Shown: one piece after another, positions 1-64,000 of the stretch
Position numbering within the stretch: the first letter of the stretch is position 1
Layout: the number at the start of each line of letters is the position of its first letter
Assembly: GCF_003290025.1 (NCBI RefSeq)
Contig: NZ_QNHG01000002.1
Span: 1,026,566-1,090,565 of the forward strand
Direction of reading: 5' to 3'
Length of the DNA: 64,000 nt
Source: Pseudogemmobacter bohemicus
GTDB taxonomy: Bacteria; Pseudomonadota; Alphaproteobacteria; Rhodobacterales; Rhodobacteraceae
Position numbers and translations under genes: made by a program
Notes under the pieces: model-generated
What the model saw: only the letters and a program-made list of their open reading frames with translations
The model's database searches: none
What the model was told of the DNA's origin: nothing

Positions 1-846
1 AGGGTAAAGCCGGTTCGCCTGTGGCCAGATCTTGCGCGCGATAAAGCAATCCGAGCGGCGCAAAAGCTGCAGGTGATCGTCGTAGAAGATATGCGGCTTG
101 CCCTGGAAATCGAATTTCGACAGCGTCAGCGAGCGGCTTTCCACGCTTGACGAAAACAGCCGCACCAGCGACTGGAAATAGCTTTCATCGGGGATCCAGA
201 CGCGGCGGAAATAGCTGTCATAGGCGGCGCGGTCGGGGCTTTCCAGGATCGCCGAAAGCGTCTGGCGGGTCAGGCACCACCATTGGCTGCCCAGATGCGG
301 CACAAGGCTCAGGGGCATCTTGCGCCGCACTTTCAGCCGGCGCTGGATCTCGACATAGATGTCGAAAAGCCAGCGGTTCTTGCGCCAGGAAAACGGGAAG
401 CGCAGCGTGAAGCGTTCGGCATTCAGCCCGCCCACCGTCCAGCCGACATCCGCCGTGGTGACGCTTTCGATGAAATCGGTGCGCGGGCGGGCGTCGAGAT
501 AGTCGCGCAATTCCTCGACCGGGCGCAGCGGCAGGCAGGACCCCGAGACCAGACAGACATGGCGCACATCGGGGAAGTCTTTCAGCATCAGCTCGCTGGC
601 TTCCTGGGTGGCGGCGACGATGCCCCAGGTGCCCCATTCGCAGATATGGCGCGGCGAAAAGCGGATATTTCCCAGATCCTTCAGTGCATCGCGCAGGAAT
701 TCGAATTTGGCATCCGGGGTCGAGCGGTCAACATGGATCACCACCGGGCAGCCGCGTTCCGCCCAGTAGCGTGCCACCTGCGCCGCGCGGTGCAGCGCGG
801 TATGGCACAGCATGACGAAGCCCAGGCTGCCCTGCTCGGAACTCAT
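1..846 (-). CDS. GT14-like (core-2/I-branching type) glycosyltransferase, 3' end outside window
   Basis: Only the first 282 codons are in the window; the frame is still open at position 1. The protein starts MSSEQGSLGFVMLCHTALHR and contains HICEWGTWGIV (about residues 66-76) and HVCLVSGSCLPLRP (about 94-107). The His/Arg-rich start and the VSGSCLPL segment resemble the core-2/I-branching beta-1,6-N-acetylglucosaminyltransferase family (GT14), which transfers sugars from nucleotide donors. Rhodobacterales carry longer members of about 550 residues with a C-terminal extension, so about half the protein is probably missing here. Its ATG overlaps the stop of the preceding glycosyltransferase gene as ATGA (843-846), so the two are likely translationally coupled. 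The acceptor and donor sugars cannot be told from sequence. Confidence 0.75.
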   Translation of the reverse strand, partial: MSSEQGSLGFVMLCHTALHRAAQVARYWAERGCPVVIHVDRSTPDAKFEFLRDALKDLGNIRFSPRHICEWGTWGIVAATQEASELMLKDFPDVRHVCLVSGSCLPLRPVEELRDYLDARPRTDFIESVTTADVGWTVGGLNAERFTLRFPFSWRKNRWLFDIYVEIQRRLKVRRKMPLSLVPHLGSQWWCLTRQTLSAILESPDRAAYDSYFRRVWIPDESYFQSLVRLFSSSVESRSLTLSKFDFQGKPHIFYDDHLQLLRRSDCFIARKIWPQANRLYP

Positions 847-1853
847 GCCCAGTTCCCCTTGGACATGAGGCCCAGAATCTCCAGCTGACGCCAGTTGATG
901 TATTTCTCGCTCCATTTGCACCAGAAATCGGGCTGCTCCTTCAGCCCCTCCAGATAGGCCTTGTATTCACGACTGTCGGCGTAATGTTCGCCCCGCGCCA
1001 TTTCTTCCTGCGCCTTGACGGCAAATGTATCCAGGAACTTGGCATGAAGAAGGCAGCCGGAGGCTTTTTCGCCGCCCCATTCGTCAAAGGCAAGGTTCAG
1101 CCCGCGCGGCAGCAGCATATGGGTCGAGCTGATATAGGCATAGCTTTTGTGCCAGCGCACCAGCGGCACCTTGTTCAGCGCCGGCGCCGCGCGCGGGTTC
1201 GAGGCAAAGAAGGTCCGTGCGCGCGGACCGCCCTGGATCCAGAGATTGCCGTAACCCCAGTTGCGGCTGATCGTGTAATTGCCGGAATCGAACCATTCCG
1301 CGATCTCGAACGGGTTCTGACCCTCGCGGTAAGGCTGATCCTGCACCGGGCCTTTGGGATACATATCCAGCAGCATTGCCGAAAACGCCCTGATCCCGCT
1401 GGTATCCAGCCAGTCGGTCAGCGCGCGCAGCGGCCGGGTCTCGCAAAACGGGTAGATCAGGAATTCATCGACATCGACCGTCAGGCACCAATGGCCATGG
1501 CCGTAACGGCGCTGGAGTGCGGTAAGCCAGTCCATGCCGAAACGGCTGTTCTTATAGCTGGCTTTCGTGGTCCAGAGCGAGACATCCGGCTGGCTTTCCA
1601 GATATTCGCGGCTGCCATCATCGCTGTCATTGTCCACGAACAGGAAATGACCAATGCCGAGATCGCGGTAGTAATGCAGGAACCAGGGCAGGCGGATGCG
1701 CTCATTCCTGAGCGTGCAGAAAAGCAGCACCGAGCCGCTGCGGATGGCGTCGGTCCGCAGTGCTACAGGGCGCAGCTCGCGGCTGCGCAGATAGGACAGG
1801 GCCAGCAACCGCTTGCGTCGCAGCCGCAGCCGATAGGATCCGGTCAGGCTCAT
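843..1853 (-). CDS. Family 2-type glycosyltransferase (Glyco_tranf_2_4 type), copy 1
   Basis: 336 aa, cytoplasmic by composition. After a basic N-terminus the core reads LLFCTLRNERIRLPWFLHYY (about residues 43-62), then FVDNDSDDGS and a DVDEFLIYP motif (about 126-134) that fits the metal-binding D-x-D of GT-A enzymes. This matches the Glyco_tranf_2_4 group of family-2-like transferases. It is closely related along its length to the gene at 2083-3165: both have the LPWFLxxxRxLGxxHFLxVDN block, a DxDExLxYP motif and the NLWIQGGPRARxFF block. The gene lies 3' of galU and copy 2 on the same strand and overlaps the next gene by 4 bp. It probably adds a sugar to a surface polysaccharide or glycoconjugate. 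The substrate is unknown. Confidence 0.85.
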   Translation of the reverse strand: MSLTGSYRLRLRRKRLLALSYLRSRELRPVALRTDAIRSGSVLLFCTLRNERIRLPWFLHYYRDLGIGHFLFVDNDSDDGSREYLESQPDVSLWTTKASYKNSRFGMDWLTALQRRYGHGHWCLTVDVDEFLIYPFCETRPLRALTDWLDTSGIRAFSAMLLDMYPKGPVQDQPYREGQNPFEIAEWFDSGNYTISRNWGYGNLWIQGGPRARTFFASNPRAAPALNKVPLVRWHKSYAYISSTHMLLPRGLNLAFDEWGGEKASGCLLHAKFLDTFAVKAQEEMARGEHYADSREYKAYLEGLKEQPDFWCKWSEKYINWRQLEILGLMSKGNWA

Positions 1854-1904
1854 CCTCGCCCCCCTTTACAGGGGCCGGGGCTGCCCTGCCGCAACCGGCG
1901 CGGG

Positions 1905-1929
1905 GCCTGCCCGCATCCGGCGGGCAGGC
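1905..1929. repeat. Perfect 10-bp-stem hairpin between the two glycosyltransferase genes
   Basis: GCCTGCCCGC (1905-1914) and GCGGGCAGGC (1920-1929) are exact reverse complements around a 5-nt loop. The hairpin sits in the 229-bp gap between copy 2 and copy 1 on the leftward strand. It has no T-run in the leftward direction, so it is not a standard intrinsic terminator. It could pause or attenuate transcription between the two genes, or stabilise the upstream mRNA. Confidence 0.45.
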
Positions 1930-1989
1930 GGCCTGAGCTGACTTTTACACGAACCGGCACAATACCCCTTCTTTTCCCCTCTGGCATTG

Positions 1990-2004
1990 TTTCCATTATG
2001 GAAA
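1990..2004. promoter_or_regulatory. 15-bp palindrome in AT-rich gap, possible operator
   Basis: TTTCCAT-T-ATGGAAA is a perfect inverted repeat with a 1-bp centre. It lies in the only AT-rich stretch (about 1965-2060) of this region, 137 bp upstream of the copy-1 glycosyltransferase start. The position suggests a promoter/operator that would let copy 1 and the GT14 gene be expressed apart from galU and copy 2. The binding protein is unknown. Confidence 0.4.
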
Positions 2005-2082
2005 TCACCATGCTGATTGCTAGAGAAATGCCTTCAGAAAGTAAATATTTTGCCAGGGTGAAAGTTGCCGCCGCTGCGCGTC

Positions 2083-3165
2083 TCATATCCATCCACCCCG
2101 CGACAGGAGGCCAAGCGCCTCCAGCTGCCGCCAGCCGGTATAGCGGCGCGATTGCGGGGTTTTCAGCTTTGGCGCAGCGATCAGACCGTCATAATAGGCG
2201 CCAAACCGGGCGGGGTCGGCGAAATGCTGGCGGCGTTCCTTTTCCTCGCCGGATTTCGCAATGATTTCAGGCAGGAACTTGGTGTGGAGCAGCACGCCCG
2301 AGGTCAGCTCGCCGCCGGTTTCGTCGAAAACATGGTTCAGCCGCGCCGGCAAAAGGGAATGGGTCGAGTTCATCCAGGCATAGCGCCAGGACCATTTCAC
2401 CAGCGGGATCTTGTTCAGCGTCGGCGCGCGGCGGGGATCATCGGGAAAGAAGGCGCGGGCGCGCGGGCCGCCCTGGATCCAGAGATTGCGCAAAGGCTGT
2501 TGCACCTGCAGGCTGTAATTGCCGGAATCGAACCATTCCAGCAGCGCAAGCGGGTCGGTGCCAGGGATATAGGCGCGCTCTCCCAGCCGGTCTTCCGGGT
2601 AGAGATCCAGCATCATTGCCGGCATCGAGCTGCGGCCCTGACCCTCCAGCCAGGAGATCAGCGCCGGCAGTGGCCGGGTCTCGTGCCAGGGATAGACCAG
2701 CAGCTCATCTGCATCGAGCACAAGGCACCAATGGCCATGCCCGTGCCGCATCAGCACCCAGTTGATCCAGTCCAGCCCGAAACGCGATTTGCGATAGGAA
2801 CCGGCGGTGGACCAGAGCGAGACATCCGGCTGGTCGCGCAACAGCGCCTCGCTGCCATCGTCGCTGGCATTGTCCACGATCAGGAAATGATCTACCCCCA
2901 GCCGACGGTGATGCGCCAGAAACCAGGGCAGGCGCGCCGCCTCGTTCCGGACCACCATCGCGCAGAGGATGGCGCCCTTGCGGATCGCGCCGGTGCGGTC
3001 GGTCAGCCGGGACAGCTCGCGCCGTTTTCGCAGCGCCCGCGCCAGCAGGATGCGGCGGCGGTTGCGCAGCCGCCAGGCCTGCAAGAGGCCCTGGCGGCTG
3101 TCTTCAGCGGCCGGCAACTCACCGATCGCATAAGGCATCCTGCGGGAGCCCTGGCCCGCCGCCAT
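2083..3165 (-). CDS. Family 2-type glycosyltransferase (Glyco_tranf_2_4 type), copy 2
   Basis: 360 aa; a paralogue of the protein at 843-1853. The core has ILCAMVVRNEAARLPWFLAH (about residues 84-103), then FLIVDNASDDGS, LDADELLVYPW (the D-x-D-like metal site) and NLWIQGGPRARAFF. It starts 4 bp after the galU stop; an internal ATG at codon 10 is an alternative start. Direct adjacency to galU, which makes UDP-glucose, is consistent with a transferase of a surface glycan, but the donor cannot be read from sequence. The C-termini of both copies end in YTGWRQLEALGLLSRGxW-like sequence, which supports a tandem duplication. Confidence 0.85.
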   Translation of the reverse strand: MAAGQGSRRMPYAIGELPAAEDSRQGLLQAWRLRNRRRILLARALRKRRELSRLTDRTGAIRKGAILCAMVVRNEAARLPWFLAHHRRLGVDHFLIVDNASDDGSEALLRDQPDVSLWSTAGSYRKSRFGLDWINWVLMRHGHGHWCLVLDADELLVYPWHETRPLPALISWLEGQGRSSMPAMMLDLYPEDRLGERAYIPGTDPLALLEWFDSGNYSLQVQQPLRNLWIQGGPRARAFFPDDPRRAPTLNKIPLVKWSWRYAWMNSTHSLLPARLNHVFDETGGELTSGVLLHTKFLPEIIAKSGEEKERRQHFADPARFGAYYDGLIAAPKLKTPQSRRYTGWRQLEALGLLSRGGWI

Positions 3166-3169
3166 ACGC

Positions 3170-4069
3170 TTACTCAGCCGCCCGCAGCTGCGCCATCATA
3201 TCGCGAAGATAGGCCGAGAACTCGTCGCGCAGATCGGGGCGCGACAGGCCAAAGGCCACGGTCGCCTGCAGGAAGCCCGCTTTCGAGCCGCAGTCATAGC
3301 GCATGCCGCGGAAGCGGAAGCCGAACACGCCCGACCCGTCGGGGCCGGTTTCCTCGGCAATGGCATCGGTCAGCTGGATCTCGCCGCCGGCACCCTGTTT
3401 CAGGCGGTTGAGGTTGTTCAGCACTTTCGGCGACAGGATATAGCGCCCGATCACCGCAAGGTTCGACGGCGCTTCATCGGCTTTGGGCTTTTCGACCATG
3501 CCTTTGGCGCGCACAATGGCGCCCATATCCTCGCCGATATCCAGAACACCGTAGGAAGAGGCCTTTTCCGGCGCGACTTCCATCGCGGCGACCATATTGC
3601 CGCCGGTTTCCTCATAGGCCTCGACCATCTGCGCAAGGCAGGGCTTTTCAGCCGCGATCACGTCATCGGGCAGGAGCACCGCGAAAGGTTCGTCGCCGAT
3701 CAGCTTGCGGGCGCACCAGACCGCATGGCCCAGACCCAGCGGGCGGTTTTGCCGCAGATAGGCGATGGCGCCGGAATCCATATTGGTGGATTTCAGGATC
3801 TCCAGCAGCTGCTCCTTGCCGGATTTCTTCAGCGCGTTTTCCAGCTCGGGTGCGGTGTCGAAATAATCCTCCAGCGCAGATTTGCCGCGCGAGGTGACGA
3901 AGATGAAGTCCTTGATGCCGGCCGAGCGGGCCTCGTCAATCGCATATTGGATGAGCGGGCGGTCCACCAGGGTCATAATCTCTTTCGGGATCGACTTGGT
4001 GGCCGGCAGGAAACGCGTACCGAGGCCAGCAACAGGGAAGACGGCCTTAGTGACTTTTTTGGGCTTCAT
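3170..4069 (-). CDS. galU: UTP--glucose-1-phosphate uridylyltransferase
   Basis: 299 aa. It makes UDP-glucose from UTP and glucose 1-phosphate, the precursor for exopolysaccharide, LPS and periplasmic glucan. The N-terminal nucleotide-binding signature FPVAGLGTRFLPATKSIPKE (residues 11-30) is diagnostic, followed by VDRPLIQYAIDEA and the sugar-binding GGEIQLTDAI block near the C-terminus. I chose the ATG at 4069 because family members begin a few residues before the VAGLGTRF motif; the open frame extends 28 codons further upstream without family similarity. The gene heads the leftward glycosyltransferase cluster. Its leader holds three adjacent inverted repeats (4090-4156), so expression is likely regulated at this promoter. 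Confidence 0.96.
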   Translation of the reverse strand: MKPKKVTKAVFPVAGLGTRFLPATKSIPKEIMTLVDRPLIQYAIDEARSAGIKDFIFVTSRGKSALEDYFDTAPELENALKKSGKEQLLEILKSTNMDSGAIAYLRQNRPLGLGHAVWCARKLIGDEPFAVLLPDDVIAAEKPCLAQMVEAYEETGGNMVAAMEVAPEKASSYGVLDIGEDMGAIVRAKGMVEKPKADEAPSNLAVIGRYILSPKVLNNLNRLKQGAGGEIQLTDAIAEETGPDGSGVFGFRFRGMRYDCGSKAGFLQATVAFGLSRPDLRDEFSAYLRDMMAQLRAAE

Positions 4070-4089
4070 GATCGCACTCGTGTTTTTCC

Positions 4090-4156
4090 GGTGCAGCATT
4101 TGCACCTTGATTTGACGTCTTCCCAGAACAATTTGTCCTGATTTTGGCGCCAAAAT
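4090..4156. promoter_or_regulatory. Triple inverted-repeat cluster in the galU leader
   Basis: Three inverted repeats sit close together upstream of galU. GGTGCA-N5-TGCACC lies at 4090-4106. The 17-bp imperfect palindrome CAGAACAATTTGTCCTG lies at 4124-4140. The 16-bp perfect palindrome ATTTTGGCGCCAAAAT lies at 4141-4156 and abuts the second one. They lie about 20-90 bp upstream of the galU ATG, where operators would be expected. The regulator is unknown. The first repeat could also form a hairpin in the mRNA leader. Confidence 0.5.
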
Positions 4157-4272
4157 GTTTCTAGACGAGTTTCCGCTAAAATGCAGGGGGAAATTCGTCG
4201 CGCCAACACCAATCGGCCCTTACCAGCGTGGCGAGGGACGGGTCGGTTCCGGCACGGCGTCGGATAGCGGGG

Positions 4273-5076
4273 TCAGCCGGTCGTTTTCAGCACGACGCCG
4301 GGGGCGCGGGCGATGAAAAACGGGTTGTCCCAGCCGGATTTGCCATAGGTCAGGGGCGCGAGGCTGTCAAAATGCAGCACCTCGCCGCCGGCGCCGCGCA
4401 GCACCGCATCGCCGGCGGCAGTGTCCCATTCCATAGTGCGGCCAAGGCGCGGATAGAGATCGGCCTCGCCGGTGGCGACAAGGCAGAATTTCAGGCTCGA
4501 TCCGGCGCTTTTCGAATCCCTGACCTGGTAGAGGCTGATGTAAGCATCGGTCGCCGCATCGCGATGCGATTTCGAGGCCACGACCATCAGCGCAGCGTTA
4601 TCCGGCGCGGCATTGACGTTGAGCGGCGTCAGCGCGCCGGGCGCGTTTTTGTCAAAGGGGCCGGTCTCCTCAACCGCACTGCCATCGGCCAGAGTGTAGA
4701 AAAGCCGTTCTTTCGCGGGGGCATAGACCACACCGCGCAGGGGGACACCGTTTTCCACATAAGCTATATTGACGGTGAAATCGCCCCGGCGCTGCACGAA
4801 TTCCTTGGTGCCATCCAGCGGGTCGACGATCAGGAAGGTGGAAGCGGTCAGCGCATGGCTTGCGGCCTGTTCCTCGGTGATCAGCACCAGATCCGGGAAG
4901 GCGGCGCGCAACCCTGCCGAGATCAGCGCATCTGCGGCCTCATCGGCCTCGGTTACCGGGCTCGAATCACCCTTGGCCTTCACCTCGAAATCGGGGCCGT
5001 TATAGACCTCCATGATCCGGTCCCCGGCCTCCAGCGCGAGTCGGCGGATAATGGTGACGAGGCGGTCGAAGTCCAT
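4273..5076 (-). CDS. cysQ: 3'(2'),5'-bisphosphate nucleotidase, CysQ/inositol-monophosphatase family
   Basis: 267 aa. This family of Mg-dependent, lithium-sensitive phosphatases removes the 3' phosphate from PAP/PAPS, recycling a by-product of sulfate assimilation and sulfotransfer. Visible motifs are ITEEQ (about 66-70), the metal site DPLDGTKEF (85-93), and the C-terminal WDTAAGDAVLRGAGG block, the second signature of the superfamily. The ATG at 5076 is chosen because MDFDRLVTIIRRLALEAG is the usual family start and GGAG lies 8 nt upstream. The gene is divergent from the ABC permease at 5316. A role tied to sulfated glycans is possible from the neighbourhood but not shown. Confidence 0.9.
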   Translation of the reverse strand: MDFDRLVTIIRRLALEAGDRIMEVYNGPDFEVKAKGDSSPVTEADEAADALISAGLRAAFPDLVLITEEQAASHALTASTFLIVDPLDGTKEFVQRRGDFTVNIAYVENGVPLRGVVYAPAKERLFYTLADGSAVEETGPFDKNAPGALTPLNVNAAPDNAALMVVASKSHRDAATDAYISLYQVRDSKSAGSSLKFCLVATGEADLYPRLGRTMEWDTAAGDAVLRGAGGEVLHFDSLAPLTYGKSGWDNPFFIARAPGVVLKTTG

Positions 5077-5315
5077 GAAATGCTCCGGTCTGGTCTGATT
5101 GGGCGCGAAAAGGGCAGAGTTGCCACAGGGTTTGCGGCCCTTTATCCTCGCGCGGAAAGGGATCGGCAAGCAATCGCTGCCAGAATTCCCGGGATTGCCC
5201 CGGATTCGGCACTTTTCCAGGAGAGTGTCAGCGGGACAGTCGGCCGGCCGCAGAGCGCTCATGCGGTTCGGGGTTGAGGCGCGGCGCGGCGACCAGAGGC
5301 AGCAAGGACATCACT

Positions 5316-6140
5316 ATGTTCCGACCAGAGGCGAAACGGATCTCGCATATGCGAACCGGTTTCGAACTTATCGAGGTTATCTACCACGCCACCGTGCGCC
5401 AGTTGCGCGGCTCGCATTCCAATGCGGTGGTGGCGCTGGTGATGAATGTGCTCCAGGCGGTGCTGGTGCTGGTGCTGTTCGTGGTGATGTTCGATCTGTT
5501 GGGGATGCGGCGGCTCGCGCTGCGGGGCGATTTCATCCTTTATGTGATGTCGGGCGTGTTCATGTTCCTGACCCATGTGAAGGCGCTTGGCGCGGTGGCG
5601 GGGGCGGACAGCCCGGCCTCGGCGATGATGATGCATGCGCCGATGAACCCGATCATCGCGGTGGTCTCGGCGGCGCTGGCGGCGCTTTATAAACAGACCT
5701 TTGCGGCGGGGATCATCCTCTTCGTCTATCATGCGGTGATGCAGCCGATCACCATTTACGACCCGGTCGGCACGCTGGGGATGTTCATCCTGTCCTGGGC
5801 TTCGGGCGCGGCAATCGGGCTGATCTTCTATGCGGCCAGGCCCTGGCAGCCGGATTTCGTCGGCATCCTCTCGACCGTCTATCAGCGCGCCAATATGATC
5901 GCTTCGGGCAAGATGTTCGTCGCCAACCAGGCCTCGTCCTGGCTGCGAAGCAAATTCGACTGGAACCCTCTTTACCATACGATCGACCAGGCGCGGGGCG
6001 ATATTTTCCTGAATTATCAGCCGCGTTACACCAATATCGAATATCCGGTCTGGGCGGTGATGATCTGCCTGATGATCGGGCTGATGGGCCAGTTCTTTAC
6101 CCGCAAATATGCTTCGGCAAGCTGGGGGAAGCGGCGGTGA
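5316..6140 (+). CDS. ABC-2 type polysaccharide-export permease (KpsM-like)
   Basis: 274 aa integral membrane protein with about six hydrophobic segments, for example VVALVMNVLQAVLVLVLFVV (about 33-52) and FILYVMSGVFMFLTHV. The overall pattern is that of ABC-2 permeases of capsule/O-antigen exporters. The ATG at 5316 is preceded by AAGGA about 7 nt upstream; a longer frame begins at 5274 but looks like leader. No ATPase gene is adjacent, so a partner must be encoded elsewhere; the KpsT-like protein at 52378-53037 is one candidate. Its stop overlaps the next gene start as GTGA. It differs clearly from the second permease at 55622-56443, so the window has two polysaccharide-type permeases. Confidence 0.8.
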   Translation: MFRPEAKRISHMRTGFELIEVIYHATVRQLRGSHSNAVVALVMNVLQAVLVLVLFVVMFDLLGMRRLALRGDFILYVMSGVFMFLTHVKALGAVAGADSPASAMMMHAPMNPIIAVVSAALAALYKQTFAAGIILFVYHAVMQPITIYDPVGTLGMFILSWASGAAIGLIFYAARPWQPDFVGILSTVYQRANMIASGKMFVANQASSWLRSKFDWNPLYHTIDQARGDIFLNYQPRYTNIEYPVWAVMICLMIGLMGQFFTRKYASASWGKRR

Positions 6141-6751
6141 TCCGGCTGCTTTTCTGTATTCTGGCGCTGGCCTCGCTGCCCCTTGGCCCGGGCCTGCGGG
6201 CCGAGACATTGCCCTCCGCCTGGCGGGTCGAGGGCGTTTCTGCCGGTGATGTGCTGAATATCCGCGCCGGACCGACGGCCTCATCCGGGATCCTCGGCAC
6301 CATCCCGCGCGATTCCTCGCGCGTTGAGGTGCTGATGCTGAGCGAGGACGGCAAATGGGGCCTTGTCGGCTTTCCCGAAGGCAATGGCTGGGTCGCGATG
6401 CGCTATCTGGCGCCGGTGCCGCCGCCCCCTGCCGGAGAGATGCCGCGCCCGATGCGCTGCCTTGGGACCGAGCCCTTCTGGTCGCTGAGCCGCGAGGCGC
6501 AGGGCGGCACCTGGTCGGTGCCCGAAGAACCGGGCCAGAAGATCGCTTTCCTGCAGGCCTATGCGGCCCCGGGCGGCTATTATGCCCAGGCCGAGGACCG
6601 GGATGGAAGAATGCTGCATCTGATCGTCACGCGCGAAGTCTGCACCGATGGCATGTCCGACCGGATTTACGGCTTTTCGGCCCGGCTTTTCGCGCAGCAC
6701 CGCGACGGAAACCGGCTTTATTCCGGCTGCTGCACGCTGGACGGGCGTTGA
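6137..6751 (+). CDS. Secreted SH3b-domain protein
   Basis: 204 aa. It starts with GTG overlapping the permease stop (GTGA at 6137-6140), so translation is coupled. Residues 1-22 are a signal peptide ending in GLRA. An SH3b domain follows (about 33-92), recognisable from DVLNIRAGP, GTIPRDSSRVEVL and GNGWVAMRYLAPV. Such domains often bind peptidoglycan or other periplasmic ligands. The C-terminal half (MRCLGTEPFWSLSRE onwards) resembles an uncharacterised domain found in envelope proteins. It has several cysteines, including a CC pair near the C-terminus (SGCCTLDGR), so disulfides are possible. The coupling suggests a periplasmic partner for the exporter or a wall-associated function. No enzymatic role is visible. 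Confidence 0.8.
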   Translation: MIRLLFCILALASLPLGPGLRAETLPSAWRVEGVSAGDVLNIRAGPTASSGILGTIPRDSSRVEVLMLSEDGKWGLVGFPEGNGWVAMRYLAPVPPPPAGEMPRPMRCLGTEPFWSLSREAQGGTWSVPEEPGQKIAFLQAYAAPGGYYAQAEDRDGRMLHLIVTREVCTDGMSDRIYGFSARLFAQHRDGNRLYSGCCTLDGR

Positions 6752-6864
6752 GGACGGGCGCTGAAAATATGCCCGCCCCGGCCGTCCCCCACCGGGTCTT
6801 CGCAGATTGCGTGCAGATCGGGCACAGGATCGTGAAAAATCGCCGGAGTCTCAGCCGCTCTCCC

Positions 6865-6896
6865 GTTGCAGGCGGAATAGCCCCTGCCTATATACG
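6865..6896 (+). promoter_or_regulatory. Predicted heat-shock (RpoH) promoter of dnaK
   Basis: GTTG at 6865-6868 is followed after 18 nt by CCTATATACG at 6887-6896. From memory, the alphaproteobacterial heat-shock consensus is CTTG-N17/18-CYTATNTNNG; the -10 part matches at every fixed position and the -35 part at three of four. The same bases also read as TTGCAG-N17-TATATA for the housekeeping sigma. The ATG of dnaK lies 108 bp downstream. Confidence 0.6.
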
Positions 6897-7003
6897 CCCC
6901 ATCAAAGGGTGGTTCTCCACCCGGTCCATTCCATAACCCCGCTTCTGTGCCGAAGTTTCCGGGCAGGGTGACGGGGAGATCGCCTGAAGAAAGGGATACA
7001 AAT

Positions 7004-8914
<1,911 letters not shown>

Positions 8915-8923
8915 TTCCGATTT

Positions 8924-8966
8924 GACCGGAAAAAGGGGCGGTCCGATGGGCCGCCCTTCGCCGGTC
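8924..8966 (+). other. Stacked hairpin between dnaK and dnaJ
   Basis: The 69-bp intercistronic gap can fold into two nested stems. The outer stem is GACCGG (8924-8929) with CCGGTC (8961-8966). The inner stem is GGGCGGTCC (8936-8944) with GGGCCGCCC (8948-8956), 9 bp with one G-U and a 3-nt loop. No T-run follows. It may attenuate read-through or protect dnaK mRNA from 3' decay, giving more DnaK than DnaJ. The dnaJ ribosome-binding site AGGAGAGG lies just 3' of the outer stem. Confidence 0.5.
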
Positions 8967-8983
8967 AGGAGAGGGCTTTTGCT

Positions 8984-10135
8984 ATGGCAAAACGCGACTA
9001 CTACGAGGTTCTCGGTGTATCCCGCGGCGCCAGCGCCGATGAGCTGAAGAAGGCCTATCGCCAGAAGGCGAAAGAGCTGCACCCCGACCGCAACTCCGAC
9101 AATCCCGATGCCGAGGCCCAGTTCAAAGAGGTGAACGAGGCCTATGATGTGCTGAAGGATGCCGAGAAAAAGGCGGCCTATGACCGTTTCGGCCATGCGG
9201 CTTTCGAGGGTGGCATGGGCGGCGGCGGCCAGCGCGGCGGCTTCAACCAGCAGGGCGATTTCGCGAGCGCCTTCTCGGACGTGTTCGAGGATCTGTTCGG
9301 CGATTTCATGGGCGGGCGCGGTCAGGGGGGCGGTGGCCGGCAGCGGGCTCAGCGTGGCTCTGACCTGCGTTATAACCTGCGGGTGACGCTGGAGGAGGCC
9401 TGGAAGGGTGTCCACAAGACCATCTCGGTGCCGGGTTCGGTACAATGCGATATCTGCCACGGGTCGGGCGCCGAAGGGGGCGCCGAGCCTCAGACCTGTC
9501 CCACCTGTTCGGGCATGGGTAAGGTGCGGGCACAGCAGGGGTTTTTCACGGTCGAGCGCACCTGTCCGACCTGTTCTGGCACCGGCCAGATCATCAAGAA
9601 CCCCTGCAAGAACTGCCACGGCGCAGGCCGGATCGAGAAAGACCGCCAGCTTTCGGTGAATATCCCGGCAGGCGTCGAGACCGGCACCCGCATCCGGCTG
9701 GCCGGTGAGGGCGAGGCAGGGCTGCGTGGCGGCCCTTCGGGCGATCTCTACATCTTTATCGAGGTGAAAGAGCACGCGCTCTTCCAGCGTGACAATGTGC
9801 ATCTCTTCTTCCCGGTGCCGATTTCCATGGCCCGTGCGGCCCTGGGCGGCGAGGTCGAGGTGCCGACCATCGACGGCGGCCGGAGCCGTGTGAAGGTCCC
9901 GGCCGGGGCGCAATCTGGTAAACAGATGCGACTGCGCGGCAAGGGCATGCCGGCGCTGCGCGGCGGCGGTGTCGGGGATATGGTGATCGAGCTGCGGGTC
10001 GAAACGCCGGTCAACCTGACCTCGCGGCAGAAGGAATTGCTGACTGAATTCGAGAAGCTCTCGGAAGAGAATAATCCGGAAGGGTCAAATTTCTTCTCGA
10101 AAGTCAAAGGCTTCTGGGATGGGATGAAGGGCTGA
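8984..10135 (+). CDS. dnaJ: Chaperone DnaJ (Hsp40)
   Basis: 383 aa. It is a type I J-protein that delivers substrates to DnaK and stimulates its ATPase. The J-domain (1-70) carries the essential HPD at 33-35. A Gly/Phe-rich linker (about 74-118) contains [11 protein letters not shown]. The zinc-binding domain has the four CxxCxGxG-type repeats [24 protein letters not shown] and CKNCHGAG, and the C-terminal peptide-binding domains follow. It starts [11 protein letters not shown] at an ATG preceded by AGGAGAGG. A strong intrinsic terminator lies 25 bp after the stop. Confidence 0.99.
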
Positions 10136-10159
10136 TCCAGTCTTCTCGGGCAATGATAC

Positions 10160-10191
10160 AGGCCAGTTCCGCAGGCGGGACCGGCCTTTTT
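10160..10191 (+). terminator. Intrinsic terminator of dnaK-dnaJ
   Basis: Left arm 10160-10171 pairs with right arm 10176-10187 (12 positions, one G-U and one mismatch) around a CAGG loop and runs into TTTTT at 10187-10191. It lies 25 bp after the dnaJ stop. Confidence 0.8.
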
Positions 10192-10275
10192 GCTGCAATG
10201 CTGCGACCTGGGGATATTTCTGTGTTTAACTGTGTTGTTAAGTCTTTCTAAACCAGAGGCCCGCAATCTGATGCC

Positions 10276-11052
10276 ATGGCACAGCATCATTCCTTCGCAG
10301 AATCACCCATGCCGCCCTTCCTCCCCTTCGGGGATGAGGCCCTTGCAACACCTGTGAAAACCGCGCCGGGCGGGCGGCTTCCCAGCTATATCCAGGATCA
10401 CCGGCGAAGGCTGCGGACCCGTTTTCTTGAAGGCGGTGCGGCGGCGATGCCGGATTATGAATTGCTGGAGCTGCTTTTGTTCCGCGCGATCCCCCGCCAG
10501 GATGTGAAACCGCTGGCGCGGCTGCTGATCGAGACGTTCGGTGATTTCAACCGGGTGGTGACGGCGCCACTGGTGCGGCTGATGCAGGTGAAGGGGGTTG
10601 GCGAGGCGGTGGCGCTGGAGTTGCATATCGTCGGCGCGGCGGCGCAAAGGATGATGCGGGCGCGGGTGATCAACCAGCCGGTGCTCTCGTCCTGGGATGC
10701 GCTGCTTGATTATTGCCATACCGTGATGGCACATCGCGAGACCGAGCAGTTCCGCATCCTGTTCCTCGACCGCAAAAATGTGCTGATCGCTGATGAAGAA
10801 CAGGCGCGCGGCACCGTTGATCATGTACCGGTCTATCCGCGCGAAGTGGTGAAGCGCGCGCTGGAACTGAACGCATCGGCGTTGATCCTGGTGCACAACC
10901 ATCCTTCCGGCGACCCGACCCCGTCCGACTCCGATATCGCCATGACGTTGCAGGTGCTGGATGCCTGCCGCGCGCTGAACATCGTGCTTCACGACCACCT
11001 GGTCATCGGTAAAGGGAGGGAAATGAGCTTCCGCTCGCTCGGCTATCTGTAA
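10276..11052 (+). CDS. radC: RadC-family JAB/MPN domain protein
   Basis: 258 aa. It has a helix-hairpin-helix-like N-terminal half (about 25-125; LLELLLFRAIPRQDVKPLA, VKGVGEAVALEL) followed by a JAB1/MPN metalloprotease-like domain with the canonical HNHPSGDPTPSDSD zinc-site motif (about 211-224). The family was once linked to DNA repair, but its biochemical role is unsettled. The ATG at 10276 gives a length typical of the family plus about 15 residues; a start at codon 12 is possible. It follows the dnaJ terminator, so it is probably transcribed separately from the AT-rich stretch at about 10205-10255. Confidence 0.92.
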   Translation: MAQHHSFAESPMPPFLPFGDEALATPVKTAPGGRLPSYIQDHRRRLRTRFLEGGAAAMPDYELLELLLFRAIPRQDVKPLARLLIETFGDFNRVVTAPLVRLMQVKGVGEAVALELHIVGAAAQRMMRARVINQPVLSSWDALLDYCHTVMAHRETEQFRILFLDRKNVLIADEEQARGTVDHVPVYPREVVKRALELNASALILVHNHPSGDPTPSDSDIAMTLQVLDACRALNIVLHDHLVIGKGREMSFRSLGYL

Positions 11053-11446
11053 ACTCGTGCTGACGGGGCAGGTGCAGTTGGCGCTTGAACGTCCAGTTCT
11101 TATGGGGTGGATCTGCAGAGCAAAGGCAACGGCGCGCGTGAGTGGGCGCGGAAGCGGAGAATTGATACAGCAGACTCTGAAGCCGGGTGTGCGACCAGCG
11201 GCGCGGGCGCAGGAGCAAGAGCCGTACGCGCATTGTTGGGGTTGGTCGCGATCAGAATCGCAGTCTTGGCCGGTGCTGCAGTCACTGTGGCGATGCGACC
11301 GCAGCGCATGGTTTACCCTTTGGCGTGGTGGCAGATTGCGCTGTCTGCCGAATCATCCAGGCGATGGAACGCAGGGCGGCGGCCCTCGGTCCCCGCCCGA
11401 TATTTCAGACCTGTCTGTAACCGCCACCTCTTCCTGAAGCGGGTGG
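11053..11446. other. Intergenic stretch without a supportable gene
   Basis: 394 bp between the radC-family gene and the convergent PstS/OmpA-type gene. Several short frames are open on both strands (up to 119 codons at 11107-11466, plus), but none has family-like motifs. The best lacks a good ribosome-binding site and would run past the neighbouring stop codon. A weak CCACC...GGTGG inverted repeat near 11423-11445 could end the leftward gene. I see no tRNA-like fold. Confidence 0.5.
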
Positions 11447-12979
11447 TTATAGCGGCTCCGGCGTGAAATTCGGCACGATCCACAATTCGACCCGACGGTT
11501 CAGCCGGCGACCGATCACCGTCTCGTCGCAGGCCATTGGCAGGGCCTCGCCGAAGCCCTCGGTGATCGGGATCTGATCGGCGCGCAGATCCGGCGCCAGA
11601 TCGGCCAGGTCCTGCGCCACCCGCTCGGCGCGTTCGGCCGACAGCGCCTTATTGGCGCTGGCCTCGCCCTTGCCATCCGAGAAACCGGCAAGGATCAGCG
11701 TCTTGGAGGGGAAGCTTTCCGAGGCAATCATCCGCGCCAGCTGGGCCAGGTTCTCCTGGCTGGTCGCGTCCAGAATGGAGGTGTTTTCTTCAAAGCGGAA
11801 GGTCAGCGACAGGCGGTCGGCGCCGTTCATCACCTCGGCCAGCCGCTTCAGATCGCTCAGCGTCACATCATCGCCGGCGCCCAGGATGGCATTGATCAGG
11901 CGCAACCCGTCCTGGGTCATCGGCGCGGATTCGACCGATCGGTCGATAAAGCCGGCGGCCGCCACCACATGGCCTGCGCGGGGCGTGGCGGTGAATTCCA
12001 GAAATTCGCGCGCGAAAACGGGAATACGCCGGGGCGCCGGGATCAGGAATTGCGGCAAAGCCAGCGGGTAATCCTCGGCCTTGACCGCAATCGGCAACGG
12101 CAGCAGCGGAAATCCGCAGCTGTCGACCAGCGGCGCGGGCACGGCGGGCTCCATCTCGGCGCGACCAGTGATCGCCAGCGCCCAGGGGTCCTTTGCCACG
12201 GCCTCGGCAAGGCTTTGCATATCGGGATGCAGCACCTCGGCCCGGATCGGGGCGCCCAGCCGTTCGGACAGCGCGCGGGTCATATCGGTATCGGCGGCCA
12301 GCGCATGCAGCACGATGGGCATATCCGGCCCGCCAAGATCGCGCCAGTTCTTCAGCTGACCGGAGAGAACCCCGGCCAGCTTCACCGTCGAGATCTGCGG
12401 CGTCGGATTGCCCGGCGCCATCACCGGCACCAGCGCATCCAGCGCGATGGGCCTGGCGCCGGAGGCGCGGGAGGGCGAGGCGGACAATTCCATCTCGGCG
12501 GCGCCACCGGCCAGCGCAGCCTGGGCCTGATCGGGGGGCAGCGGCGTGAAGGAGACATCGGCCAGCACCGTGTCATCCTGTGCCTTGTAGATCTGCGCCG
12601 CCCAGGAGGCACCCTCCTGCGGCGTCACCTCGCGAAAGGCGAGACCGCGTACGGCGGCAAAGCTGCGAAAGAGGTTCGGCAGCAGCCGCGCCCCGGCATC
12701 GGGGGCGCCAACCACGCGGATATCGGCATGGGGCGTGGTCAGATCGGGGCAGGCCGGTCCTTCGCAGATCACCCCCTGACCGTCGACGGTCAGCAGGCCC
12801 CAGGCGGTTTCTATCCGGTAGAATTCGCCATCATAGCCCTGAAGATTGCCCGGCAGTACGATATTTCCCTCACGCGAGATCAGCGTGATATCCTGCGCGC
12901 GGGCCGGCAACAGGGCCTGCGGCAGAAACAGGAAAATGAGCACAGCGAGAAAAACCGCTGCGCCTGACCGTGATACCAT
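11447..12979 (-). CDS. PstS-like substrate-binding / OmpA peptidoglycan-binding fusion protein
   Basis: 510 aa. A signal peptide (about 1-28, ending ARA) precedes a periplasmic-binding-protein-like region (about 90-330). That region includes VVGAPDAGARLLPNLFRSFA and the KLAGVLSGQLKNWRDLGGPD block typical of PstS/phosphate-binding-like domains. The C-terminal ~130 residues are an OmpA-type peptidoglycan-binding domain: FRFEENTSILD, ILAGFSDGKGE (GFxD equivalent), ANKALSAERAERVAQDL and GRRLNRRVELWI. The protein is therefore likely periplasmic and wall-tethered, able to bind an anion or signal ligand. This architecture is uncommon relative to free PstS. A small membrane-anchored protein gene lies 103 bp upstream on the same strand. 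The ligand is unknown. Confidence 0.8.
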   Translation of the reverse strand: MVSRSGAAVFLAVLIFLFLPQALLPARAQDITLISREGNIVLPGNLQGYDGEFYRIETAWGLLTVDGQGVICEGPACPDLTTPHADIRVVGAPDAGARLLPNLFRSFAAVRGLAFREVTPQEGASWAAQIYKAQDDTVLADVSFTPLPPDQAQAALAGGAAEMELSASPSRASGARPIALDALVPVMAPGNPTPQISTVKLAGVLSGQLKNWRDLGGPDMPIVLHALAADTDMTRALSERLGAPIRAEVLHPDMQSLAEAVAKDPWALAITGRAEMEPAVPAPLVDSCGFPLLPLPIAVKAEDYPLALPQFLIPAPRRIPVFAREFLEFTATPRAGHVVAAAGFIDRSVESAPMTQDGLRLINAILGAGDDVTLSDLKRLAEVMNGADRLSLTFRFEENTSILDATSQENLAQLARMIASESFPSKTLILAGFSDGKGEASANKALSAERAERVAQDLADLAPDLRADQIPITEGFGEALPMACDETVIGRRLNRRVELWIVPNFTPEPL

Positions 12980-13082
12980 CTGTCCGCACCGGGATTAATT
13001 CACTGCTGCCAGTTTCTGCTGCGTTACCGGATTCTTCAACACCATAATAGCGCGATGCGGCCGCAACCGGTGGGTGGAGGCG

Positions 13083-13463
13083 TCAGATCACGGGGCGCGT
13101 TCCGGTCCGGGGCGACTGGCTCCCCGAGGCCGCACTGGCAAAGGCTGCGGTGGCGGGAACCGGGTTCAGCGCCGACTGGTCATCTGCGGCGCCGCGCGGT
13201 GCCGGGATGTCATCGGGTGGGAGGCTGGTTTGCGGCGGATGAAGGATCACGTTTCCATCGGTGCGGGCACGGCTGGCGGGCTGAGGCAGGATCCGCTGCT
13301 TGGAGCCAGCCACCACCTGTTCGATACCGCCAAGCGCATCGGTATGGGCCGCTCGTCCAGGCTGGTTCTTTTGCATGTTCTGCACCAGATGGCCCGCGCC
13401 CAGAGCCAGCAGGAGAACCACTGTGACGCGTATTATGGTGCGTTTCGTATCCATTATCACCAT
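13083..13463 (-). CDS. Small signal-anchored hypothetical protein
   Basis: About 126 aa. The start is uncertain: ATG at 13463 with GGGAG about 10 nt upstream, or ATG at 13454 (MDTKRTIIRV). A basic start is followed by one hydrophobic segment (VTVVLLLALGAGHLV), then a Pro/Ala/Gln-rich tail without cysteines or recognisable domains (GGIEQVVAGSKQRILPQP). It would be an inner-membrane protein with a periplasmic tail. It lies between secA and the PstS/OmpA fusion on the same strand. I do not recognise a family. Alternatives are a lineage-specific envelope protein or a secreted peptide. Confidence 0.55.
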   Translation of the reverse strand: MVIMDTKRTIIRVTVVLLLALGAGHLVQNMQKNQPGRAAHTDALGGIEQVVAGSKQRILPQPASRARTDGNVILHPPQTSLPPDDIPAPRGAADDQSALNPVPATAAFASAASGSQSPRTGTRPVI

Positions 13464-13560
13464 ACCCGGAATCTCCCGTATTGATGCGAACATCGCGTGA
13501 GATCGCGGCAATCCCGTGGCGCAGCTGTGGAATGTTTCCCACCAGAGAACCACAGAATCG

Positions 13561-13588
13561 AAAAGGGGCGGTTAATTCCGCCCCTTTT
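13561..13588 (-). terminator. Intrinsic terminator of secA (bidirectional form)
   Basis: AAAAGGGGCGG (13561-13571) and CCGCCCCTTTT (13578-13588) form a perfect 11-bp stem with a TTAATT loop, 22 bp past the secA stop. The T-run is built into the stem on either strand. Confidence 0.85.
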
Positions 13589-13609
13589 CTGCCATTATTG
13601 TCGCGCTGA

Positions 13610-16321
<2,712 letters not shown>

Positions 16322-16427
16322 GATCTCTCCGTGCGGTCGTTCCTGCGTGATGTCATCAGGCTGTGACTTGCCCGCCCTTAACGCCTTCCATAGAAAGCCG
16401 GAGTAGGTCCTGAAAAGCCCGGTATCA

Positions 16428-16440
16428 CGCGACTGTCGCG
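16428..16440. repeat. 13-bp palindrome in the secA / parvulin intergenic region
   Basis: CGCGAC-T-GTCGCG is a perfect inverted repeat, 107 bp upstream of secA and 66 bp upstream of the divergent isomerase gene. It could be a shared operator or a small mRNA hairpin. The GCGAC-W-GTCGC core recurs in the mutT terminator at 19236-19246, so it may have no regulatory meaning. Confidence 0.3.
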
Positions 16441-16505
16441 ATGTAAGGGCTGCAAGGATCATAGTCAACGTTCGCAGGCCCTGCGGCATAACGGGAGAAA
16501 GTGAT

Positions 16506-17351
16506 ATGGCACTGGAAAAACGCATGGGGGCAGCCGTCTTCTGGCTGGCCACCGCCCTCACGGCCCCGGCATGGGCCGAGGGGGAGACGGCTTCGACCGT
16601 GGTTGCCACGGTGAACGGCGCCGAAATCACCCTTGGCCAGATGATTGCGCTGCGCGAAACCCTGCCGCCGCAATATCTGACGCTTGAGGATGAGACGCTG
16701 TTCAACGGCATTCTCGACCAGCTGGTCCAGCAGGAGGCGCTGGCGCAATCGGTCACCACGCAGACGGTGCGCGACGCGGCGAATATCGCCAACTCGACCC
16801 GCGGCTATCTCTCGGGTGAGGTGTTGGGCAAGGTTGCCAGTGCGGCCGTGACCGATGCGGCGCTGCAAAAGGCCTGGGATGAGCGTTATGCCAATGCCGC
16901 GCCTATGAAAGAATACCGCGCGGCCCATATTCTGGTCGAGACCGAGGCCGAGGCGAAAGAGCTGAAGGCCGAACTCGACGCCGGGGCGAATTTCGCCGAT
17001 CTCGCGAAAGAGGCCTCCAAGGATCCCGGTTCGGGTGCCGAAGGCGGCGAGCTGGGCTGGTTCACCACGGATCGCATGGTAAAGCCCTTTGGCGACGCGG
17101 TGGCGGCGGCGACCCCCGGCAAAGTGACCGACCCGGTGAAAAGTGATTTCGGCTGGCACCTGATCCTTGTGCATGAAAGCCGCGAAAAACCGGCGCCGCA
17201 GCTTGATGAGGTGCGCGAGGAACTCGCTGCCGAGGTCGAGGAGAGCGCGGTCAAGGCAAAGATCGACGACGTGACCAAAGCGGCCAGGATCGAAAAGCCG
17301 GGCGCAGGGCTGGATCCGGCGCTTCTGAAAAACAGCGCTCTGATCGACTGA
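16506..17351 (+). CDS. Periplasmic parvulin-type peptidylprolyl isomerase
   Basis: 281 aa. A signal peptide (1-24, ending AWA) is followed by a SurA/PrsA-like N-terminal chaperone region ([20 protein letters not shown]). The parvulin domain lies at about 135-235 ([43 protein letters not shown]). The protein folds or escorts exported proteins in the periplasm by cis-trans proline isomerisation, which fits its position divergent from secA. The charged C-terminal tail is short. argJ starts 15 bp after its stop, so the two probably share a transcript; this pairing recurs in related bacteria as far as I recall. Confidence 0.93.
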
Positions 17352-17366
17352 GCGGCGGGGGGTAAC

Positions 17367-18758
17367 ATGGCAAAGACCGACTGGAAAGCCGAGGCGAAGA
17401 ACCTGAAGAAAAAGGTTCGCAAGCTGAAAGAACGTGTCAGTGACGTGGTCGCGCCGGTGGCGGACCGTGTCACGGATGCGGTCTCGGGCGCACTGAGCGA
17501 GGTGGCGGCGGCGGTCCATAAGGCCGCGCATCCGGTCTCGCCGCTGGCCCCGAAAAGCTTCCCGACCCTGCCGGTGATCAAAGGCGCGGAATTCGCCTCG
17601 GTCGGGGCCGGGATCAAATATAAGAACCGTAAGGATGTGATGCTGGTGCGTCTGGCGCCGGGCACCGTGATGGCGGGCGCCTTCACGCGCTCGACGACGC
17701 GCTCGGGCTGTGTGAGGGATTGCGAGGCCAAACTCGCGCTGAAAGCGGCGCCCGATACGGGCGCCGCGATTATCGTGAATTCCGGCAATTCCAACGCCTT
17801 CACCGGCAAGATCGGCGACAAGGCCGTGGCCGAGGTCACCGGCGGCGTGGCGGCGGCACTTGGCATTCCGGCGGGGCGGGTGTTCTCCTCCTCGACCGGC
17901 GTGATCGGCGAGCCGCTGCCCGGCGAGAAGATCACCGCCGTGATCGGTGACCTGACCGCCAGCCTGACCGAGGCCGCGATTGAAGGCGCCGCCCAGGCCA
18001 TTATGACCACCGACACCTTCCCCAAAGGCGCCACCGCGACGATCGAGGGCGATGGCGGCCCGATCCATATTGCCGGCATCGCCAAAGGCTCGGGCATGAT
18101 CGCGCCGGACATGGCGACGATGCTGGTCTATATCTTCACCGATGCGAAAATCAGCCAGCTGAGCCTGCAAAAACTGGTCTCGCGCCATGTCGATGACAGT
18201 TTCAACTCGATCACCGTCGACAGCGATACCTCCACCTCCGACACGCTGCTGGTCGCGGCAACCGGCCAGTCTGCGGCCGCTGCACTGAAAGGCCCGGCGC
18301 TGAAGGCTTTCGAGGCCGCTCTGGCCCAGGTGATGCAGGATCTCGCGCTGCAGGTGGTGCGCGACGGCGAGGGCGCGACCAAGCTGATCGAGGTGCGGGT
18401 CTCCGGCGCCGCGAATGATGCCGATGCCGCGAAGGTGGCTTTCGCCATCGCCAATTCGCCGCTGGTGAAAACCGCCGTCGCGGGCGAGGACCCGAACTGG
18501 GGCCGTATCGTGATGGCGGTTGGCAAATCCGGCGCGGCAGCGGAGCGTGACCGTCTCACCATCCGCTTCGGCGATATCCTGGTGGCGGAAAAAGGCTGGA
18601 AATCCCCGACCTACAGCGAAGAGGCCGGCGCCAGCTATATGAAGGGCCAGGAGCTGGTGATTGACGTAGGCCTCGGCATGGGCCGGGCAAAGCGGACCGT
18701 CTGGACCTGCGACCTGACCGACCGCTATGTCGCGATCAACGCCGACTATCGCTCCTGA
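17367..18758 (+). CDS. argJ: Bifunctional ornithine acetyltransferase / N-acetylglutamate synthase
   Basis: 463 aa. It transfers acetyl from N-acetylornithine to glutamate in the cyclic arginine pathway and can use acetyl-CoA. The self-cleavage site is KGSGMIAPDMATMLVY, with the nucleophile Thr at about 251. IVNSGNSNAFTG and the C-terminal DLTDRYVAINADYRS block confirm the family. Members are usually near 405-415 residues. The extra ~55 residues here are an N-terminal Lys-rich, helix-prone segment (KAEAKNLKKKVRKLKERVSD, then an Ala/Val-rich repeat-like helix) with no counterpart I know in ArgJ. The start is backed by GGGGGG 4 nt before the ATG. mutT follows across a dispersed hairpin element. 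Confidence 0.96.
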   Translation: MAKTDWKAEAKNLKKKVRKLKERVSDVVAPVADRVTDAVSGALSEVAAAVHKAAHPVSPLAPKSFPTLPVIKGAEFASVGAGIKYKNRKDVMLVRLAPGTVMAGAFTRSTTRSGCVRDCEAKLALKAAPDTGAAIIVNSGNSNAFTGKIGDKAVAEVTGGVAAALGIPAGRVFSSSTGVIGEPLPGEKITAVIGDLTASLTEAAIEGAAQAIMTTDTFPKGATATIEGDGGPIHIAGIAKGSGMIAPDMATMLVYIFTDAKISQLSLQKLVSRHVDDSFNSITVDSDTSTSDTLLVAATGQSAAAALKGPALKAFEAALAQVMQDLALQVVRDGEGATKLIEVRVSGAANDADAAKVAFAIANSPLVKTAVAGEDPNWGRIVMAVGKSGAAAERDRLTIRFGDILVAEKGWKSPTYSEEAGASYMKGQELVIDVGLGMGRAKRTVWTCDLTDRYVAINADYRS

Positions 18759-18767
18759 TCATTTTTG

Positions 18768-18808
18768 TCCTAAAATATACCGGGGCCCGGGGGCTGCGCC
18801 CCCGGCTC
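18768..18808. repeat. Dispersed GC-hairpin element, copy A
   Basis: An AT-rich head (TCCTAAAATATA) is followed by CCGGGGGC-TGC-GCCCCCGG (18787-18805), a perfect 8-bp stem, and CTC. The same layout occurs at 42061-42104: TCC-N-AAAATAT-N-CC, GGGG, hairpin, GGCTC. Both copies lie within 25 bp after a stop codon. I recognise such elements as common in Rhodobacterales genomes. They may act as mRNA 3' stabilisers or weak terminators. Confidence 0.7.
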
Positions 18809-18828
18809 CGGACTTACCCGGGAACCGC

Positions 18829-19227
18829 ATGAAAACTCTGCTCGTCTCCGCCGTGGCTCTGATCGACGCCGATGGCCGCATCCTCCTCGCGCAGCGTCCA
18901 CCAGGCAAAAGCCTCGCTGGCCTCTGGGAGTTCCCTGGTGGGAAGGTGGAGCCGGGCGAAACCCCCGAAGCCTGCCTGATCCGCGAGCTGAAAGAGGAAA
19001 TCGGCATCGACACCTGGAAAAGCTGCCTCGCGCCGCTGACCTTCGCCAGCCACAGCTATGATGATTTCCACCTGCTGATGCCGCTTTTCGCATGCCGCAA
19101 ATGGGAGGGCATCCCCGTGGCGCGCGAGGGCCAGATTCTGGCCTGGGTTGCACCGGACCGGCTGCGCGACTACCCGATGCCCCCGGCCGACCTGCCCCTG
19201 ATCCCCATCCTGCGCGACTGGCTGTAA
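18829..19227 (+). CDS. mutT: Nudix hydrolase, 8-oxo-dGTP diphosphatase type
   Basis: 132 aa. The Nudix box is complete, starting at the Gly of GGKVEPGETPEACLIRELKE and ending in EIGI (about residues 37-60). The N-terminal VSAVALIDADGRILLAQRPPGK is typical of MutT, which removes oxidised guanine nucleotides from the pool. The ATG at 18829 is chosen because similarity starts there; an upstream in-frame ATG at 18727 lies inside the argJ coding region. Length matches MutT (about 130). It is probably co-transcribed with argJ through the hairpin element and ends at an intrinsic terminator 7 bp past the stop. Confidence 0.92.
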   Translation: MKTLLVSAVALIDADGRILLAQRPPGKSLAGLWEFPGGKVEPGETPEACLIRELKEEIGIDTWKSCLAPLTFASHSYDDFHLLMPLFACRKWEGIPVAREGQILAWVAPDRLRDYPMPPADLPLIPILRDWL

Positions 19228-19233
19228 TTCTGG

Positions 19234-19253
19234 TGGCGACAGTCGCCATTTTT
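19234..19253 (+). terminator. Intrinsic terminator after mutT
   Basis: TGGCGA (19234-19239), loop CAG, TCGCCA (19243-19248), then TTTTT (19249-19253). The short perfect stem with a T-run begins 7 bp after the mutT stop. Confidence 0.7.
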
Positions 19254-19349
19254 ACGCCATATTTCTTTTCGGGTTCTTAACTTTCCTGTTTCAAAAACGG
19301 AGAGATTGACGGAAACTTGATTAAATTCCTGAGGGGGGAGAGAACCAGA

Positions 19350-19499
19350 ATGCTGCGCACAATCTCAATCGGAAGCTGCATTTCTGTGCAGGGTCTGATG
19401 GTCAGCCAGAATGCGGATGGTACGGTGGTGATCCGGGTCGATGACCGCACCTATACCGGCCGCCCGGTTCCGCCCAGCCATGCAATTGGCAGCGCCTGA
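19350..19499 (+). CDS. Small conserved-looking protein, 49 aa
   Basis: 49 aa from the ATG at 19350, preceded by a strong purine-rich GGGGGGAG about 9 nt upstream. The in-frame TTG at 19317 is less likely. Sequence features are RTISIGSCISVQGLMV, then a short beta-rich segment (GTVVIRVDDRTYTGRPV). It has no signal peptide, one cysteine and no known domain. It lies between the mutT terminator and a bidirectional terminator shared with glyA, so it is a separate transcription unit, with an AT-rich 60-bp upstream stretch that can hold its promoter. I recall similar 50-60-residue proteins in related genomes but cannot name a function. Confidence 0.55.
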   Translation: MLRTISIGSCISVQGLMVSQNADGTVVIRVDDRTYTGRPVPPSHAIGSA

Positions 19500-19556
19500 G
19501 TTTTTCGATCCTTCGCCCATTCCTTTGCATATGGGCCATCGCATGGGCGGAAATTA

Positions 19557-19585
19557 AAAGGCGCCGGGCAAGACCCGGCGCTTTC
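19557..19585. terminator. Bidirectional intrinsic terminator between the 49-aa gene and glyA
   Basis: GCGCCGGG (19561-19568) pairs with CCCGGCGC (19574-19581) around CAAGA. Flanking AAAG/TTT extends the stem and provides T-rich ends on both strands. It serves the rightward small gene and the leftward glyA. Confidence 0.85.
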
Positions 19586-19603
19586 TAATTTTTCAATGAC
19601 GAT

Positions 19604-20899
19604 TCAGAGCGTTTGGTATAGCGGGAATCGGTCACAGAGTGCCTTGACCTCTGCTTTGACCTTCGCCTCGACGGAGGCGTTTCCGTCCTCGCCATTGGCG
19701 GCCAGGCCGTCGACCACCTCGGTGATCCAGCGGGCGATCTGACGGAATTCGGCCTCGCCAAAGCCGCGCGTGGTTCCGGCCGGCGCGCCGAGGCGGATAC
19801 CGGAGGTCACAAACGGCTTCTCCGGATCGAACGGCACGCCATTCTTGTTGCAGGTGATATGCGCGCGACCCAGAGCCGCCTCGGCCGCCTTGCCGGTCAC
19901 CTTTTTCGGGCGCAGATCGGCGAGGCAGAGATGGTTGTCGGTGCCGCCCGAGACGATGTCGATGCCGCCCTTCATCAGCTCATCCGCCATCGCGGCCGCA
20001 TTGGTTTTCACCTGGGCGGCATAGGCCTTGAATTCGGGGCGCAGCGCCTCGCCAAAGGCCACGGCCTTGGCCGCGATCACATGCATCAGCGGGCCGCCCT
20101 GCAGGCCGGGGAAGACCGCAGAATTGATTTTCTTAGCGATATCTTCATCATTTGTGAGCACCATCCCCCCACGCGGGCCGCGCAGGCTCTTGTGGGTCGT
20201 GGTGGTCACCACATGGGCATGGGGCAGGGGCGAGGCATGCACGCCGCCGGCCACAAGGCCCGCGATATGCGCCATATCAACATGGAGGTAAGCGCCGGCC
20301 TCATCAGCAATCGCCCGGAAGGCGGCCCAGTCCCATTCACGGCTATAGGCGGTGCCACCCGCCAGGATCAGCTTCGGCTTATGCTCGAGGGCAAGTTTGC
20401 GCACCTCGTCCATATCGAGGCGCTGATCCTGCTGGCGCACCCCGTAAGAGACCACGTTGAACCACTTGCCGGACATATTGACCGGCGAGCCATGGGTCAG
20501 GTGGCCGCCCGAATTCAGGTCGAGCCCCATGAAAGTATCGCCCGGCTTCAGCAGCGCAAGGAAGACGGCCTGGTTCATCTGGCTGCCGGAATTCGGCTGC
20601 ACATTGGCGAATTTGCAGTCGAAAAGCTCTTTGGCGCGCTCGATCGCAAGCGTCTCGGCAATGTCGACAAACTGGCAGCCGCCGTAATAGCGCTTGCCCG
20701 GATAGCCCTCGGCATATTTGTTCGTCAGAACCGAGCCCTGAGCCTCCAGCACCGCGAGCGAGACGATGTTCTCGGACGCGATCAGCTCGATCTCATCGCG
20801 CTGACGGCTAAGCTCGGACCGGACCGCGCCGAAAAGATCGGGGTCGCGAGAGGAAAGAGATTCGGTGAAAAAGCCGGAATCGCGGGTCTGGGCGGTCAT
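19604..20899 (-). CDS. glyA: Serine hydroxymethyltransferase
   Basis: 431 aa. This PLP enzyme converts serine and tetrahydrofolate to glycine and 5,10-methylene-THF, the main one-carbon source. Landmarks are [10 protein letters not shown] (38-47), [15 protein letters not shown] (60-74), [10 protein letters not shown] (206-215) and the PLP lysine in [16 protein letters not shown] (K237). Length and start ([15 protein letters not shown]) are ordinary. It is divergent from nadK and ends at the shared bidirectional terminator. Confidence 0.98.
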
Positions 20900-21156
20900 A
20901 CTCGTCTCCGTTGGGCCATGCGGGATGGTATTTTTGTTGCCGGTTCTTTAGAACACGCGCCCGTCCAGGAAAAGGCCGGAAAGCGACCCGTTGCGCGATG
21001 GCGACGAAATCCGCGCTGGCTGTGGCTGCCCCGAAGGCGCCTTCCGGCAGCGGCGGGTCGATGCCCCGGATCGTTCCCCCAACGGATGGCGCAGCGATGC
21101 AGGGCTTGAGTTTCCGTCCCGCCGCGGTCAGGGTTGCCGCCTGACGGAGGGGTGGG

Positions 21157-21921
21157 ATGCAGCCAAGGATCAGGTTTATGGCCTCGAAGGCTCCGGCGGC
21201 GCAATCGGCGCTGGCGCGGCTGACCGGACGCTATGGTCAGACCGACCTGCGCCGGGCCTCGGTGGTGGTGGCGCTTGGCGGCGATGGTTTCATGCTCCAG
21301 ACGCTGCATGCACAATCCGGGCGCGACCTGCCGGTCTATGGCATGAATTGCGGCACGATCGGCTTTCTGATGAACGCCTATCTTGACGATGGCCTGCCCG
21401 AACGGTTGCAAATGGCCGAGGAGGCGCTGCTGAACCCGCTGTCGATGCGGGCGCAGAATGTGCGGGGCAAGATCACCGACGCGCTGGCGGTGAATGAGGT
21501 CTCGCTGCTGCGGCAGGGGCCGCAGGCCGCGCGGCTCCGGGTCTCGATTGACCGGCGCGAGCGCATGGCAGAGCTGGTCTGTGACGGTGCCCTGGTTGCG
21601 ACGCCGGCGGGGTCGACCGCCTATAACTACTCGGCGCATGGGCCGATCCTGCCCATCGGCGCCGATGTTCTGGCGCTGACGGCAATGTCGGCCTTCCGCC
21701 CGCGTCGTTGGCGCGGTGCGCTTTTGCCGAAAACGGCCGAGGTGCGGTTCGATGTGCTGGACCCGGAAAAACGGCCGGTGATGGTCGATGCCGACAGCCG
21801 GAATTCGGTTCGCGACGTGATCTCGGTTGTGGTGCGCTCGGATTCCGCGATCAGCTACCGTCTGCTCTTTGACCCGGGACACGGGCTGGAGGAAAGGCTG
21901 ATCCGCGAACAATTCGTCTGA
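21157..21921 (+). CDS. nadK: NAD kinase
   Basis: 254 aa. It phosphorylates NAD to NADP using ATP or polyphosphate. Signature motifs are the GGDG at 41-44 (VVVALGGDGFMLQTLH), GMNCGTIGFLMN (about 62-73) and the NEVSLLRQ...DGALVATPAGSTAYNYSAHGP region. The ATG at 21157 is preceded by GGAGGGGTGGG and gives the usual family length. The 257 bp upstream of it, towards glyA, contains no gene I can support. The gene is convergent with the sigma-54 regulator, with a 21-bp gap. Confidence 0.95.
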   Translation: MQPRIRFMASKAPAAQSALARLTGRYGQTDLRRASVVVALGGDGFMLQTLHAQSGRDLPVYGMNCGTIGFLMNAYLDDGLPERLQMAEEALLNPLSMRAQNVRGKITDALAVNEVSLLRQGPQAARLRVSIDRRERMAELVCDGALVATPAGSTAYNYSAHGPILPIGADVLALTAMSAFRPRRWRGALLPKTAEVRFDVLDPEKRPVMVDADSRNSVRDVISVVVRSDSAISYRLLFDPGHGLEERLIREQFV

Positions 21922-21942
21922 TCTGTCAATGTATTGAGCAGG

Positions 21943-23388
21943 TCAGCCGAGGTCTGAACGCCAGGCCTCGATCCGGCGATAAAGGGTCGAGACCGAGATA
22001 TCCAGCTCATGGGCCGCCTTGGGCACCGAGCCGTTATGGCGCGCCAGCGCGGCCTCGATTGCCTGACGCTCAATCTGGGCCAGGGTCCTTCCCGCGAAAG
22101 GCGCCGCAACCGAATCCTCCGGTGAAAGACCGGCCCCCGACGGATCGGAAATCGGCAGCATGCCGGCGGCGGGCTTCGCTGCCGGGGAGGGCTGCCCCGG
22201 ATCATCCCGCAGCATTTCCAGCGGCAACATATCTGGGGTGACCAGCCCGCCCGGCTGCATCACCGCGATATTGCGCACCACATTCAGCAGCTGGCGGACA
22301 TTCCCCGGCCAGCGCTGGCGCAGGAGGATGCGCTGCGTCTCGGGCGCGAAACCGGCGAAGCTCTTGCCTTCCTCGGCCCCGAAGCGCCGCAGGGCGACAT
22401 CGGCAATCTCGGCGGCATCACGGCCGCGATCACGCAGCGGCGGCATATGCAGCGGCACTACATGCAGCCGGTAATAGAGATCCTCGCGGAACTGGCCGCG
22501 CCGGATGGCCTCCAGCGGGTCCTGGTTGGTGGCGCAAATGATGCGGACATCCACCTTTTGCGGCCGGGTCGCGCCCAGCGGCTGCACCATCGAGGTCTGC
22601 AGAAACCGCAGGAGCTTGGTCTGCAGTGCCGGCGCCATTTCGCAGACCTCATCAAGGAACAGCGTGCCGCCATCCGCCGCCATGGCCGCGCCCGGCTTAT
22701 CGGCAATGGCACCGGTAAAACTGCCTTTCAGATGACCGAATACCTCGGATTCCAGCAGGTTATGCGGGATCGCGCCGCAATTCAGCGCAATGAACGGCCC
22801 GCGCGCACGGGAGGACTGTGTGTGCAGCGCGATGGCGGCCAGCTCTTTGCCGGTGCCGCTTTCGCCGGTGATGAAGACGGTGGCGATGGAACCCGCGACC
22901 GAGGAAATCACCCGATGCGCCTGCTTCATGGCCTCGGACGAGCCGATGCTGATGGCGGGGTCGCTGCTGGCGGCGGGCTCGGTGCGGCGCCTTGGCGAGG
23001 GCGGCAGGCCGGGGTTGCTTTCCTCGGCTGTCTGCACCGCAGCGCGGATCGCCGCAAGAAAACGGTTTTCCTCAAAGGGTTTCAGCAGGAAATCAAACGC
23101 CCCGGCGCGCATCGCCGACACCGCGCGGTCAACCGATCCCTGCGCCGACATCACCACGACGCAAAGGTCGGGATTGATCGCCAGCATCTCGGACATCAGC
23201 GCCAGCCCGTCACGATCCGGCAGCATGAGGTCAAGCACAACCACACCGGGTTTCACCTGGTGCAACAGCTGAAGCGCCTCTGACCCGGTGCTGGCTGGGT
23301 GAACATTCATCCCGGCCGCGGTCAGGACGGAGCGATAAACAAAGAGCAGCGAAGGAGTATCTTCGATCAGCAGAACTGGAATCCGCAT
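21943..23388 (-). CDS. Sigma-54-dependent response regulator (NtrC/LuxO type), GSFTGA variant
   Basis: 481 aa from the ATG at 23388 (a GTG 14 codons upstream has no ribosome-binding site). A receiver domain (1-120) has acidic E9/D10, phospho-acceptor D53 (VVLDLMLPDRD) and K103. The AAA+ domain has Walker A GESGTGKE (175-182), the sigma-54 contact loop as GSFTGA (222-227) and a Walker B at GTLFLDEVCE. A Fis-type helix-turn-helix closes the protein (AAHELDISVSTLYRRIEAWR). Classical activators have GAFTGA; the Ala-to-Ser change is seen in some family members and may affect sigma-54 activation. No histidine kinase gene is adjacent, so it is an orphan. A long inverted repeat lies 77-111 bp upstream of its start. 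Confidence 0.92.
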   Translation of the reverse strand: MRIPVLLIEDTPSLLFVYRSVLTAAGMNVHPASTGSEALQLLHQVKPGVVVLDLMLPDRDGLALMSEMLAINPDLCVVVMSAQGSVDRAVSAMRAGAFDFLLKPFEENRFLAAIRAAVQTAEESNPGLPPSPRRRTEPAASSDPAISIGSSEAMKQAHRVISSVAGSIATVFITGESGTGKELAAIALHTQSSRARGPFIALNCGAIPHNLLESEVFGHLKGSFTGAIADKPGAAMAADGGTLFLDEVCEMAPALQTKLLRFLQTSMVQPLGATRPQKVDVRIICATNQDPLEAIRRGQFREDLYYRLHVVPLHMPPLRDRGRDAAEIADVALRRFGAEEGKSFAGFAPETQRILLRQRWPGNVRQLLNVVRNIAVMQPGGLVTPDMLPLEMLRDDPGQPSPAAKPAAGMLPISDPSGAGLSPEDSVAAPFAGRTLAQIERQAIEAALARHNGSVPKAAHELDISVSTLYRRIEAWRSDLG

Positions 23389-23464
23389 CTGACTCACACC
23401 GGGACTGTCTGCCGCTCTGGCAGGGAGCACATTAATTCAGCAATTGAAAAGGCTATAGAAATAA

Positions 23465-23499
23465 CCTTCATGGAAAGAAATTTCTTTCTTCCATGAAGG
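23465..23499. promoter_or_regulatory. 35-bp interrupted palindrome upstream of the sigma-54 regulator
   Basis: CCTTCATGGAA (23465-23475) and TTCCATGAAGG (23489-23499) are exact reverse complements. The 13-nt centre contains AGAAATTTCT-like self-complementary sequence. It is in the AT-rich part of the 265-bp gap between prpE and the regulator gene. It could be an autoregulatory binding site or a hairpin; no T-run follows in either direction, so a terminator is unlikely. Confidence 0.5.
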
Positions 23500-23653
23500 C
23501 GCAAGCTGGCACGGCCTGACGCCCAGGTCCAGACCCTGGTGTGCCCCGCAGCAGGTGGACCCGGCGTCATGCTCGAATTTCTGCCTGGTTGCAGGGAAAA
23601 GAGCGGCGCCATGCCGGTAAGGGCACAGTGCCGCAGGTCGGGTCAGGCCGGGA

Positions 23654-25543
23654 TCAGCGGGCGAGGCCGATTGATTGCAACGCCTGGGTGATTTCATCGA
23701 GGATCGCCGGATCGTCGATCGTCGCGGGCATTTTCCAGTCAGCGCCATCGGCGATCTTCACCATTGTGCCGCGCAGGATCTTGCCCGAGCGGGTCTTCGG
23801 CAGGCGGTCGATCACCAAAGCGCGTTTGAAATCAGCGACCGGGCCGATCCGGTCGCGCATCAGTCTGACGCATTCCCTGACCACATCGTCATGCGATTTG
23901 GTGCTGCCCTTGTTCAGGCACAGGAAGCCCAGCGGCGACTGGCCTTTCAGCGGGTCCGCCACACCGATCACCGCGCATTCGGCAACATCGGGATGCGAGG
24001 CCAGAACCTCCTCCATCGCGCCGGTCGAAAGCCGGTGGCCGGCGACGTTGATCACGTCATCGGTGCGGGCCATGATGTAGAGATAGCCGTCCTCGTCGAT
24101 ATAGCCGGCATCGCCCGTCTCATAAAATCCCGGGAAATGAGAGAGATAGCTCTTGCGGAAACGCTCCTCGGCATTCCACAGCCCGGGCAGGTTGCCGGGC
24201 GGCAGCGGCAGCCTGACCGCAATCGCGCCCAGCGTTCCGGGGGCGACCGGATGGCCGCCTTCATCCAGCACCTGAACATCATAGCCCGGCATCGGCACCG
24301 AAGGGGAGCCGGGCTTTACCGGCAGGTGTTCGATTCCCATCGGATCGGCAGCAATGGCCCAGCCGGTCTCGGTCTGCCACCAATGGTCGATCACCGGCAC
24401 ATTCAGATGCCGTGCGGCCCAGGCGATGGTATCGGGATCGGCGCGCTCACCGGCGAGGAAGCAGTATTGCAGATGCTTCATGGTGTAGTCTTTGACGAAT
24501 TCGCCCTGCGGGTCGTCGCGTTTGATCGCGCGCAGCGCTGTCGGCGCGGTGAAGAAGCTCTTCACCTTATTCTCGGCGATCACCCGCCAGAAGGTTCCCG
24601 CATCGGGGGTGCCGACGGGTTTGCCCTCGAACACGATGGTGGTGCAGCCTTTGATCAGCGGCGCATAGCAGATATAGCTGTGACCGACGACCCAGCCCAC
24701 ATCCGAGGCGGCCCAGAAGACCTCACCCGGCTCCATGTCGTAGATCGCCTTCATGGTCCAGTTCAGTGCGACGAGATGCCCGCCAGTGGCGCGGATCACG
24801 CCTTTCGGAGCGCCGGTGGTGCCGGAAGTGTAGAGAATATAGGCCGGGTGATTGCCCTCGACCGGCACGCATTCGGCCGGCTCGATGCCGTATTGAAAAG
24901 TATGCCAGGCCACGTCACGACCTTCGATCAGATTGGCAACCTCTTGTTCGCGCTGAAAAATCACGCAAAATTCGGGTTTGTGGACCGCCTGATCGATGGC
25001 CGCATCCAGCAGCGGTTTGTAATGCACGATGCGCGAGGGCTCGATGCCGCAGGAGGCTGCGATGATCGCCTTGGGGGTGCAGTCATTGATCCGCACTGCC
25101 AGTTCATTGGCGGCAAAACCGCCAAACACCACCGAATGGATCGCGCCAAGACGGGCGCAGGCCAGCATCGCCTCCAGCGCCTCGGGGATCATCGGCATAT
25201 AGATTATGACGCGGTCGCCCTTGGTCACACCCTTGGCGCGCAGCGCGCCGGCGAGGCTCGCCACCCGCTTTTGCAGGTCGCGATAGGTGATGCCCTTTTT
25301 CAGATGGGTGACCGGGCTGTCATGGATGATCGCCAGCTGATCGCCGCGCCCGGCCTCGACATGGCGGTCGACCGCGTTCCAGCAGGTATTCACCATACCA
25401 TCGGCGAACCATTCATAGATCGGCGCGCGGTCGGCATTCAGCGCGCGGGAGGGGGGCTGCACCCAGTCGATACCCTGGGCCTGCTCCATCCAGAACCCCT
25501 CGGGGTCGGATTTCCATTGCGCGTAAACTTCGCGGTAACCCAT
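23654..25543 (-). CDS. prpE: Propionyl-CoA synthetase (AMP-forming)
   Basis: 629 aa. It activates propionate with ATP and CoA through propionyl-AMP. The N-terminus FWMEQAQGIDWVQPPSRAL and APIYEWFADGMVNTCWNAVDRHVE-like sequence is typical of PrpE rather than Acs. Adenylate-forming motifs include YTSGTTGAPKG (ATP loop), HWWQTETGW, YETGDAGYIDEDGYLYIMAR and the C-terminal catalytic lysine in RLPKTRSGKILRGTM (family GKxxR). The start at 25543 follows GGAGGAG. Upstream lie several TTTGCAAA boxes (25638-25736), consistent with control by a short-chain acyl-CoA responsive regulator. maeB lies upstream on the same strand, 245 bp away. Confidence 0.94.
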   Translation of the reverse strand: MGYREVYAQWKSDPEGFWMEQAQGIDWVQPPSRALNADRAPIYEWFADGMVNTCWNAVDRHVEAGRGDQLAIIHDSPVTHLKKGITYRDLQKRVASLAGALRAKGVTKGDRVIIYMPMIPEALEAMLACARLGAIHSVVFGGFAANELAVRINDCTPKAIIAASCGIEPSRIVHYKPLLDAAIDQAVHKPEFCVIFQREQEVANLIEGRDVAWHTFQYGIEPAECVPVEGNHPAYILYTSGTTGAPKGVIRATGGHLVALNWTMKAIYDMEPGEVFWAASDVGWVVGHSYICYAPLIKGCTTIVFEGKPVGTPDAGTFWRVIAENKVKSFFTAPTALRAIKRDDPQGEFVKDYTMKHLQYCFLAGERADPDTIAWAARHLNVPVIDHWWQTETGWAIAADPMGIEHLPVKPGSPSVPMPGYDVQVLDEGGHPVAPGTLGAIAVRLPLPPGNLPGLWNAEERFRKSYLSHFPGFYETGDAGYIDEDGYLYIMARTDDVINVAGHRLSTGAMEEVLASHPDVAECAVIGVADPLKGQSPLGFLCLNKGSTKSHDDVVRECVRLMRDRIGPVADFKRALVIDRLPKTRSGKILRGTMVKIADGADWKMPATIDDPAILDEITQALQSIGLAR

Positions 25544-25637
25544 CGTCGGCTCTCCTCCTGACTTAAGCGTTTGTTATGCGAGGGTTCGGAAGGGCGCAAC
25601 TTTGTTACCGGCAACAGCTGTCCCGGAACAGGATTAG

Positions 25638-25736
25638 TTTGCAGAATTCGCGATATCGGGTTGCAAAATGTTTGCAAATTATGGTTTTCCTGCGAATTTG
25701 ACGCGAAATCCCCAGGGGTTTGCAAATATTTGCCGC
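25638..25736 (-). promoter_or_regulatory. TTTGCAAA box cluster upstream of prpE
   Basis: Exact TTTGCAAA occurs at 25671-25678 and 25719-25726. Near copies are GTTGCAAA (25660-25667, 11 bp from the next box), TTTGCAGA (25638-25645) and TTTGCCGC (25729-25736). TTTGCAAA-type repeats are the reported targets of the ScfR regulators of this group (PccR/RamB/PrpR relatives) that sense short-chain acyl-CoA. The boxes lie about 95-195 bp upstream of the prpE start. No such regulator gene is in the window. Confidence 0.65.
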
Positions 25737-25788
25737 CAGGATGGGTGGGCAGCGGAGAGGTGATTCTCTCGCCGCTGCTGCCTTTGGC

Positions 25789-28080
25789 TCAGCCGTAATG
25801 CGAAACCGGCGTACCAGCGATGGCCGACATGTTGAGAAGACCGCGCGCGGTGATCGCAGATGTCACCACATGCGCCTTATTGCCCATGCCGATCAGGATC
25901 GGCCCGACCTCCAGCCCGCCGGCACGCATCTTCAGAATGTTCCGGACCCCCGATGCCGTATCGGCTGAGGCAAAGAGCAGCACATTCGCGGCGCCTTCGA
26001 ACCGCCCGCCCGGCAGCTGGCGGTCACGCAGCCCCTGGTCGAGGGCGGTATCGACATTCATCTCGCCCTCATAGGCGAAATCGGGCTCGCGCGCGTCCAG
26101 CAGTTCCAGCGCCTCGCGCATCACCCGGCCTGAGCGGTTGTCCATATTGCCGAACTGGCTTTGCGAGCAGAAGGCGATTTTCGGCGTGACGCCAAAGCGG
26201 CGCAGATGGCGGGCGGCGCCGATCGCGGTCTCCATGATCTGCTGCGCGGTCGGCTCGGCATTGACATGGGTGTCGGCGATGAAAAGTGGGCCGTCTTCGA
26301 GGATCATCATCGAAAGCGCGGCCACCGCATGGCGGCCATCTCGGGCGAGCACCTGGCGTATGTAGTTGAGATGCCAGTGATATTGCCCGAAGGTGCCGCA
26401 GATCATACTGTCAGCCTCATCGCGGTGCACCATGATTGCGGCGATGGCGGTGGTGTTGGTGCGCATGATGGCGCGGGCAATGTCGGGGCTGACACCGCGC
26501 CGCGCCATCAGCTCATGATAGGTGCCCCAATAGTCGCGGTAGCGCGGGTCGTTTTCCGGGTTCACCAGGTGGAAATCGCGACCCGGGCGAATGGCGAGGC
26601 CATAGCGTTCACAGCGCGCCTCGATCACCTCGGGGCGGCCGATCAGGATCGGCACATCGGTGGTTTCCTCAAGCATCGCATTCGCCGCGCGCAATACGCG
26701 CTCATCCTCGCCTTCGGCAAAGACGATGCGGCGGGTGGCGGTGCGGGCGGCCTCAAACACCGGGCGCATCAGCAATGCCGAGCGGAAGACCGAGCTGTCG
26801 AGCTTGCGCTTATAGGCGTCAGGATCGGTCAAAGGGCGCGTTGCCACGCCGGATTCCGTCGCGGCGCAGGCAACGGCCGAGGCGACGACGCCGATCAGGC
26901 GCGGGTCAAAGGGTTTCGGGATCAGGTAGTCCGGGCCGAAAGTGAGCTGTTCACCCTGATAGGCGGCGGCCGCTTCGGCAGACGTGGTCTGACGTGCGAG
27001 CGCCGCGATTCCCTCGATACAGGCCAGTTCCATCTCGTCATTGATGGTGGTGGCGCCGACATCCAGTGCGCCGCGGAAGATGAAGGGGAAGCAGAGGACG
27101 TTATTGACCTGATTGGGGAAATCCGACCGGCCGGTGGCGATGATCGCATCGGGGGCGACGGCGCGGGCCGCCTCGGGGAGGATCTCGGGCGTTGGATTGG
27201 CCAGCGCGAAGATCACCGGTTTCGCGGCCATGGTCGCGACCATTTCCGGGGTCAGGACGCCGGGGCCGGAAAGGCCGAGGAACATATCGGCGCCCTTGAT
27301 CACATCGGCGAGGCTGGCGGGCGTGTTGCCTTGCGCGAAGGCGGCTTTCTGCGGCGTCATCTGCGCCTCGCGGCCCTGGTAGACGAGGCCTTCAAGATCG
27401 CAGAGCCAGATATTCTCGCGTTTGACGCCCAGTTTCACCAGCATTTCCAGGCAGGCAATGCCGGCGGCGCCGCCTCCGGTGGAAACCAGCCTGATATCCC
27501 CGAATTTCTTGCCGGCGACGATCATCGCATTGGTCGCGGCGGCGCCGACCACGATGGCAGTCCCGTGCTGATCATCATGGAAGACGGGGATATTCATCCG
27601 TTCGCGGCAAATTCGTTCAACGATGAAACAATCCGGTGCCTTGATGTCTTCCAGGTTGATGGCGCCGAAGGACGGCTCCAGCGCGCAGACGATTTCGGCA
27701 AGCTTCTCAGGGTCGCTTTCGTTCACCTCGATGTCGAAACAGTCGATATTGGCGAATTTCTTGAAGAGGACGGCCTTGCCCTCCATCACCGGTTTCGAGG
27801 CCAGTGCGCCGATATTTCCCAGCCCAAGCACGGCGGTGCCGTTGGAAATCACCGCAACCAGGTTGCCGCGCGCGGTATAGCGCGATGCGGTGGCTGGGTC
27901 GGCCTTGATCTCAAGGCAGGCTTCGGCCACGCCGGGGGAATAGGCGCGGGAGAGGTCGCGACCCGTCGCCAACGGCTTTGTCGCCCGGATCTCAAGCTTG
28001 CCGGGTTTCGGAAATTCGTGATAGTTCAGCGCCGCCTGGCGCGCTGCCTGGGCCGCTTCATCCTGCATCCCGCTCGACAT
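25789..28080 (-). CDS. maeB: NADP-dependent malic enzyme with phosphotransacetylase-like domain
   Basis: 763 aa from the ATG at 28080, which has GGGAGG 6 nt upstream; a start 9 codons earlier lacks this. The N-terminal ~420 residues are malic enzyme: [20 protein letters not shown], the Tyr/Lys active-site region near [19 protein letters not shown], metal site [11 protein letters not shown] and nucleotide fold [11 protein letters not shown]. It decarboxylates malate to pyruvate. The C-terminal ~330 residues ([18 protein letters not shown] to [15 protein letters not shown]) resemble phosphotransacetylase and are usually regulatory, binding acetyl-CoA, rather than catalytic. Placement next to prpE fits gluconeogenic growth on short organic acids. 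Confidence 0.95.
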
Positions 28081-28182
28081 GTCCGTCCTCCCGCCAGAAT
28101 GGTTCACCCTTAAACGAGTGATATGTCATTTCCAATCACCACTTCGGCACCAGGCCTCCCGCCTTGCGCGAAGGGGATATGC

Positions 28183-28217
28183 AAAAGCCGGGAGGCGCAG
28201 TCAGGCGCTTCCCGGCT
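28183..28217 (-). terminator. Intrinsic terminator downstream of ftsH
   Basis: Reading leftwards, AGCCGGGAAGCGC (28217-28205) pairs with GCGCCTCCCGGCT (28198-28186), 13 positions with one mismatch, around a 6-nt loop, and ends in TTTT (28186-28183). It lies 24 bp beyond the ftsH stop and closes the long tol-tilS-ftsH run. Confidence 0.75.
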
Positions 28218-28240
28218 GACAGGGTGCCTCGCCGCTGGTT

Positions 28241-30145
28241 TCAGGTTGGCGAGGGTTCGGCATCCCCGGGTTTCGGCCCGCGCGTGGTGCGGGTTTTCGG
28301 GATCGCCAGCACCGAGGGCGCGGCCTCGGCCTCCTGGGCCCCATCATCATCACCGGGTTTCTGGCCAGCCAGCACCTTGCGGATCTCATCGCCGGTCAGG
28401 GTCTCATATTCCAGCAGGCCCTGGGCCAGGCGCTCGAACTCTTCCTCATTCTCTTCAAGGATCTGCATGGCGCGGGCATAGCCCTCATCGACGATGGATT
28501 TCACCTCATCCTCGATCAGGCGCTTGGTTTCGGCAGAAACCGAAAAGCCGCCGGTATTGCCGTTATAGCCCTCATGTGCCTCGGAATAGTCGATATTTCC
28601 GATCTTGTCCGACATGCCCCACCGCATGACCATGGCGCGGGCCACGGCCGATACGTTCTGGATGTCGCCGCTCGCGCCCGAGGAAACGCGGTCTTCGCCC
28701 CATTTCTTGATCTCGGCGGCCTTGCCGGCCATGCCCATGGCGATGCGGTCCTTCATCTGGTCTTTATGCCAGGAATTGCGGTCCATCTCGGGCAGGCTCA
28801 TCACCATGCCAAGCGCACCACCGCGCGGCATGATCGTCGCCTTATAAACCGGGTCGCATTTCGGCAGCTTGATGCCGACAATCGCGTGACCAGCCTCGTG
28901 ATAGGCCGTCATTTCCTTGTCTTCGGGCGACATGACCATCGAGCGGCGTTCGGGGCCCATCATCACCTTGTCTTTCGCATGCTCGAAATCGGCCATGGTG
29001 ACGAAACGGCGACCGACGCGGGCTGCGGTCAGCGCGGCCTCGTTGACGAGGTTCGCCAGATCGGCGCCCGAGAAGCCCGGCGAGCCACGCGCGATGGTGC
29101 GCAGGTCGACATCGGCGCCCAGCGGGATCTTGCGGGCATGGACGTTGAGGATCTTTTCGCGGCCCTTGATATCGGGGTTCGACACAGTGATCTGGCGATC
29201 AAAACGGCCTGGACGCAGCAAAGCGGGGTCCAGAACATCCTTGCGGTTGGTTGCCGCGACGATGATCACGCCCTCATTGGCCTCGAACCCGTCCATCTCG
29301 ACCAGCAGCTGGTTGAGGGTCTGCTCGCGTTCATCATTGCCGCCCCCCATGCCGACGCCACGGGCGCGGCCAACGGCATCGATCTCGTCGATGAAGACGA
29401 TACAGGGCGCGTTTTTCTTGGCCTGTTCGAACATGTCACGCACACGCGACGCGCCGACACCGACGAACATCTCAACGAAATCCGAGCCGGAAATTGTGAA
29501 GAAGGGCACGCCCGCCTCACCCGCAATGGCGCGGGCGAGCAGCGTCTTACCGGTGCCGGGCGGGCCGACCAGCAGCGCGCCTTTCGGGATCTTGCCGCCG
29601 AGGCGCGAGAATTTCTGCGGGTTGCGGAGGAATTCGACGATCTCCTCCAGCTCTTCCTTGGCCTCGTCAATGCCGGCCACATCGTCAAAGGTCACGCGGC
29701 CCTGCTTTTCGGTCAGCAGTTTCGCGCGCGACTTGCCAAAGCCCATCGCGCCACCTTTGCCGCCGCCCTGCATCCGGTTCATAAAGAAGATCCAGACGCC
29801 GATCAGCAGGATGAAGGGCAGGAAGGTCAGCAGCAGGGATGACAGGAAGCTTTGTTGCTGCGGGCTGCCCTGCACCTCGACCCCTTTGGCGATCAGCTTG
29901 TCGGTCACCTTGTCATCGCCCGGGTTGATCGTGCTGAAAGTGCCGCCATCCCTGGTGCGGACGGTGACCCTTTCGCCGTCAAGCGTTACCGAGGTCACCC
30001 GACCCTGATCGACCTGGGTGATGAATTCAGACCAGCTCAGCGAGCGGGCGCCCATATTGGACTGGCCGCCGGAAAAGACCTGGAAAAGCGCGAGGACCAG
30101 CAAAAGCAGGACCACCCAGAATGCGATGTTGCGCGCGTTGTTCAC
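28241..30145 (-). CDS. ftsH: ATP-dependent zinc metalloprotease FtsH
   Basis: 634 aa. It is a membrane-anchored AAA+ protease that degrades misfolded membrane proteins and regulators such as RpoH and LpxC in model species. Transmembrane segments lie at about 9-23 and 102-122 with a periplasmic domain between. The AAA+ domain has GPPGTGKT (194-201), [10 protein letters not shown] and the second region of homology [20 protein letters not shown]. The protease site is HEAGH (416-420). Start [10 protein letters not shown] is ordinary. The gene follows tilS by 84 bp on the same strand, a common pairing. Confidence 0.98.
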
Positions 30146-30229
30146 ATGTATCTCCCGAAAGGCAGCCCGGTCGCCCCCATCCGGGGCAGGGCCGTAATCT
30201 GACTTAATTTAGCAATCCACGCACAGGGT

Positions 30230-31534
30230 TCAATGCGATAAGATGAAACTTCCGAAGGATGGGTAAATCGTCGCGCGCCATTCGCCCGCGAAATGGGGAA
30301 AAATCGGTGCGGAAATCAGCCGGTCCCCCTGCCAGAGCGCGGGTGAGACCAGGGCGGCGTCGCGCCGGATGCCGGTTTCGCGCCAGTCGTACAATTGTGC
30401 AAGGCCTGCGGTGCCCAGTGGTGCAAGGGTCGCGCCAGGCGATTCCGGCCCGGTGATCTGCCAGCGGTGATCCCAGATGGCGCCCGGCCGGTAGGCCTGC
30501 GCGCCCGCGACCGCGCGGGGTTCGCGGGTCAGGCGGATGTCGCGCGGGGTGACGCGGATCAGGCAACCGCCAAGCGTGGCGCCGCGCCGGCGCCTGATCT
30601 CGCTCAGGCTTTGCGCAACCGAATTGGCCCTTGGCGCGTGGCGATTGCCGGAAATCCAGCGGATAGCGGCGCTGATCAGGCGGCGCTGGACCTCGGTATG
30701 GCAGTCGGTGAAGGCCTCACGGCCGAAGAGCAGGGCGCCGGCCTCTTCCTGTCCAAAGCCCCTGAAAGCGGCGGCGGCGGTCTGGCGGGCCAGATCCTGC
30801 ATCTCGGAGAGGTGGCGGATGGTGCTGTTCAGCGCGTCCGGCGTGATCCCAACCGCGGCCAGCCCGGGCAGCGCCTTGCGGATCCTGACCCTTGTATAGC
30901 GGGGGTCGTCATTCGAGGGATCCTCGCGCCAAAGGCAGGCATGGCGTCTCAGATAGTCACGCAGCTCTGTCCGCGAGCAGTCCAGCAAAGGCCGCCAGAA
31001 GCTGACGTTATTGTGATCGAAACGGCGGCGCATGCCGGTCAGCCCGTCAAGACCGGCGGCGCGGCTCAGCCCTATCAGGAAGGTCTCCGCCTGATCGTCG
31101 GCGGTATGGGCGAGAAAGACATGCGCGATGCCCCTCGCTTTCGCCCAGGCCGCCAGCAAATCAAGCCGCCCCCGCCCGGCCGCCTGCATCAGATTGCCGG
31201 CCTCGGGATGGCTGTTCCAGTCGAGTGTCTGATGCGCCAGACCCAGCCCTGCGGCTACGCTGGCAACAAAATCCGCCTCATCAGCGGCTTCTGCGCGCAG
31301 GTGGTGGTTGACGGTCGCGGTCTCGACGGTCACGTCCCAATGCGGCGCGACGCGGGCAATCAGATGCAACAGCGCCATGGAATCGCCGCCGCCAGAGACT
31401 GCGATGCCGATCTTCGCGGCGGCAGTCTGTGCGACAACCTGGTCGCGGAAGTCAAAGGGCAGACAGGATATGAGCAGGCCGTGATCGGCCTGCTCATAGT
31501 GTTCAAGCCAGCGATAGTATGGGCTCAGGGACAC
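30230..31534 (-). CDS. tilS: tRNA(Ile)-lysidine synthase
   Basis: 434 aa. It modifies the wobble cytidine of tRNA-Ile2 (CAU) to lysidine, changing it to an AUA reader. The PP-loop motif is SGGGDS (47-52) and further family blocks are VNHHLRAEAADEADFV and HTADDQAETFLIGLSRAAGLDGL (partly quoted). The only start codon in frame before the PP-loop is GTG at 31534, which overlaps the cpoB stop by 10 bp. The first ~40 codons span a perfect 12-bp-stem hairpin (31469-31498). Both points make the 5' end unusual and possibly subject to translational control. ftsH follows. Confidence 0.93.
   Translation of the reverse strand: MSLSPYYRWLEHYEQADHGLLISCLPFDFRDQVVAQTAAAKIGIAVSGGGDSMALLHLIARVAPHWDVTVETATVNHHLRAEAADEADFVASVAAGLGLAHQTLDWNSHPEAGNLMQAAGRGRLDLLAAWAKARGIAHVFLAHTADDQAETFLIGLSRAAGLDGLTGMRRRFDHNNVSFWRPLLDCSRTELRDYLRRHACLWREDPSNDDPRYTRVRIRKALPGLAAVGITPDALNSTIRHLSEMQDLARQTAAAAFRGFGQEEAGALLFGREAFTDCHTEVQRRLISAAIRWISGNRHAPRANSVAQSLSEIRRRRGATLGGCLIRVTPRDIRLTREPRAVAGAQAYRPGAIWDHRWQITGPESPGATLAPLGTAGLAQLYDWRETGIRRDAALVSPALWQGDRLISAPIFPHFAGEWRATIYPSFGSFILSH
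31469..31498 (-). other. Perfect 12-bp-stem hairpin inside the tilS 5' coding region
   Basis: TATGAGCAGGCC (31469-31480) and GGCCTGCTCATA (31487-31498) are exact complements with a 6-nt loop. It begins 27 bp after the cpoB stop, where a terminator for the tol operon would sit, but there is no T-run. It also encodes tilS codons 13-22. It may act as an attenuator or mRNA end-protector between cpoB and tilS. Confidence 0.6.
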
Positions 31535-32373
31535 CCCAGACCCTGCATGGCGATGGTCGCCTGCGATGCTGCCTGGGTGCCTGCGTAGTTCAGCGGCACC
31601 TGTTGCAGGGTGACGCAGGCCTGATCCTTTTCGCCCAGCTGGCCAAAGGACTCGCCGAGTTTCAAAAGCGCATCGGGGGCAATCGGGCCCTCGGGGGCGG
31701 AATTATAGGCGGTCAGATAGGCACGGGCGGCCGGCGCGATCTGGCCGGCCTGGCGCAAAGCCTCGCCGCGCAGATAATGCGCCTCGGGGACTAGCGGCCC
31801 GCCAGGATAGGATTGGGCATAGGTCTCAAAGAGCGATGCAGCACCATGAAAGTCACCCTGACCGAGCACCCCCTTGGCCCGGTCAAAATCTGCCTGTTCT
31901 GCGACGGCAAGCGCTGGTGCGGAGGAGGTGCTGCCCGAACCTGTCCCGGTGGCGGGGGCCGCAGGGGCGGCGGGGATGGCGGCTGCGGTCGAGGCACCGG
32001 CGCCGCCGCCGCCAAGAGACGGGGTCGCCCCCATATTCATCGGGTCGCAGGAGGGTTCTGCCTCGCAAAGGCGGAATTCGATATCACCGATCCGGTTGGT
32101 GCCATCCTGGATGACCCGGTTCAGTTTCAACTCGATTTCCTCGGTGCGCGAGGTGAGACGCATCAGCTCTGCCTCAAGCGTGTCCATCCTGGCCAGCGCA
32201 TCGACACCGCCCACCCGCGCCGAAGCGCCGGTGGTGGTGAGTTCGGCCTTGAGCGTGTTGAATTCGGCGGCAAGCTGACCCAGCTCGGCGCGTACATCGG
32301 CGAGGCTTTCCGCCGCCGCCGGAGTGGCGAAACCAAGGGCCAGCAGGGGGATGAGAAGCCTCGCCCGCGTCAT
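31525..32373 (-). CDS. cpoB: Tol-Pal system coordinator CpoB (YbgF)
   Basis: 282 aa. A signal peptide (about 1-21, ending AAA) is followed by a coiled-coil trimerisation segment (about 25-95; ELGQLAAEFNTLKAEL), a Gly/Ala/Ser-rich linker, and a TPR region (about 160-280; YLRGEALRQAGQIAPAARAYL). In model species CpoB couples peptidoglycan synthesis to outer-membrane constriction by binding TolA. Its start is 2 bp after the pal stop, in the standard gene order. The linker is of low complexity. Confidence 0.93.
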   Translation of the reverse strand: MTRARLLIPLLALGFATPAAAESLADVRAELGQLAAEFNTLKAELTTTGASARVGGVDALARMDTLEAELMRLTSRTEEIELKLNRVIQDGTNRIGDIEFRLCEAEPSCDPMNMGATPSLGGGGAGASTAAAIPAAPAAPATGTGSGSTSSAPALAVAEQADFDRAKGVLGQGDFHGAASLFETYAQSYPGGPLVPEAHYLRGEALRQAGQIAPAARAYLTAYNSAPEGPIAPDALLKLGESFGQLGEKDQACVTLQQVPLNYAGTQAASQATIAMQGLGCP

Positions 32374-32374
32374 G

Positions 32375-32908
32375 TTACGACCCGGCGCCGACCGACAGCA
32401 CCGTCACGGCGCGGCGGTTCTTGGAATAGCAGGATTCGGTCGAGCAGACCTCGATCGGGCGTTCCTTGCCGTAGGAAATCGTGCGCATCCGCGAGCCGGC
32501 AACGCCTTGCGACAGCAGATATTGCTGCACCGAGGCCGCCCGGCGCGCGCCAAGCGCGAGGTTGTATTCGCGGGTGCCCTGCTCGTCGGCATGGCCTTCG
32601 ATGATGATCGCATAGCCCGGATTCTGGTTCAGCCAGTTGGCCTGGCCATTCAGCACCTGGCGGCCGGTATCCGAGACGGTCGACTGGTCGACAAGGAACA
32701 GCACGCGGTCGCCAACCGTCTGGTTGAAATAGGCGATGGAGCGCGGATCACTCGGATCGCCAAGCCCGTTGGTGTCGATATAACCGCTGCCACCCGTGCC
32801 GCCGGCCCCGCCGCCGGCTCCGTTACCGGCGCCATAGCGGTCAGGGTTCTGACAGGCGGCAAGGCCGAGCACGGCCACGAAAAGAAGGGCTTTGGGGGTA
32901 AAGCTCAT
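32375..32908 (-). CDS. pal: Peptidoglycan-associated lipoprotein Pal
   Basis: 177 aa. The lipobox is LAAC with the lipidated Cys at 19, followed by a Gly/Ala-rich linker (GAGNGAGGGAGGTGG) and an OmpA-type peptidoglycan-binding domain (about 60-170) with IIIEGHADEQGTREYNLAL, the diaminopimelate-binding region, and KNRRAVTVL near the C-terminus. It tethers the outer membrane to the wall and binds TolB. It lies between tolB and cpoB on the same strand. Confidence 0.97.
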   Translation of the reverse strand: MSFTPKALLFVAVLGLAACQNPDRYGAGNGAGGGAGGTGGSGYIDTNGLGDPSDPRSIAYFNQTVGDRVLFLVDQSTVSDTGRQVLNGQANWLNQNPGYAIIIEGHADEQGTREYNLALGARRAASVQQYLLSQGVAGSRMRTISYGKERPIEVCSTESCYSKNRRAVTVLSVGAGS

Positions 32909-33039
32909 CGGTTTTTCCTTATAAGTCAGTTCGCGGGCCGGTTGCGGATCCTGTGCGGATCACTGTTTCGCGGCCCAGGTTAGCAGGTTCCGGGCGGCTG
33001 GGGAATCCGGCAGGATTGCCCATACCCGAAAATGGCGAT

Positions 33040-34374
33040 TTACGGCAACAAAGGCGACCAGGCCGGGTCGGAAGCCGGCCCGTCGGTCGGGATTTGTTTC
33101 AGGTTCCGACCGGTGATATCGACCGACCACAGCGAGGCCTGACCGCCGCCGCCCTCGGTTTCGCGGGTGAACATGATCACCCGGCCATTCGGCGCCCAGG
33201 TCGGGCCTTCATCAAGGAAGGACGAGGTCAGGAGCCGCTCTTCCGAGCCATCGGTGCGCATGACGCCGATATGAAAGCGGCCCTGATACTGTTTGGTAAA
33301 GGCGATCAGGTCGCCGCGCGGGCTCCAGACCGGGGTGCCATAGCGCCCCTCTCCGCCCGAGATCCGGCCGCCTTCGCCGCCGGCGGCACCCATGATATAG
33401 ACCTGGCTGCCGCCGGTGCGGTCGCTCTCGAACACGATCTTGCTGCCATCGGGCGAGAAACAGGGCGCGGTCTCGATCGAGGGCGCATTGGTCAGCTGCT
33501 GCGCCTGGCCCGAAGAGAGGCTCATCTTGTAGATGTCGGTATTGCCGCCGCGCTCAAGACTGAACACGACCGAGCCGCCATCGGGCGAGAACCTGGGTGC
33601 AAAGGTCATGGTGCCGGGCTGTTCGGCCAGGGTCTGGCGTTTCAGATTGGACAGGTTCAGCAGCGTGATGCGCGGGAAGCCGGTCTCATAGCTGGTGTAA
33701 AGCAGCCGGTCGCCATTCGGCGAAAACCGCGGCGCCAGCACGATAGAGGCGCTGTCGGTCAGGTATTGCACATTGGCGCCGTCGTAATCCATCACGGCAA
33801 GGCGCTTGAGGCGGGCGTTTTTCGGCCCCGACTCTGCGACATAGACCACGCGGCTGTCGAAATAGCCGCCCTCACCGGTGATCTTGGAATAAACCACATC
33901 GGCCACTTTATGGGCCATGCGGCGCCAGCCCGCTTTGGTGCCGGCGAATTGCATCGCGGCGCCGTCGAGTTGCTGGCCGTTCGAGACGTCATAGGCGCGG
34001 AATTTGACGGTGATGCGGTCCCCGGCGGCGGAAACCGCACCGACGATCAGCACGCGGGAATTGATCGCGCGCCAGTCTTCGTAACTGATGGCGCCGTCAA
34101 AGCCCTGGATGCGGCCGATATAGGCCTCCTGGCCGATGGTACGGAAAAAACCCGTCCCATCGAGGTCGGAGGTTACCACCCGCGACAGATCGCTGGCGAG
34201 ATTGCCGGCGCCGCCCTCGTCGACAAACATCGGCACCGCAATCGGCATTGGCTCGATCACGCCCTGACCGATCACGATCCGGGGCGGCTGGCCGTCCTGT
34301 GCGCGCGCCATTGCAGGGATCATCGCGGCCCCTGCAAGCAGGGTGGTCGCAAAGCTTCTTCTGGTGAAGGTCAT
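33040..34374 (-). CDS. tolB: Tol-Pal system protein TolB
   Basis: 444 aa. A signal peptide (about 1-25, ending ARA) is followed by the N-terminal domain with [16 protein letters not shown], including the TolA-box region. A six-bladed beta-propeller follows, shown by repeats of the form [34 protein letters not shown] and [12 protein letters not shown]. TolB links TolA in the inner membrane to Pal. A 131-bp gap separates it from pal and a 115-bp gap from the gene upstream. Confidence 0.97.
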
Positions 34375-34489
34375 CTGCCTCTCGCTCCGATCTCGTCCGG
34401 TCTGCTGCCGGTTTTGCGGGTCCTGGTTAAAACATCCGCCGTAAACGTATCACGGGGGAAATGGGTTCCGGTGTCATCTGACATCTGTG

Positions 34490-34993
34490 TCATTGCGCTG
34501 GATCCGCGGCGGGGCGCTCTTCGGGGGCACCGAAAACCAGATCGACAACGGCGCGGTGCGGCTCGCCATCCGCGAGATACCGCAGGGGCACGGTCAGCAA
34601 GCCGGCATCAAGCGCCCTCCTCACGCTGCGCTTCGCGAATTTCTGCGTGGCAGTCGCGATATCACCGGGCGGTCCGGAATAGGCTATGACGTCGATTACA
34701 GGCTGGTCGATGCTCTGGTTAAAGCAAAGCCGCAGGACCACTCGCGCCCCTGCAGCGCCCTCAGGCCGGTCGTCTGCATCGGTAAGCGAGAGGATGCTTC
34801 GGCCAATCCATCTTACCGCAGTTGGGTCGAGGGCGTTTTGCGGCCTGAGATTGGCGCAGGTGAAGGTCTCGACCACTGCATTTATCCGGCGCTCGGTATT
34901 GGCAAGGCCAGGGCCTGCGGCCAGCAGGCCGCCAGTCACCAGCGCTGCGCGTAGTATGGTGTGTCCGAGCGGTAAGGCGGCGGTCGCAGCCAT
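34490..34993 (-). CDS. Secreted TolA C-terminal-like domain protein between tolA and tolB
   Basis: 167 aa. Residues 1-32 are a signal peptide (LLAAGPGLANT). The rest looks like a stand-alone copy of the TolA/TonB C-terminal fold. RVVLRLCFNQ corresponds to the VIVVRVTFDQ strand of the TolA here. A SGP, then a series of Ala/Arg-rich helix residues (FAKRSVRRALDAGL) and VPLRYLADGEPHRAVVDLVF match TolA FRNARSAITRAY, IPLPADKYETWKVLDLVF. It has cysteines at 46 and 90, able to form a disulfide; the TolA here has none in that domain. The start overlaps the tolA stop (TGATG), so it is coupled to tolA. It could modulate TolA-TolB contact in the periplasm. This is inferred by eye, not by a profile search. 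Confidence 0.75.
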   Translation of the reverse strand: MAATAALPLGHTILRAALVTGGLLAAGPGLANTERRINAVVETFTCANLRPQNALDPTAVRWIGRSILSLTDADDRPEGAAGARVVLRLCFNQSIDQPVIDVIAYSGPPGDIATATQKFAKRSVRRALDAGLLTVPLRYLADGEPHRAVVDLVFGAPEERPAADPAQ

Positions 34994-36237
34994 CAGCGCA
35001 GCCTCATCCCATTGGCGTCAAACACCAGATCGAGCACCTTCCAGGTCTCGTATTTATCCGCCGGCAGCGGAATGCCGCCTTCGGTATAGGCGCGGGTGAT
35101 GGCCGAGCGCGCATTGCGGAAGGCCACATCAATCGCTTGCTGGCTCGGCCCGGTGGATTCGCCTGCCAGAAGGTTCATGCCGGTCGGCTTACCGGCCTGG
35201 TCAAAGGTCACGCGCACGACGATGACAGTCGACATCGCCTCGGTCCCCATGGTGCCGACATTCCATTTCGAACCGATGGCCGAAGAGATATTCCCCATCT
35301 CGCTGCCGCTGAGCGGCGGGCCGCTGGCGGCCTGACCCTGGCCACCCGAACCGGCGCTGGCGGCAGCCGCTGCTGCGGCAGCCGCGGCGGCCTCTTCCTC
35401 GGCGCGGGCCTGGGCTTCGCGGCGGGCGCGGGCCTCGGCTTCCTGGGTGGCGCGGTCTTCGGCGGCAACCTCGGCAGCGATGCGGGCATCGCGCTCTTCC
35501 TGAGTTTCCGCCGCAGGCTCCGGCGTTGGCGCCGGGCGGTTGGGGCGCGGTTTCGGACGCGGCGAGGTCTGCATCCCCAGCGATTCCTCGGGGCGGTCCT
35601 GAGCGTTCTCTTCGGTCAGCAGCACATCGCCGGTATCCTGCGGCGCGGTCGCGGTCTGTTCTTCGCGCGGCGGCTCGGGCGTCGGCTCTTCGGCTGGCGT
35701 CACCGCTTCCTGCGGGGCGTCAGAAGTGGGCGTGTCCTCGGGAACCGGGGCCGGATTGGGAGCCACGATATTTGCGGGCCGGGGTTTCGGCCTGATCGAC
35801 GAACTCATCGTCGGAATCGCCTGTTCCTCGGGCGCGAAAACGGCCTCGGGCGGCGCGGGATTTTCGATCACCGGCTCGGGCGTGGGTTCGGGTTCCGGCG
35901 TGGGCGGCGGCGGAGTGGGCTCGGGTTCGGGCTGGGGTTCCTGAACCGGTTCCGGTTCAGGCTCGGGGGCCGGTTCCGGTATTGGCGCATCGACCGAGGG
36001 TTCGACCGGATCGGGGGCCGAGATGGTTTCCGCCGGGTCGGGCGACGGCTCGGTCGCGTTTGCCGCAGCGGCCTCCATCGCGGCGAACTCTGCCGAGCTC
36101 ACCGTTGAAACCGTCATCGACATCTGTTCAGGCGGCTTTGACGGCGAGAACAGCCAGTCGCCAAGCATCACCCAGAGGATCAGGCCGGCATGGCCTGCTC
36201 CGGAGAGGATGGTGCCTGTTTTGAAGCGCCCTTCCAT
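34993..36237 (-). CDS. tolA: Tol-Pal system protein TolA
   Basis: 414 aa from the ATG at 36237, 13 bp after tolR with a GGCGGA ribosome-binding site; an earlier ATG at 36273 would overlap tolR. One N-terminal membrane anchor (GHAGLILWVMLGDWLF, about 14-29) is followed by a very long Pro/Glu-rich section (about 75-235), a charged helical section rich in Arg/Ala/Glu (about 245-300), a poly-Ala run and a C-terminal domain (about 325-414) that would contact TolB/Pal. TolA transmits proton-motive force from TolQR to the outer membrane. Function is assigned from anchor, domain and operon position, since the middle is low complexity. Confidence 0.93.
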   Translation of the reverse strand: MEGRFKTGTILSGAGHAGLILWVMLGDWLFSPSKPPEQMSMTVSTVSSAEFAAMEAAAANATEPSPDPAETISAPDPVEPSVDAPIPEPAPEPEPEPVQEPQPEPEPTPPPPTPEPEPTPEPVIENPAPPEAVFAPEEQAIPTMSSSIRPKPRPANIVAPNPAPVPEDTPTSDAPQEAVTPAEEPTPEPPREEQTATAPQDTGDVLLTEENAQDRPEESLGMQTSPRPKPRPNRPAPTPEPAAETQEERDARIAAEVAAEDRATQEAEARARREAQARAEEEAAAAAAAAAAASAGSGGQGQAASGPPLSGSEMGNISSAIGSKWNVGTMGTEAMSTVIVVRVTFDQAGKPTGMNLLAGESTGPSQQAIDVAFRNARSAITRAYTEGGIPLPADKYETWKVLDLVFDANGMRLR

Positions 36238-36250
36238 CTGCTGATCCGCC

Positions 36251-36736
<486 letters not shown>

Positions 36737-36739
36737 GGA

Positions 36740-37432
36740 TCAGGAATCCAGCTGGCGCGACAGGATGGTCGCGAATTCATCGGCGAAGCTTTCCCAGTTG
36801 CCCTGGATATGTTCGCTGTCGGCATTCAGTTTGTTGTAGAAGACCACGGCCGGGATAGCGGCGATCAGGCCGATACCGGTCGCCAGCAGCGCCTCGGCAA
36901 TACCGGGTGCCACAACGGCGAGCGAGGTGTTTTGCGAGATCGCGATTTCCTCGAAGGAGTTTTTGATCCCCCAGATCGTGCCGAACAGCCCGATAAAGGG
37001 CGCGGTCGAGCCGGTGGTTGCGAGGAAGGAAAGGCCGGAATTCAGCTTTTCGCTTTCGCGTGCGATGGCGACATCCATGGCGCGGTCGATCCGGGCCTGG
37101 GCGCCGGCGATCAGCGCGCCATCCTGTTTATGGCTGCGGCGCCATTCCAGCATGCCGGCGGCGAAGACGCGTTCCGAGGCGCCCTGAGGCTCGGGCCCGA
37201 TCCGCTCATAAAGCTCGTCCAGCGGCTCGCCCGACCAGAAGGCCTGGTCGAAGGCCTGGGCCTCGGCGCGGGATTTGCGGAAGAGGATATGTTTCTGGAT
37301 GATGATCGCCCATGACCAGAAGGACATGACGATCAAAATGATCATCACCAGCTTGACCGTGAGGGTCGCACGGGCGAAGAGGGCCAGCAGCGAGAAGTCA
37401 ATCTCCTGCGCCATCGCGATGGTTTCGTTCAT
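36740..37432 (-). CDS. tolQ: Tol-Pal system protein TolQ (ExbB family)
   Basis: 230 aa with three membrane segments: about 20-42 (VKLVMIILIVMSFWSWAIII), about 140-160 (FLATTGSTAPFIGLFGTIWG) and about 172-195 (VVAPGIAEALLATGIGLIAA). The GLFGTIWGIKNSF and APGIAEALLATGIGL motifs are the MotA/TolQ/ExbB signatures that line the ion channel. It is the first gene of the leftward tol run. In enterobacteria ybgC precedes tolQ; here ybgC is divergent. Confidence 0.97.
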   Translation of the reverse strand: MNETIAMAQEIDFSLLALFARATLTVKLVMIILIVMSFWSWAIIIQKHILFRKSRAEAQAFDQAFWSGEPLDELYERIGPEPQGASERVFAAGMLEWRRSHKQDGALIAGAQARIDRAMDVAIARESEKLNSGLSFLATTGSTAPFIGLFGTIWGIKNSFEEIAISQNTSLAVVAPGIAEALLATGIGLIAAIPAVVFYNKLNADSEHIQGNWESFADEFATILSRQLDS

Positions 37433-37940
37433 TGCGCCTGCTCGTTCTTAAGGTCGCCGGTCAGTGTTCGCCGGTCGTTAGACCTGATTCTAGCAGTGTT
37501 ACAAGGGGAATGCCAACACATCTTGGCGAATATGGCGTGAGCGTGGCGGCAGATGCTGCTTTGCGGCGACTCAGTGCTGAGCCGGAGAGGGCAGCGCGCG
37601 GGTTTTCGCCGGGATCAGGGTGGCGGCGCTGTGTCGGTGCGGGCGGGTGTCTGGCCCTCACTGGCCATGTGTGTCCTGAAGAGCCTGGTCGACAGCAGGG
37701 TGTTGTGTTTTGCCGCCGGGTGGCCGGTTCCTTCGTCACGGATCACGCCGCGCTCTCGTGGACCGGATGCGGGCAGATCGCCCATTGCCTGCCAGGCGCA
37801 ACAAGGCCAGGTTCACCGGGAATTCAGGTTCACCGAATTCAGCTTCACCGGGAGTTCGGGCAGGGCTTTCGGCATTCCGCCACAGGGCCGGGATCCCGTG
37901 ACGGCTTTGACGACGATAACTGATGGAGGCGACGCGTCTG
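37433..37940. other. Divergent intergenic region between tolQ and ybgC
   Basis: 508 bp without a supportable gene. Frames open through it on both strands (up to 163 codons on the plus strand) have unconvincing, compositionally random products. It must hold the promoters for tolQ (left) and ybgC (right). It contains a three-unit tandem repeat at 37811-37859. No tRNA or small-RNA-like structure stands out by eye. Confidence 0.55.
37811..37859. repeat. Three tandem ~16-bp repeats upstream of ybgC
   Basis: GTTCACCGGGAATTCAG (37811-37827), GTTCACCGAATTCAG (37828-37842) and CTTCACCGGGAGTTCGG (37843-37859) follow one another directly. They are about 80-130 bp upstream of ybgC. They could be repeated binding sites or a slippage product. 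Confidence 0.6.
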
Positions 37941-38366
37941 ATGACGGATCAGGAGCGGTATTTTATCCATAAAATCAGAGTATACTATGCGGATACCGAT
38001 GCCGGGGGCATCGTCTATCATGCCAGATATCTCGAATTCGCCGAGCGCTGTCGGTCAGAGCTTCTGCGTCACATCTCACATCCTTTGATTTCCGATGGCG
38101 GAAATCAGTTTGTGGTGCGGAAGTCTCAGATTGAATGGCGCGCGCCCGCGCGGCTTGATGATCTGCTTGTCTGCAGAACAGGCATTGAGGACATCAGGGG
38201 CGCAAGGGTGACGATGCGGCATGAGATGCTGCTGGGGGATAGCGCGGTGACGGTGATGGTGGTGGAGCTGGCCTATGTGACCGCCAGCCATAAACCGGTC
38301 AGGCTGCCTGAAGCGCTGATATCCGCGATGCGGCAATTTGCGGTCTGTGACGCTGGCAAGCGCTGA
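37941..38366 (+). CDS. ybgC: Acyl-CoA thioesterase YbgC (hot-dog fold)
   Basis: 141 aa from the ATG at 37941, with GGAGG 11 nt upstream; an ATG at 37923 overlaps that site. The 4-hydroxybenzoyl-CoA thioesterase signature is VYYADTDAGGIVYHARYLEF with the catalytic Asp (DTDAGG). YbgC hydrolyses acyl-CoA/ACP thioesters and is linked to phospholipid metabolism and the Tol-Pal locus in many proteobacteria. Unlike the enterobacterial order, it is divergent from tolQ here. Confidence 0.93.
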   Translation: MTDQERYFIHKIRVYYADTDAGGIVYHARYLEFAERCRSELLRHISHPLISDGGNQFVVRKSQIEWRAPARLDDLLVCRTGIEDIRGARVTMRHEMLLGDSAVTVMVVELAYVTASHKPVRLPEALISAMRQFAVCDAGKR

Positions 38367-38422
38367 TTATCGCGGTTGCGATAAGGGATATGGCGCGCGG
38401 CCAGTCCGGGCTCTGAGCCCGG
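38367..38422 (+). terminator. Hairpins after ybgC (possible terminator)
   Basis: TTATCGC-GGTT-GCGATAA (38367-38384) is a perfect 7-bp stem starting one base after the ybgC stop. A second, CCGGGCT-CTG-AGCCCGG, lies at 38406-38422. Neither has a T-run, so termination is uncertain. They lie in the 166-bp gap between convergent genes. Confidence 0.45.
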
Positions 38423-38532
38423 TCACGGCGAAAGAAACAGCACGAAAGCGCTGCCGGCTTTCAATTCCGCGCCTGAGGCCCAGGGCATGGAATTCAGGGC
38501 TGCGCCCCAAGACATGGGACCGGGCATTCGCG

Positions 38533-39171
38533 TTACCCTGCTGCGTCATCGGGGGGCAGCATGCGTGCCATCAGCCGCAGCGCATGGCCGGGATCGGCGG
38601 CGACTGCCGGCAGCACCGGATCATAGGCGGCGCGGATCACCAATGCGAGGTCGGGATGCAGGATCACGCCGCCGCTTTCGGTGCGGGCCAGCGGTGAGAT
38701 CTGGCTGAAGGCACCATCTGCAAAAGACAGCATCGCCTCGGCGCCCTGGGCCAGAGCGAGGTCCTGGGCCGGCATCTGCGCGAGATGGTCATCCATGCGC
38801 AGGAACAGGAAGACGGCTTTGATCGCGCCGGCCTCGTCAAAGCGGAAGGTGCGGTAGCGGTTGGCGCCCTGCGCCTCAAGCCGGGTGCAGAGATCGGCGA
38901 GGCCGGGGATCATCCGATCGAGTTTCGGCACCTGCGGCAGCTCGGCCCAGTCGCGGAAGAAGAAGACCATCAGATTGGCGCCAAGCTCGGGGTCGGTTTC
39001 CGCCATGCGGTGGCCGGCGAGCAGGACAACCGCCTCGATGGCGCCCTTGACGGTGGAGAGCGTCGCGTCATCGGTGCCGAAGATCACCGGCACGATGGGA
39101 CGGCCCCAGCGGGCGCAAAGGAAGCTGCCATCGGGTCGGGTGAAGAGGGTCTGAATCTGATCTGGCGTCAT
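38533..39171 (-). CDS. Uncharacterised cytosolic protein, 212 aa
   Basis: 212 aa from the ATG at 39171; a GTG two codons earlier is an alternative and neither has a clear ribosome-binding site. No signal peptide or membrane segment. Sequence features are TRPDGSFLCARWGRPIVPVIFG, an acidic/Leu-rich middle, and GGVILHPDLALVIRAAYDPVLP near the C-terminus. I do not recognise the family, but codon use and composition match the neighbours, so it looks like a real and conserved gene rather than noise. It is convergent with ybgC and divergent from the YmdB-type gene at 39308. Confidence 0.7.
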   Translation of the reverse strand: MTPDQIQTLFTRPDGSFLCARWGRPIVPVIFGTDDATLSTVKGAIEAVVLLAGHRMAETDPELGANLMVFFFRDWAELPQVPKLDRMIPGLADLCTRLEAQGANRYRTFRFDEAGAIKAVFLFLRMDDHLAQMPAQDLALAQGAEAMLSFADGAFSQISPLARTESGGVILHPDLALVIRAAYDPVLPAVAADPGHALRLMARMLPPDDAAG

Positions 39172-39230
39172 GGTCACTGGTTAGCGGGTTCTGTGCATGG
39201 GCTCAACCTGGCGCATCTGGACGGGCCTGG

Positions 39231-39265
39231 ACGCCTCCGGCGGGAGTATTTAAGTCAAGAGGAAG
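39231..39265. repeat. Dispersed Rhodobacterales-type intergenic element
   Basis: GCCTCCGGCGGGAGTATTT (39233-39251), followed by a purine-rich AAGTCAAGAGGAAG stretch. I recognise this short element as frequent between genes in Rhodobacterales genomes. It contains CTCC-GGCG-GGAG, a small inverted repeat. It lies in the 136-bp gap between divergent genes, so it may overlap a promoter here. Confidence 0.5.
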
Positions 39266-39307
39266 GGGGCTTGCAGGGAAGGGGGAGGAGGCATAAGCGG
39301 GAATGCC

Positions 39308-40120
39308 ATGAAACTGCTTTTTCTTGGCGATGTGATGGGGCGCAGCGGGCGGTCGGCAATTGCGGCTGGCCTTCCGAAGATGCGCGCGGATTGGGGTCTC
39401 GATTTTGTCGTGGTCAATGGCGAGAACGCGACCGGCGGCATGGGGCTTTCTGCCGAACATGCGAAGGGGATCCTGGCGGCGGGGGCTGATGTGGTCACGC
39501 TGGGGGATCATGCCTTTGACCAGAAGGACATGGCGCAGTTTCTGGAGGTGGAGCCGCGGGTGATCCGGCCGCTGAACTATTCCAGAATCGCACCGGGGCG
39601 GGGCGGGCGGATCTTTGACGCTCCGGGCGGGCGCAAGGTGCTTGTGGCGCAGGTTCTGGGCCGGGTCTTTATGAAACAGCCCTTTGATGACCCTTTCTCG
39701 GCGATTGATCCGCTGCTGAAGGCGCATCGGCTGGGGGTTGGGGTTCAGGCCTCAATCATTGATATTCATGCCGAGGCAACCTCGGAGAAGATGGGGCTGG
39801 GCCATTGGTGCGACGGCCAGGCGAGCCTTGTCGTCGGCACCCATACGCATGTGCCCACCGGAGATGCGCAGATCCTCAAGGGCGGCACCGCCTATCTGTC
39901 TGACGCCGGCATGTGCGGCGATTATGATTCGGTGATCGGTATGGAGAAGCTGGAGCCGATGCGCCGTTTCGTCACCGGCATGTCGAAAACCCGGTTCGAG
40001 CCGGCGGCGGGCGAGGCGACGCTTTCGGGCGTCTATGTCGAGACCGATGACCGCAGCGGGCTGGCCAGGCGGGTGGTGATGGTGCGTCAGGGCGGCAGGC
40101 TGCAGCAATCTGGCCCGTGA
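39308..40120 (+). CDS. YmdB-family metallophosphoesterase
   Basis: 270 aa. This calcineurin-like family has 2',3'-cyclic nucleotide phosphodiesterase activity in Bacillus YmdB. Metal-binding motifs are FLGDVMGRSGR (6-16), VVNGENATGG (about 35-44), LGDHAFDQKD (about 65-74) and VGTHTHVPTGD (about 177-187). The length is typical. The ATG follows a purine-rich upstream stretch. There is no operon partner; the SLC13 gene follows after 139 bp on the same strand. Confidence 0.92.
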   Translation: MKLLFLGDVMGRSGRSAIAAGLPKMRADWGLDFVVVNGENATGGMGLSAEHAKGILAAGADVVTLGDHAFDQKDMAQFLEVEPRVIRPLNYSRIAPGRGGRIFDAPGGRKVLVAQVLGRVFMKQPFDDPFSAIDPLLKAHRLGVGVQASIIDIHAEATSEKMGLGHWCDGQASLVVGTHTHVPTGDAQILKGGTAYLSDAGMCGDYDSVIGMEKLEPMRRFVTGMSKTRFEPAAGEATLSGVYVETDDRSGLARRVVMVRQGGRLQQSGP

Positions 40121-40259
40121 GCGCCCCCGCGAAGGTGAGTTTTGCTGCCTGTAGCATGCTGGCAGCAATGCTTTCCGTTAAGACGACCTTGTTTGTAGAA
40201 TTTTCTTCCCCGGCATGGGCGCGCCGCCTATAAGGCCCTCAGTCCAGCTGAAGGTCATA

Positions 40260-42038
40260 ATGCTCTGGTTTGAAATCTCCGCCGCTGCGCAGCCCTGGGT
40301 CGCACTGACCGTTCTTGTCGTGATGTTCGGCCTTTTCGTCTCCGAGATCATCCCGGTCGAGGTGACGGCGATTGCGGCGGCTGCGGTGATGATGGTGCTG
40401 GGGTTCCTGCCCCTGGCGGAAGCGCAATCCGTGCTGTCGAACCCGGCGCCCTGGACGATTGCGCTGATGTTTCTGGTGATGGGCGGGCTGGTCAGAACCG
40501 GCGCCATCGAGCAGGTGATCCATACCGCCGAGAAATCGGTCGAGGGGCGCCCGCGCGTCACCATCGTCGCGCTGTTTTCCTTTATCGCGGTGGCTTCGGC
40601 CTTTATGAACAACACGCCGCTGGTGGCAGTGATGATTCCGGTGGTCATGCAACTGGCGCTGAAAATGGGGGCGGCACCGTCCAAGCTGCTGATCCCGCTG
40701 TCTTATATGACAGTGATGGCGGGAATGATGACGCTGATCGGCACCTCGACCAACCTGCTGGTGGATGGGGTGGCGGTAAAGGCCGGGATGCCGCATTTCT
40801 CGCTTTTCGAGATCTTCCCGCTCGGTCTCGCGGTCACCATTGCCGGCGCGATCTTTCTGGGCCTCTTCGCCAACCGCCTGCTGCCGGTGCGCCAGTCGAT
40901 GGGGATGCTGCTGACCGACCGGCGCAAGATGAAATATTTCACCGAAGTGGCGATCCCCGAGGACAGCCCGCTTGTCGGCCAGGCACCGCTGGAGGTTGAT
41001 CTGTTCCGCAGGAACGGTGTGCGGCTGATCGACGTCTTGCGCGGTGACGCCTCGCTGCGCCGCGACCTCGCGCCGGTGCGACTGGAGCCCGGCGACCGCG
41101 TGGTTTTGCGCGCCGAAATGGCCGATCTGATGGAATTCGACCGCCGCCGCGAGGTGCATCTGGTCGACAAGCTCTCCTCGGTGAAGACCGAGACGGTCGA
41201 GGTCCTGATCGGCCCCGGCTGCAGGATGGAGGGGCAGCGCCTCGGCGATCTGCGGCTCCGCCGCCGCTACGGCGTCTATGTGCTGGCCGCGCATCGCCGC
41301 AACCAGAATATCGGTCGCCAGCTGGATGACCTGATCGTCCGCGTCGGCGATACGCTGCTGCTCGAAGGCGCCATCGAGGATATCCAGCGCCTCGCCGCCG
41401 ATATGGATCTCGTCGACATCACCCGCCCGCGCGAGAAGCCCTATCGCCGCGCCAAAGCCCCCATCGCCGTCGGCGCGCTGGCCTTCATCGTCCTGCTCTC
41501 GGCGCTCAATGTGGCCCCGATCCAGCTCCTCGCCTTCCTCGCCGTTGCGGTGATCCTCGTCACCCGCTGCGTCGACAGCGACGAGGCCTTCAGCTTTGTC
41601 GATGGCCGCCTGCTGGCGATGATCTTCGCGATGCTGGCGGTGGGCGAGGGGCTCGACCGCTCCGGCGCCGTCGAGATGATCGTGAATGCCGCCGCCCCCT
41701 GGCTCAAGGGCCTCTCACCCTTTTTCCTGATCCTCGCGGTCTATTTCCTCGGTCTCGTGCTGACCGAATTCCTCTCGAACAATGCGGTCGCAGTGATCTA
41801 CACCCCCGTCGCCATCGAGTTGGCCAACAACCTCGGCTACGACCCGCGCCCGCTGGTGGTCGCGGTGATGTTCTCGGCCACGCTCGCCTTCGCCACCCCG
41901 GTCGGCTACCAGACCAATATGATGGTCTACGGCCCCGGCGGCTACCGCTTCTCGGATTACATGCGCGTCGGCCTGCCGCTCAACATCATCCTGATGTTCC
42001 TTTGCTCGGCCCTGATCCCCCTCTTCTGGCCGCTCTGA
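40260..42038 (+). CDS. SLC13-family permease with central RCK_C (TrkA-C) domains
   Basis: 592 aa from the ATG at 40260 (AAGG upstream). Membrane segments surround two cytosolic TrkA-C-like domains (about 215-395; [33 protein letters not shown]). [13 protein letters not shown] (N-terminal) and a C-terminal [19 protein letters not shown] segment are the SNxx-type sodium/substrate motifs of divalent-anion:Na+ symporters. Such proteins carry dicarboxylates or sulfate-like anions; the substrate here is not determinable. The coding sequence switches to more C-rich codon use in its second half. A copy of the dispersed hairpin element lies 22 bp after the stop. Confidence 0.88.
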
Positions 42039-42060
42039 CCCGCTTTTATCCCTTCATCTG

Positions 42061-42104
42061 TCCAAAAATATCCCAGGGGGTCCGGGGGACTGGTCCCCCG
42101 GCTC
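42061..42104. repeat. Dispersed GC-hairpin element, copy B
   Basis: TCCAAAAATATCCCAGGGGG leads into CCGGGGGAC-TG-GTCCCCCGG (42082-42101), a perfect 9-bp inverted repeat, then CTC. It aligns with copy A at 18768-18808 in head, spacing and hairpin, with compensatory changes in the stem (A: GGGGGC/GCCCCC; B: GGGGAC/GTCCCC). The changed pair keeps the stem, which argues for a structural role. Confidence 0.75.
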
Positions 42105-42168
42105 TTGCCGCCCAGGCCCCGCGCGTTGTATGGAGGCCCACCACCGAAATCGAAGGAATGAGGCCCCT

Positions 42169-42909
42169 ATGGCAGGCCATTCGAAATGGGCAAACATCCA
42201 GCACCGCAAGGGCAAGCAGGATGGCATCCGCTCCAAAATGTTCTCCAAACTCTCGAAAGAGATCACCGTCGCCGCAAAGATGGGTGACCCGGATCCCGAC
42301 AAGAACCCGCGTCTGCGTCTCGCCGTGAAAGCCGCCAAAGCGGTCTCGATGCCGAAGGACGTGATCGACCGCGCCATCAAAAAATCCCAGATGGGTGATG
42401 CGGCCGATTACACCGAGATCCGCTATGAGGGCTACGGCGCCGGTGGTATCGCCATCATCGTCGAGGCGATGACCGACAATCTCAACCGTACCGCCTCGAA
42501 TGTGCGCAGCTATTTCACCAAAGCGGGCGGCAATATGGGCCAGACCGGCTCGGTATCGCATGGCTTTGACCGGCTGGGCGAAATCTCTTATCCGATCACC
42601 GCCGGCGATGCCGATTCGGTGATGATGGCCGCCATCGAGGCCGGCGCTGATGATGTCGAGTCGGATGAGGAGGGGCACTGGATCTATTGCAAGATCGAAG
42701 ATCTCCCGGCCGTTTCCGATGCGCTTGAGGCCACGCTGGGCGAGTCGACCGAGGCCAGGCTGGTCTGGCGGCCGCAATCCAGGACCGAGGTTGATCTCGA
42801 GACCGCGCAAAAGCTGATGAAACTTGTGGATCTTCTCGAAGAAGATGACGACGTGCAGACCGTCACCCATAATTTCGATGTCCCCGAGGATGTCGCGGCG
42901 CAGCTCTGA
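42169..42909 (+). CDS. yebC: YebC/PmpR-family protein
   Basis: 246 aa. The N-terminus [18 protein letters not shown] is the family signature; [16 protein letters not shown]-like and GPGGVAIIVE-like blocks follow (here [19 protein letters not shown] and [17 protein letters not shown]). The family was described as transcription regulators and more recently as ribosome-associated factors that relieve stalling at proline runs. This genome has several very Pro-rich proteins (TolA, KpsE), for which that would matter. The ATG at 42169 is set by the signature. A strong terminator follows. Confidence 0.96.
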
Positions 42910-42931
42910 AACCCGGCTTTACCGAAGAAAC

Positions 42932-42958
42932 ACCCCGGCCGTGAGGCCGGGGTTTTTT
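42932..42958 (+). terminator. Intrinsic terminator of yebC
   Basis: CCCCGGCC (42933-42940), GTGA loop, GGCCGGGG (42945-42952), then TTTTTT (42953-42958). A textbook stem and T-run 23 bp after the stop. Confidence 0.9.
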
Positions 42959-43071
42959 CTTGCCCTGGCTCTCTGACCGTTCGGTCACGTCACCCTGCTG
43001 TGATCTGGCAGTTCTACTCTGCACTGCCAGAGAGGCGCCGTTTCGCGCCGGGTAAAGGACGGGAATCGCGC

Positions 43072-43977
43072 ATGGGTCAGATGATGCATGGGGATGACAG
43101 CTTTGCGCCTGCCGGCCTGCCGGAAGGTCCGGTTTTCACCTATTCTCATCCCGATCAAAGCCCCCTGCGCCGCCGGCTGATCCGGGTGGTTGAACGCATC
43201 TCGGGTCAGAGCCGTATCGAGCGGCTCTACCGTGACTGGCGCGCCGATCCGGCCAAAGACCGCTCTGCCCCGGTCTTTGCCGAGGCGATGCGGGTCCTTG
43301 GCCTGCGCATCGAATATACCGCCGGCGATGAGGGGATGATCCCGAAGACCGGCGGGCTGCTGGTGATCGCGAACCATCCTTTCGGCATCGCCGACGGGCT
43401 GGCGATCGGCGATCTGCTCACCCGGGTGCGCCCCGATGTGAAGCTGATGGTCAATGCCGCGCTTTGCCAGGCGCCCGAGGCAAAGGATGTGCTGCTGCCG
43501 GTCGATTTCAGCCATGGCCCCGAGGCGCGACGTACCTCTGCCGAGACGCGGCGCGCGGCGACGGAATGGCTTGAGGCGGGGCATGTGCTGGTGATTTTTC
43601 CGGCCGGCGGCGTGGCCACCGCGCCAAAGCCGCTGTCGCGCCGGGCTGCCGATCCGGCCTGGCATCCTTTCGTGGCGCGGCTGGCCACGCGCCCGGGCGT
43701 CCGGGTGCTGCCGATCTGGTTCCATGGCCAGAATTCCCGCCTCTTCCAGATCGCCAGCCACTATTCCTACCCGCTCCGCGTCGCGCTGATCTTCCGCGAG
43801 ACCCTGAAGCGCGCGAAGAAACCGCTCCGCATCGCCATTGGCAGCCCGGTCGCGCTTGACCCAGGGCTGAAATCGGCGGCCACGGGCGAATTGCGGCGCC
43901 TGACCTATGAGCTTGCCGGCGCGAAAGGGCCAAAACCCGGGGTGGAATTCACCTTCCCGGCAAGAATCAGGTGGTAG
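43072..43977 (+). CDS. PlsC-like lysophospholipid acyltransferase
   Basis: 301 aa from the ATG at 43072; ATGs at codons 4 and 5 are alternatives. VIANHPFGIADG (about 100-111) stands in for the NHx4D acyltransferase motif but has five residues between His and Asp. The second motif region is VLVIFPAGGVATAPK (FPAGG in place of FPEGT), and VLPIWFHGQNSRLFQIA follows. These variants are typical of the hemolysin/OlsA-like branch, which acylates lyso-lipids, including ornithine lipids in related bacteria. No OlsB partner is adjacent. The end overlaps the convergent regulator gene by 11 bp. Confidence 0.82.
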   Translation: MGQMMHGDDSFAPAGLPEGPVFTYSHPDQSPLRRRLIRVVERISGQSRIERLYRDWRADPAKDRSAPVFAEAMRVLGLRIEYTAGDEGMIPKTGGLLVIANHPFGIADGLAIGDLLTRVRPDVKLMVNAALCQAPEAKDVLLPVDFSHGPEARRTSAETRRAATEWLEAGHVLVIFPAGGVATAPKPLSRRAADPAWHPFVARLATRPGVRVLPIWFHGQNSRLFQIASHYSYPLRVALIFRETLKRAKKPLRIAIGSPVALDPGLKSAATGELRRLTYELAGAKGPKPGVEFTFPARIRW

Positions 43978-44941
43978 GGGCGGGTCCGGAGGCCGGGGGC
44001 GGCACCAGAACAGCCGCCGCCGCAAGCCGGATCTCGCGGGTCAGCGGCGCCAGCGCCGGAGCCACTAAACGCGGAAACTGCCAGTAAAGCGTCACATCCA
44101 GCGCGCTGTCGGGCCGGATCTCGACCAGCCGGCCGGCATCCAGATGCGGGCGGGCCAGCGCTTCGGGGTTCATCGCCCAGCCGAGACCCAGCAAAGCCGC
44201 ATCGACAAAGGCCTGGCTTGCACCGATCCGGTGGCAGGGCAGGGTGAGCGGCGCAGAACCCGCGCCCGAATCGAGGCCCGAAACCAAACCCGAATCCAAA
44301 CCCGAAACCGGCCCCGGATATGATCCTGCAACCCGCTCGGCCCAGTCCTGTTGCAGCCTGTCCTTGCCGGAATAGATCAGCGAGGGCGCCCGGGCGAGTG
44401 CCCCGGCAGAAACACCGTCAGGAAACCAGCGCGCCATATAGCCGGGGCTGGCCGTCGCCAGGTAGCGCAGCGCGCCAAGCGCAATCGTGTCACAGCCCTG
44501 CAAAGGCCCCGGATGTGCGGTGATCGCCGCCATCACCTCTCCACGCCTGAGCCAGTCCTGGCTGACATCCTGATCGTCGATCACCAGGTCGAACAGAAAC
44601 CCTTCGCAGGAGGCGAGCGCCGGCAGCACCCAGGTCGCGAGGCTGTCGGCATTGACCGCGATCCGCAAAGGCGCGGGCCCGGTGGCAAGCGCGGGCAGAT
44701 CCTCGGCCAGCTGCCGCTCAAGCAGGCGGATCTCGTCATAATGGCGGATCAGGCGCAGGCCCTCCGGCGTCGCCTCGCAGGGCTGGCCGCGCCGGATCAG
44801 CCGCATCCCCACCCGCTCCTCCAGCGCGCGGATCCGCTGCGAGATGGCGGGAGGCGTGACCGACAGCGCGCTTGCGGCGAGGTCAAAGGCGCCGAGGCGG
44901 TGAATGGCGGCAAGGGCGGCAAGCCAGGCGGGGTCGAGCAT
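43967..44941 (-). CDS. lysG: LysR-type regulator of lysine/arginine export (LysG/ArgP family)
   Basis: 324 aa. A winged helix-turn-helix (about 15-60; FDLAASALSVTPPAISQRIRALEE) precedes a LysR effector domain. The gene is divergent from a LysE exporter, the classical LysG-LysE arrangement in which the regulator senses Lys/Arg and switches on the exporter. An interrupted palindrome is in between. Residues about 210-226 are an odd Gly/Ser/Asp stretch (SGLDSGLVSGLDSG) encoded by two 24-bp tandem repeats (44265-44312); family members near 300 residues lack it. It would form a flexible loop in the effector domain. Confidence 0.9.
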   Translation of the reverse strand: MLDPAWLAALAAIHRLGAFDLAASALSVTPPAISQRIRALEERVGMRLIRRGQPCEATPEGLRLIRHYDEIRLLERQLAEDLPALATGPAPLRIAVNADSLATWVLPALASCEGFLFDLVIDDQDVSQDWLRRGEVMAAITAHPGPLQGCDTIALGALRYLATASPGYMARWFPDGVSAGALARAPSLIYSGKDRLQQDWAERVAGSYPGPVSGLDSGLVSGLDSGAGSAPLTLPCHRIGASQAFVDAALLGLGWAMNPEALARPHLDAGRLVEIRPDSALDVTLYWQFPRLVAPALAPLTREIRLAAAAVLVPPPASGPAPTT

Positions 44942-44956
44942 GAGAATAAGCCACTC

Positions 44957-44979
44957 TTAATCAGGTGAAGAAAGATTAA
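44957..44979. promoter_or_regulatory. Interrupted palindrome in the lysG/lysE divergent promoter
   Basis: TTAATC (44957-44962) and GATTAA (44974-44979) flank an 11-nt spacer in the 93-bp gap between the two start codons. LysR-type regulators bind interrupted dyads in exactly this setting, so it is the likely LysG binding site. Confidence 0.65.
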
Positions 44980-45034
44980 CTGGATTTATCCCCGACGCAA
45001 CGGATAGCGAGGCCAGGCAACCTGGAGGGCGAAA

Positions 45035-45637
45035 ATGTTTGAGGCGATAATCGCAGGCTATTTCACCGCGCTGAGCCTGATCCTCGCCATCGGGGCGCAG
45101 AATGCTTTCGTGCTGCGCCAGGGGCTGAGGCGCGAGTATGTCGGGCTGGTGGTGGCAATCTGCGCCATCTCGGATGCGGTGCTGATCACGCTGGGGGTGG
45201 CGGGCTTTGGCGCCATGAGCCGTGCCGCGCCCTGGCTGGTGCCGGTGATGAAATGGGGCGGTGTCGCATTTTTGCTGTTCTACGGCGCGCTGCGGTTCCG
45301 GGCCGCGATGCGGGGCGGCGAGGCGCTGGTCCCCTCGGCCAGCGCGCCGGTCTCGCGCCGCTCGGTGGTGGTGACCTGTCTCTTGCTGACCTGGGCCAAT
45401 CCTCATGTCTGGCTGGATACGGTGGTGCTGCTCGGCTCGGTTTCGGCGCAGCATGAGGGGCAGCGTCTCGCCTTCGGGATCGCGGCGGCGATGGGGTCTT
45501 TCAGCTTTTTCTCGGCGCTTGGCTTTGGCGCGCGCTTTCTGGCGCCGGTTTTCGCAAAGCCCCGCGCCTGGGTGGTGCTGGAGATCGGCGTTGGCCTGGT
45601 GATGTGGACCATCGCGGCAACCCTTGCCTTTTCCTGA
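45035..45637 (+). CDS. lysE: LysE/ArgO-family amino-acid exporter
   Basis: 200 aa with about six membrane segments. The N-terminal AIGAQNAFVLRQGL motif (about 18-31) is the family hallmark, and TCLLLTWANPHVWLDTVVLLG (partly quoted) is the second conserved block. It exports lysine and/or arginine when they accumulate, for example from peptide uptake. Divergent lysG and the palindrome support regulated expression. The start has GGAGG about 7 nt upstream. An EamA transporter gene follows after 21 bp. Confidence 0.93.
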   Translation: MFEAIIAGYFTALSLILAIGAQNAFVLRQGLRREYVGLVVAICAISDAVLITLGVAGFGAMSRAAPWLVPVMKWGGVAFLLFYGALRFRAAMRGGEALVPSASAPVSRRSVVVTCLLLTWANPHVWLDTVVLLGSVSAQHEGQRLAFGIAAAMGSFSFFSALGFGARFLAPVFAKPRAWVVLEIGVGLVMWTIAATLAFS

Positions 45638-45658
45638 AATCGGGCGCAGGTCGGACCC

Positions 45659-46573
45659 ATGTGGGAAAGACAGGCCGACCGCCCGGTTGCGGGAATTATC
45701 TGGATGCTGGTTTCGGGCATTGCCATGGTTGGCGTGAACGGGGCGGTGAAATATGTCGGCACCTCGCTGCCTGCGACGCAATCGGCCTTTCTGCGCTTTG
45801 CGGTGGGGCTGTGTTTCTTCCTGCCGATGGTGGCTCCGGTCCTGCGCGCGGGCTATCCGGCGCGGGTCTGGAAACTGTTCGGGCTGCGCGGCGTGCTGCA
45901 TGTCGGCGCGGTGATCCTGTGGTTTTACGCCATGGCGCGGATCCCGGTGGCCGAGGTCTCTGCCATCGGCTTTCTTAACCCGGTGATCGTGTTGATCGTG
46001 GGCGGGCTTTTGCTGGGCGAGGGGCTGAGCTTTCGCCGCATCCTGGTCGCCGTGGTGGCCTTTGCCGGTGCGATGATCGTCTTGCGGCCGGGCCTGCGCG
46101 AGGTGGAGCCGGGCCATTGGGCGCAGCTGGGCGCGGCGTTTCTGTTCGCGGGCGGCTATATCGTGGCGAAACGGCTCAGCGCTTCGGTTCCCGCCAGCGT
46201 GATCGTGGCGATGATGACCTGGACTTCGGCGATCGGCCTTTTGCCGCTGGCGCTGATCGACTGGCAGCCGGTGGCGGCCTGGCAGATCGGCGCGCTGGCT
46301 CTGGGGGCGGTCTTTGCCACGCTGGGCCATTACGCGATGACGCGCGCCTTTGCCGAGGCGCCGCTGGCGGTGACGCAGCCGGTGAGCTTTTTGCAGATCA
46401 TCTGGTCGGCGCTGATGGGCGCTGTGCTGTTCCATGAGGGGATCGACCCGTTCGTGATCCTGGGCGGTGCGGTGATCATCGGGGCGATCAGCTTCAACAT
46501 CCGCGCCGAGGCCAATGCGCGCCGGGTGATCCGTGCCGCCGATGGCGCCGGCACCGGCGGCCCTGCAACCTGA
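45659..46573 (+). CDS. EamA/DMT-superfamily transporter
   Basis: 304 aa with ten predicted membrane segments as two EamA repeats (about 10-140 and 150-285). Conserved features include GVNGAVKYVG, RFAVGLCFFLP, and PVAEVSAIGFLNPVIVLIVGGLLLGE near the end of repeat one. It is a metabolite exporter or importer of unknown substrate. It is probably co-transcribed with lysE (21-bp gap), which would suggest an amino acid or related solute. The last ~20 residues are hydrophilic. Confidence 0.88.
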   Translation: MWERQADRPVAGIIWMLVSGIAMVGVNGAVKYVGTSLPATQSAFLRFAVGLCFFLPMVAPVLRAGYPARVWKLFGLRGVLHVGAVILWFYAMARIPVAEVSAIGFLNPVIVLIVGGLLLGEGLSFRRILVAVVAFAGAMIVLRPGLREVEPGHWAQLGAAFLFAGGYIVAKRLSASVPASVIVAMMTWTSAIGLLPLALIDWQPVAAWQIGALALGAVFATLGHYAMTRAFAEAPLAVTQPVSFLQIIWSALMGAVLFHEGIDPFVILGGAVIIGAISFNIRAEANARRVIRAADGAGTGGPAT

Positions 46574-46745
46574 CCCCCAACACCTTGCCCTGCCATCTGA
46601 CCCCAACACCCGAGCCGTTGCGCCAGAGCGCCTCCGGGCGCGCGGCGGGCCAGGAGGCGTTAAACCCCTGACACCTAGCCTTTGCCCCGCGGGTGCGCGA
46701 CTGCCTCGCGGTTAACTGCGGCTTTGACCCCGCATGGAGGCAAAC

Positions 46746-47795
46746 TTGTCCGATTCCACCGATATTCTTGGCCTGCCGCTGATCCTGCCCGCTCAGGCGC
46801 AGAAACATGTGACCCATAACGAGGCCCTGCTGGCGCTGGATGCCGTGGTGCAGCTGGCGGTGCTGGACCGCAACCGCACCGCGCCGCCGGTGACGGCGGT
46901 GCCCGGCGACCGGCATCTGGTGGCGGTCAGCGCGACCGGGCTCTGGGTCGGGCAGGAGGGGCGGATTGCGGTGATGACCGGCACCGGCTGGCAGTTCCAC
47001 GCGCCGGTGCCGGGCTGGCGCGCCTGGGTGCTGGCCGAGCAGCGTGAGGCGGTGTTTGACGGCCTGACCTGGAAGACCCCGGATGAGGGCGAGGGCGGCT
47101 TCGCGCGGCTGGGTGTCGGCACCTCGCCCGATGCGGTGAACCGGCTGGCGGTGGCGTCTGAGGCGGTGCTGATGACCCATCAGGGCGCCGGCATGCAGCT
47201 GAAGCTGAACAAGGCGGCCGCGGCGCATACCGCAAGCCTGCTGTTCCAGACCGCCTGGTCGGGGCGGGCCGAGATGGGCACTGCCGGCGGCAGCGATTTC
47301 TCGGTCAAGGTCAGCGGTGATGGCTCGGCCTGGTTCACCGGGCTGCAGGTGGCGGCGGCAACCGGCGTGGTGGATTTCCCGCAGGGTCTGACCCGCGCCG
47401 GCTCGCAGGTCTTTGCGAGGAGCAATATTCTCGGCCCCGTCTCCCAGGCGGCCGGGGTGCCGGCCGGCGCGGTGATCGAGCGCGGCTCGAACGCGAATGG
47501 CGAGTATATCCGCTATGCCGATGGCACCCAGATCTGCTGGAGGAACACTCTTTCAGTCGCCAGTGCCTCGACCGCGCTTGGCTCCGGGTTCACCTCGGCG
47601 GCGCTGACCTGGACCTATCCGGTGGCCTTCGTGACCGGCTCGACGCCGGTGGTTTCGGGCATGGCGGATGCGGTGGATTGCTGGCTTTCCCACGCAGCGC
47701 CGGTGGCGGCTTCGGTGTCGCTCAGGGTGCTGGCGCTGGTGACGAAGGCCGGGACGGTCGGCGTCAGGGCCATGGCCGTCGGGCGCTGGTTCTAA
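46746..47795 (+). CDS. DUF2793 domain protein (tail-fibre-like)
   Basis: 349 aa if started at TTG 46746, which has GGAGG 6 nt upstream and gives the family-like start MSDSTDILGLPLILPAQAQK; the ATG at 46734 overlaps that Shine-Dalgarno site. Residues about 10-110 carry the DUF2793 signature (QAQKHVTHNEALLALDAVVQ, ...WVGQEGRIAVM). The middle is Gly/Ala-rich and beta-prone, and the C-terminus (IRYADGTQICWRN, VSVASASTALGS) resembles phage tail-fibre or receptor-binding modules. In this order such genes occur in prophages and near surface-polysaccharide loci. No phage genes are adjacent, so a surface role is likely here. It converges on and overlaps the GT2 gene by 4 bp. Confidence 0.8.
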   Translation: MSDSTDILGLPLILPAQAQKHVTHNEALLALDAVVQLAVLDRNRTAPPVTAVPGDRHLVAVSATGLWVGQEGRIAVMTGTGWQFHAPVPGWRAWVLAEQREAVFDGLTWKTPDEGEGGFARLGVGTSPDAVNRLAVASEAVLMTHQGAGMQLKLNKAAAAHTASLLFQTAWSGRAEMGTAGGSDFSVKVSGDGSAWFTGLQVAAATGVVDFPQGLTRAGSQVFARSNILGPVSQAAGVPAGAVIERGSNANGEYIRYADGTQICWRNTLSVASASTALGSGFTSAALTWTYPVAFVTGSTPVVSGMADAVDCWLSHAAPVAASVSLRVLALVTKAGTVGVRAMAVGRWF

Positions 47796-48739
47796 AGCCG
47801 CCCGAACACCGCCGCCGCCGCCATGGCCGCATCGCCGATGCGCGAGCTGCGATGGATGCCAAGGCGGCGGAATGCCAGAATGCGCGCCGGGCCATATCCC
47901 GGCGCGTCCAGGAACCCGTCCAGTGTGACCCGCGCCGCCTTGGTCAGCATCGCCTCGCGCGCCTTCAGCGCCTGGGCCTGGCCCTGCATCATCCGCCCCC
48001 ATTCGCCGCTGAGCAGCATGGCGAGCCGCCGTTTTCCCGCTGCGGTGCCCCGCGCGCCCCCAAGCGCATTGCCGTCATGCTGGCGGTAGATCACCACCGG
48101 CGTCGGGTCGAGCGCCAGCCCGCCGCCGCAACCGGCGATCAGTTGATAAAGCCACCAGTCATGCCAGCTGACGCCTTCGGGTATGCCCGCGCGGCGCACC
48201 AGTGCCAGCGCCGCCGGGTTGAGCATGATCGAATGGCCGGCAAACAGGTTCTGCGCCAGCGAGGGTGCGAAACCCGGTCGCGTCCGCCCCGATTTCGACT
48301 GGCTGAGCGTGTTCAGCGCCCCATCGGCCAGCATGCTTTCACCGGCATAGATCACCGGCACCGCAATGTCGGGCTGTGCGCCGCCCATCATGCGTTCGGC
48401 GGCGGCAATGCGGCGCAGCCCGCGCGCAAGCTTGCCCTTCAGCCAGACATCATCCTGATCGGCCAGCGCGACGATGCCCTGCGGCAGATCCGGGTGGCAC
48501 AGCGCCGAGAGGAAATTCGCCGCCGCCCCGCGCCGGGGGCCATCGACCAGGGTGACGGGGTGGGTCTTGCCGAATTCCGCAAGGATCTCGCGGCTGCGGT
48601 CGGTCGAGCCGTCATCCGACACAAAGAGCGACCAGGAGGGATGGCTCTGCGCTGCGATGCTGGCGAGCTGCTCGGGCAGATGGGCCTCCCCGTTGCGGGT
48701 GGCCATCACGATTGTCACATGCTGATCGTTCTGGCGCAT
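47792..48739 (-). CDS. Family 2 glycosyltransferase
   Basis: 315 aa from the ATG at 48739 (GGGTGG upstream), which places VTIVMATRNGEAHLPEQLAS at the N-terminus as in the family; longer in-frame starts add disordered sequence. GT-A motifs are VSDDGSTDRS (about 40-49) and ALADQDDVWLKGKL (about 91-104), the DxD-like metal site. It resembles rhamnosyl/abequosyl-type GT2 enzymes that build O-antigen or capsule. It stands between the DUF2793 gene and the RTX gene and is transcribed leftward. Confidence 0.9.
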   Translation of the reverse strand: MRQNDQHVTIVMATRNGEAHLPEQLASIAAQSHPSWSLFVSDDGSTDRSREILAEFGKTHPVTLVDGPRRGAAANFLSALCHPDLPQGIVALADQDDVWLKGKLARGLRRIAAAERMMGGAQPDIAVPVIYAGESMLADGALNTLSQSKSGRTRPGFAPSLAQNLFAGHSIMLNPAALALVRRAGIPEGVSWHDWWLYQLIAGCGGGLALDPTPVVIYRQHDGNALGGARGTAAGKRRLAMLLSGEWGRMMQGQAQALKAREAMLTKAARVTLDGFLDAPGYGPARILAFRRLGIHRSSRIGDAAMAAAAVFGRL

Positions 48740-48841
48740 ATCCACCCTGCCGGCGGGGCGTGGGCGCGTCTGTTGCCGGCGCGGCCCATCCCATCGGGTC
48801 ATCCTTCGCCGAAACCGGGGCGGGACGCAATCCGCGACACG

Positions 48842-48877
48842 GTCCGTGTCAGAGTCCGTGTTAGAGTCTGGGTCAGG
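48842..48877. repeat. Three tandem 12-bp repeats upstream of the RTX gene
   Basis: GTCCGTGTCAGA, GTCCGTGTTAGA and GTCTGGGTCAGG follow one another directly. Immediately before lies GACACGGTCCGTGTC, a palindrome. They lie in the 289-bp gap between the divergent GT2 and RTX genes and may contain operator sites for either. Confidence 0.55.
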
Positions 48878-49028
48878 GGGCCGGGCGCCGATGCGGCGCA
48901 AATCTCCATCACCGATACAGGTTTTCCTAAAACCCTTTACGAATGCCGCTATCCTGCCCGAATGCGGCAAGAAGCCTGAAAGCACGCCTCTGCCATGATC
49001 GCAGCCGGGGAATGACGGGTGTGGGTCC

Positions 49029-52000
49029 ATGTTCCGGGTTGATGTACTGGAAACTTTTACCGATGCGCCACTGAATATGGTGTCGGGCATCGGGGATATG
49101 CTGCTGACGACAATCGGCGAGCGGCTGATGCTGTATACGACGACGCGGGCCGGGGGCGGGATCCTTGGCTTCGAGATCGGCGCGGGAGGCATGCAGCTGA
49201 TCAGCCAGAGCGCGCTGGCGGCGCGCTCGCGGCTTTCGGCGCCGCCGACGCTGGATTTCTATCAGCTGGGATCGACCCGACATCTGATCTATTCAGGGAT
49301 CGAGGAAAGCACGCTGGTTTCATTCCGGCTGAATGCCGATGGCACGCTGCGCAATACATCGCGCCCGGATGGCGGGCCGACGGGGATCATCTCGGCCCAG
49401 GTGTTGATGAGCTTCGGCGACCAGACCTGGCTTTATGCCGCAACGGCCGATAGCGGGCTGGTTTCGGTCTATTCGGTCGCTCCGTCCAATGGGGCGATGG
49501 CGCTGACCGGCACGCTGCGGCTTGGGCCGGACCTGCCGGGGATCACCCTTTCGACCATGACCGGGTTCAGCATCGGCGCCGCGCAATTTGTGGCGGTGGC
49601 GTCGCTGCAGGGCGACCGGATCGACGTTTTGCGGCTGACGGCAACCGGGCAGCCTTTTGTGGCCAGCAGCATCGGCGCGGCCGAGGGGCTGGGCATCAAT
49701 GACCCCTCGGCGCTGCGCTATGTCGAAATCCACGGCGCATCCTATCTGGTAGTCGCCTCGGGCAGCAGTTCCTCGATCACCCTGCTGGCGCTTTCTGCCA
49801 GCGGCGCGATGACGGTTGCCGATCATCTGGTCGATACGCTGGATACCCGGTTTCAGGGTGTTCTGACGCTGGAAGTGATCACCATGAACGGGCGCGGCTT
49901 TGTGGTCGCTGGCGGCGGCGATGGCGGGTTGCAGGTGTTCGAGATCCTGCCCGGCGGGCGGTTTGTCACCGCCGCGACCATCCTGCAGCAGCCTGGAATG
50001 GTGCTGGACAATATCACCGCGCTCGCGCTGCAGCCCGGCACCGACGGGTTCTGGATCTATGTCGCAGGCGAGGGGACCGGCATCACCCGGCTTTTCGTCG
50101 CGACCGGAGTGCTGCCCGCCGCGATCAGCGGCAGCGATGGCGCCGATGCCCTGAGCGGCGGCAGCGGGCATGACCTGATCCAGGGCGGGGCGGGGAATGA
50201 TACGCTTTATGGCGGTGCAGGCGATGATATCCTGATGGATGGCACCGGCAGCGACCGGCTTTACGGTGGCGCCGGGGCGGATCTTTTCGTGCTCTCGTCG
50301 GATGGGGTGGTGGATTACATCCATGACTACCAGCCGGGCATTGACCGCATCGACCTCAGCGCCTGGGGGCGGTTCTACAGCCTTGGCGATCTGACGATCA
50401 TCCCTACCGCAAATGGGGCGATCATCCGCTATGCCACCGAAGAGCTGGTGGTCTATTCCGCCAATGGCCTGCCTCTGAATGCCTCCGGCTTTGCCTCGGC
50501 CGGGATTTTCGATCTCTGGCATGCCGATTACAGTCTCTGGCGTCCGGGCAGCTCGATCCCCGGCACGCTGCGCGCCGATTACCTGCTGGGGACGGCAGGG
50601 GATGATGTCTTTCTGGCCAGCGAGGGCCAGGACACGCTGCTGGGCGGTGATGGTTTTGACCGGGTTGATTTCTCGGCGATTTCCGGCGCCGTCAGGGTCG
50701 ATCTGTTGCTGCAACGCGGGATCGGCGGTGCGGTCACCGGCCAGTTCTACGGCACGATCGAGGCCCTTACCGGCACCGTCAATGGCGACTACCTCGCCGG
50801 CTCGAACGTCGCCAATATGCTGGAGGGTGGCGCCGGCAATGACACGCTGCTGGGGCGGGGTGGCGATGACACGCTTTACGGCGGCGATGGCGACGACCTG
50901 CTCAGCGGTGGTGCCGGGGCGGATAGTTTTATCGGCGGTCCGGGGTTTGACACGGTTTATTACTGGGATCTGACCAGCGGGTTGCGCATCGACCTCGCCA
51001 ATCCGATGAACAGCACCGGCGAGGCGCGCGGCGATACCTATGAAGAGATCGAGCTGATCGCGGGCACCCTGGGCCATGACCTGATCCTGGGCGATGGCGG
51101 CAATAACGCGCTTGGCGGCATGGCCGGCAATGATACGCTGATGGGCCGCGAAGGCGATGATACGCTGAATGGCGGCGATGGCGATGACATGCTGAATGGC
51201 GGGCCGGGGGCGGATTACCTGATCGGCGGCGCCGGTATCGATCTGGTCTATTACTGGGATTCCCCCATCGGGCTGACCATCGACATGCTGCTGCCGCAGG
51301 CCGGCACCGGCGATGCCGCCGGAGACCGGTTCAACGGGGTCGAGGCGGTGGCCGGCACCCTGTTCTCCGACCAGATCTCGGGCGATAATTTCGGCAATTC
51401 GATCTCGGGCATGGCCGGCAATGACACGCTGTTCGGGCGCGGCGGCAATGACACGCTGAACGGCGGCGATGGCGATGACATGCTGCATGGCGGGCCCGGC
51501 GCCGACAGTTTCATCGGCGGCGCCGGCTATGATCTGGTGTTTTACTGGGACTCCCCCGTCGGGCTCAGCATCGACATGGTGCTGTGGATGCTGAGCACCG
51601 GTGACGCGGCCGGTGATATCTTTACCGGCATCGAGGGCCTTGCCGGCACGCTGTTCGACGACCGGATCACCGGCAATATGCAGGCCAATTCCCTGATGGG
51701 TCTTGGCGGCAATGACACGCTGATCGGGCGCAGCGGCAATGACACGCTGAATGGCGGCGATGGCAATGATACGCTGAGTGGTGGTCTGGGGGCCGATCTG
51801 CTGGTCGGCGGCGATGGTATCGACCTCGCCGTCTACTGGAACTCGGCCACGGCGGTGAATGTCGATATGATGAGCCCCGGCGCCAGCACCGGCGAGGCGG
51901 CGGGCGATGTCTTCCAGGGCGTCGAGAACCTTGCCGGCAGCCTGTTTTCAGACCGGCTCTGGGGTGACAATCTGAACAACAATATCAATGGCATGTCCGG

Positions 52001-52346
52001 GAATGACACGATTTATGGCCGGGATGGTGATGACACGCTGCTGGGCGGGGACGGCAATGATTTTCTCTATGGTGGCGCCGGCAATGACATTCTTTACGGC
52101 GGTGCCGGGATCGACACCTTCGTCTTCGATGCCGGGCGCGATCTCATCATGGATTTCACTTATGGAGAGGACAGGTTGCAGATCCAGTCCCAGATCGGCG
52201 GCACCACCCTGACCGCCACCAGCCTGCGTGCCGCCATGCAGGCCGAGGCCAATGCGGTCAGGATCAGTTTTGCTGGTGGTCATCAGCTGATCGTTTTCGG
52301 CATCACCGATCCCGACCTGCTGATGCAATCGGTGCAGCTGATCTGA
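49029..52346 (+). CDS. RTX-type calcium-binding repeat protein with propeller-like N-terminus
   Basis: 1105 aa, without an N-terminal signal peptide as expected for type I secretion. Residues about 1-365 are beta-rich with repeated xGxxxLYxAT / FVAVASxxGD-type strands, suggesting a beta-propeller. From about 370 on, hemolysin-type GGxGxDxxx nonapeptides occur ([17 protein letters not shown]). Residues from about 555 to 1065 contain a higher-order repeat: five units spaced exactly 291 bp (97 residues), anchored on the Asn codons at 50838, 51129, 51420, 51711 and 52002. Each joins a block of nonapeptides to a GLxIDMxxPxxxTGDAAGDxF segment. The C-terminus ([12 protein letters not shown]) is the probable secretion signal. 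No type I exporter genes are in the window. Confidence 0.93.
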
Positions 52347-52354
52347 GCCCCAGC

Positions 52355-52381
52355 CCCGGAAGATCAGACCCGGAAGATCAG
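52355..52381. repeat. 13-bp direct repeat between the RTX and kpsT ends
   Basis: CCCGGAAGATCAG occurs at 52355-52367 and again at 52369-52381, overlapping the kpsT stop codon. The genes converge here with a 31-bp gap. I see no terminator stem. Confidence 0.6.
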
Positions 52382-53037
52382 CCCGCGCCCATATTCTGGT
52401 TATGGGTGGCAATCGCCTCTTCGATATCCTCGAAATAGCTCAGCACCCCGTCTTCCAGCACGATGGCGGCGTTGCAAAGCTGGCGGATCACCGCGACCGA
52501 GTGATTGACCACGATCGAGCCGGAATTGCGCATCCGTTCGAGGAAAAGATCATTGGATTTCTTGCGGAACGAGGCATCCCCCACCGCTGTGACCTCATCC
52601 ACCAGATAGGTATCGAAAGCGATCCCCATCGAGACACCAAAGGCCAGCCGCGCCACCATCCCCGAGGAATAGGTGCGGATCGGCAGGTTGAAATGCTTGC
52701 CCAACTCGGCGAAATCGGCGGTGAAGGCCACCAGCTCGTCGCTGTCCACCCCGTAAAGCCGCGCCACATAGCGGGTATTCTGCGCGCCCGACAGATCGGG
52801 GTGGAAACTGCCGGCAAACCCCACCGGCCAGGACACCGATCCGGTGATGCGGATCTCTCCCGAGGTCGGGGACTGTGTGCCGGCGATCATCTTCAGCAGC
52901 GTTGATTTCCCGGCCCCGTTCCGGCCCAGCAGCGCAACCGAAGTGCGCGACGGGATCGTCAGGCTGACATTATTCGCCACCGTCTTGCTCACCCCTTCCA
53001 GGGTGAATGTCTTGGTCAGGTTGATGAACTGGATCAT
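52378..53037 (-). CDS. kpsT: Capsular-polysaccharide ABC exporter ATPase (KpsT-like)
   Basis: 219 aa. The Walker A motif is LLGRNGAGKSTLLK (about 36-49), the signature is RTYSSGMVARLAFG (about 131-144), and Walker B is YLVDEVTAVGD (about 153-163). The lack of a C-terminal sugar-binding extension and the length near 220 match KpsT of group 2 capsules, which powers export across the inner membrane. kpsE lies 21 bp upstream on the same strand and the permease gene diverges from it. In an alternative reading it could also serve the orphan permease at 5316. Confidence 0.93.
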   Translation of the reverse strand: MIQFINLTKTFTLEGVSKTVANNVSLTIPSRTSVALLGRNGAGKSTLLKMIAGTQSPTSGEIRITGSVSWPVGFAGSFHPDLSGAQNTRYVARLYGVDSDELVAFTADFAELGKHFNLPIRTYSSGMVARLAFGVSMGIAFDTYLVDEVTAVGDASFRKKSNDLFLERMRNSGSIVVNHSVAVIRQLCNAAIVLEDGVLSYFEDIEEAIATHNQNMGAG

Positions 53038-53058
53038 CGCTTGCCCGCCCGGCCGGCC

Positions 53059-55350
53059 CTACCTTCGGTCACGCAGCGAGTAGAATACCAGCACCAGCAC
53101 ACCCCAGAGCATGATCAGGAAGACCGCCACCGTCGCCAGTTTCTTTTCCCGCTCGGGGAAGCGCGAGGTCTCGGCCCGGGTCGGCAGCACATGCGCCGCC
53201 AGATAGCGGGTTTGCCGGGTTGCCTGAGCGCGGGCGGCCTCATAGGCGGCGCGGGCGGCGGTATGGCTGGCTTCGGCGAATTCGCGGTCCACCGTCAGCC
53301 GCTCATATTCCGCCACCACATCGGCCATGCTTTGCTCGTCGCCGCCCAGCGTGCCGATCTTCGAGCGTTCGGCCGCGATCCGGTCGCGGATCACCGTGAT
53401 GCGGCGGTCAAGCACCTTGACGCGGGGGTCATCCGGCGGCGCGGTGCCGGCCAGCAGGTCGTAGTCAATCAGCGACTGGGCCAGTTCCTGCTCCAGCGCG
53501 CTGAGAATGGTCGACTGGCTTTGCAGATCCAGCGTCGGGTCGACGATCTGGTATTTGTTGCGGAAAGCGGTCAGATCCTGGCGCGCAATGATCAGCTTTT
53601 CGCGCGTCTCCTCCATCTCCTTGCGGGAAAAGGCGACGGCATCCTCATTGGCGATTTCGTTCAGCTTGTTGATCATCACCCCGGATTTTTCATAAATCGC
53701 CTGGGCAATGCGCTGCGCGTCATCGGGGTCGAAGGCCAGAACCCTGACCTCCATCAGCCGGGTCGAGCTGTCGTAATAGACGCTGACCATGTCCTTCCAG
53801 TATTCGATAAGGTCCTCAATGCTGCCGGTGGTATCATAGGTATACCAGGGATCGCCCGAGGGTTTCGACCAGATGGAGGCGAGGTCAAGCTCGCCCTGGA
53901 TCTCGGACACGACCTGCTGGCTGAAGATGTAATTATAGATGATGTCGGTGTCGGGGGTCGATCCGGTGCTGGTAAAGCTGGAGATCCCGGCCAGCAGGCC
54001 CAGCGTCGAGGCGCCGTCCTCGCGGTGGACGGAAAAGCCCAGCATCGAGGAATACTGGTCAGCGGCGCGGGCCCAGAGATACCAGGCGGCGACCAGGACC
54101 GGCAGCAGCACCAGAATGAAAAATGAGCCGATCAGCGCGATATGGCGTCGGCGCAACCGGCTGCGCGATGCGGTCGGAAGCGCATTGATCACCGGCCCGG
54201 CGGGACGGATCGGCTGCGCAGGAGCGACCATCGGCGCCCTGGGCGGCAGGACCGCCGGAGCAGGAGCCACCCGGGCCGGCACCACCGCTCCCGCAGCGGC
54301 AGCGGCGGGCGCCGAGGGCAGCGGCCTGACCACGGCAAGCTGGGGCTGGCCCGCTGCGGGCCTGGCTGGTGGTGCGGCAGCAGGGGCAGGGGCTGCCGCT
54401 GGGGCGCTGGCCGCAGCCGCCGTATTTGCGGGCCTGGCCGCACCCATTGCGGCGGGTTGCGCAGCGGCCGGCGCAGCCGGGCGAGGCGGGGCTGCCGGAG
54501 GCGCTGCCGCCGCAGGAGCTGCCGGGGCAGGGGCCGCCGCAGGAGCCGCATTGGGCTGTGCCGGTGCCACTGCGGCCGCCGGTGCAGCGGGGCGCGGGGG
54601 CGAGGCGGGGGCTGCCGCCTGGGGCGGAACCGCTGCCGGGCGTGGCGCAGCGGCTGCAACCGGTGCTGCAACCGGTGCTGCAACCGGTGCTGCGGCTGGT
54701 GCAGGCGCGGCAGGTGCGGGGGCCGGTGCGGCAACTGCTGGCGCTGGTGCAGCGGGTCTTGCCGGGGGAACCGGCGCGGCTGCTCCGGGATTATGGGCGG
54801 CGGGTGGAACCGCCGGTGCCGCAGGGGCAGGTGCGGGCGGCGCTGTAGCGGGGGTGGTATTGGCCGGCGCCGCTGCCATCGCGGCTGGCGGGGGAACGGC
54901 TGCCGGAGGCCTGGCTGCTGCCGGAGGGCTTGCCTGAGGTGCTTGCGGCGCGGCCGCCGGTGGTGGTGGTGGTGGTGCGGCCTGCGGTGCAGCTGGCGTG
55001 GCTGCGGGGCCTGCCACCGGTCTGATTTGCGGCGCTGGCACAGCGTTCGTCTGAGGTGCCCTTACCGGCGGCGCGGCGCCGGGATGTATCGAAGGCGCTG
55101 CAACCGGAGGGGCTGCCACGCGCGGGGCAGGTATCGCGGGCGGGGCAGGGACCGGATTTGCACCAGGCGCCGCAGGGGGCACCGCCGCAACCGAAGCCGT
55201 TGCCGCAGGGGGCTGACCCGTCGCGGCGGCTGGCAGAGCGTTTGCGGGATTATTTGCCGAAGCGGTCGCGGCGCCATTGGCTGCCGGTGTCGAACTTGCC
55301 GCCGCTGCGGGTGCGGGAGCGGCGGGAGCCGGTCTGTCGGATGGAGTCAA
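53059..55350 (-). CDS. kpsE: KpsE-like polysaccharide export protein with ~395-aa Ala/Pro N-terminal extension
   Basis: 763 aa. The last ~365 residues are a KpsE/BexC-type inner-membrane protein: a membrane segment (IALIGSFFILVLLPVLVAAW, about 402-421), a periplasmic coiled-coil region (about 560-690; SRKEMEETREKLIIARQDL) and a second membrane segment near the C-terminus (VAVFLIMLWGVLVLVFYSL). KpsE normally starts just before the first segment and has about 350-380 residues. Here ~395 residues of almost pure Ala/Pro precede it, predicted cytoplasmic. The only in-frame start after a stop at 55417 is TTG at 55350, with AGGGT 4 nt upstream. The extension is coded by G/C-rich near-repeats, so expansion by slippage is plausible. 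Confidence 0.9.
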   Translation of the reverse strand: MTPSDRPAPAAPAPAAAASSTPAANGAATASANNPANALPAAATGQPPAATASVAAVPPAAPGANPVPAPPAIPAPRVAAPPVAAPSIHPGAAPPVRAPQTNAVPAPQIRPVAGPAATPAAPQAAPPPPPPAAAPQAPQASPPAAARPPAAVPPPAAMAAAPANTTPATAPPAPAPAAPAVPPAAHNPGAAAPVPPARPAAPAPAVAAPAPAPAAPAPAAAPVAAPVAAPVAAAAPRPAAVPPQAAAPASPPRPAAPAAAVAPAQPNAAPAAAPAPAAPAAAAPPAAPPRPAAPAAAQPAAMGAARPANTAAAASAPAAAPAPAAAPPARPAAGQPQLAVVRPLPSAPAAAAAGAVVPARVAPAPAVLPPRAPMVAPAQPIRPAGPVINALPTASRSRLRRRHIALIGSFFILVLLPVLVAAWYLWARAADQYSSMLGFSVHREDGASTLGLLAGISSFTSTGSTPDTDIIYNYIFSQQVVSEIQGELDLASIWSKPSGDPWYTYDTTGSIEDLIEYWKDMVSVYYDSSTRLMEVRVLAFDPDDAQRIAQAIYEKSGVMINKLNEIANEDAVAFSRKEMEETREKLIIARQDLTAFRNKYQIVDPTLDLQSQSTILSALEQELAQSLIDYDLLAGTAPPDDPRVKVLDRRITVIRDRIAAERSKIGTLGGDEQSMADVVAEYERLTVDREFAEASHTAARAAYEAARAQATRQTRYLAAHVLPTRAETSRFPEREKKLATVAVFLIMLWGVLVLVFYSLRDRR

Positions 55351-55621
55351 TTTACCCTGACCTGCGCCTGAGTTTGCGGGTGCCTGTCGTGCGACTATAG
55401 CCAGGTCGCGGATGGATTACCAGAATATGTGCCCAGGCTCTGCCGCGAATGCGCTTGCCGCCGCCGCTGGCCCGGTGCTATTTTCCGGGAAGACGGCTGC
55501 GCCCCGGCCCGGGCTCTGCCCTTTCTCCGCCGGCAGAACCCTTCAGCAGGACAGGCTGGGCACCCTGAGGCCACCTTGGGGCTACCCTGCGGCCAGCCTG
55601 CCCGAGACGAGACCAATCCGA

Positions 55622-56443
55622 ATGACGGTGCGCTTTTCCCAGCCCCAGAAACCTGCCTCCCCCACCACAAAGCCGCGCAGCTTTGCCAGTTTCCGCGCCA
55701 TTGCCGCGCTGATGCTGCGGGAAATGTCGACCACCTATGGCCGCACGCCCGGCGGCTATATCTGGGCGATTCTGGAACCCGTGGCCGGGATCGCGATCCT
55801 GACCTTCACATTCTCGTTCCTGTTCCACAGCCCCGCCATCGGCACCAGTTTCGAGCTTTTCTACGCCACCGGCCTCTTGCCCTTCCTGATGGCGACCACG
55901 CTGACGAACAAGATCGGCAATTCGCTTTTGTTCTCGAAGCCACTGCTGGCCTATCCGGCGGTGACCTTCGTGGATGCCATTGTCGCGCGGTTTCTGGTGA
56001 ATTTCGCGACCGAGCTGCTGGTTTTCTACATCGTTATGACCGGGATCATCGTGTTTTACGACACCCGCGCCATGCTCGATATTGCCAAAGTGGCCGAGGC
56101 GATTGCGCTGGCGGCGCTGTTTGGCCTGTCGCTTGGCACGCTGAACGCTTTTCTCTTCATGCGCTTCCACCTCTGGCATGTGGCCTGGGCGCTGATTTCG
56201 CGGCCTTTGTTTATGATCTCGGGCGTGTTCTTCATCTTCAATTCGCTGCCGCCGATGTTGCGCGACTATCTCTGGTTCAACCCCTATATCCATATCGTCG
56301 GCATCATGCGCAGCGGGTTCTACCCGACCTATGACGCGACCTATGCCTCGCCGCTTTATGTCGTGCTGGTCTCGCTGGCGCTTGGGGTCAGCGGGCTGCT
56401 TTTGCTGCGCAAGGATGTGAAACGGCTGTTGTTCGAGCGCTGA
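55622..56443 (+). CDS. kpsM: Capsular-polysaccharide ABC exporter permease (KpsM-like)
   Basis: 273 aa from the ATG at 55622 (GACCAATCCGA upstream; an earlier frame start at 55412 is unlike the family). ABC-2 permease features are SFRAIAALMLREMSTTYGRT at the N-terminus, GYIWAILEPVAGIAILTFTF and a C-terminal NPYIHIVGIMRSGFYPTYDA (partly quoted). These are typical of KpsM/BexB. About six membrane segments are visible. It is divergent from kpsE, with a 271-bp gap for both promoters, and converges on the giant glycosyltransferase gene. With KpsT and KpsE it completes the inner-membrane exporter; outer-membrane KpsD/Wza and KpsC/S genes are not in the window. Confidence 0.92.
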   Translation: MTVRFSQPQKPASPTTKPRSFASFRAIAALMLREMSTTYGRTPGGYIWAILEPVAGIAILTFTFSFLFHSPAIGTSFELFYATGLLPFLMATTLTNKIGNSLLFSKPLLAYPAVTFVDAIVARFLVNFATELLVFYIVMTGIIVFYDTRAMLDIAKVAEAIALAALFGLSLGTLNAFLFMRFHLWHVAWALISRPLFMISGVFFIFNSLPPMLRDYLWFNPYIHIVGIMRSGFYPTYDATYASPLYVVLVSLALGVSGLLLLRKDVKRLLFER

Positions 56444-56476
56444 GCCGGGGCACTGCTGCACCCCGGCCCCGCTCAG
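56440..56476. terminator. Possible shared terminator hairpin between kpsM and the giant glycosyltransferase
   Basis: CTGAGC (56440-56445) pairs with GCTCAG (56471-56476), and CCGGGG (56445-56450) with CCCCGG (56461-56466). The stem covers both stop codons of the converging genes. There is no T-run, so function is tentative. Confidence 0.4.
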
Positions 56477-59400
56477 CCCAGAACTGCCAGGGTCAGACCC
56501 GGGAAGCCCGTCAGGCTGGCATCCGCCTGCCAGCGCGGCCGGAGGCTAAGACCGGCAAGCAGCCCGGCATGGCGGATATGGGCCGGCGCGCGGGCGCCCG
56601 CCTCGTCGACCGGCAGACCCGAGAGGCTGTGATGCAACTGCCAGACCTGGTTGCGGATCGCCAGCACCGGCGGCAGGAAGAGGATCACTGCGCCGGCCTC
56701 CAGCGCGCCCTGGGCTTTCGCCCGGGTCAGGGCCTCGGCGGTGCCGTGATCGTCGAAAGCGTCCACAAGCAGGCAGGACACACCGGCGAAAAGCTTCGGC
56801 GCATGGCCCTCATGCTGGCCAAGCTGGATCATGCGCGGGCCGGGGCCCGGCTGTGCAGTCAGGCTGGTGCCATGCGGCAGCCACAGAAGGCAGTCTGCGA
56901 CCGTCCCCGCTGCGCCCGAGGCCTGCAGCGCGGCCCGGGCCAGCCCGGCCGGATCGCGCAGCGAGGCCGGCGTGCCGGCGGGCATGTGATGGGCGGGCAC
57001 GCCGTCCCGGGCATCGGCGCTGGCCGGCAAAAGCGGCAGCTGCGCCAGTTCGGCGGCGTCGAGGATCTCGGCCACGATGCGGTAGCCTGCCGCCCGCGAG
57101 GTGGTTTTCGCGACAAAGCGAAGCCCGTTCAGCGCCAGCCGCTGCCAGAGCGCCGCATCGGTGTAAAGCCGCTGCACCGCTGCGGCCATTTCCTCGGGGC
57201 TGTCGGCGATCAGCACATTCTCGCCATCGGTCAGCGCCATGCCCTCGGCGCCGACCGAAGTAGTCACCACCGGCAGGCCATGCGCCATTGCCGTAACGAT
57301 CTTGCCTTTCAGCCCCGCGCCATAGCGCAAAGGCACCAGCATCACCCGCGCCGCGCCCAGCACCGGGTCGAGATCCTCGACAAAGCCCTCGATCTTCAGA
57401 TTGTCCGAGGCCAGCGCCTTCATCTCGTCGGTCGGGTTGGAGCCGATGGCGCGGAATTTCACCCCCGCCATCTTCGCCCCCATCAGGGGCGCGACATCCT
57501 TCGCGTAATGCAGCACGGCGTCGACATTGGGGTAATGGCGGTAGCCGCCGAGGAAGACGATATCCTGCCGTTTCGCGAATGGCTTGCCAGCGCCCCTTGG
57601 CTCGTAAACCCAGGGGAAGACCACGACCTTCGCCGCAGGGATCAGCCCGGCCAGCAGTTCTTTCTCGAAATGCGAATGGACGATATTCACATCCGCCGCC
57701 TCGATGATCGACAATTCCACCCGTTTGGTGCTTTCCGGGGAAAGCCTGCTCTCGGCTACATTCGGGTTGTCGACATGTTTCGCGCGTTCCTCGCGCAGGA
57801 AATGCAGGTCGGAATTGTGGAAGATCACCCTGGCCGAAGGGGCCAGCCGTTGCACCGTCGCCAGATTGTCGCTGGCCGTGTTCACCCGGAACAGCACCAC
57901 CGCATCATAGGTGTCGCCGGTCTGGGTCAGGTGATCCTCGACCGATTTCGCATAGGGATACAGTACGGATTCAATGCCATGCGCGCCCAGAAGTTCCGAA
58001 TAATCCGGGATGAAGGTGAAGTTGGAACAGGGGATGAAGCTGATCTTATAGCCCAGATCGCGCAGGCCGAGCATCAGTTCAAGCGCGGTGATGGAACCCG
58101 CATCCTTGTCGGTTTCCGGGGTGATCTGGTCGATCACCAGCACGCGACCGATGCGGCCCCGGTCGGCGGCGCGGTCGGGATCGACGCCGTTCGGCCCCTG
58201 ATGCGGCAGCACATGCGACCAGCGGTGTTTCAGCTTTTCAGCATTGATGACCTGGTAGGCCTTGACACCTTTCGTGGTGTCGGTCCCCGAGGTCACGCCC
58301 TCATAATGCACCACGCGCGACAGCGGCTGATACATGACGCTCAGCCCCATCGCCCGCAGACGGAAGGCCATATCGCTGTCTTCGCCATAAGCCGGGGTGA
58401 ATTCCGGATCAAAGCCGCCGATCGCATGCGCCAGTGCGCGCGGCAGCAGGATCGCGGCGCCCGAACAGTAATCCGCCTGGCGGGCATATTGGAATTTCGG
58501 CGCCTCGGGGTCTTGCAGCCGGCCCCAGTTCCAGCCGGAGAAATCATCCCAGATGATGCCGCCCGCCTCTTGCAGCCGCCCGTCCGGATAGATCAGCTGC
58601 GAGCCCACCATGCCGGTGCCGGGATGCATCTCGAACGTATCGACCAGCGCCGAAAGCCAGCGCGGCGTCACTTCGGTGTCGTTGTTCAGATAGCAGATAT
58701 AGGTTTTCGTGGCCTTTGTCAGACCGGCATTGCAGGATCCGATGAAACCGCGGTTTTCCGGGTTGCGGATATAGGTGATGTTGTCCCTCGCCGAGAGCAT
58801 GATCTCGGTCATATCGGACGAGCAGTCATCGACCACGATCACCTCATAGTCGATATCCTGGGTGTTCAGCCGGATCGAATCGAGGCAGCGCAGGGTATAT
58901 TCGATCTGGTTATAGACCGGGATGATCACCGAGACCGAGCGTTTCGGCAGATCCACCGGCGCGCCGGTCGAGGCCCGCGCCAGCGCCAGCGTGCGCGGCG
59001 AGATCTGGCGCAGCAAGAGCTGCGTCTGCGTCGTCAGCGCCGGCGATTTCGGCGGCACCAGCTGCAATTGCTGGCCGTAGCGGTTGATGATCGACAACCG
59101 CAGCCGGTTTTTCATCTTCTTCGGCAAGGGCAGCGCGCGGAACAGCGGGAAGGCCACCCGTTTGAACCGCCGCACCAGCCGGCTTTTCAGCCGCGCATTG
59201 TGCAAAGCGCCCTGATATTCGCGGTGCAGCCCGGCGATCTCTCGGTTCAGCCGGTCGATCTCGGCGCCACCTGCGGCGCGGTCCTCGCCGATCAGCTGGT
59301 TGAGCCGGGCCTCTTCGGCCGAGAAAGCCTCGCGGTCGAGGCGGCGCTGCATCTCGGTCTCGTCAAGCAGGGCGCTGCGTTCCGACAGCGCCGCCTGGTC

Positions 59401-61425
59401 CTGGGTCTTGTCCTGAGACAGCGCGGCCATCTGTTCCAGCAGCGCGGCCCTTTCTCCGGCCAGCCGGTCGTGATCCTCTTGCAGCCCGGCAAGGCGGGCG
59501 GTGCTGGCCGCATCGGTCTCGATAAATCCGGCGCGCTCGGTGTTCAGCCGGGCGATTTCCGCCTCAAACGCGGCACTGGCTGCGGCCTGCTGCCCGGCTT
59601 CGGCCTTCAGCCGGTCGATCTCTTCCCGCAGCGACGCACTGGCTGCAGCCTGATGTTCGACCCCGGTCCCGGCCTCGGTGTTGAGCCGGGCGATTTCCGC
59701 CTGGAGCGCGGCAACCGTCGCGGCCTCATCCTCGGCCTGGGCGCGCAGCTGGGCGATCTGGCTGTCGCGGCCCGCCAGCTGGTCGGCGGCTTCCTGTTGC
59801 AGACGGGCATACTCCTCGCTGGCCTGCTGCCGTTCCTCGGTCAGCAGCGATTCCAGCATCGCGGCCTCGGACCCGGCCCGGGCAAAGCCTGCCGCCTCGC
59901 GCCGGTCGCCCTCTTCCTGCAAACGGGCAAATTCCGCCCCGGCCTTCGCCCTTTCATCGGCGATCAGCGTTTCAAGCCTTGCGATCTCGCCTGACGAGCG
60001 GGCCAGAGCCTCGGCCTCGCGCCGCTCGGCCTCTTGCTCCAGCCGCTGGAATTCCGCCGCCGCGCGCTCCCGTTCCGAGCCGATCAGCTGTTCCAGACGC
60101 GCCTGTTCAGACCCCGCGACGCGGCGCTCATCCTCCAGCCGGTTTTGCAGGCTGGCCACCACGAGGCGCGAGGCCTCGCGTGCGGAAGTCTCGCGCGTAT
60201 CGGCCTCTTCGCGCAGCCGGGTGAATTCGGCACCGGCCTGGGCGCGCTCTTCTTCGATCAGCTGGTTCAGCCGGTCGATCTCGGCAGCGGCGCGGCTGCG
60301 GTCTTCCAGCAGGGCGGCATTCTGTGCCTCGGCCTGGGATTGCAGCGCCAGCCGCAGCGACCCCGCCTCATGGGCCAGCCCGACCGCCTCGAACATGCGG
60401 GCGATGTTGCGCCCGGCGCGGTCCTCGCCCCGGTCGATACTGTCAAGAAGCTGCGCCACTTCCGGCGCCACATCCTTGCCCGGCGCCAGCACACCAAGGC
60501 CATTGCCAAAGGGGAAATTGCAGGATGGGCCCAGCCCGCGGATCTCTTCCCACAGCTGCCAGACCCCGAAATCGTCGCTGGTCACGGCAGTGTCGTGGAA
60601 AAGCACCACCCCTCTGGACGAGAGCTTGGGCCGCCAGGCGGTGAAATCGGCGCGCACCGCCTCGTAAGTGTGCAGCCCGTCAATATGCAGAAGGTCGATG
60701 CTGCCATCGGCAAAGCCCGCCAGCGCCTCGGCAAAGGTCGCGCGCAGCAGCGTGAGCGAGGGCCCGAACTGCGCGGCACGGCGCATCAGATCGGGCAGGA
60801 TCGCATCGCCGTCATAATGGCCGGCATGGTCGTCGCCGCCCCAGGTGTCGATGCCGATCACCCGGCCGGTCTGGCCCAGATCACGGATCGAGCTGGCCAT
60901 GGAGAGGAGAGAATCGCCCTTATGCACGCCCAGCTCGACCACGAGGCGCGGCTCCAGCAGCGAGATCAGCGCGCGGGCAAAGGGGAAATGTGCGTGCCAG
61001 CTGAGAACTTCGGTCGCATGGTCGCGTCCGGCCCGCATCGCCTCGCCCAGAAGGTGATCGACAAGCCCGGCGGCAACCGGCTGCGTGGTCGCGCGCCGGG
61101 CAGGCGCTGCGGTGACGGGTTTTGCAAGGGCGCTGGTCGCCGGTTTTCCGGCGGGCAGCGGTGCGGGTTTGCGCCGTGTGGGGATATGCGGCGCTGTCGC
61201 CTGGCTGGCCGCAGCTTTGGCCGTTTTCTGCGTGTCGGCTTTGGTTTTGCCTGGCCCCGTTTTCCCGGCCCCCGTCTTTTCAGCTCTGGCTTTTCCCGGA
61301 CCGGCACCCAGCGTCGCAGAGGCGGCGGCAAAGGCTGCAACCTTTTCGCTCTGCACCCCGTCGGCCTGCGCTTTCCTGGCCGCTTTGCGGTCGGATTTCT
61401 TCCTGGTCTCGGCGGGTTTCGTCAT
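56473..61425 (-). CDS. Giant modular enzyme: methyltransferase-like, coiled coil, GT2 and GT4-like domains
   Basis: 1650 aa. Residues 1-115 are Lys/Ala/Pro-rich and disordered. About 140-300 resembles a class I methyltransferase of the Methyltransf_24 type (LVVELGVHKGDS 161-172, VIGIDTWGG 189-197, LLHIDGLHTYEAV 245-257). About 360-745 is a long coiled coil with recurring AEFxRLxEEAxRRE heptads. About 828-1050 is a GT2 domain: SVSVIIPVYNQ (830-840), VVDDCSS (864-870), NNDTEV (914-919), GEDSDMA (1014-1020). About 1090-1440 is a GT4-like domain: RVLVIDQITPE (1094-1104), GAGLKGKIVTAMAHGLPVV (1369-1387). A C-terminal ~200-residue region is unassigned. The order suggests a polymerising or branching and methylating enzyme for an exported glycan, with the coiled coil as spacer or oligomeriser. 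It lies beside a GDP-heptose module and the Kps exporter. Confidence 0.85.
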   Translation of the reverse strand: MTKPAETRKKSDRKAARKAQADGVQSEKVAAFAAASATLGAGPGKARAEKTGAGKTGPGKTKADTQKTAKAAASQATAPHIPTRRKPAPLPAGKPATSALAKPVTAAPARRATTQPVAAGLVDHLLGEAMRAGRDHATEVLSWHAHFPFARALISLLEPRLVVELGVHKGDSLLSMASSIRDLGQTGRVIGIDTWGGDDHAGHYDGDAILPDLMRRAAQFGPSLTLLRATFAEALAGFADGSIDLLHIDGLHTYEAVRADFTAWRPKLSSRGVVLFHDTAVTSDDFGVWQLWEEIRGLGPSCNFPFGNGLGVLAPGKDVAPEVAQLLDSIDRGEDRAGRNIARMFEAVGLAHEAGSLRLALQSQAEAQNAALLEDRSRAAAEIDRLNQLIEEERAQAGAEFTRLREEADTRETSAREASRLVVASLQNRLEDERRVAGSEQARLEQLIGSERERAAAEFQRLEQEAERREAEALARSSGEIARLETLIADERAKAGAEFARLQEEGDRREAAGFARAGSEAAMLESLLTEERQQASEEYARLQQEAADQLAGRDSQIAQLRAQAEDEAATVAALQAEIARLNTEAGTGVEHQAAASASLREEIDRLKAEAGQQAAASAAFEAEIARLNTERAGFIETDAASTARLAGLQEDHDRLAGERAALLEQMAALSQDKTQDQAALSERSALLDETEMQRRLDREAFSAEEARLNQLIGEDRAAGGAEIDRLNREIAGLHREYQGALHNARLKSRLVRRFKRVAFPLFRALPLPKKMKNRLRLSIINRYGQQLQLVPPKSPALTTQTQLLLRQISPRTLALARASTGAPVDLPKRSVSVIIPVYNQIEYTLRCLDSIRLNTQDIDYEVIVVDDCSSDMTEIMLSARDNITYIRNPENRGFIGSCNAGLTKATKTYICYLNNDTEVTPRWLSALVDTFEMHPGTGMVGSQLIYPDGRLQEAGGIIWDDFSGWNWGRLQDPEAPKFQYARQADYCSGAAILLPRALAHAIGGFDPEFTPAYGEDSDMAFRLRAMGLSVMYQPLSRVVHYEGVTSGTDTTKGVKAYQVINAEKLKHRWSHVLPHQGPNGVDPDRAADRGRIGRVLVIDQITPETDKDAGSITALELMLGLRDLGYKISFIPCSNFTFIPDYSELLGAHGIESVLYPYAKSVEDHLTQTGDTYDAVVLFRVNTASDNLATVQRLAPSARVIFHNSDLHFLREERAKHVDNPNVAESRLSPESTKRVELSIIEAADVNIVHSHFEKELLAGLIPAAKVVVFPWVYEPRGAGKPFAKRQDIVFLGGYRHYPNVDAVLHYAKDVAPLMGAKMAGVKFRAIGSNPTDEMKALASDNLKIEGFVEDLDPVLGAARVMLVPLRYGAGLKGKIVTAMAHGLPVVTTSVGAEGMALTDGENVLIADSPEEMAAAVQRLYTDAALWQRLALNGLRFVAKTTSRAAGYRIVAEILDAAELAQLPLLPASADARDGVPAHHMPAGTPASLRDPAGLARAALQASGAAGTVADCLLWLPHGTSLTAQPGPGPRMIQLGQHEGHAPKLFAGVSCLLVDAFDDHGTAEALTRAKAQGALEAGAVILFLPPVLAIRNQVWQLHHSLSGLPVDEAGARAPAHIRHAGLLAGLSLRPRWQADASLTGFPGLTLAVLG

Positions 61426-61463
61426 CTGGCTATCGCTTCTGATTGGCGCTTCCGGTTCTCGCC

Positions 61464-62729
61464 TCAGGGCGAGCCCAGCGGGTGAGCGGTCTTCAACAAA
61501 TCCTGCAGCACATCATCCAGCCGTCCATCCTGGAAAAGGCCGGACCGGATCCCCGCCGTGCGGGCGGCCTGCAGATCGCTTTCGCGGTCTCCTATCAGGA
61601 AGGAGCGGGTGAGGTCGATATCCATGTCCCGGGCCGCGCGCAGGATCATGCCTGGATTGGGCTTGCGGTCGGGATGGTCAGGGTGGCGCAGCGCCCCGAT
61701 CTGCGCTTCGGGGTGAAAGGGGCAGTGGTAAAAGGCGTCGATCCAGCCGCCGTGACGGCGCAGGGCCGCGTTCAGCGCCTGGTGGAACAGATCCATTTCG
61801 GCTTCGCTGTAAAGCCCGCGCCCGATCCCGGCCTGGTTGGTGACAACCACGGTCTGAAAGCCCTGCGCCCGGGCGAGGGCGACGGCCTCGGCGGCGCCGG
61901 GGATCAGCTCAAGATCGCTGATGCGATGCGTATAACCGGAATCGCGGTTCAGCACGCCGTCACGGTCAAAGAACACCGCCGGGCGGCGGGTGGCGGCGGG
62001 CAGCGCTGTCTGCGCCTCAGCATAGGTTTCGGGCAGGCCGATATCTATGAAGAACCCCTCTTGCGGCACGGCATGCAGCAGACCCGCAGCCGCCAGCGCG
62101 GGATAGATCTCCTGCTCGATGGAGCAGGGCAGGGCGGTGATGCGGTCCAGCACTTCGGCCGGCAGCACGGTCAGCCCGGCATTGATCTGGCCCGGACCCG
62201 CAACGCCCTTTTCGCGAAAACCGGTCACCAGACCGGCGGCATCGGCCTCGACCCGGCCGAAACGGGCGGTGTCGGGAACGGCGCGGGTGGTCATCACGGC
62301 ATGGCCCCGGGGCAGGGTCTCGGCCAGGGCGGCGACCTGGACCGGATCGCAGCCAAAGAAACTGTCGCCATTCACCAGGAAGAACCGGGCGTCCAGCTGA
62401 CCCTTCAGCAAGGTCAGCGCGCCGCCGGTTCCCAGCGGTTCCTCCTCGCGGCTTTCGCGCAGGGTGACGGGGCGTCCGGTCGGTCCATGCCAGCGACCCG
62501 AGGTCTCTCCCTCGCGGATGAACCCCTCGAAACTGCCGGCGAGATAGCCGGTCGAGAGGATGATCTCCTCGACCCCCGCGCGGGCGAGCCAGGTCACCAG
62601 CGTATCCAGAAACGGCCTGCCGGCGACCGGCAGCAGCGGCTTGGGCGTGGTTTTCGTCAGCACCCCCAGCCTGGTGCCGAGGCCGCCCACGAGCAGCACC
62701 GCCTGCCTGACCGCCGGGTTTGCCGTCAT
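61464..62729 (-). CDS. Fused heptose-1-phosphate guanylyltransferase (HddC) and heptose bisphosphate phosphatase (GmhB)
   Basis: 421 aa; ATG at 62729 overlaps the gmhA stop (ATGA). N-terminal ~235 residues are a sugar nucleotidyltransferase: LLVGGLGTRLGVLTKTTPKP (12-31), GTGGALTLL and a VNGDSFFG metal site. C-terminal ~185 residues are a HAD phosphatase of the GmhB type: VFFDRDGVLNRDSGYTH, VVTNQAGIGRGLYSEAE, and DRKPNPGMIL. In the GDP-D-glycero-D-manno-heptose pathway GmhB removes the 7-phosphate and HddC adds GMP, so fusion would channel the last two steps. The guanylyl assignment rests on the neighbouring hddA and gmhA; an ADP-forming or other nucleotidyl specificity is possible. Confidence 0.87.
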   Translation of the reverse strand: MTANPAVRQAVLLVGGLGTRLGVLTKTTPKPLLPVAGRPFLDTLVTWLARAGVEEIILSTGYLAGSFEGFIREGETSGRWHGPTGRPVTLRESREEEPLGTGGALTLLKGQLDARFFLVNGDSFFGCDPVQVAALAETLPRGHAVMTTRAVPDTARFGRVEADAAGLVTGFREKGVAGPGQINAGLTVLPAEVLDRITALPCSIEQEIYPALAAAGLLHAVPQEGFFIDIGLPETYAEAQTALPAATRRPAVFFDRDGVLNRDSGYTHRISDLELIPGAAEAVALARAQGFQTVVVTNQAGIGRGLYSEAEMDLFHQALNAALRRHGGWIDAFYHCPFHPEAQIGALRHPDHPDRKPNPGMILRAARDMDIDLTRSFLIGDRESDLQAARTAGIRSGLFQDGRLDDVLQDLLKTAHPLGSP

Positions 62730-63322
62730 GCGAGCTTGCCGAACATCCGCGCCTCGACCAGGGCGCAAAGCAGGTGATAGGTCACCAGATGGCATTCCTG
62801 GATGCGCGGCGTCACCGGCGAGGGCGCGATCAGGATATGGTCGCACAGCCCCGCCATTTTGCCGCCGGTGCCGCCGGTCATGCCGACGACGGTGATGCCG
62901 CGTTCTTTCGCCGCTTCGATGGCTTTCAGGATGTTCGGCGAATTTCCCGAGGTCGACAGTACCGTCAACACATCGCCCTTCTGGCCAAGCGCTTCGACCT
63001 GGCGGGAGAACACGCGCTCATAGCCGTAATCATTGCCGATCGCGGTCATAATCGAGGTATCGGTCGAGAGCGCGATCGCTGCCAGACCCGGACGGTCGAA
63101 ATGAAAGCGCGACACGAATTCACCCGCGATATGCTGCGCATCGCCGGCGGAACCGCCATTGCCGGCAAACAAGAGCTTGTTCCCTGCCTTGAGCCTGACT
63201 GTGTAAAGATCCGCCACCGCCGCCGCCGCCTCGCGGTAGGCGCGGTCCTCATAGAGGGCGGCGATGGTCTGGCGCGAGGCGTGGAATTCGGCCTCGATGA
63301 AATCCTCTATCGCACGGTCCAT
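62726..63322 (-). CDS. gmhA: Phosphoheptose isomerase (sedoheptulose-7-phosphate isomerase)
   Basis: 198 aa SIS-domain protein. It converts sedoheptulose 7-phosphate to D-glycero-D-manno-heptose 7-phosphate, the entry to heptose nucleotides. Motifs are LLFAGNGGSAGDAQHIAGEF (50-69), ALSTDTSIMTAIGNDYGYE (partly quoted) and STSGNSPNILKAI, all typical of GmhA. The start overlaps the upstream kinase gene by 16 bp and the stop overlaps the HddC-GmhB start, so the three genes are tightly coupled. Confidence 0.94.
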   Translation of the reverse strand: MDRAIEDFIEAEFHASRQTIAALYEDRAYREAAAAVADLYTVRLKAGNKLLFAGNGGSAGDAQHIAGEFVSRFHFDRPGLAAIALSTDTSIMTAIGNDYGYERVFSRQVEALGQKGDVLTVLSTSGNSPNILKAIEAAKERGITVVGMTGGTGGKMAGLCDHILIAPSPVTPRIQECHLVTYHLLCALVEARMFGKLA

Positions 63323-64000
63323 GCCTGGGCCCCCTCACTGGTAAATGTGCAATTGAACACGGTGCCATCATGGGCTTTCAGCGCCCGCAGCACGGTGGGT
63401 TTGCGCTCGGGCGGGACCGAGATCATTATGAAGCCGCCGCCACCTGCGCCCGAGATCTTGCCGCCATGCGCGCCGGCAGCCATCGCGGAGTCCAGGACCG
63501 CCTCGATCCCGTCATTCGAGATCGTCGAGGCCATGTCGCGCTTGGCGCTCCAGCCCTGGCGCATAACCTCGCCAAAGGCGGGGAAATCGCCCAGAAGCAG
63601 CGCCTCTTTCATCTGCCGCGCCTGATCCTTCAGCCGGTGCATCGCCTCGATGGATTTGGTGGCGCCCGATTTCACATTGCGGACCTGTTCGTCGATGATC
63701 TGCGCCGAGGCCCGCGAACGGCCCGAGAAATACAGGATCAGCCCCGCCTCCAGCTCGGACACAATCGAGCGGCGCAGGCGCAGCGGGTTGATGATCACCC
63801 GGTCATCGCCGTAGAATTCCATCAGGTTGAAGCCGCCAAAGGTGGCCGCATACTGATCCTGCTTGCCGCCGGCAAGGCCAAGGTCCTGGCGCTCGATCAC
63901 GAAAGCCAGATGGGCGATTTCATATTCCCCCAAAGGCAGCCGCAGGAATTCCGCCATCGCGGTGATTACCGCGACCACCATGGTCGAGGAAGAGCCAAGG
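63307..64000 (-). CDS. hddA: D-glycero-D-manno-heptose 7-phosphate kinase (GHMP family), 5' end outside window
   Basis: The C-terminal ~231 residues are present; the frame is open at position 64000. The GHMP ATP-binding motif LGSSSTMVVAVI lies at the window edge and GKISGAGGGGFIMI, the third GHMP motif, is near the C-terminus. IERQDLGLAGGKQDQYAATFGG is the strongly conserved middle block of HddA-type kinases (partly shared with galactokinase relatives). It phosphorylates heptose 7-phosphate at C-1. It is the first visible gene of the hddA-gmhA-hddC/gmhB unit and runs into gmhA by 16 bp. The promoter is beyond the window. Confidence 0.9.
   Translation of the reverse strand, partial: LGSSSTMVVAVITAMAEFLRLPLGEYEIAHLAFVIERQDLGLAGGKQDQYAATFGGFNLMEFYGDDRVIINPLRLRRSIVSELEAGLILYFSGRSRASAQIIDEQVRNVKSGATKSIEAMHRLKDQARQMKEALLLGDFPAFGEVMRQGWSAKRDMASTISNDGIEAVLDSAMAAGAHGGKISGAGGGGFIMISVPPERKPTVLRALKAHDGTVFNCTFTSEGAQAWTVR

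Follow-up and report, generated by a model that had tools for sequence, protein, structure and literature searches.

The closest published precedent for the protein analysed here is ORF6 of Klebsiella pneumoniae O7, in which a methyltransferase, a kinase, a coil and two GT2 glycosyltransferase modules follow one another, and which was assigned by experiment as both polymerase and terminator, as described in PMC11231755. The 1650-residue protein of the window (the whole 64,000-nucleotide stretch of Pseudogemmobacter bohemicus DNA that was analysed) resembles ORF6 in having an N-terminal methyltransferase (MT), a central coil and two C-terminal glycosyltransferase (GT) modules on one chain, so that, going by this description, the MT–coil–GT–GT layout is not new. 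The pathway in which ORF6 acts uses an ABC transporter and includes a stand-alone GT, as that of the window protein would by gene content. In ORF6, according to the same account, the MT and the coil are separated by a kinase and a CBM-like domain, both missing from the window protein: there was no Pfam match to either in this region, and in the AlphaFold2 model a long helix begins at residue 336, shortly beyond the end of the MT fold. ORF6 also carries two GT2 modules, whereas the window protein has a GT2 followed by a GT4-like module (PMC11231755). Unlike that of O7, the window's exporter is of Kps type without a Wzt_C domain, ORF6 having been compared by description rather than by sequence alignment.

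The likeness to WbdD drawn in a first-pass annotation of this DNA was apt, even if ORF6 is closer (PMC11231755). WbdD likewise has an N-terminal methyltransferase, a long coil and a membrane-proximal end after the coil (PMC3482155, PMC5082667). Insertions into and truncations of its coil are described as changing O-antigen length (PMC5082667), and its E. coli O8 homologue, methyltransferase-only, suffices (PMC3482155). The WbdD of O9a is described with a kinase, no GT modules, catalytic domains ~20 nm off and a cap that is read by Wzt. WbdD has a membrane-associated amphipathic helix after the coil and recruits its polymerase there, whereas in the window protein the GTs are covalently joined. 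In WbbB of K. pneumoniae O12 the terminator transfers Kdo. WbbB unites a terminator, two GTs and a coil ruler in one chain, but its terminator is a glycosyltransferase, not a methyltransferase (PMC11231755). WsaE of Geobacillus stearothermophilus combines an N-terminal methyltransferase and two GT domains in one protein and adds a methyl cap, but to an S-layer glycan served by Wzm/Wzt (PMC2943079). For the Kps capsule pathway, the account given in the review PMC12220298 includes no ruler or terminator.

An E. coli protein named ‘class I SAM-dependent methyltransferase’ (L024) has a Methyltransf_24 domain about 44% identical to that of the window and a long, length-variable coil. Its gene directly follows a Kps exporter, and the GTs are unfused, being the next genes. 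This locus appears to resemble the group 3 clusters described in PMC10433991 and PMC13171606, which as published mostly carry rhamnose genes, whereas the window cluster carries heptose genes.

Gene, reading frame and enzyme modules

The order of modules along the protein is an N-terminal Methyltransf_24 domain, a helical coil, a basic amphipathic segment, GT2, a GT4-like module and a C-terminus without assignment (Table 1). The four modules of the first-pass annotation and their order were confirmed by Pfam, AlphaFold2 and scans of orthologues. The frameshift artefact that it had allowed for was rejected, since the same order occurs in a single frame in three genomes (the window and two others); the codon-position GC of the gene, coding-like throughout and weak in the first 150 codons, also opposes it. 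Elsewhere in the genome there were just two weak matches, to the GT2 region, and the window had no Rfam match at gathering cut-offs.

Table 1. Features of the locus, with coordinates in the window and residue numbers of the 1650-residue protein
Feature	Coordinates	Strand	Basis
1650-aa methyltransferase / coiled-coil / GT2 / GT4-like protein	56473..61425	(-)	ATG, one ORF; Pfam; orthologues
Methyltransf_24 domain, residues 163–279	60589..60939	(-)	Pfam E 1.3e-24; 16-sequence alignment; AlphaFold2 model and its matches
Long helical coil, residues about 336–764, 381 residues between conserved anchors	59134..60420	(-)	AlphaFold2, shuffles
Basic amphipathic segment after coil, residues 740–789	59059..59208	(-)	Charge, hydrophobic moment
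GT2 domain, residues 832–1045; DD, NND, ED motifs	58291..58932	(-)	Pfam, alignment
GT4-like C-terminal half, residues 1287–1423	57157..57567	(-)	Pfam; low-confidence model
C-terminal region, residues 1456–1650, no family assigned	56476..57060	(-)	Pfam, hhalign
KpsM-like ABC permease	55412..56443	(+)	NF050053 KpsM best, 80.6 bits, below cut-off
KpsE/BexC/CtrB-type protein, long Pro/Ala-rich N-terminal extension	53059..55350	(-)	TIGR01010, 207 bits, below cut-off
KpsT-type ABC ATPase, 219 aa, without Wzt_C	52378..53037	(-)	Pfam
Nucleotidyltransferase (HddC-like) fused to GmhB-like heptose bisphosphate phosphatase	61464..62846	(-)	Equivalog models all below cut-off
GmhA, sedoheptulose 7-phosphate isomerase	62726..63322	(-)	TIGR00441 above cut-off
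HddA-like heptose 7-phosphate kinase, cut by window end	63307..63999	(-)	NF049969, 272.8 bits on partial protein
Stand-alone GT2 of cluster, true start probably inside ORF	47792..49192	(-)	Neighbour scans

Alignment of 16 sequences showed the conserved MT motifs ELGVHKGDS, DTWGGDDHAG, LLHIDGLHTYEAV and LFHD. Pfam also gave a match to RMNT_CmcI at residues 152–281, barely above its cut-off. The AlphaFold2 model matched metal-dependent O-methyltransferases, including MeT1 of Mycobacterium hassiacum, a sugar-methylating enzyme; MeT1 was also a weak sequence match (E 0.008) when the MT profile was run against PDB sequences, and no WbdD chain was present among the seven PDB sequences matched by that profile at E up to 1. 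The domain thus appears, on the model, to be metal-dependent O-methyltransferase-like, and the SAM-methyltransferase fold claimed previously is supported by the model and its structure matches.

Glycos_transf_2 was matched at residues 832–970 (E 1.1e-28) and Glyco_trans_1_4 at residues 1287–1423 (E 3.5e-24) by Pfam. In the GT4-like part, Thr replaces the second Glu of the EX7E motif. The same Glu was absent from 8/8 GT4-bearing proteins, the window's included, in an alignment that left out L041 and L044, and decay of the motif specific to the window was rejected on these grounds. Because the residue is missing in relatives too, the activity of the putative GT4 is in question. An AlphaFold2 model of the GT2, GT4 and C-terminal part (residues 736–1650) had a mean pLDDT of 42.3, and its Foldseek matches count as weak support. 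The C-terminal region is 43% identical between the window and the orthologue L005, and had no Pfam match in any of the three orthologues (residues about 1456–1650), even at E up to 10. A second methyltransferase in this region was rejected: hhalign against the MT gave a probability of 0.5%, and Pfam gave nothing.

Coil and basic amphipathic segment

The coil was modelled by AlphaFold2 as helices at residues 336–504, 512–667 and 687–764 (protein residue = model residue + 110), with confidence below 50 at about 631–697. In 5000 shuffles no Pro-free run exceeded 236 residues, whereas the longest one observed is 438 (322–759). One of 2000 shuffles equalled the coil's LIVMFY spacing at lags 3/4/7/11/18, a signal that was not elevated in the MT, GT2, GT4 or C-terminal stretches. 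Periodicity on a hydropathy scale was weak (39/500 shuffles), as was a second such measure (49 and 25 of 1000), in which the MT and GT2 control stretches beat the coil on the heptad score; two of the three coil measures on the window protein are thus weak. Among 14 relatives tested, the coil was clear in 6 and unsupported or borderline in 8.

Between conserved anchors the coil measures 381 residues in the window, 271 in L004 and 116 in L005, while alignments of the window with the other orthologues had no gaps in MT residues 140–333 or in residues 740–1464. At the textbook 0.148 nm per helical residue, these coils would span roughly 57, 40 and 17 nm, if continuous. The coil is not alone in drifting in length: the tail N-terminal to the MT varies as well, by ~104 residues between the window and L005. 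Coil indels in clean heptad or hendecad multiples were rejected (window versus L004: total 110, aligned gaps of 18, 39 and 53), and we claim no repeat unit. The E. coli MT–coil alleles differ by 32 and 96 residues, and another (L052) by 15 and 25.

Directly after the coil, residues 740–789 carry a net charge of +14 in 50 residues, and the peak hydrophobic moment of the whole protein falls at 748–765. The strongest moment likewise lies directly after the coil in L004, and top segments lie there in L005. From these properties the segment may contact the membrane.

Exporter, neighbouring genes and relatives

By sequence, the exporter would fit the Kps (group 2/3) type, with KpsM, KpsT without a carbohydrate-binding domain and KpsE, the subtype assignment resting on scores below cut-off. 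The start of the KpsM-like ORF is mechanical and the real start is probably later. We use the name KpsT because of the size of the ATPase, its lack of Wzt_C, its KpsE neighbour and its blastp match to the ATPase of L024 (38.6%); its best NCBIfam score was to a galactan Wzt/RfbE model (117.6 bits, below cut-off). As in E. coli group 2/3 export, KpsC, KpsS and Poly_export are also present in the genome, but here they lie in L020, ~324 kb from the cluster, as two PF05159 proteins and a single Poly_export protein; the cluster may share their use.

Wzt_C (PF14524) was absent from the KpsT of the window, L004 and L005, and was found in 0/4 genus genomes searched, all three carriers among them. KpsT here is therefore without the domain that links cap to export in the WbdD system. 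The exporter's missing cap-reading domain had been overlooked in the earlier annotation.

The full-length protein was found in just 3/13 genus genomes. Identity to the window protein in the other two orthologues is 87% and 58% over the MT region and 91% and 66% over the GT half. As the first-pass annotation had proposed to check, hddA, gmhA, hddC-gmhB and the KpsT, KpsE and KpsM genes travel with the gene in 3/3 orthologues. Blastp with 15 cluster proteins (excluding the gene's own four parts) matched 15/15 in L004 and 13/15 in L005, where both GT2 queries match one gene. Two stand-alone GT2 genes occur in the window locus, two in L004, and one was seen in L005; with these genes in the cluster, and with the GT4 part lacking its Glu, the single-chain polymerase suggested earlier stays putative, as do its capping and length control.

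In another genome of the genus (G004), the MT is encoded separately from the GTs, carries a coil-like tail of its own and lies beside KpsE/KpsT. Of the earlier expectation that the domains would be linked and connected with glycan export, the first half fails in G004 and the second still holds. Among the 22 loci viewed with a Methyltransf_24 relative (a view that left out the MT matches L018 (G091), L038 (G559) and L007), the exporter was an ABC ATPase with Wzt_C in 7, of Kps type without Wzt_C in 5 and neither in 10; the five Kps-type loci are the three orthologues, the same-genus split form and the E. coli capsule locus. A tree for the origin of the Kps-linked MTs had 2/13 inner branches starred, both within the orthologue trio. 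The coil-bearing query was matched in at least 2 of 100 family genomes, a weak lower bound with at most nine candidates scored per genome; the MT-alone query was matched in 3/196 genomes and the MT profile in 8/289, the window's own genome being counted in each case.

A proposed length-control machine and its alternatives

We favour, at somewhat better than even likelihood, a methyl-capping, coil-ruled machine that extends and ends glycan chains and feeds a capsule-type exporter. This reading is based on the domain order, the varied coil between collinear enzymes, the Kps neighbours and the precedents of O7 ORF6 and WbdD. The basic amphipathic segment would anchor the GT2/GT4 modules of the C-terminal part to the inner membrane. 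There, together with the cluster's stand-alone GT2 enzymes, they would elongate a glycan, probably one containing D-glycero-D-manno-heptose supplied by HddA, GmhA and GmhB-HddC, and probably built on a Kdo-lipid primer made by KpsC/KpsS, whose genes lie elsewhere in the genome. The coil would be a self-associating rod that keeps the N-terminal O-methyltransferase tens of nanometres off the membrane, so that only a chain that has grown as far as this enzyme would be O-methylated at its non-reducing end and stop growing. Export would be through the neighbouring KpsMTE, which unlike Wzt has no cap-reading domain; the methyl cap would then be a stop signal and not an export ticket. In this scheme, we infer the sugar, linkages, methylated position, oligomer, membrane contact and ruler action.

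A serious alternative, though an unlikely one, is that the coil is a mere spacer or oligomerisation rod, that the MT decorates along the chain, and that the balance between synthesis and Kps export determines length, which is also the presumption for other transporter-dependent capsules. The drift in coil length, shared with the N-terminal tail, is what a neutral spacer would show, and the E. coli typing paper PMC13171606, in the part concerned with group 3 putative methyltransferases, does not expect variation in coil length to be critical. The KpsT without a cap-reading domain is also in keeping with it, and methylation need not be terminal, because four further methyltransferase-like genes lie upstream (2/4 checked by Pfam). 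Against this, the layout is like that of proteins with an established coil ruler, as these are described (PMC11231755, PMC5082667), and Methyltransf_24 precedes the GT modules in all the scanned relatives in which the two are fused.

It is quite improbable that the GT modules make a short oligosaccharide linker or primer, as the conserved three-GT block of E. coli group 3 may, with the MT as an accessory. The wckC-wsaE-wckE genes are proposed as linker makers in group 3 clusters, as discussed in PMC10433991, and the same-genus cluster has its separate MT paired with a WsaF_C glycosyltransferase; yet this would leave few other GTs for the polymer, namely the two stand-alone GT2 in the window cluster, and it is hard to see what a short linker would need a 381-residue coil for. 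A glycan on a surface protein such as the adjacent RTX protein, with KpsMTE serving another polymer, is very improbable: the clusters of the window, L004, L005 and G004 do contain RTX-type genes (Pfam-checked for the window and L019) and the genome has a second KpsE-type locus, but KpsM, KpsE and KpsT directly adjoin the gene in 3/3 orthologues, and the proteins scanned, a non-systematic sample of the cluster, included no recognisable oligosaccharyltransferase.

Within the reading of a methyl-capping, coil-ruled machine, we tentatively suggest, as possible rather than probable, that a covalent polymerase, ruler and terminator sets the length of a Kps-exported capsule: the coil would measure, the methyl cap would stop growth and export would ignore the cap. 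Evolution would retune length by coil indels between collinear enzymes, and those E. coli MT–coil alleles that are set apart by clean insertions or deletions in the coil would be the unfused version.

The chain length of transporter-dependent capsules is presumed, in the review PMC12220298, to follow from synthesis and export, a matter said there to warrant further investigation. The layout described here is known from O-antigens; what is unusual is the capsule-type (Kps) exporter alongside it. In the three orthologues, collinear enzymes are joined to coils of 381, 271 and 116 residues, a natural length series for testing capsule chain-length control. Should a coil ruler of the O-antigen type also act on glycans exported by Kps, chain length could be controlled independently of cap-dependent export.

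Architecture and predicted structure

The 1650-residue protein had been read in the first-pass annotation as a methyltransferase (MT), a coil, a GT2 and a GT4-like domain in one chain, an architecture confirmed by Pfam domains and by an AlphaFold2 model of the MT and helices. Its class had also been guessed correctly and is already published. PMC11231755 describes K. pneumoniae O7 ORF6 as a methyltransferase, kinase, coil and two GT2 domains that polymerizes and terminates; its authors regard the extended coil as a characteristic marker of the polymerase/terminator strategy, which they say is applied to ABC-exported polysaccharides of different classes. They also describe orthologues, some having GT modules and some lacking them, from alphaproteobacteria, gammaproteobacteria and cyanobacteria. 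The Hib capsule, also transporter-dependent, is described there as having no chain-terminating residue. WsaE combines a methyltransferase with two GTs (PMC2943079).

The window MT retains the motifs ELGxHxGxS, DTWxGDxHAG, LLHIDG and FHD, like most of the 16 aligned sequences. AlphaFold2, run on residues 111–800 from a three-sequence alignment (mean pLDDT 66.7), returned a seven-stranded MT fold, with pLDDT of 72–90 in most ten-residue blocks of the core and near 60 in two, followed by helices at 336–504, 512–667 and 687–764, with low confidence at about 631–697. By Foldseek, this model resembles metal-dependent O-methyltransferases such as MeT1, SafC and catechol O-methyltransferase. The GT half was modeled poorly (mean pLDDT 42.3); despite this, GT4 enzymes were its top Foldseek matches, a ranking that gives weak support to a GT4 identity. 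The second Glu of EX7E is missing from all eight aligned GT4-bearing proteins; this subfamily may use an unusual GT4 chemistry. Residues 1456–1650 matched no Pfam family in any of the three orthologues. An open frame antisense to the gene is probably explained by high GC codon use.

Coordinates of the gene, its domains and associated features (L004 and L005, orthologue loci; L021, a relative's locus; L019 and L020, other stretches of the window's genome)
Feature	Location	Strand	Remark
Main ORF	window 56473–61425	minus	1650 residues, single frame
Methyltransf_24	residues 163–279		Pfam
GT2	residues 832–970		Pfam
GT4-type domain	residues 1287–1423		Pfam
GT4-type domain lacking second EX7E Glu	window 57157–57567	minus
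Antisense open frame	window 56569–59994	plus	1141 aa
KpsE-type protein	window 53059–55350	minus
KpsE-type protein	L004 15687–17729
KpsE-type protein	L005 14771–16096
HddC-like nucleotidyltransferase + GmhB-like phosphatase	window 61464–62846	minus	single fused protein
RTX calcium-binding repeat protein	window 49029–52346	plus
RTX calcium-binding repeat protein	L019 7108–9810
RTX calcium-binding repeat protein	L021 6885–10169
DUF2793 protein	window 46734–47795	plus	adjoins cluster; likewise in L004, L005
Genes upstream of hddA	L019 977–7050		adjoins window's right end
KpsC + Poly_export protein + KpsS	L020 7988–12612		clustered, about 324 kb off

Coil length in orthologues and relatives

The full protein was present in 3 of 13 genus genomes: the window, Paracoccus sp. 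IB05 (L004, 1517 aa) and Xinfangfangia sp. CPCC 101601 (L005, 1264 aa). From anchor to anchor, the coil measures 381, 271 and 116 residues, respectively. Pairwise alignments to the window were gap-free over the MT (140–333) and over 740–1464; gaps outside the coil affected the N-terminal tail, by 36 residues in L004 and by about 104 in L005, and L005 alone had a few at the C-terminus. Over residues 736–1650, identity to the window was 91% (L004) and 66% (L005).

By blastp, all 15 neighbor proteins were matched in L004 and 13 in L005, including KpsT, KpsE, KpsM, HddC-GmhB, GmhA, HddA, RTX and DUF2793 proteins; L005 had no match for one methyltransferase and the sulfotransferase, and two GT2 queries hit one gene there. 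In seven other loci tested by blastp, no heptose genes were found. The stretch upstream of hddA carries four genes resembling methyltransferases, two of them checked by Pfam, together with a Sulfotransfer_3 protein and a second stand-alone GT2; this content suggests that the glycan is methylated and perhaps sulfated.

A long Pro/Ala-rich region extends the KpsE-type protein at its N-terminus (by about 400 residues in the window). The whole ORF decreases like the adjoining protein's coil, from 763 (window) to 680 (L004) and 441 aa (L005), on three points only. All three orthologue loci have RTX proteins, one of which is serralysin-like, within or adjoining the capsule cluster, and so does G004, a same-genus genome with a separate MT gene; an annotated calcium-binding protein is also close to the Aureimonas relative.

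A close DNA match to the gene of the E. coli capsule locus L024 was found in 17 of 5426 E. coli genomes, four of which were covered by the allele comparison. Alleles of 912 and 816 aa (L050 and L051) are 99.9% identical over the aligned part and differ by a single clean 96-residue gap located in the coil. The L024 protein (880 aa) is a 32-residue step from the longer allele, and the fourth (840 aa, 86% identical) shows gaps of 15 and 25 against L024.

The coil was assessed by the spacing of LIVMFY positions against 2000 shuffles, a third measure picked after the results of two Kyte–Doolittle-scale measures were known; on both of these the window signal was weak, and on one, a heptad score, the MT and GT2 controls exceeded the coil. 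LIVMFY spacing was matched by 1 shuffle in the window, 32 in L004, 24 in L005 and none in the E. coli and Methylocystis relatives, and was not elevated in four control stretches of the main protein. A 438-residue proline-free run exceeded all 5000 shuffles (maximum 236). The strongest amphipathic segment, 748–765 (net +6), immediately follows the coil; the 50 residues from 740 carry a net charge of +14, and the post-coil position also ranked first in L004 and L005.

An MT profile search matched 8 of 289 same-class genomes, the window's own counted. By Pfam, the MT is followed by GT2-GT2 (L040, L042, L043, L045), GT2-GT2-GT4 (L041), GT2-GT4 (L055, Aureimonas), GT2-GT4-RgpF (L023), GT4-RgpF (L044), RgpF-HAD (L053), GT4 (L022, L054), GT2 (L056), GT4-GT2-methyltransferase (L058) or no GT (L021, L024, L046); this list leaves out L057, and the MT proteins of L049 and L006 are short. 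In the region separating the MT from the first GT, the coil measure was clear (no more than 15 of 2000 shuffles) in L021, L023, L040, L041, L042 and L054, borderline (50 to 155) in L043, L045 and L053, and without signal at 2000 shuffles in L044, L046, L055, L056 and L058; on the first coil measure, L023 showed no elevation (167 of 500). Taken together, the domain orders and coil measure show that MT-GT2-GT4 exists outside the genus; L023, in which RgpF comes next, is the one such case whose coil is supported.

Transporter settings

Surroundings were inspected for 22 MT loci, the window among them. An ABC ATPase with Wzt_C, the carbohydrate-binding domain that reads the cap in the WbdD system, was found in seven (L040, L041, L042, L044, L053, L054 and L049, the last with the MT as a small separate protein), and a Kps-type exporter without Wzt_C in five (window, L004, L005, L021, L024). 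In L056 the ABC ATPase is short and lacks Wzt_C, and KpsE is not annotated inside the stretch. No exporter was seen in nine (L006, L022, L023, L043, L045, L046, L055, L057, L058), an absence that is weak evidence because the stretches can be short (about 0.1 kb to 15 kb per side), some come from incomplete plasmid gene tables, and a weak ABC match in L006 (24%) was left out of the count.

Wzt_C was found in none of the four genus genomes searched, all three carriers included. The top model for the window ATPase was galactan Wzt/RfbE (117.6 bits, under cut-off), and KpsM and KpsE scored under NCBI's cut-offs; these scores tell against a simple Kps label. The KpsC–Poly_export–KpsS locus is remote from both KpsE-type loci of the window's genome, the second of which lies about 108 kb off. 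In G004, the MT is encoded on its own, as a 508-aa protein whose tail is coil-like; the gene adjoins KpsE and KpsT as well as a WsaF_C glycosyltransferase, a further methyltransferase and a sulfotransferase. A literature search, mostly without subscription papers, found no account of a Kps exporter paired with a methyltransferase-coil-GT fusion.

Role of the coil

What the analysis adds is comparative: the same MT module occurs both beside Wzt transporters that read the cap and beside Kps-type transporters, which cannot read a cap in the Wzt manner. In this Kps setting, the MT is fused to a GT2–GT4 unit, and coil length varies about threefold between relatives. A serious rival is that the coil is a neutral spacer: group 3 putative methyltransferases vary in coil length, which a Nat. 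Microbiol. typing paper, in a single sentence, does not expect to be critical (PMC13171606). For WbdD, PMC5082667 reports that the coil keeps the catalytic domains about 20 nm off the membrane and that an altered coil alters chain length. Because the MT module occurs in both transporter settings and coil length varies, the comparison argues, without proving it, that the coil has some role other than presenting a cap for export; the leading candidate for that role is length control.
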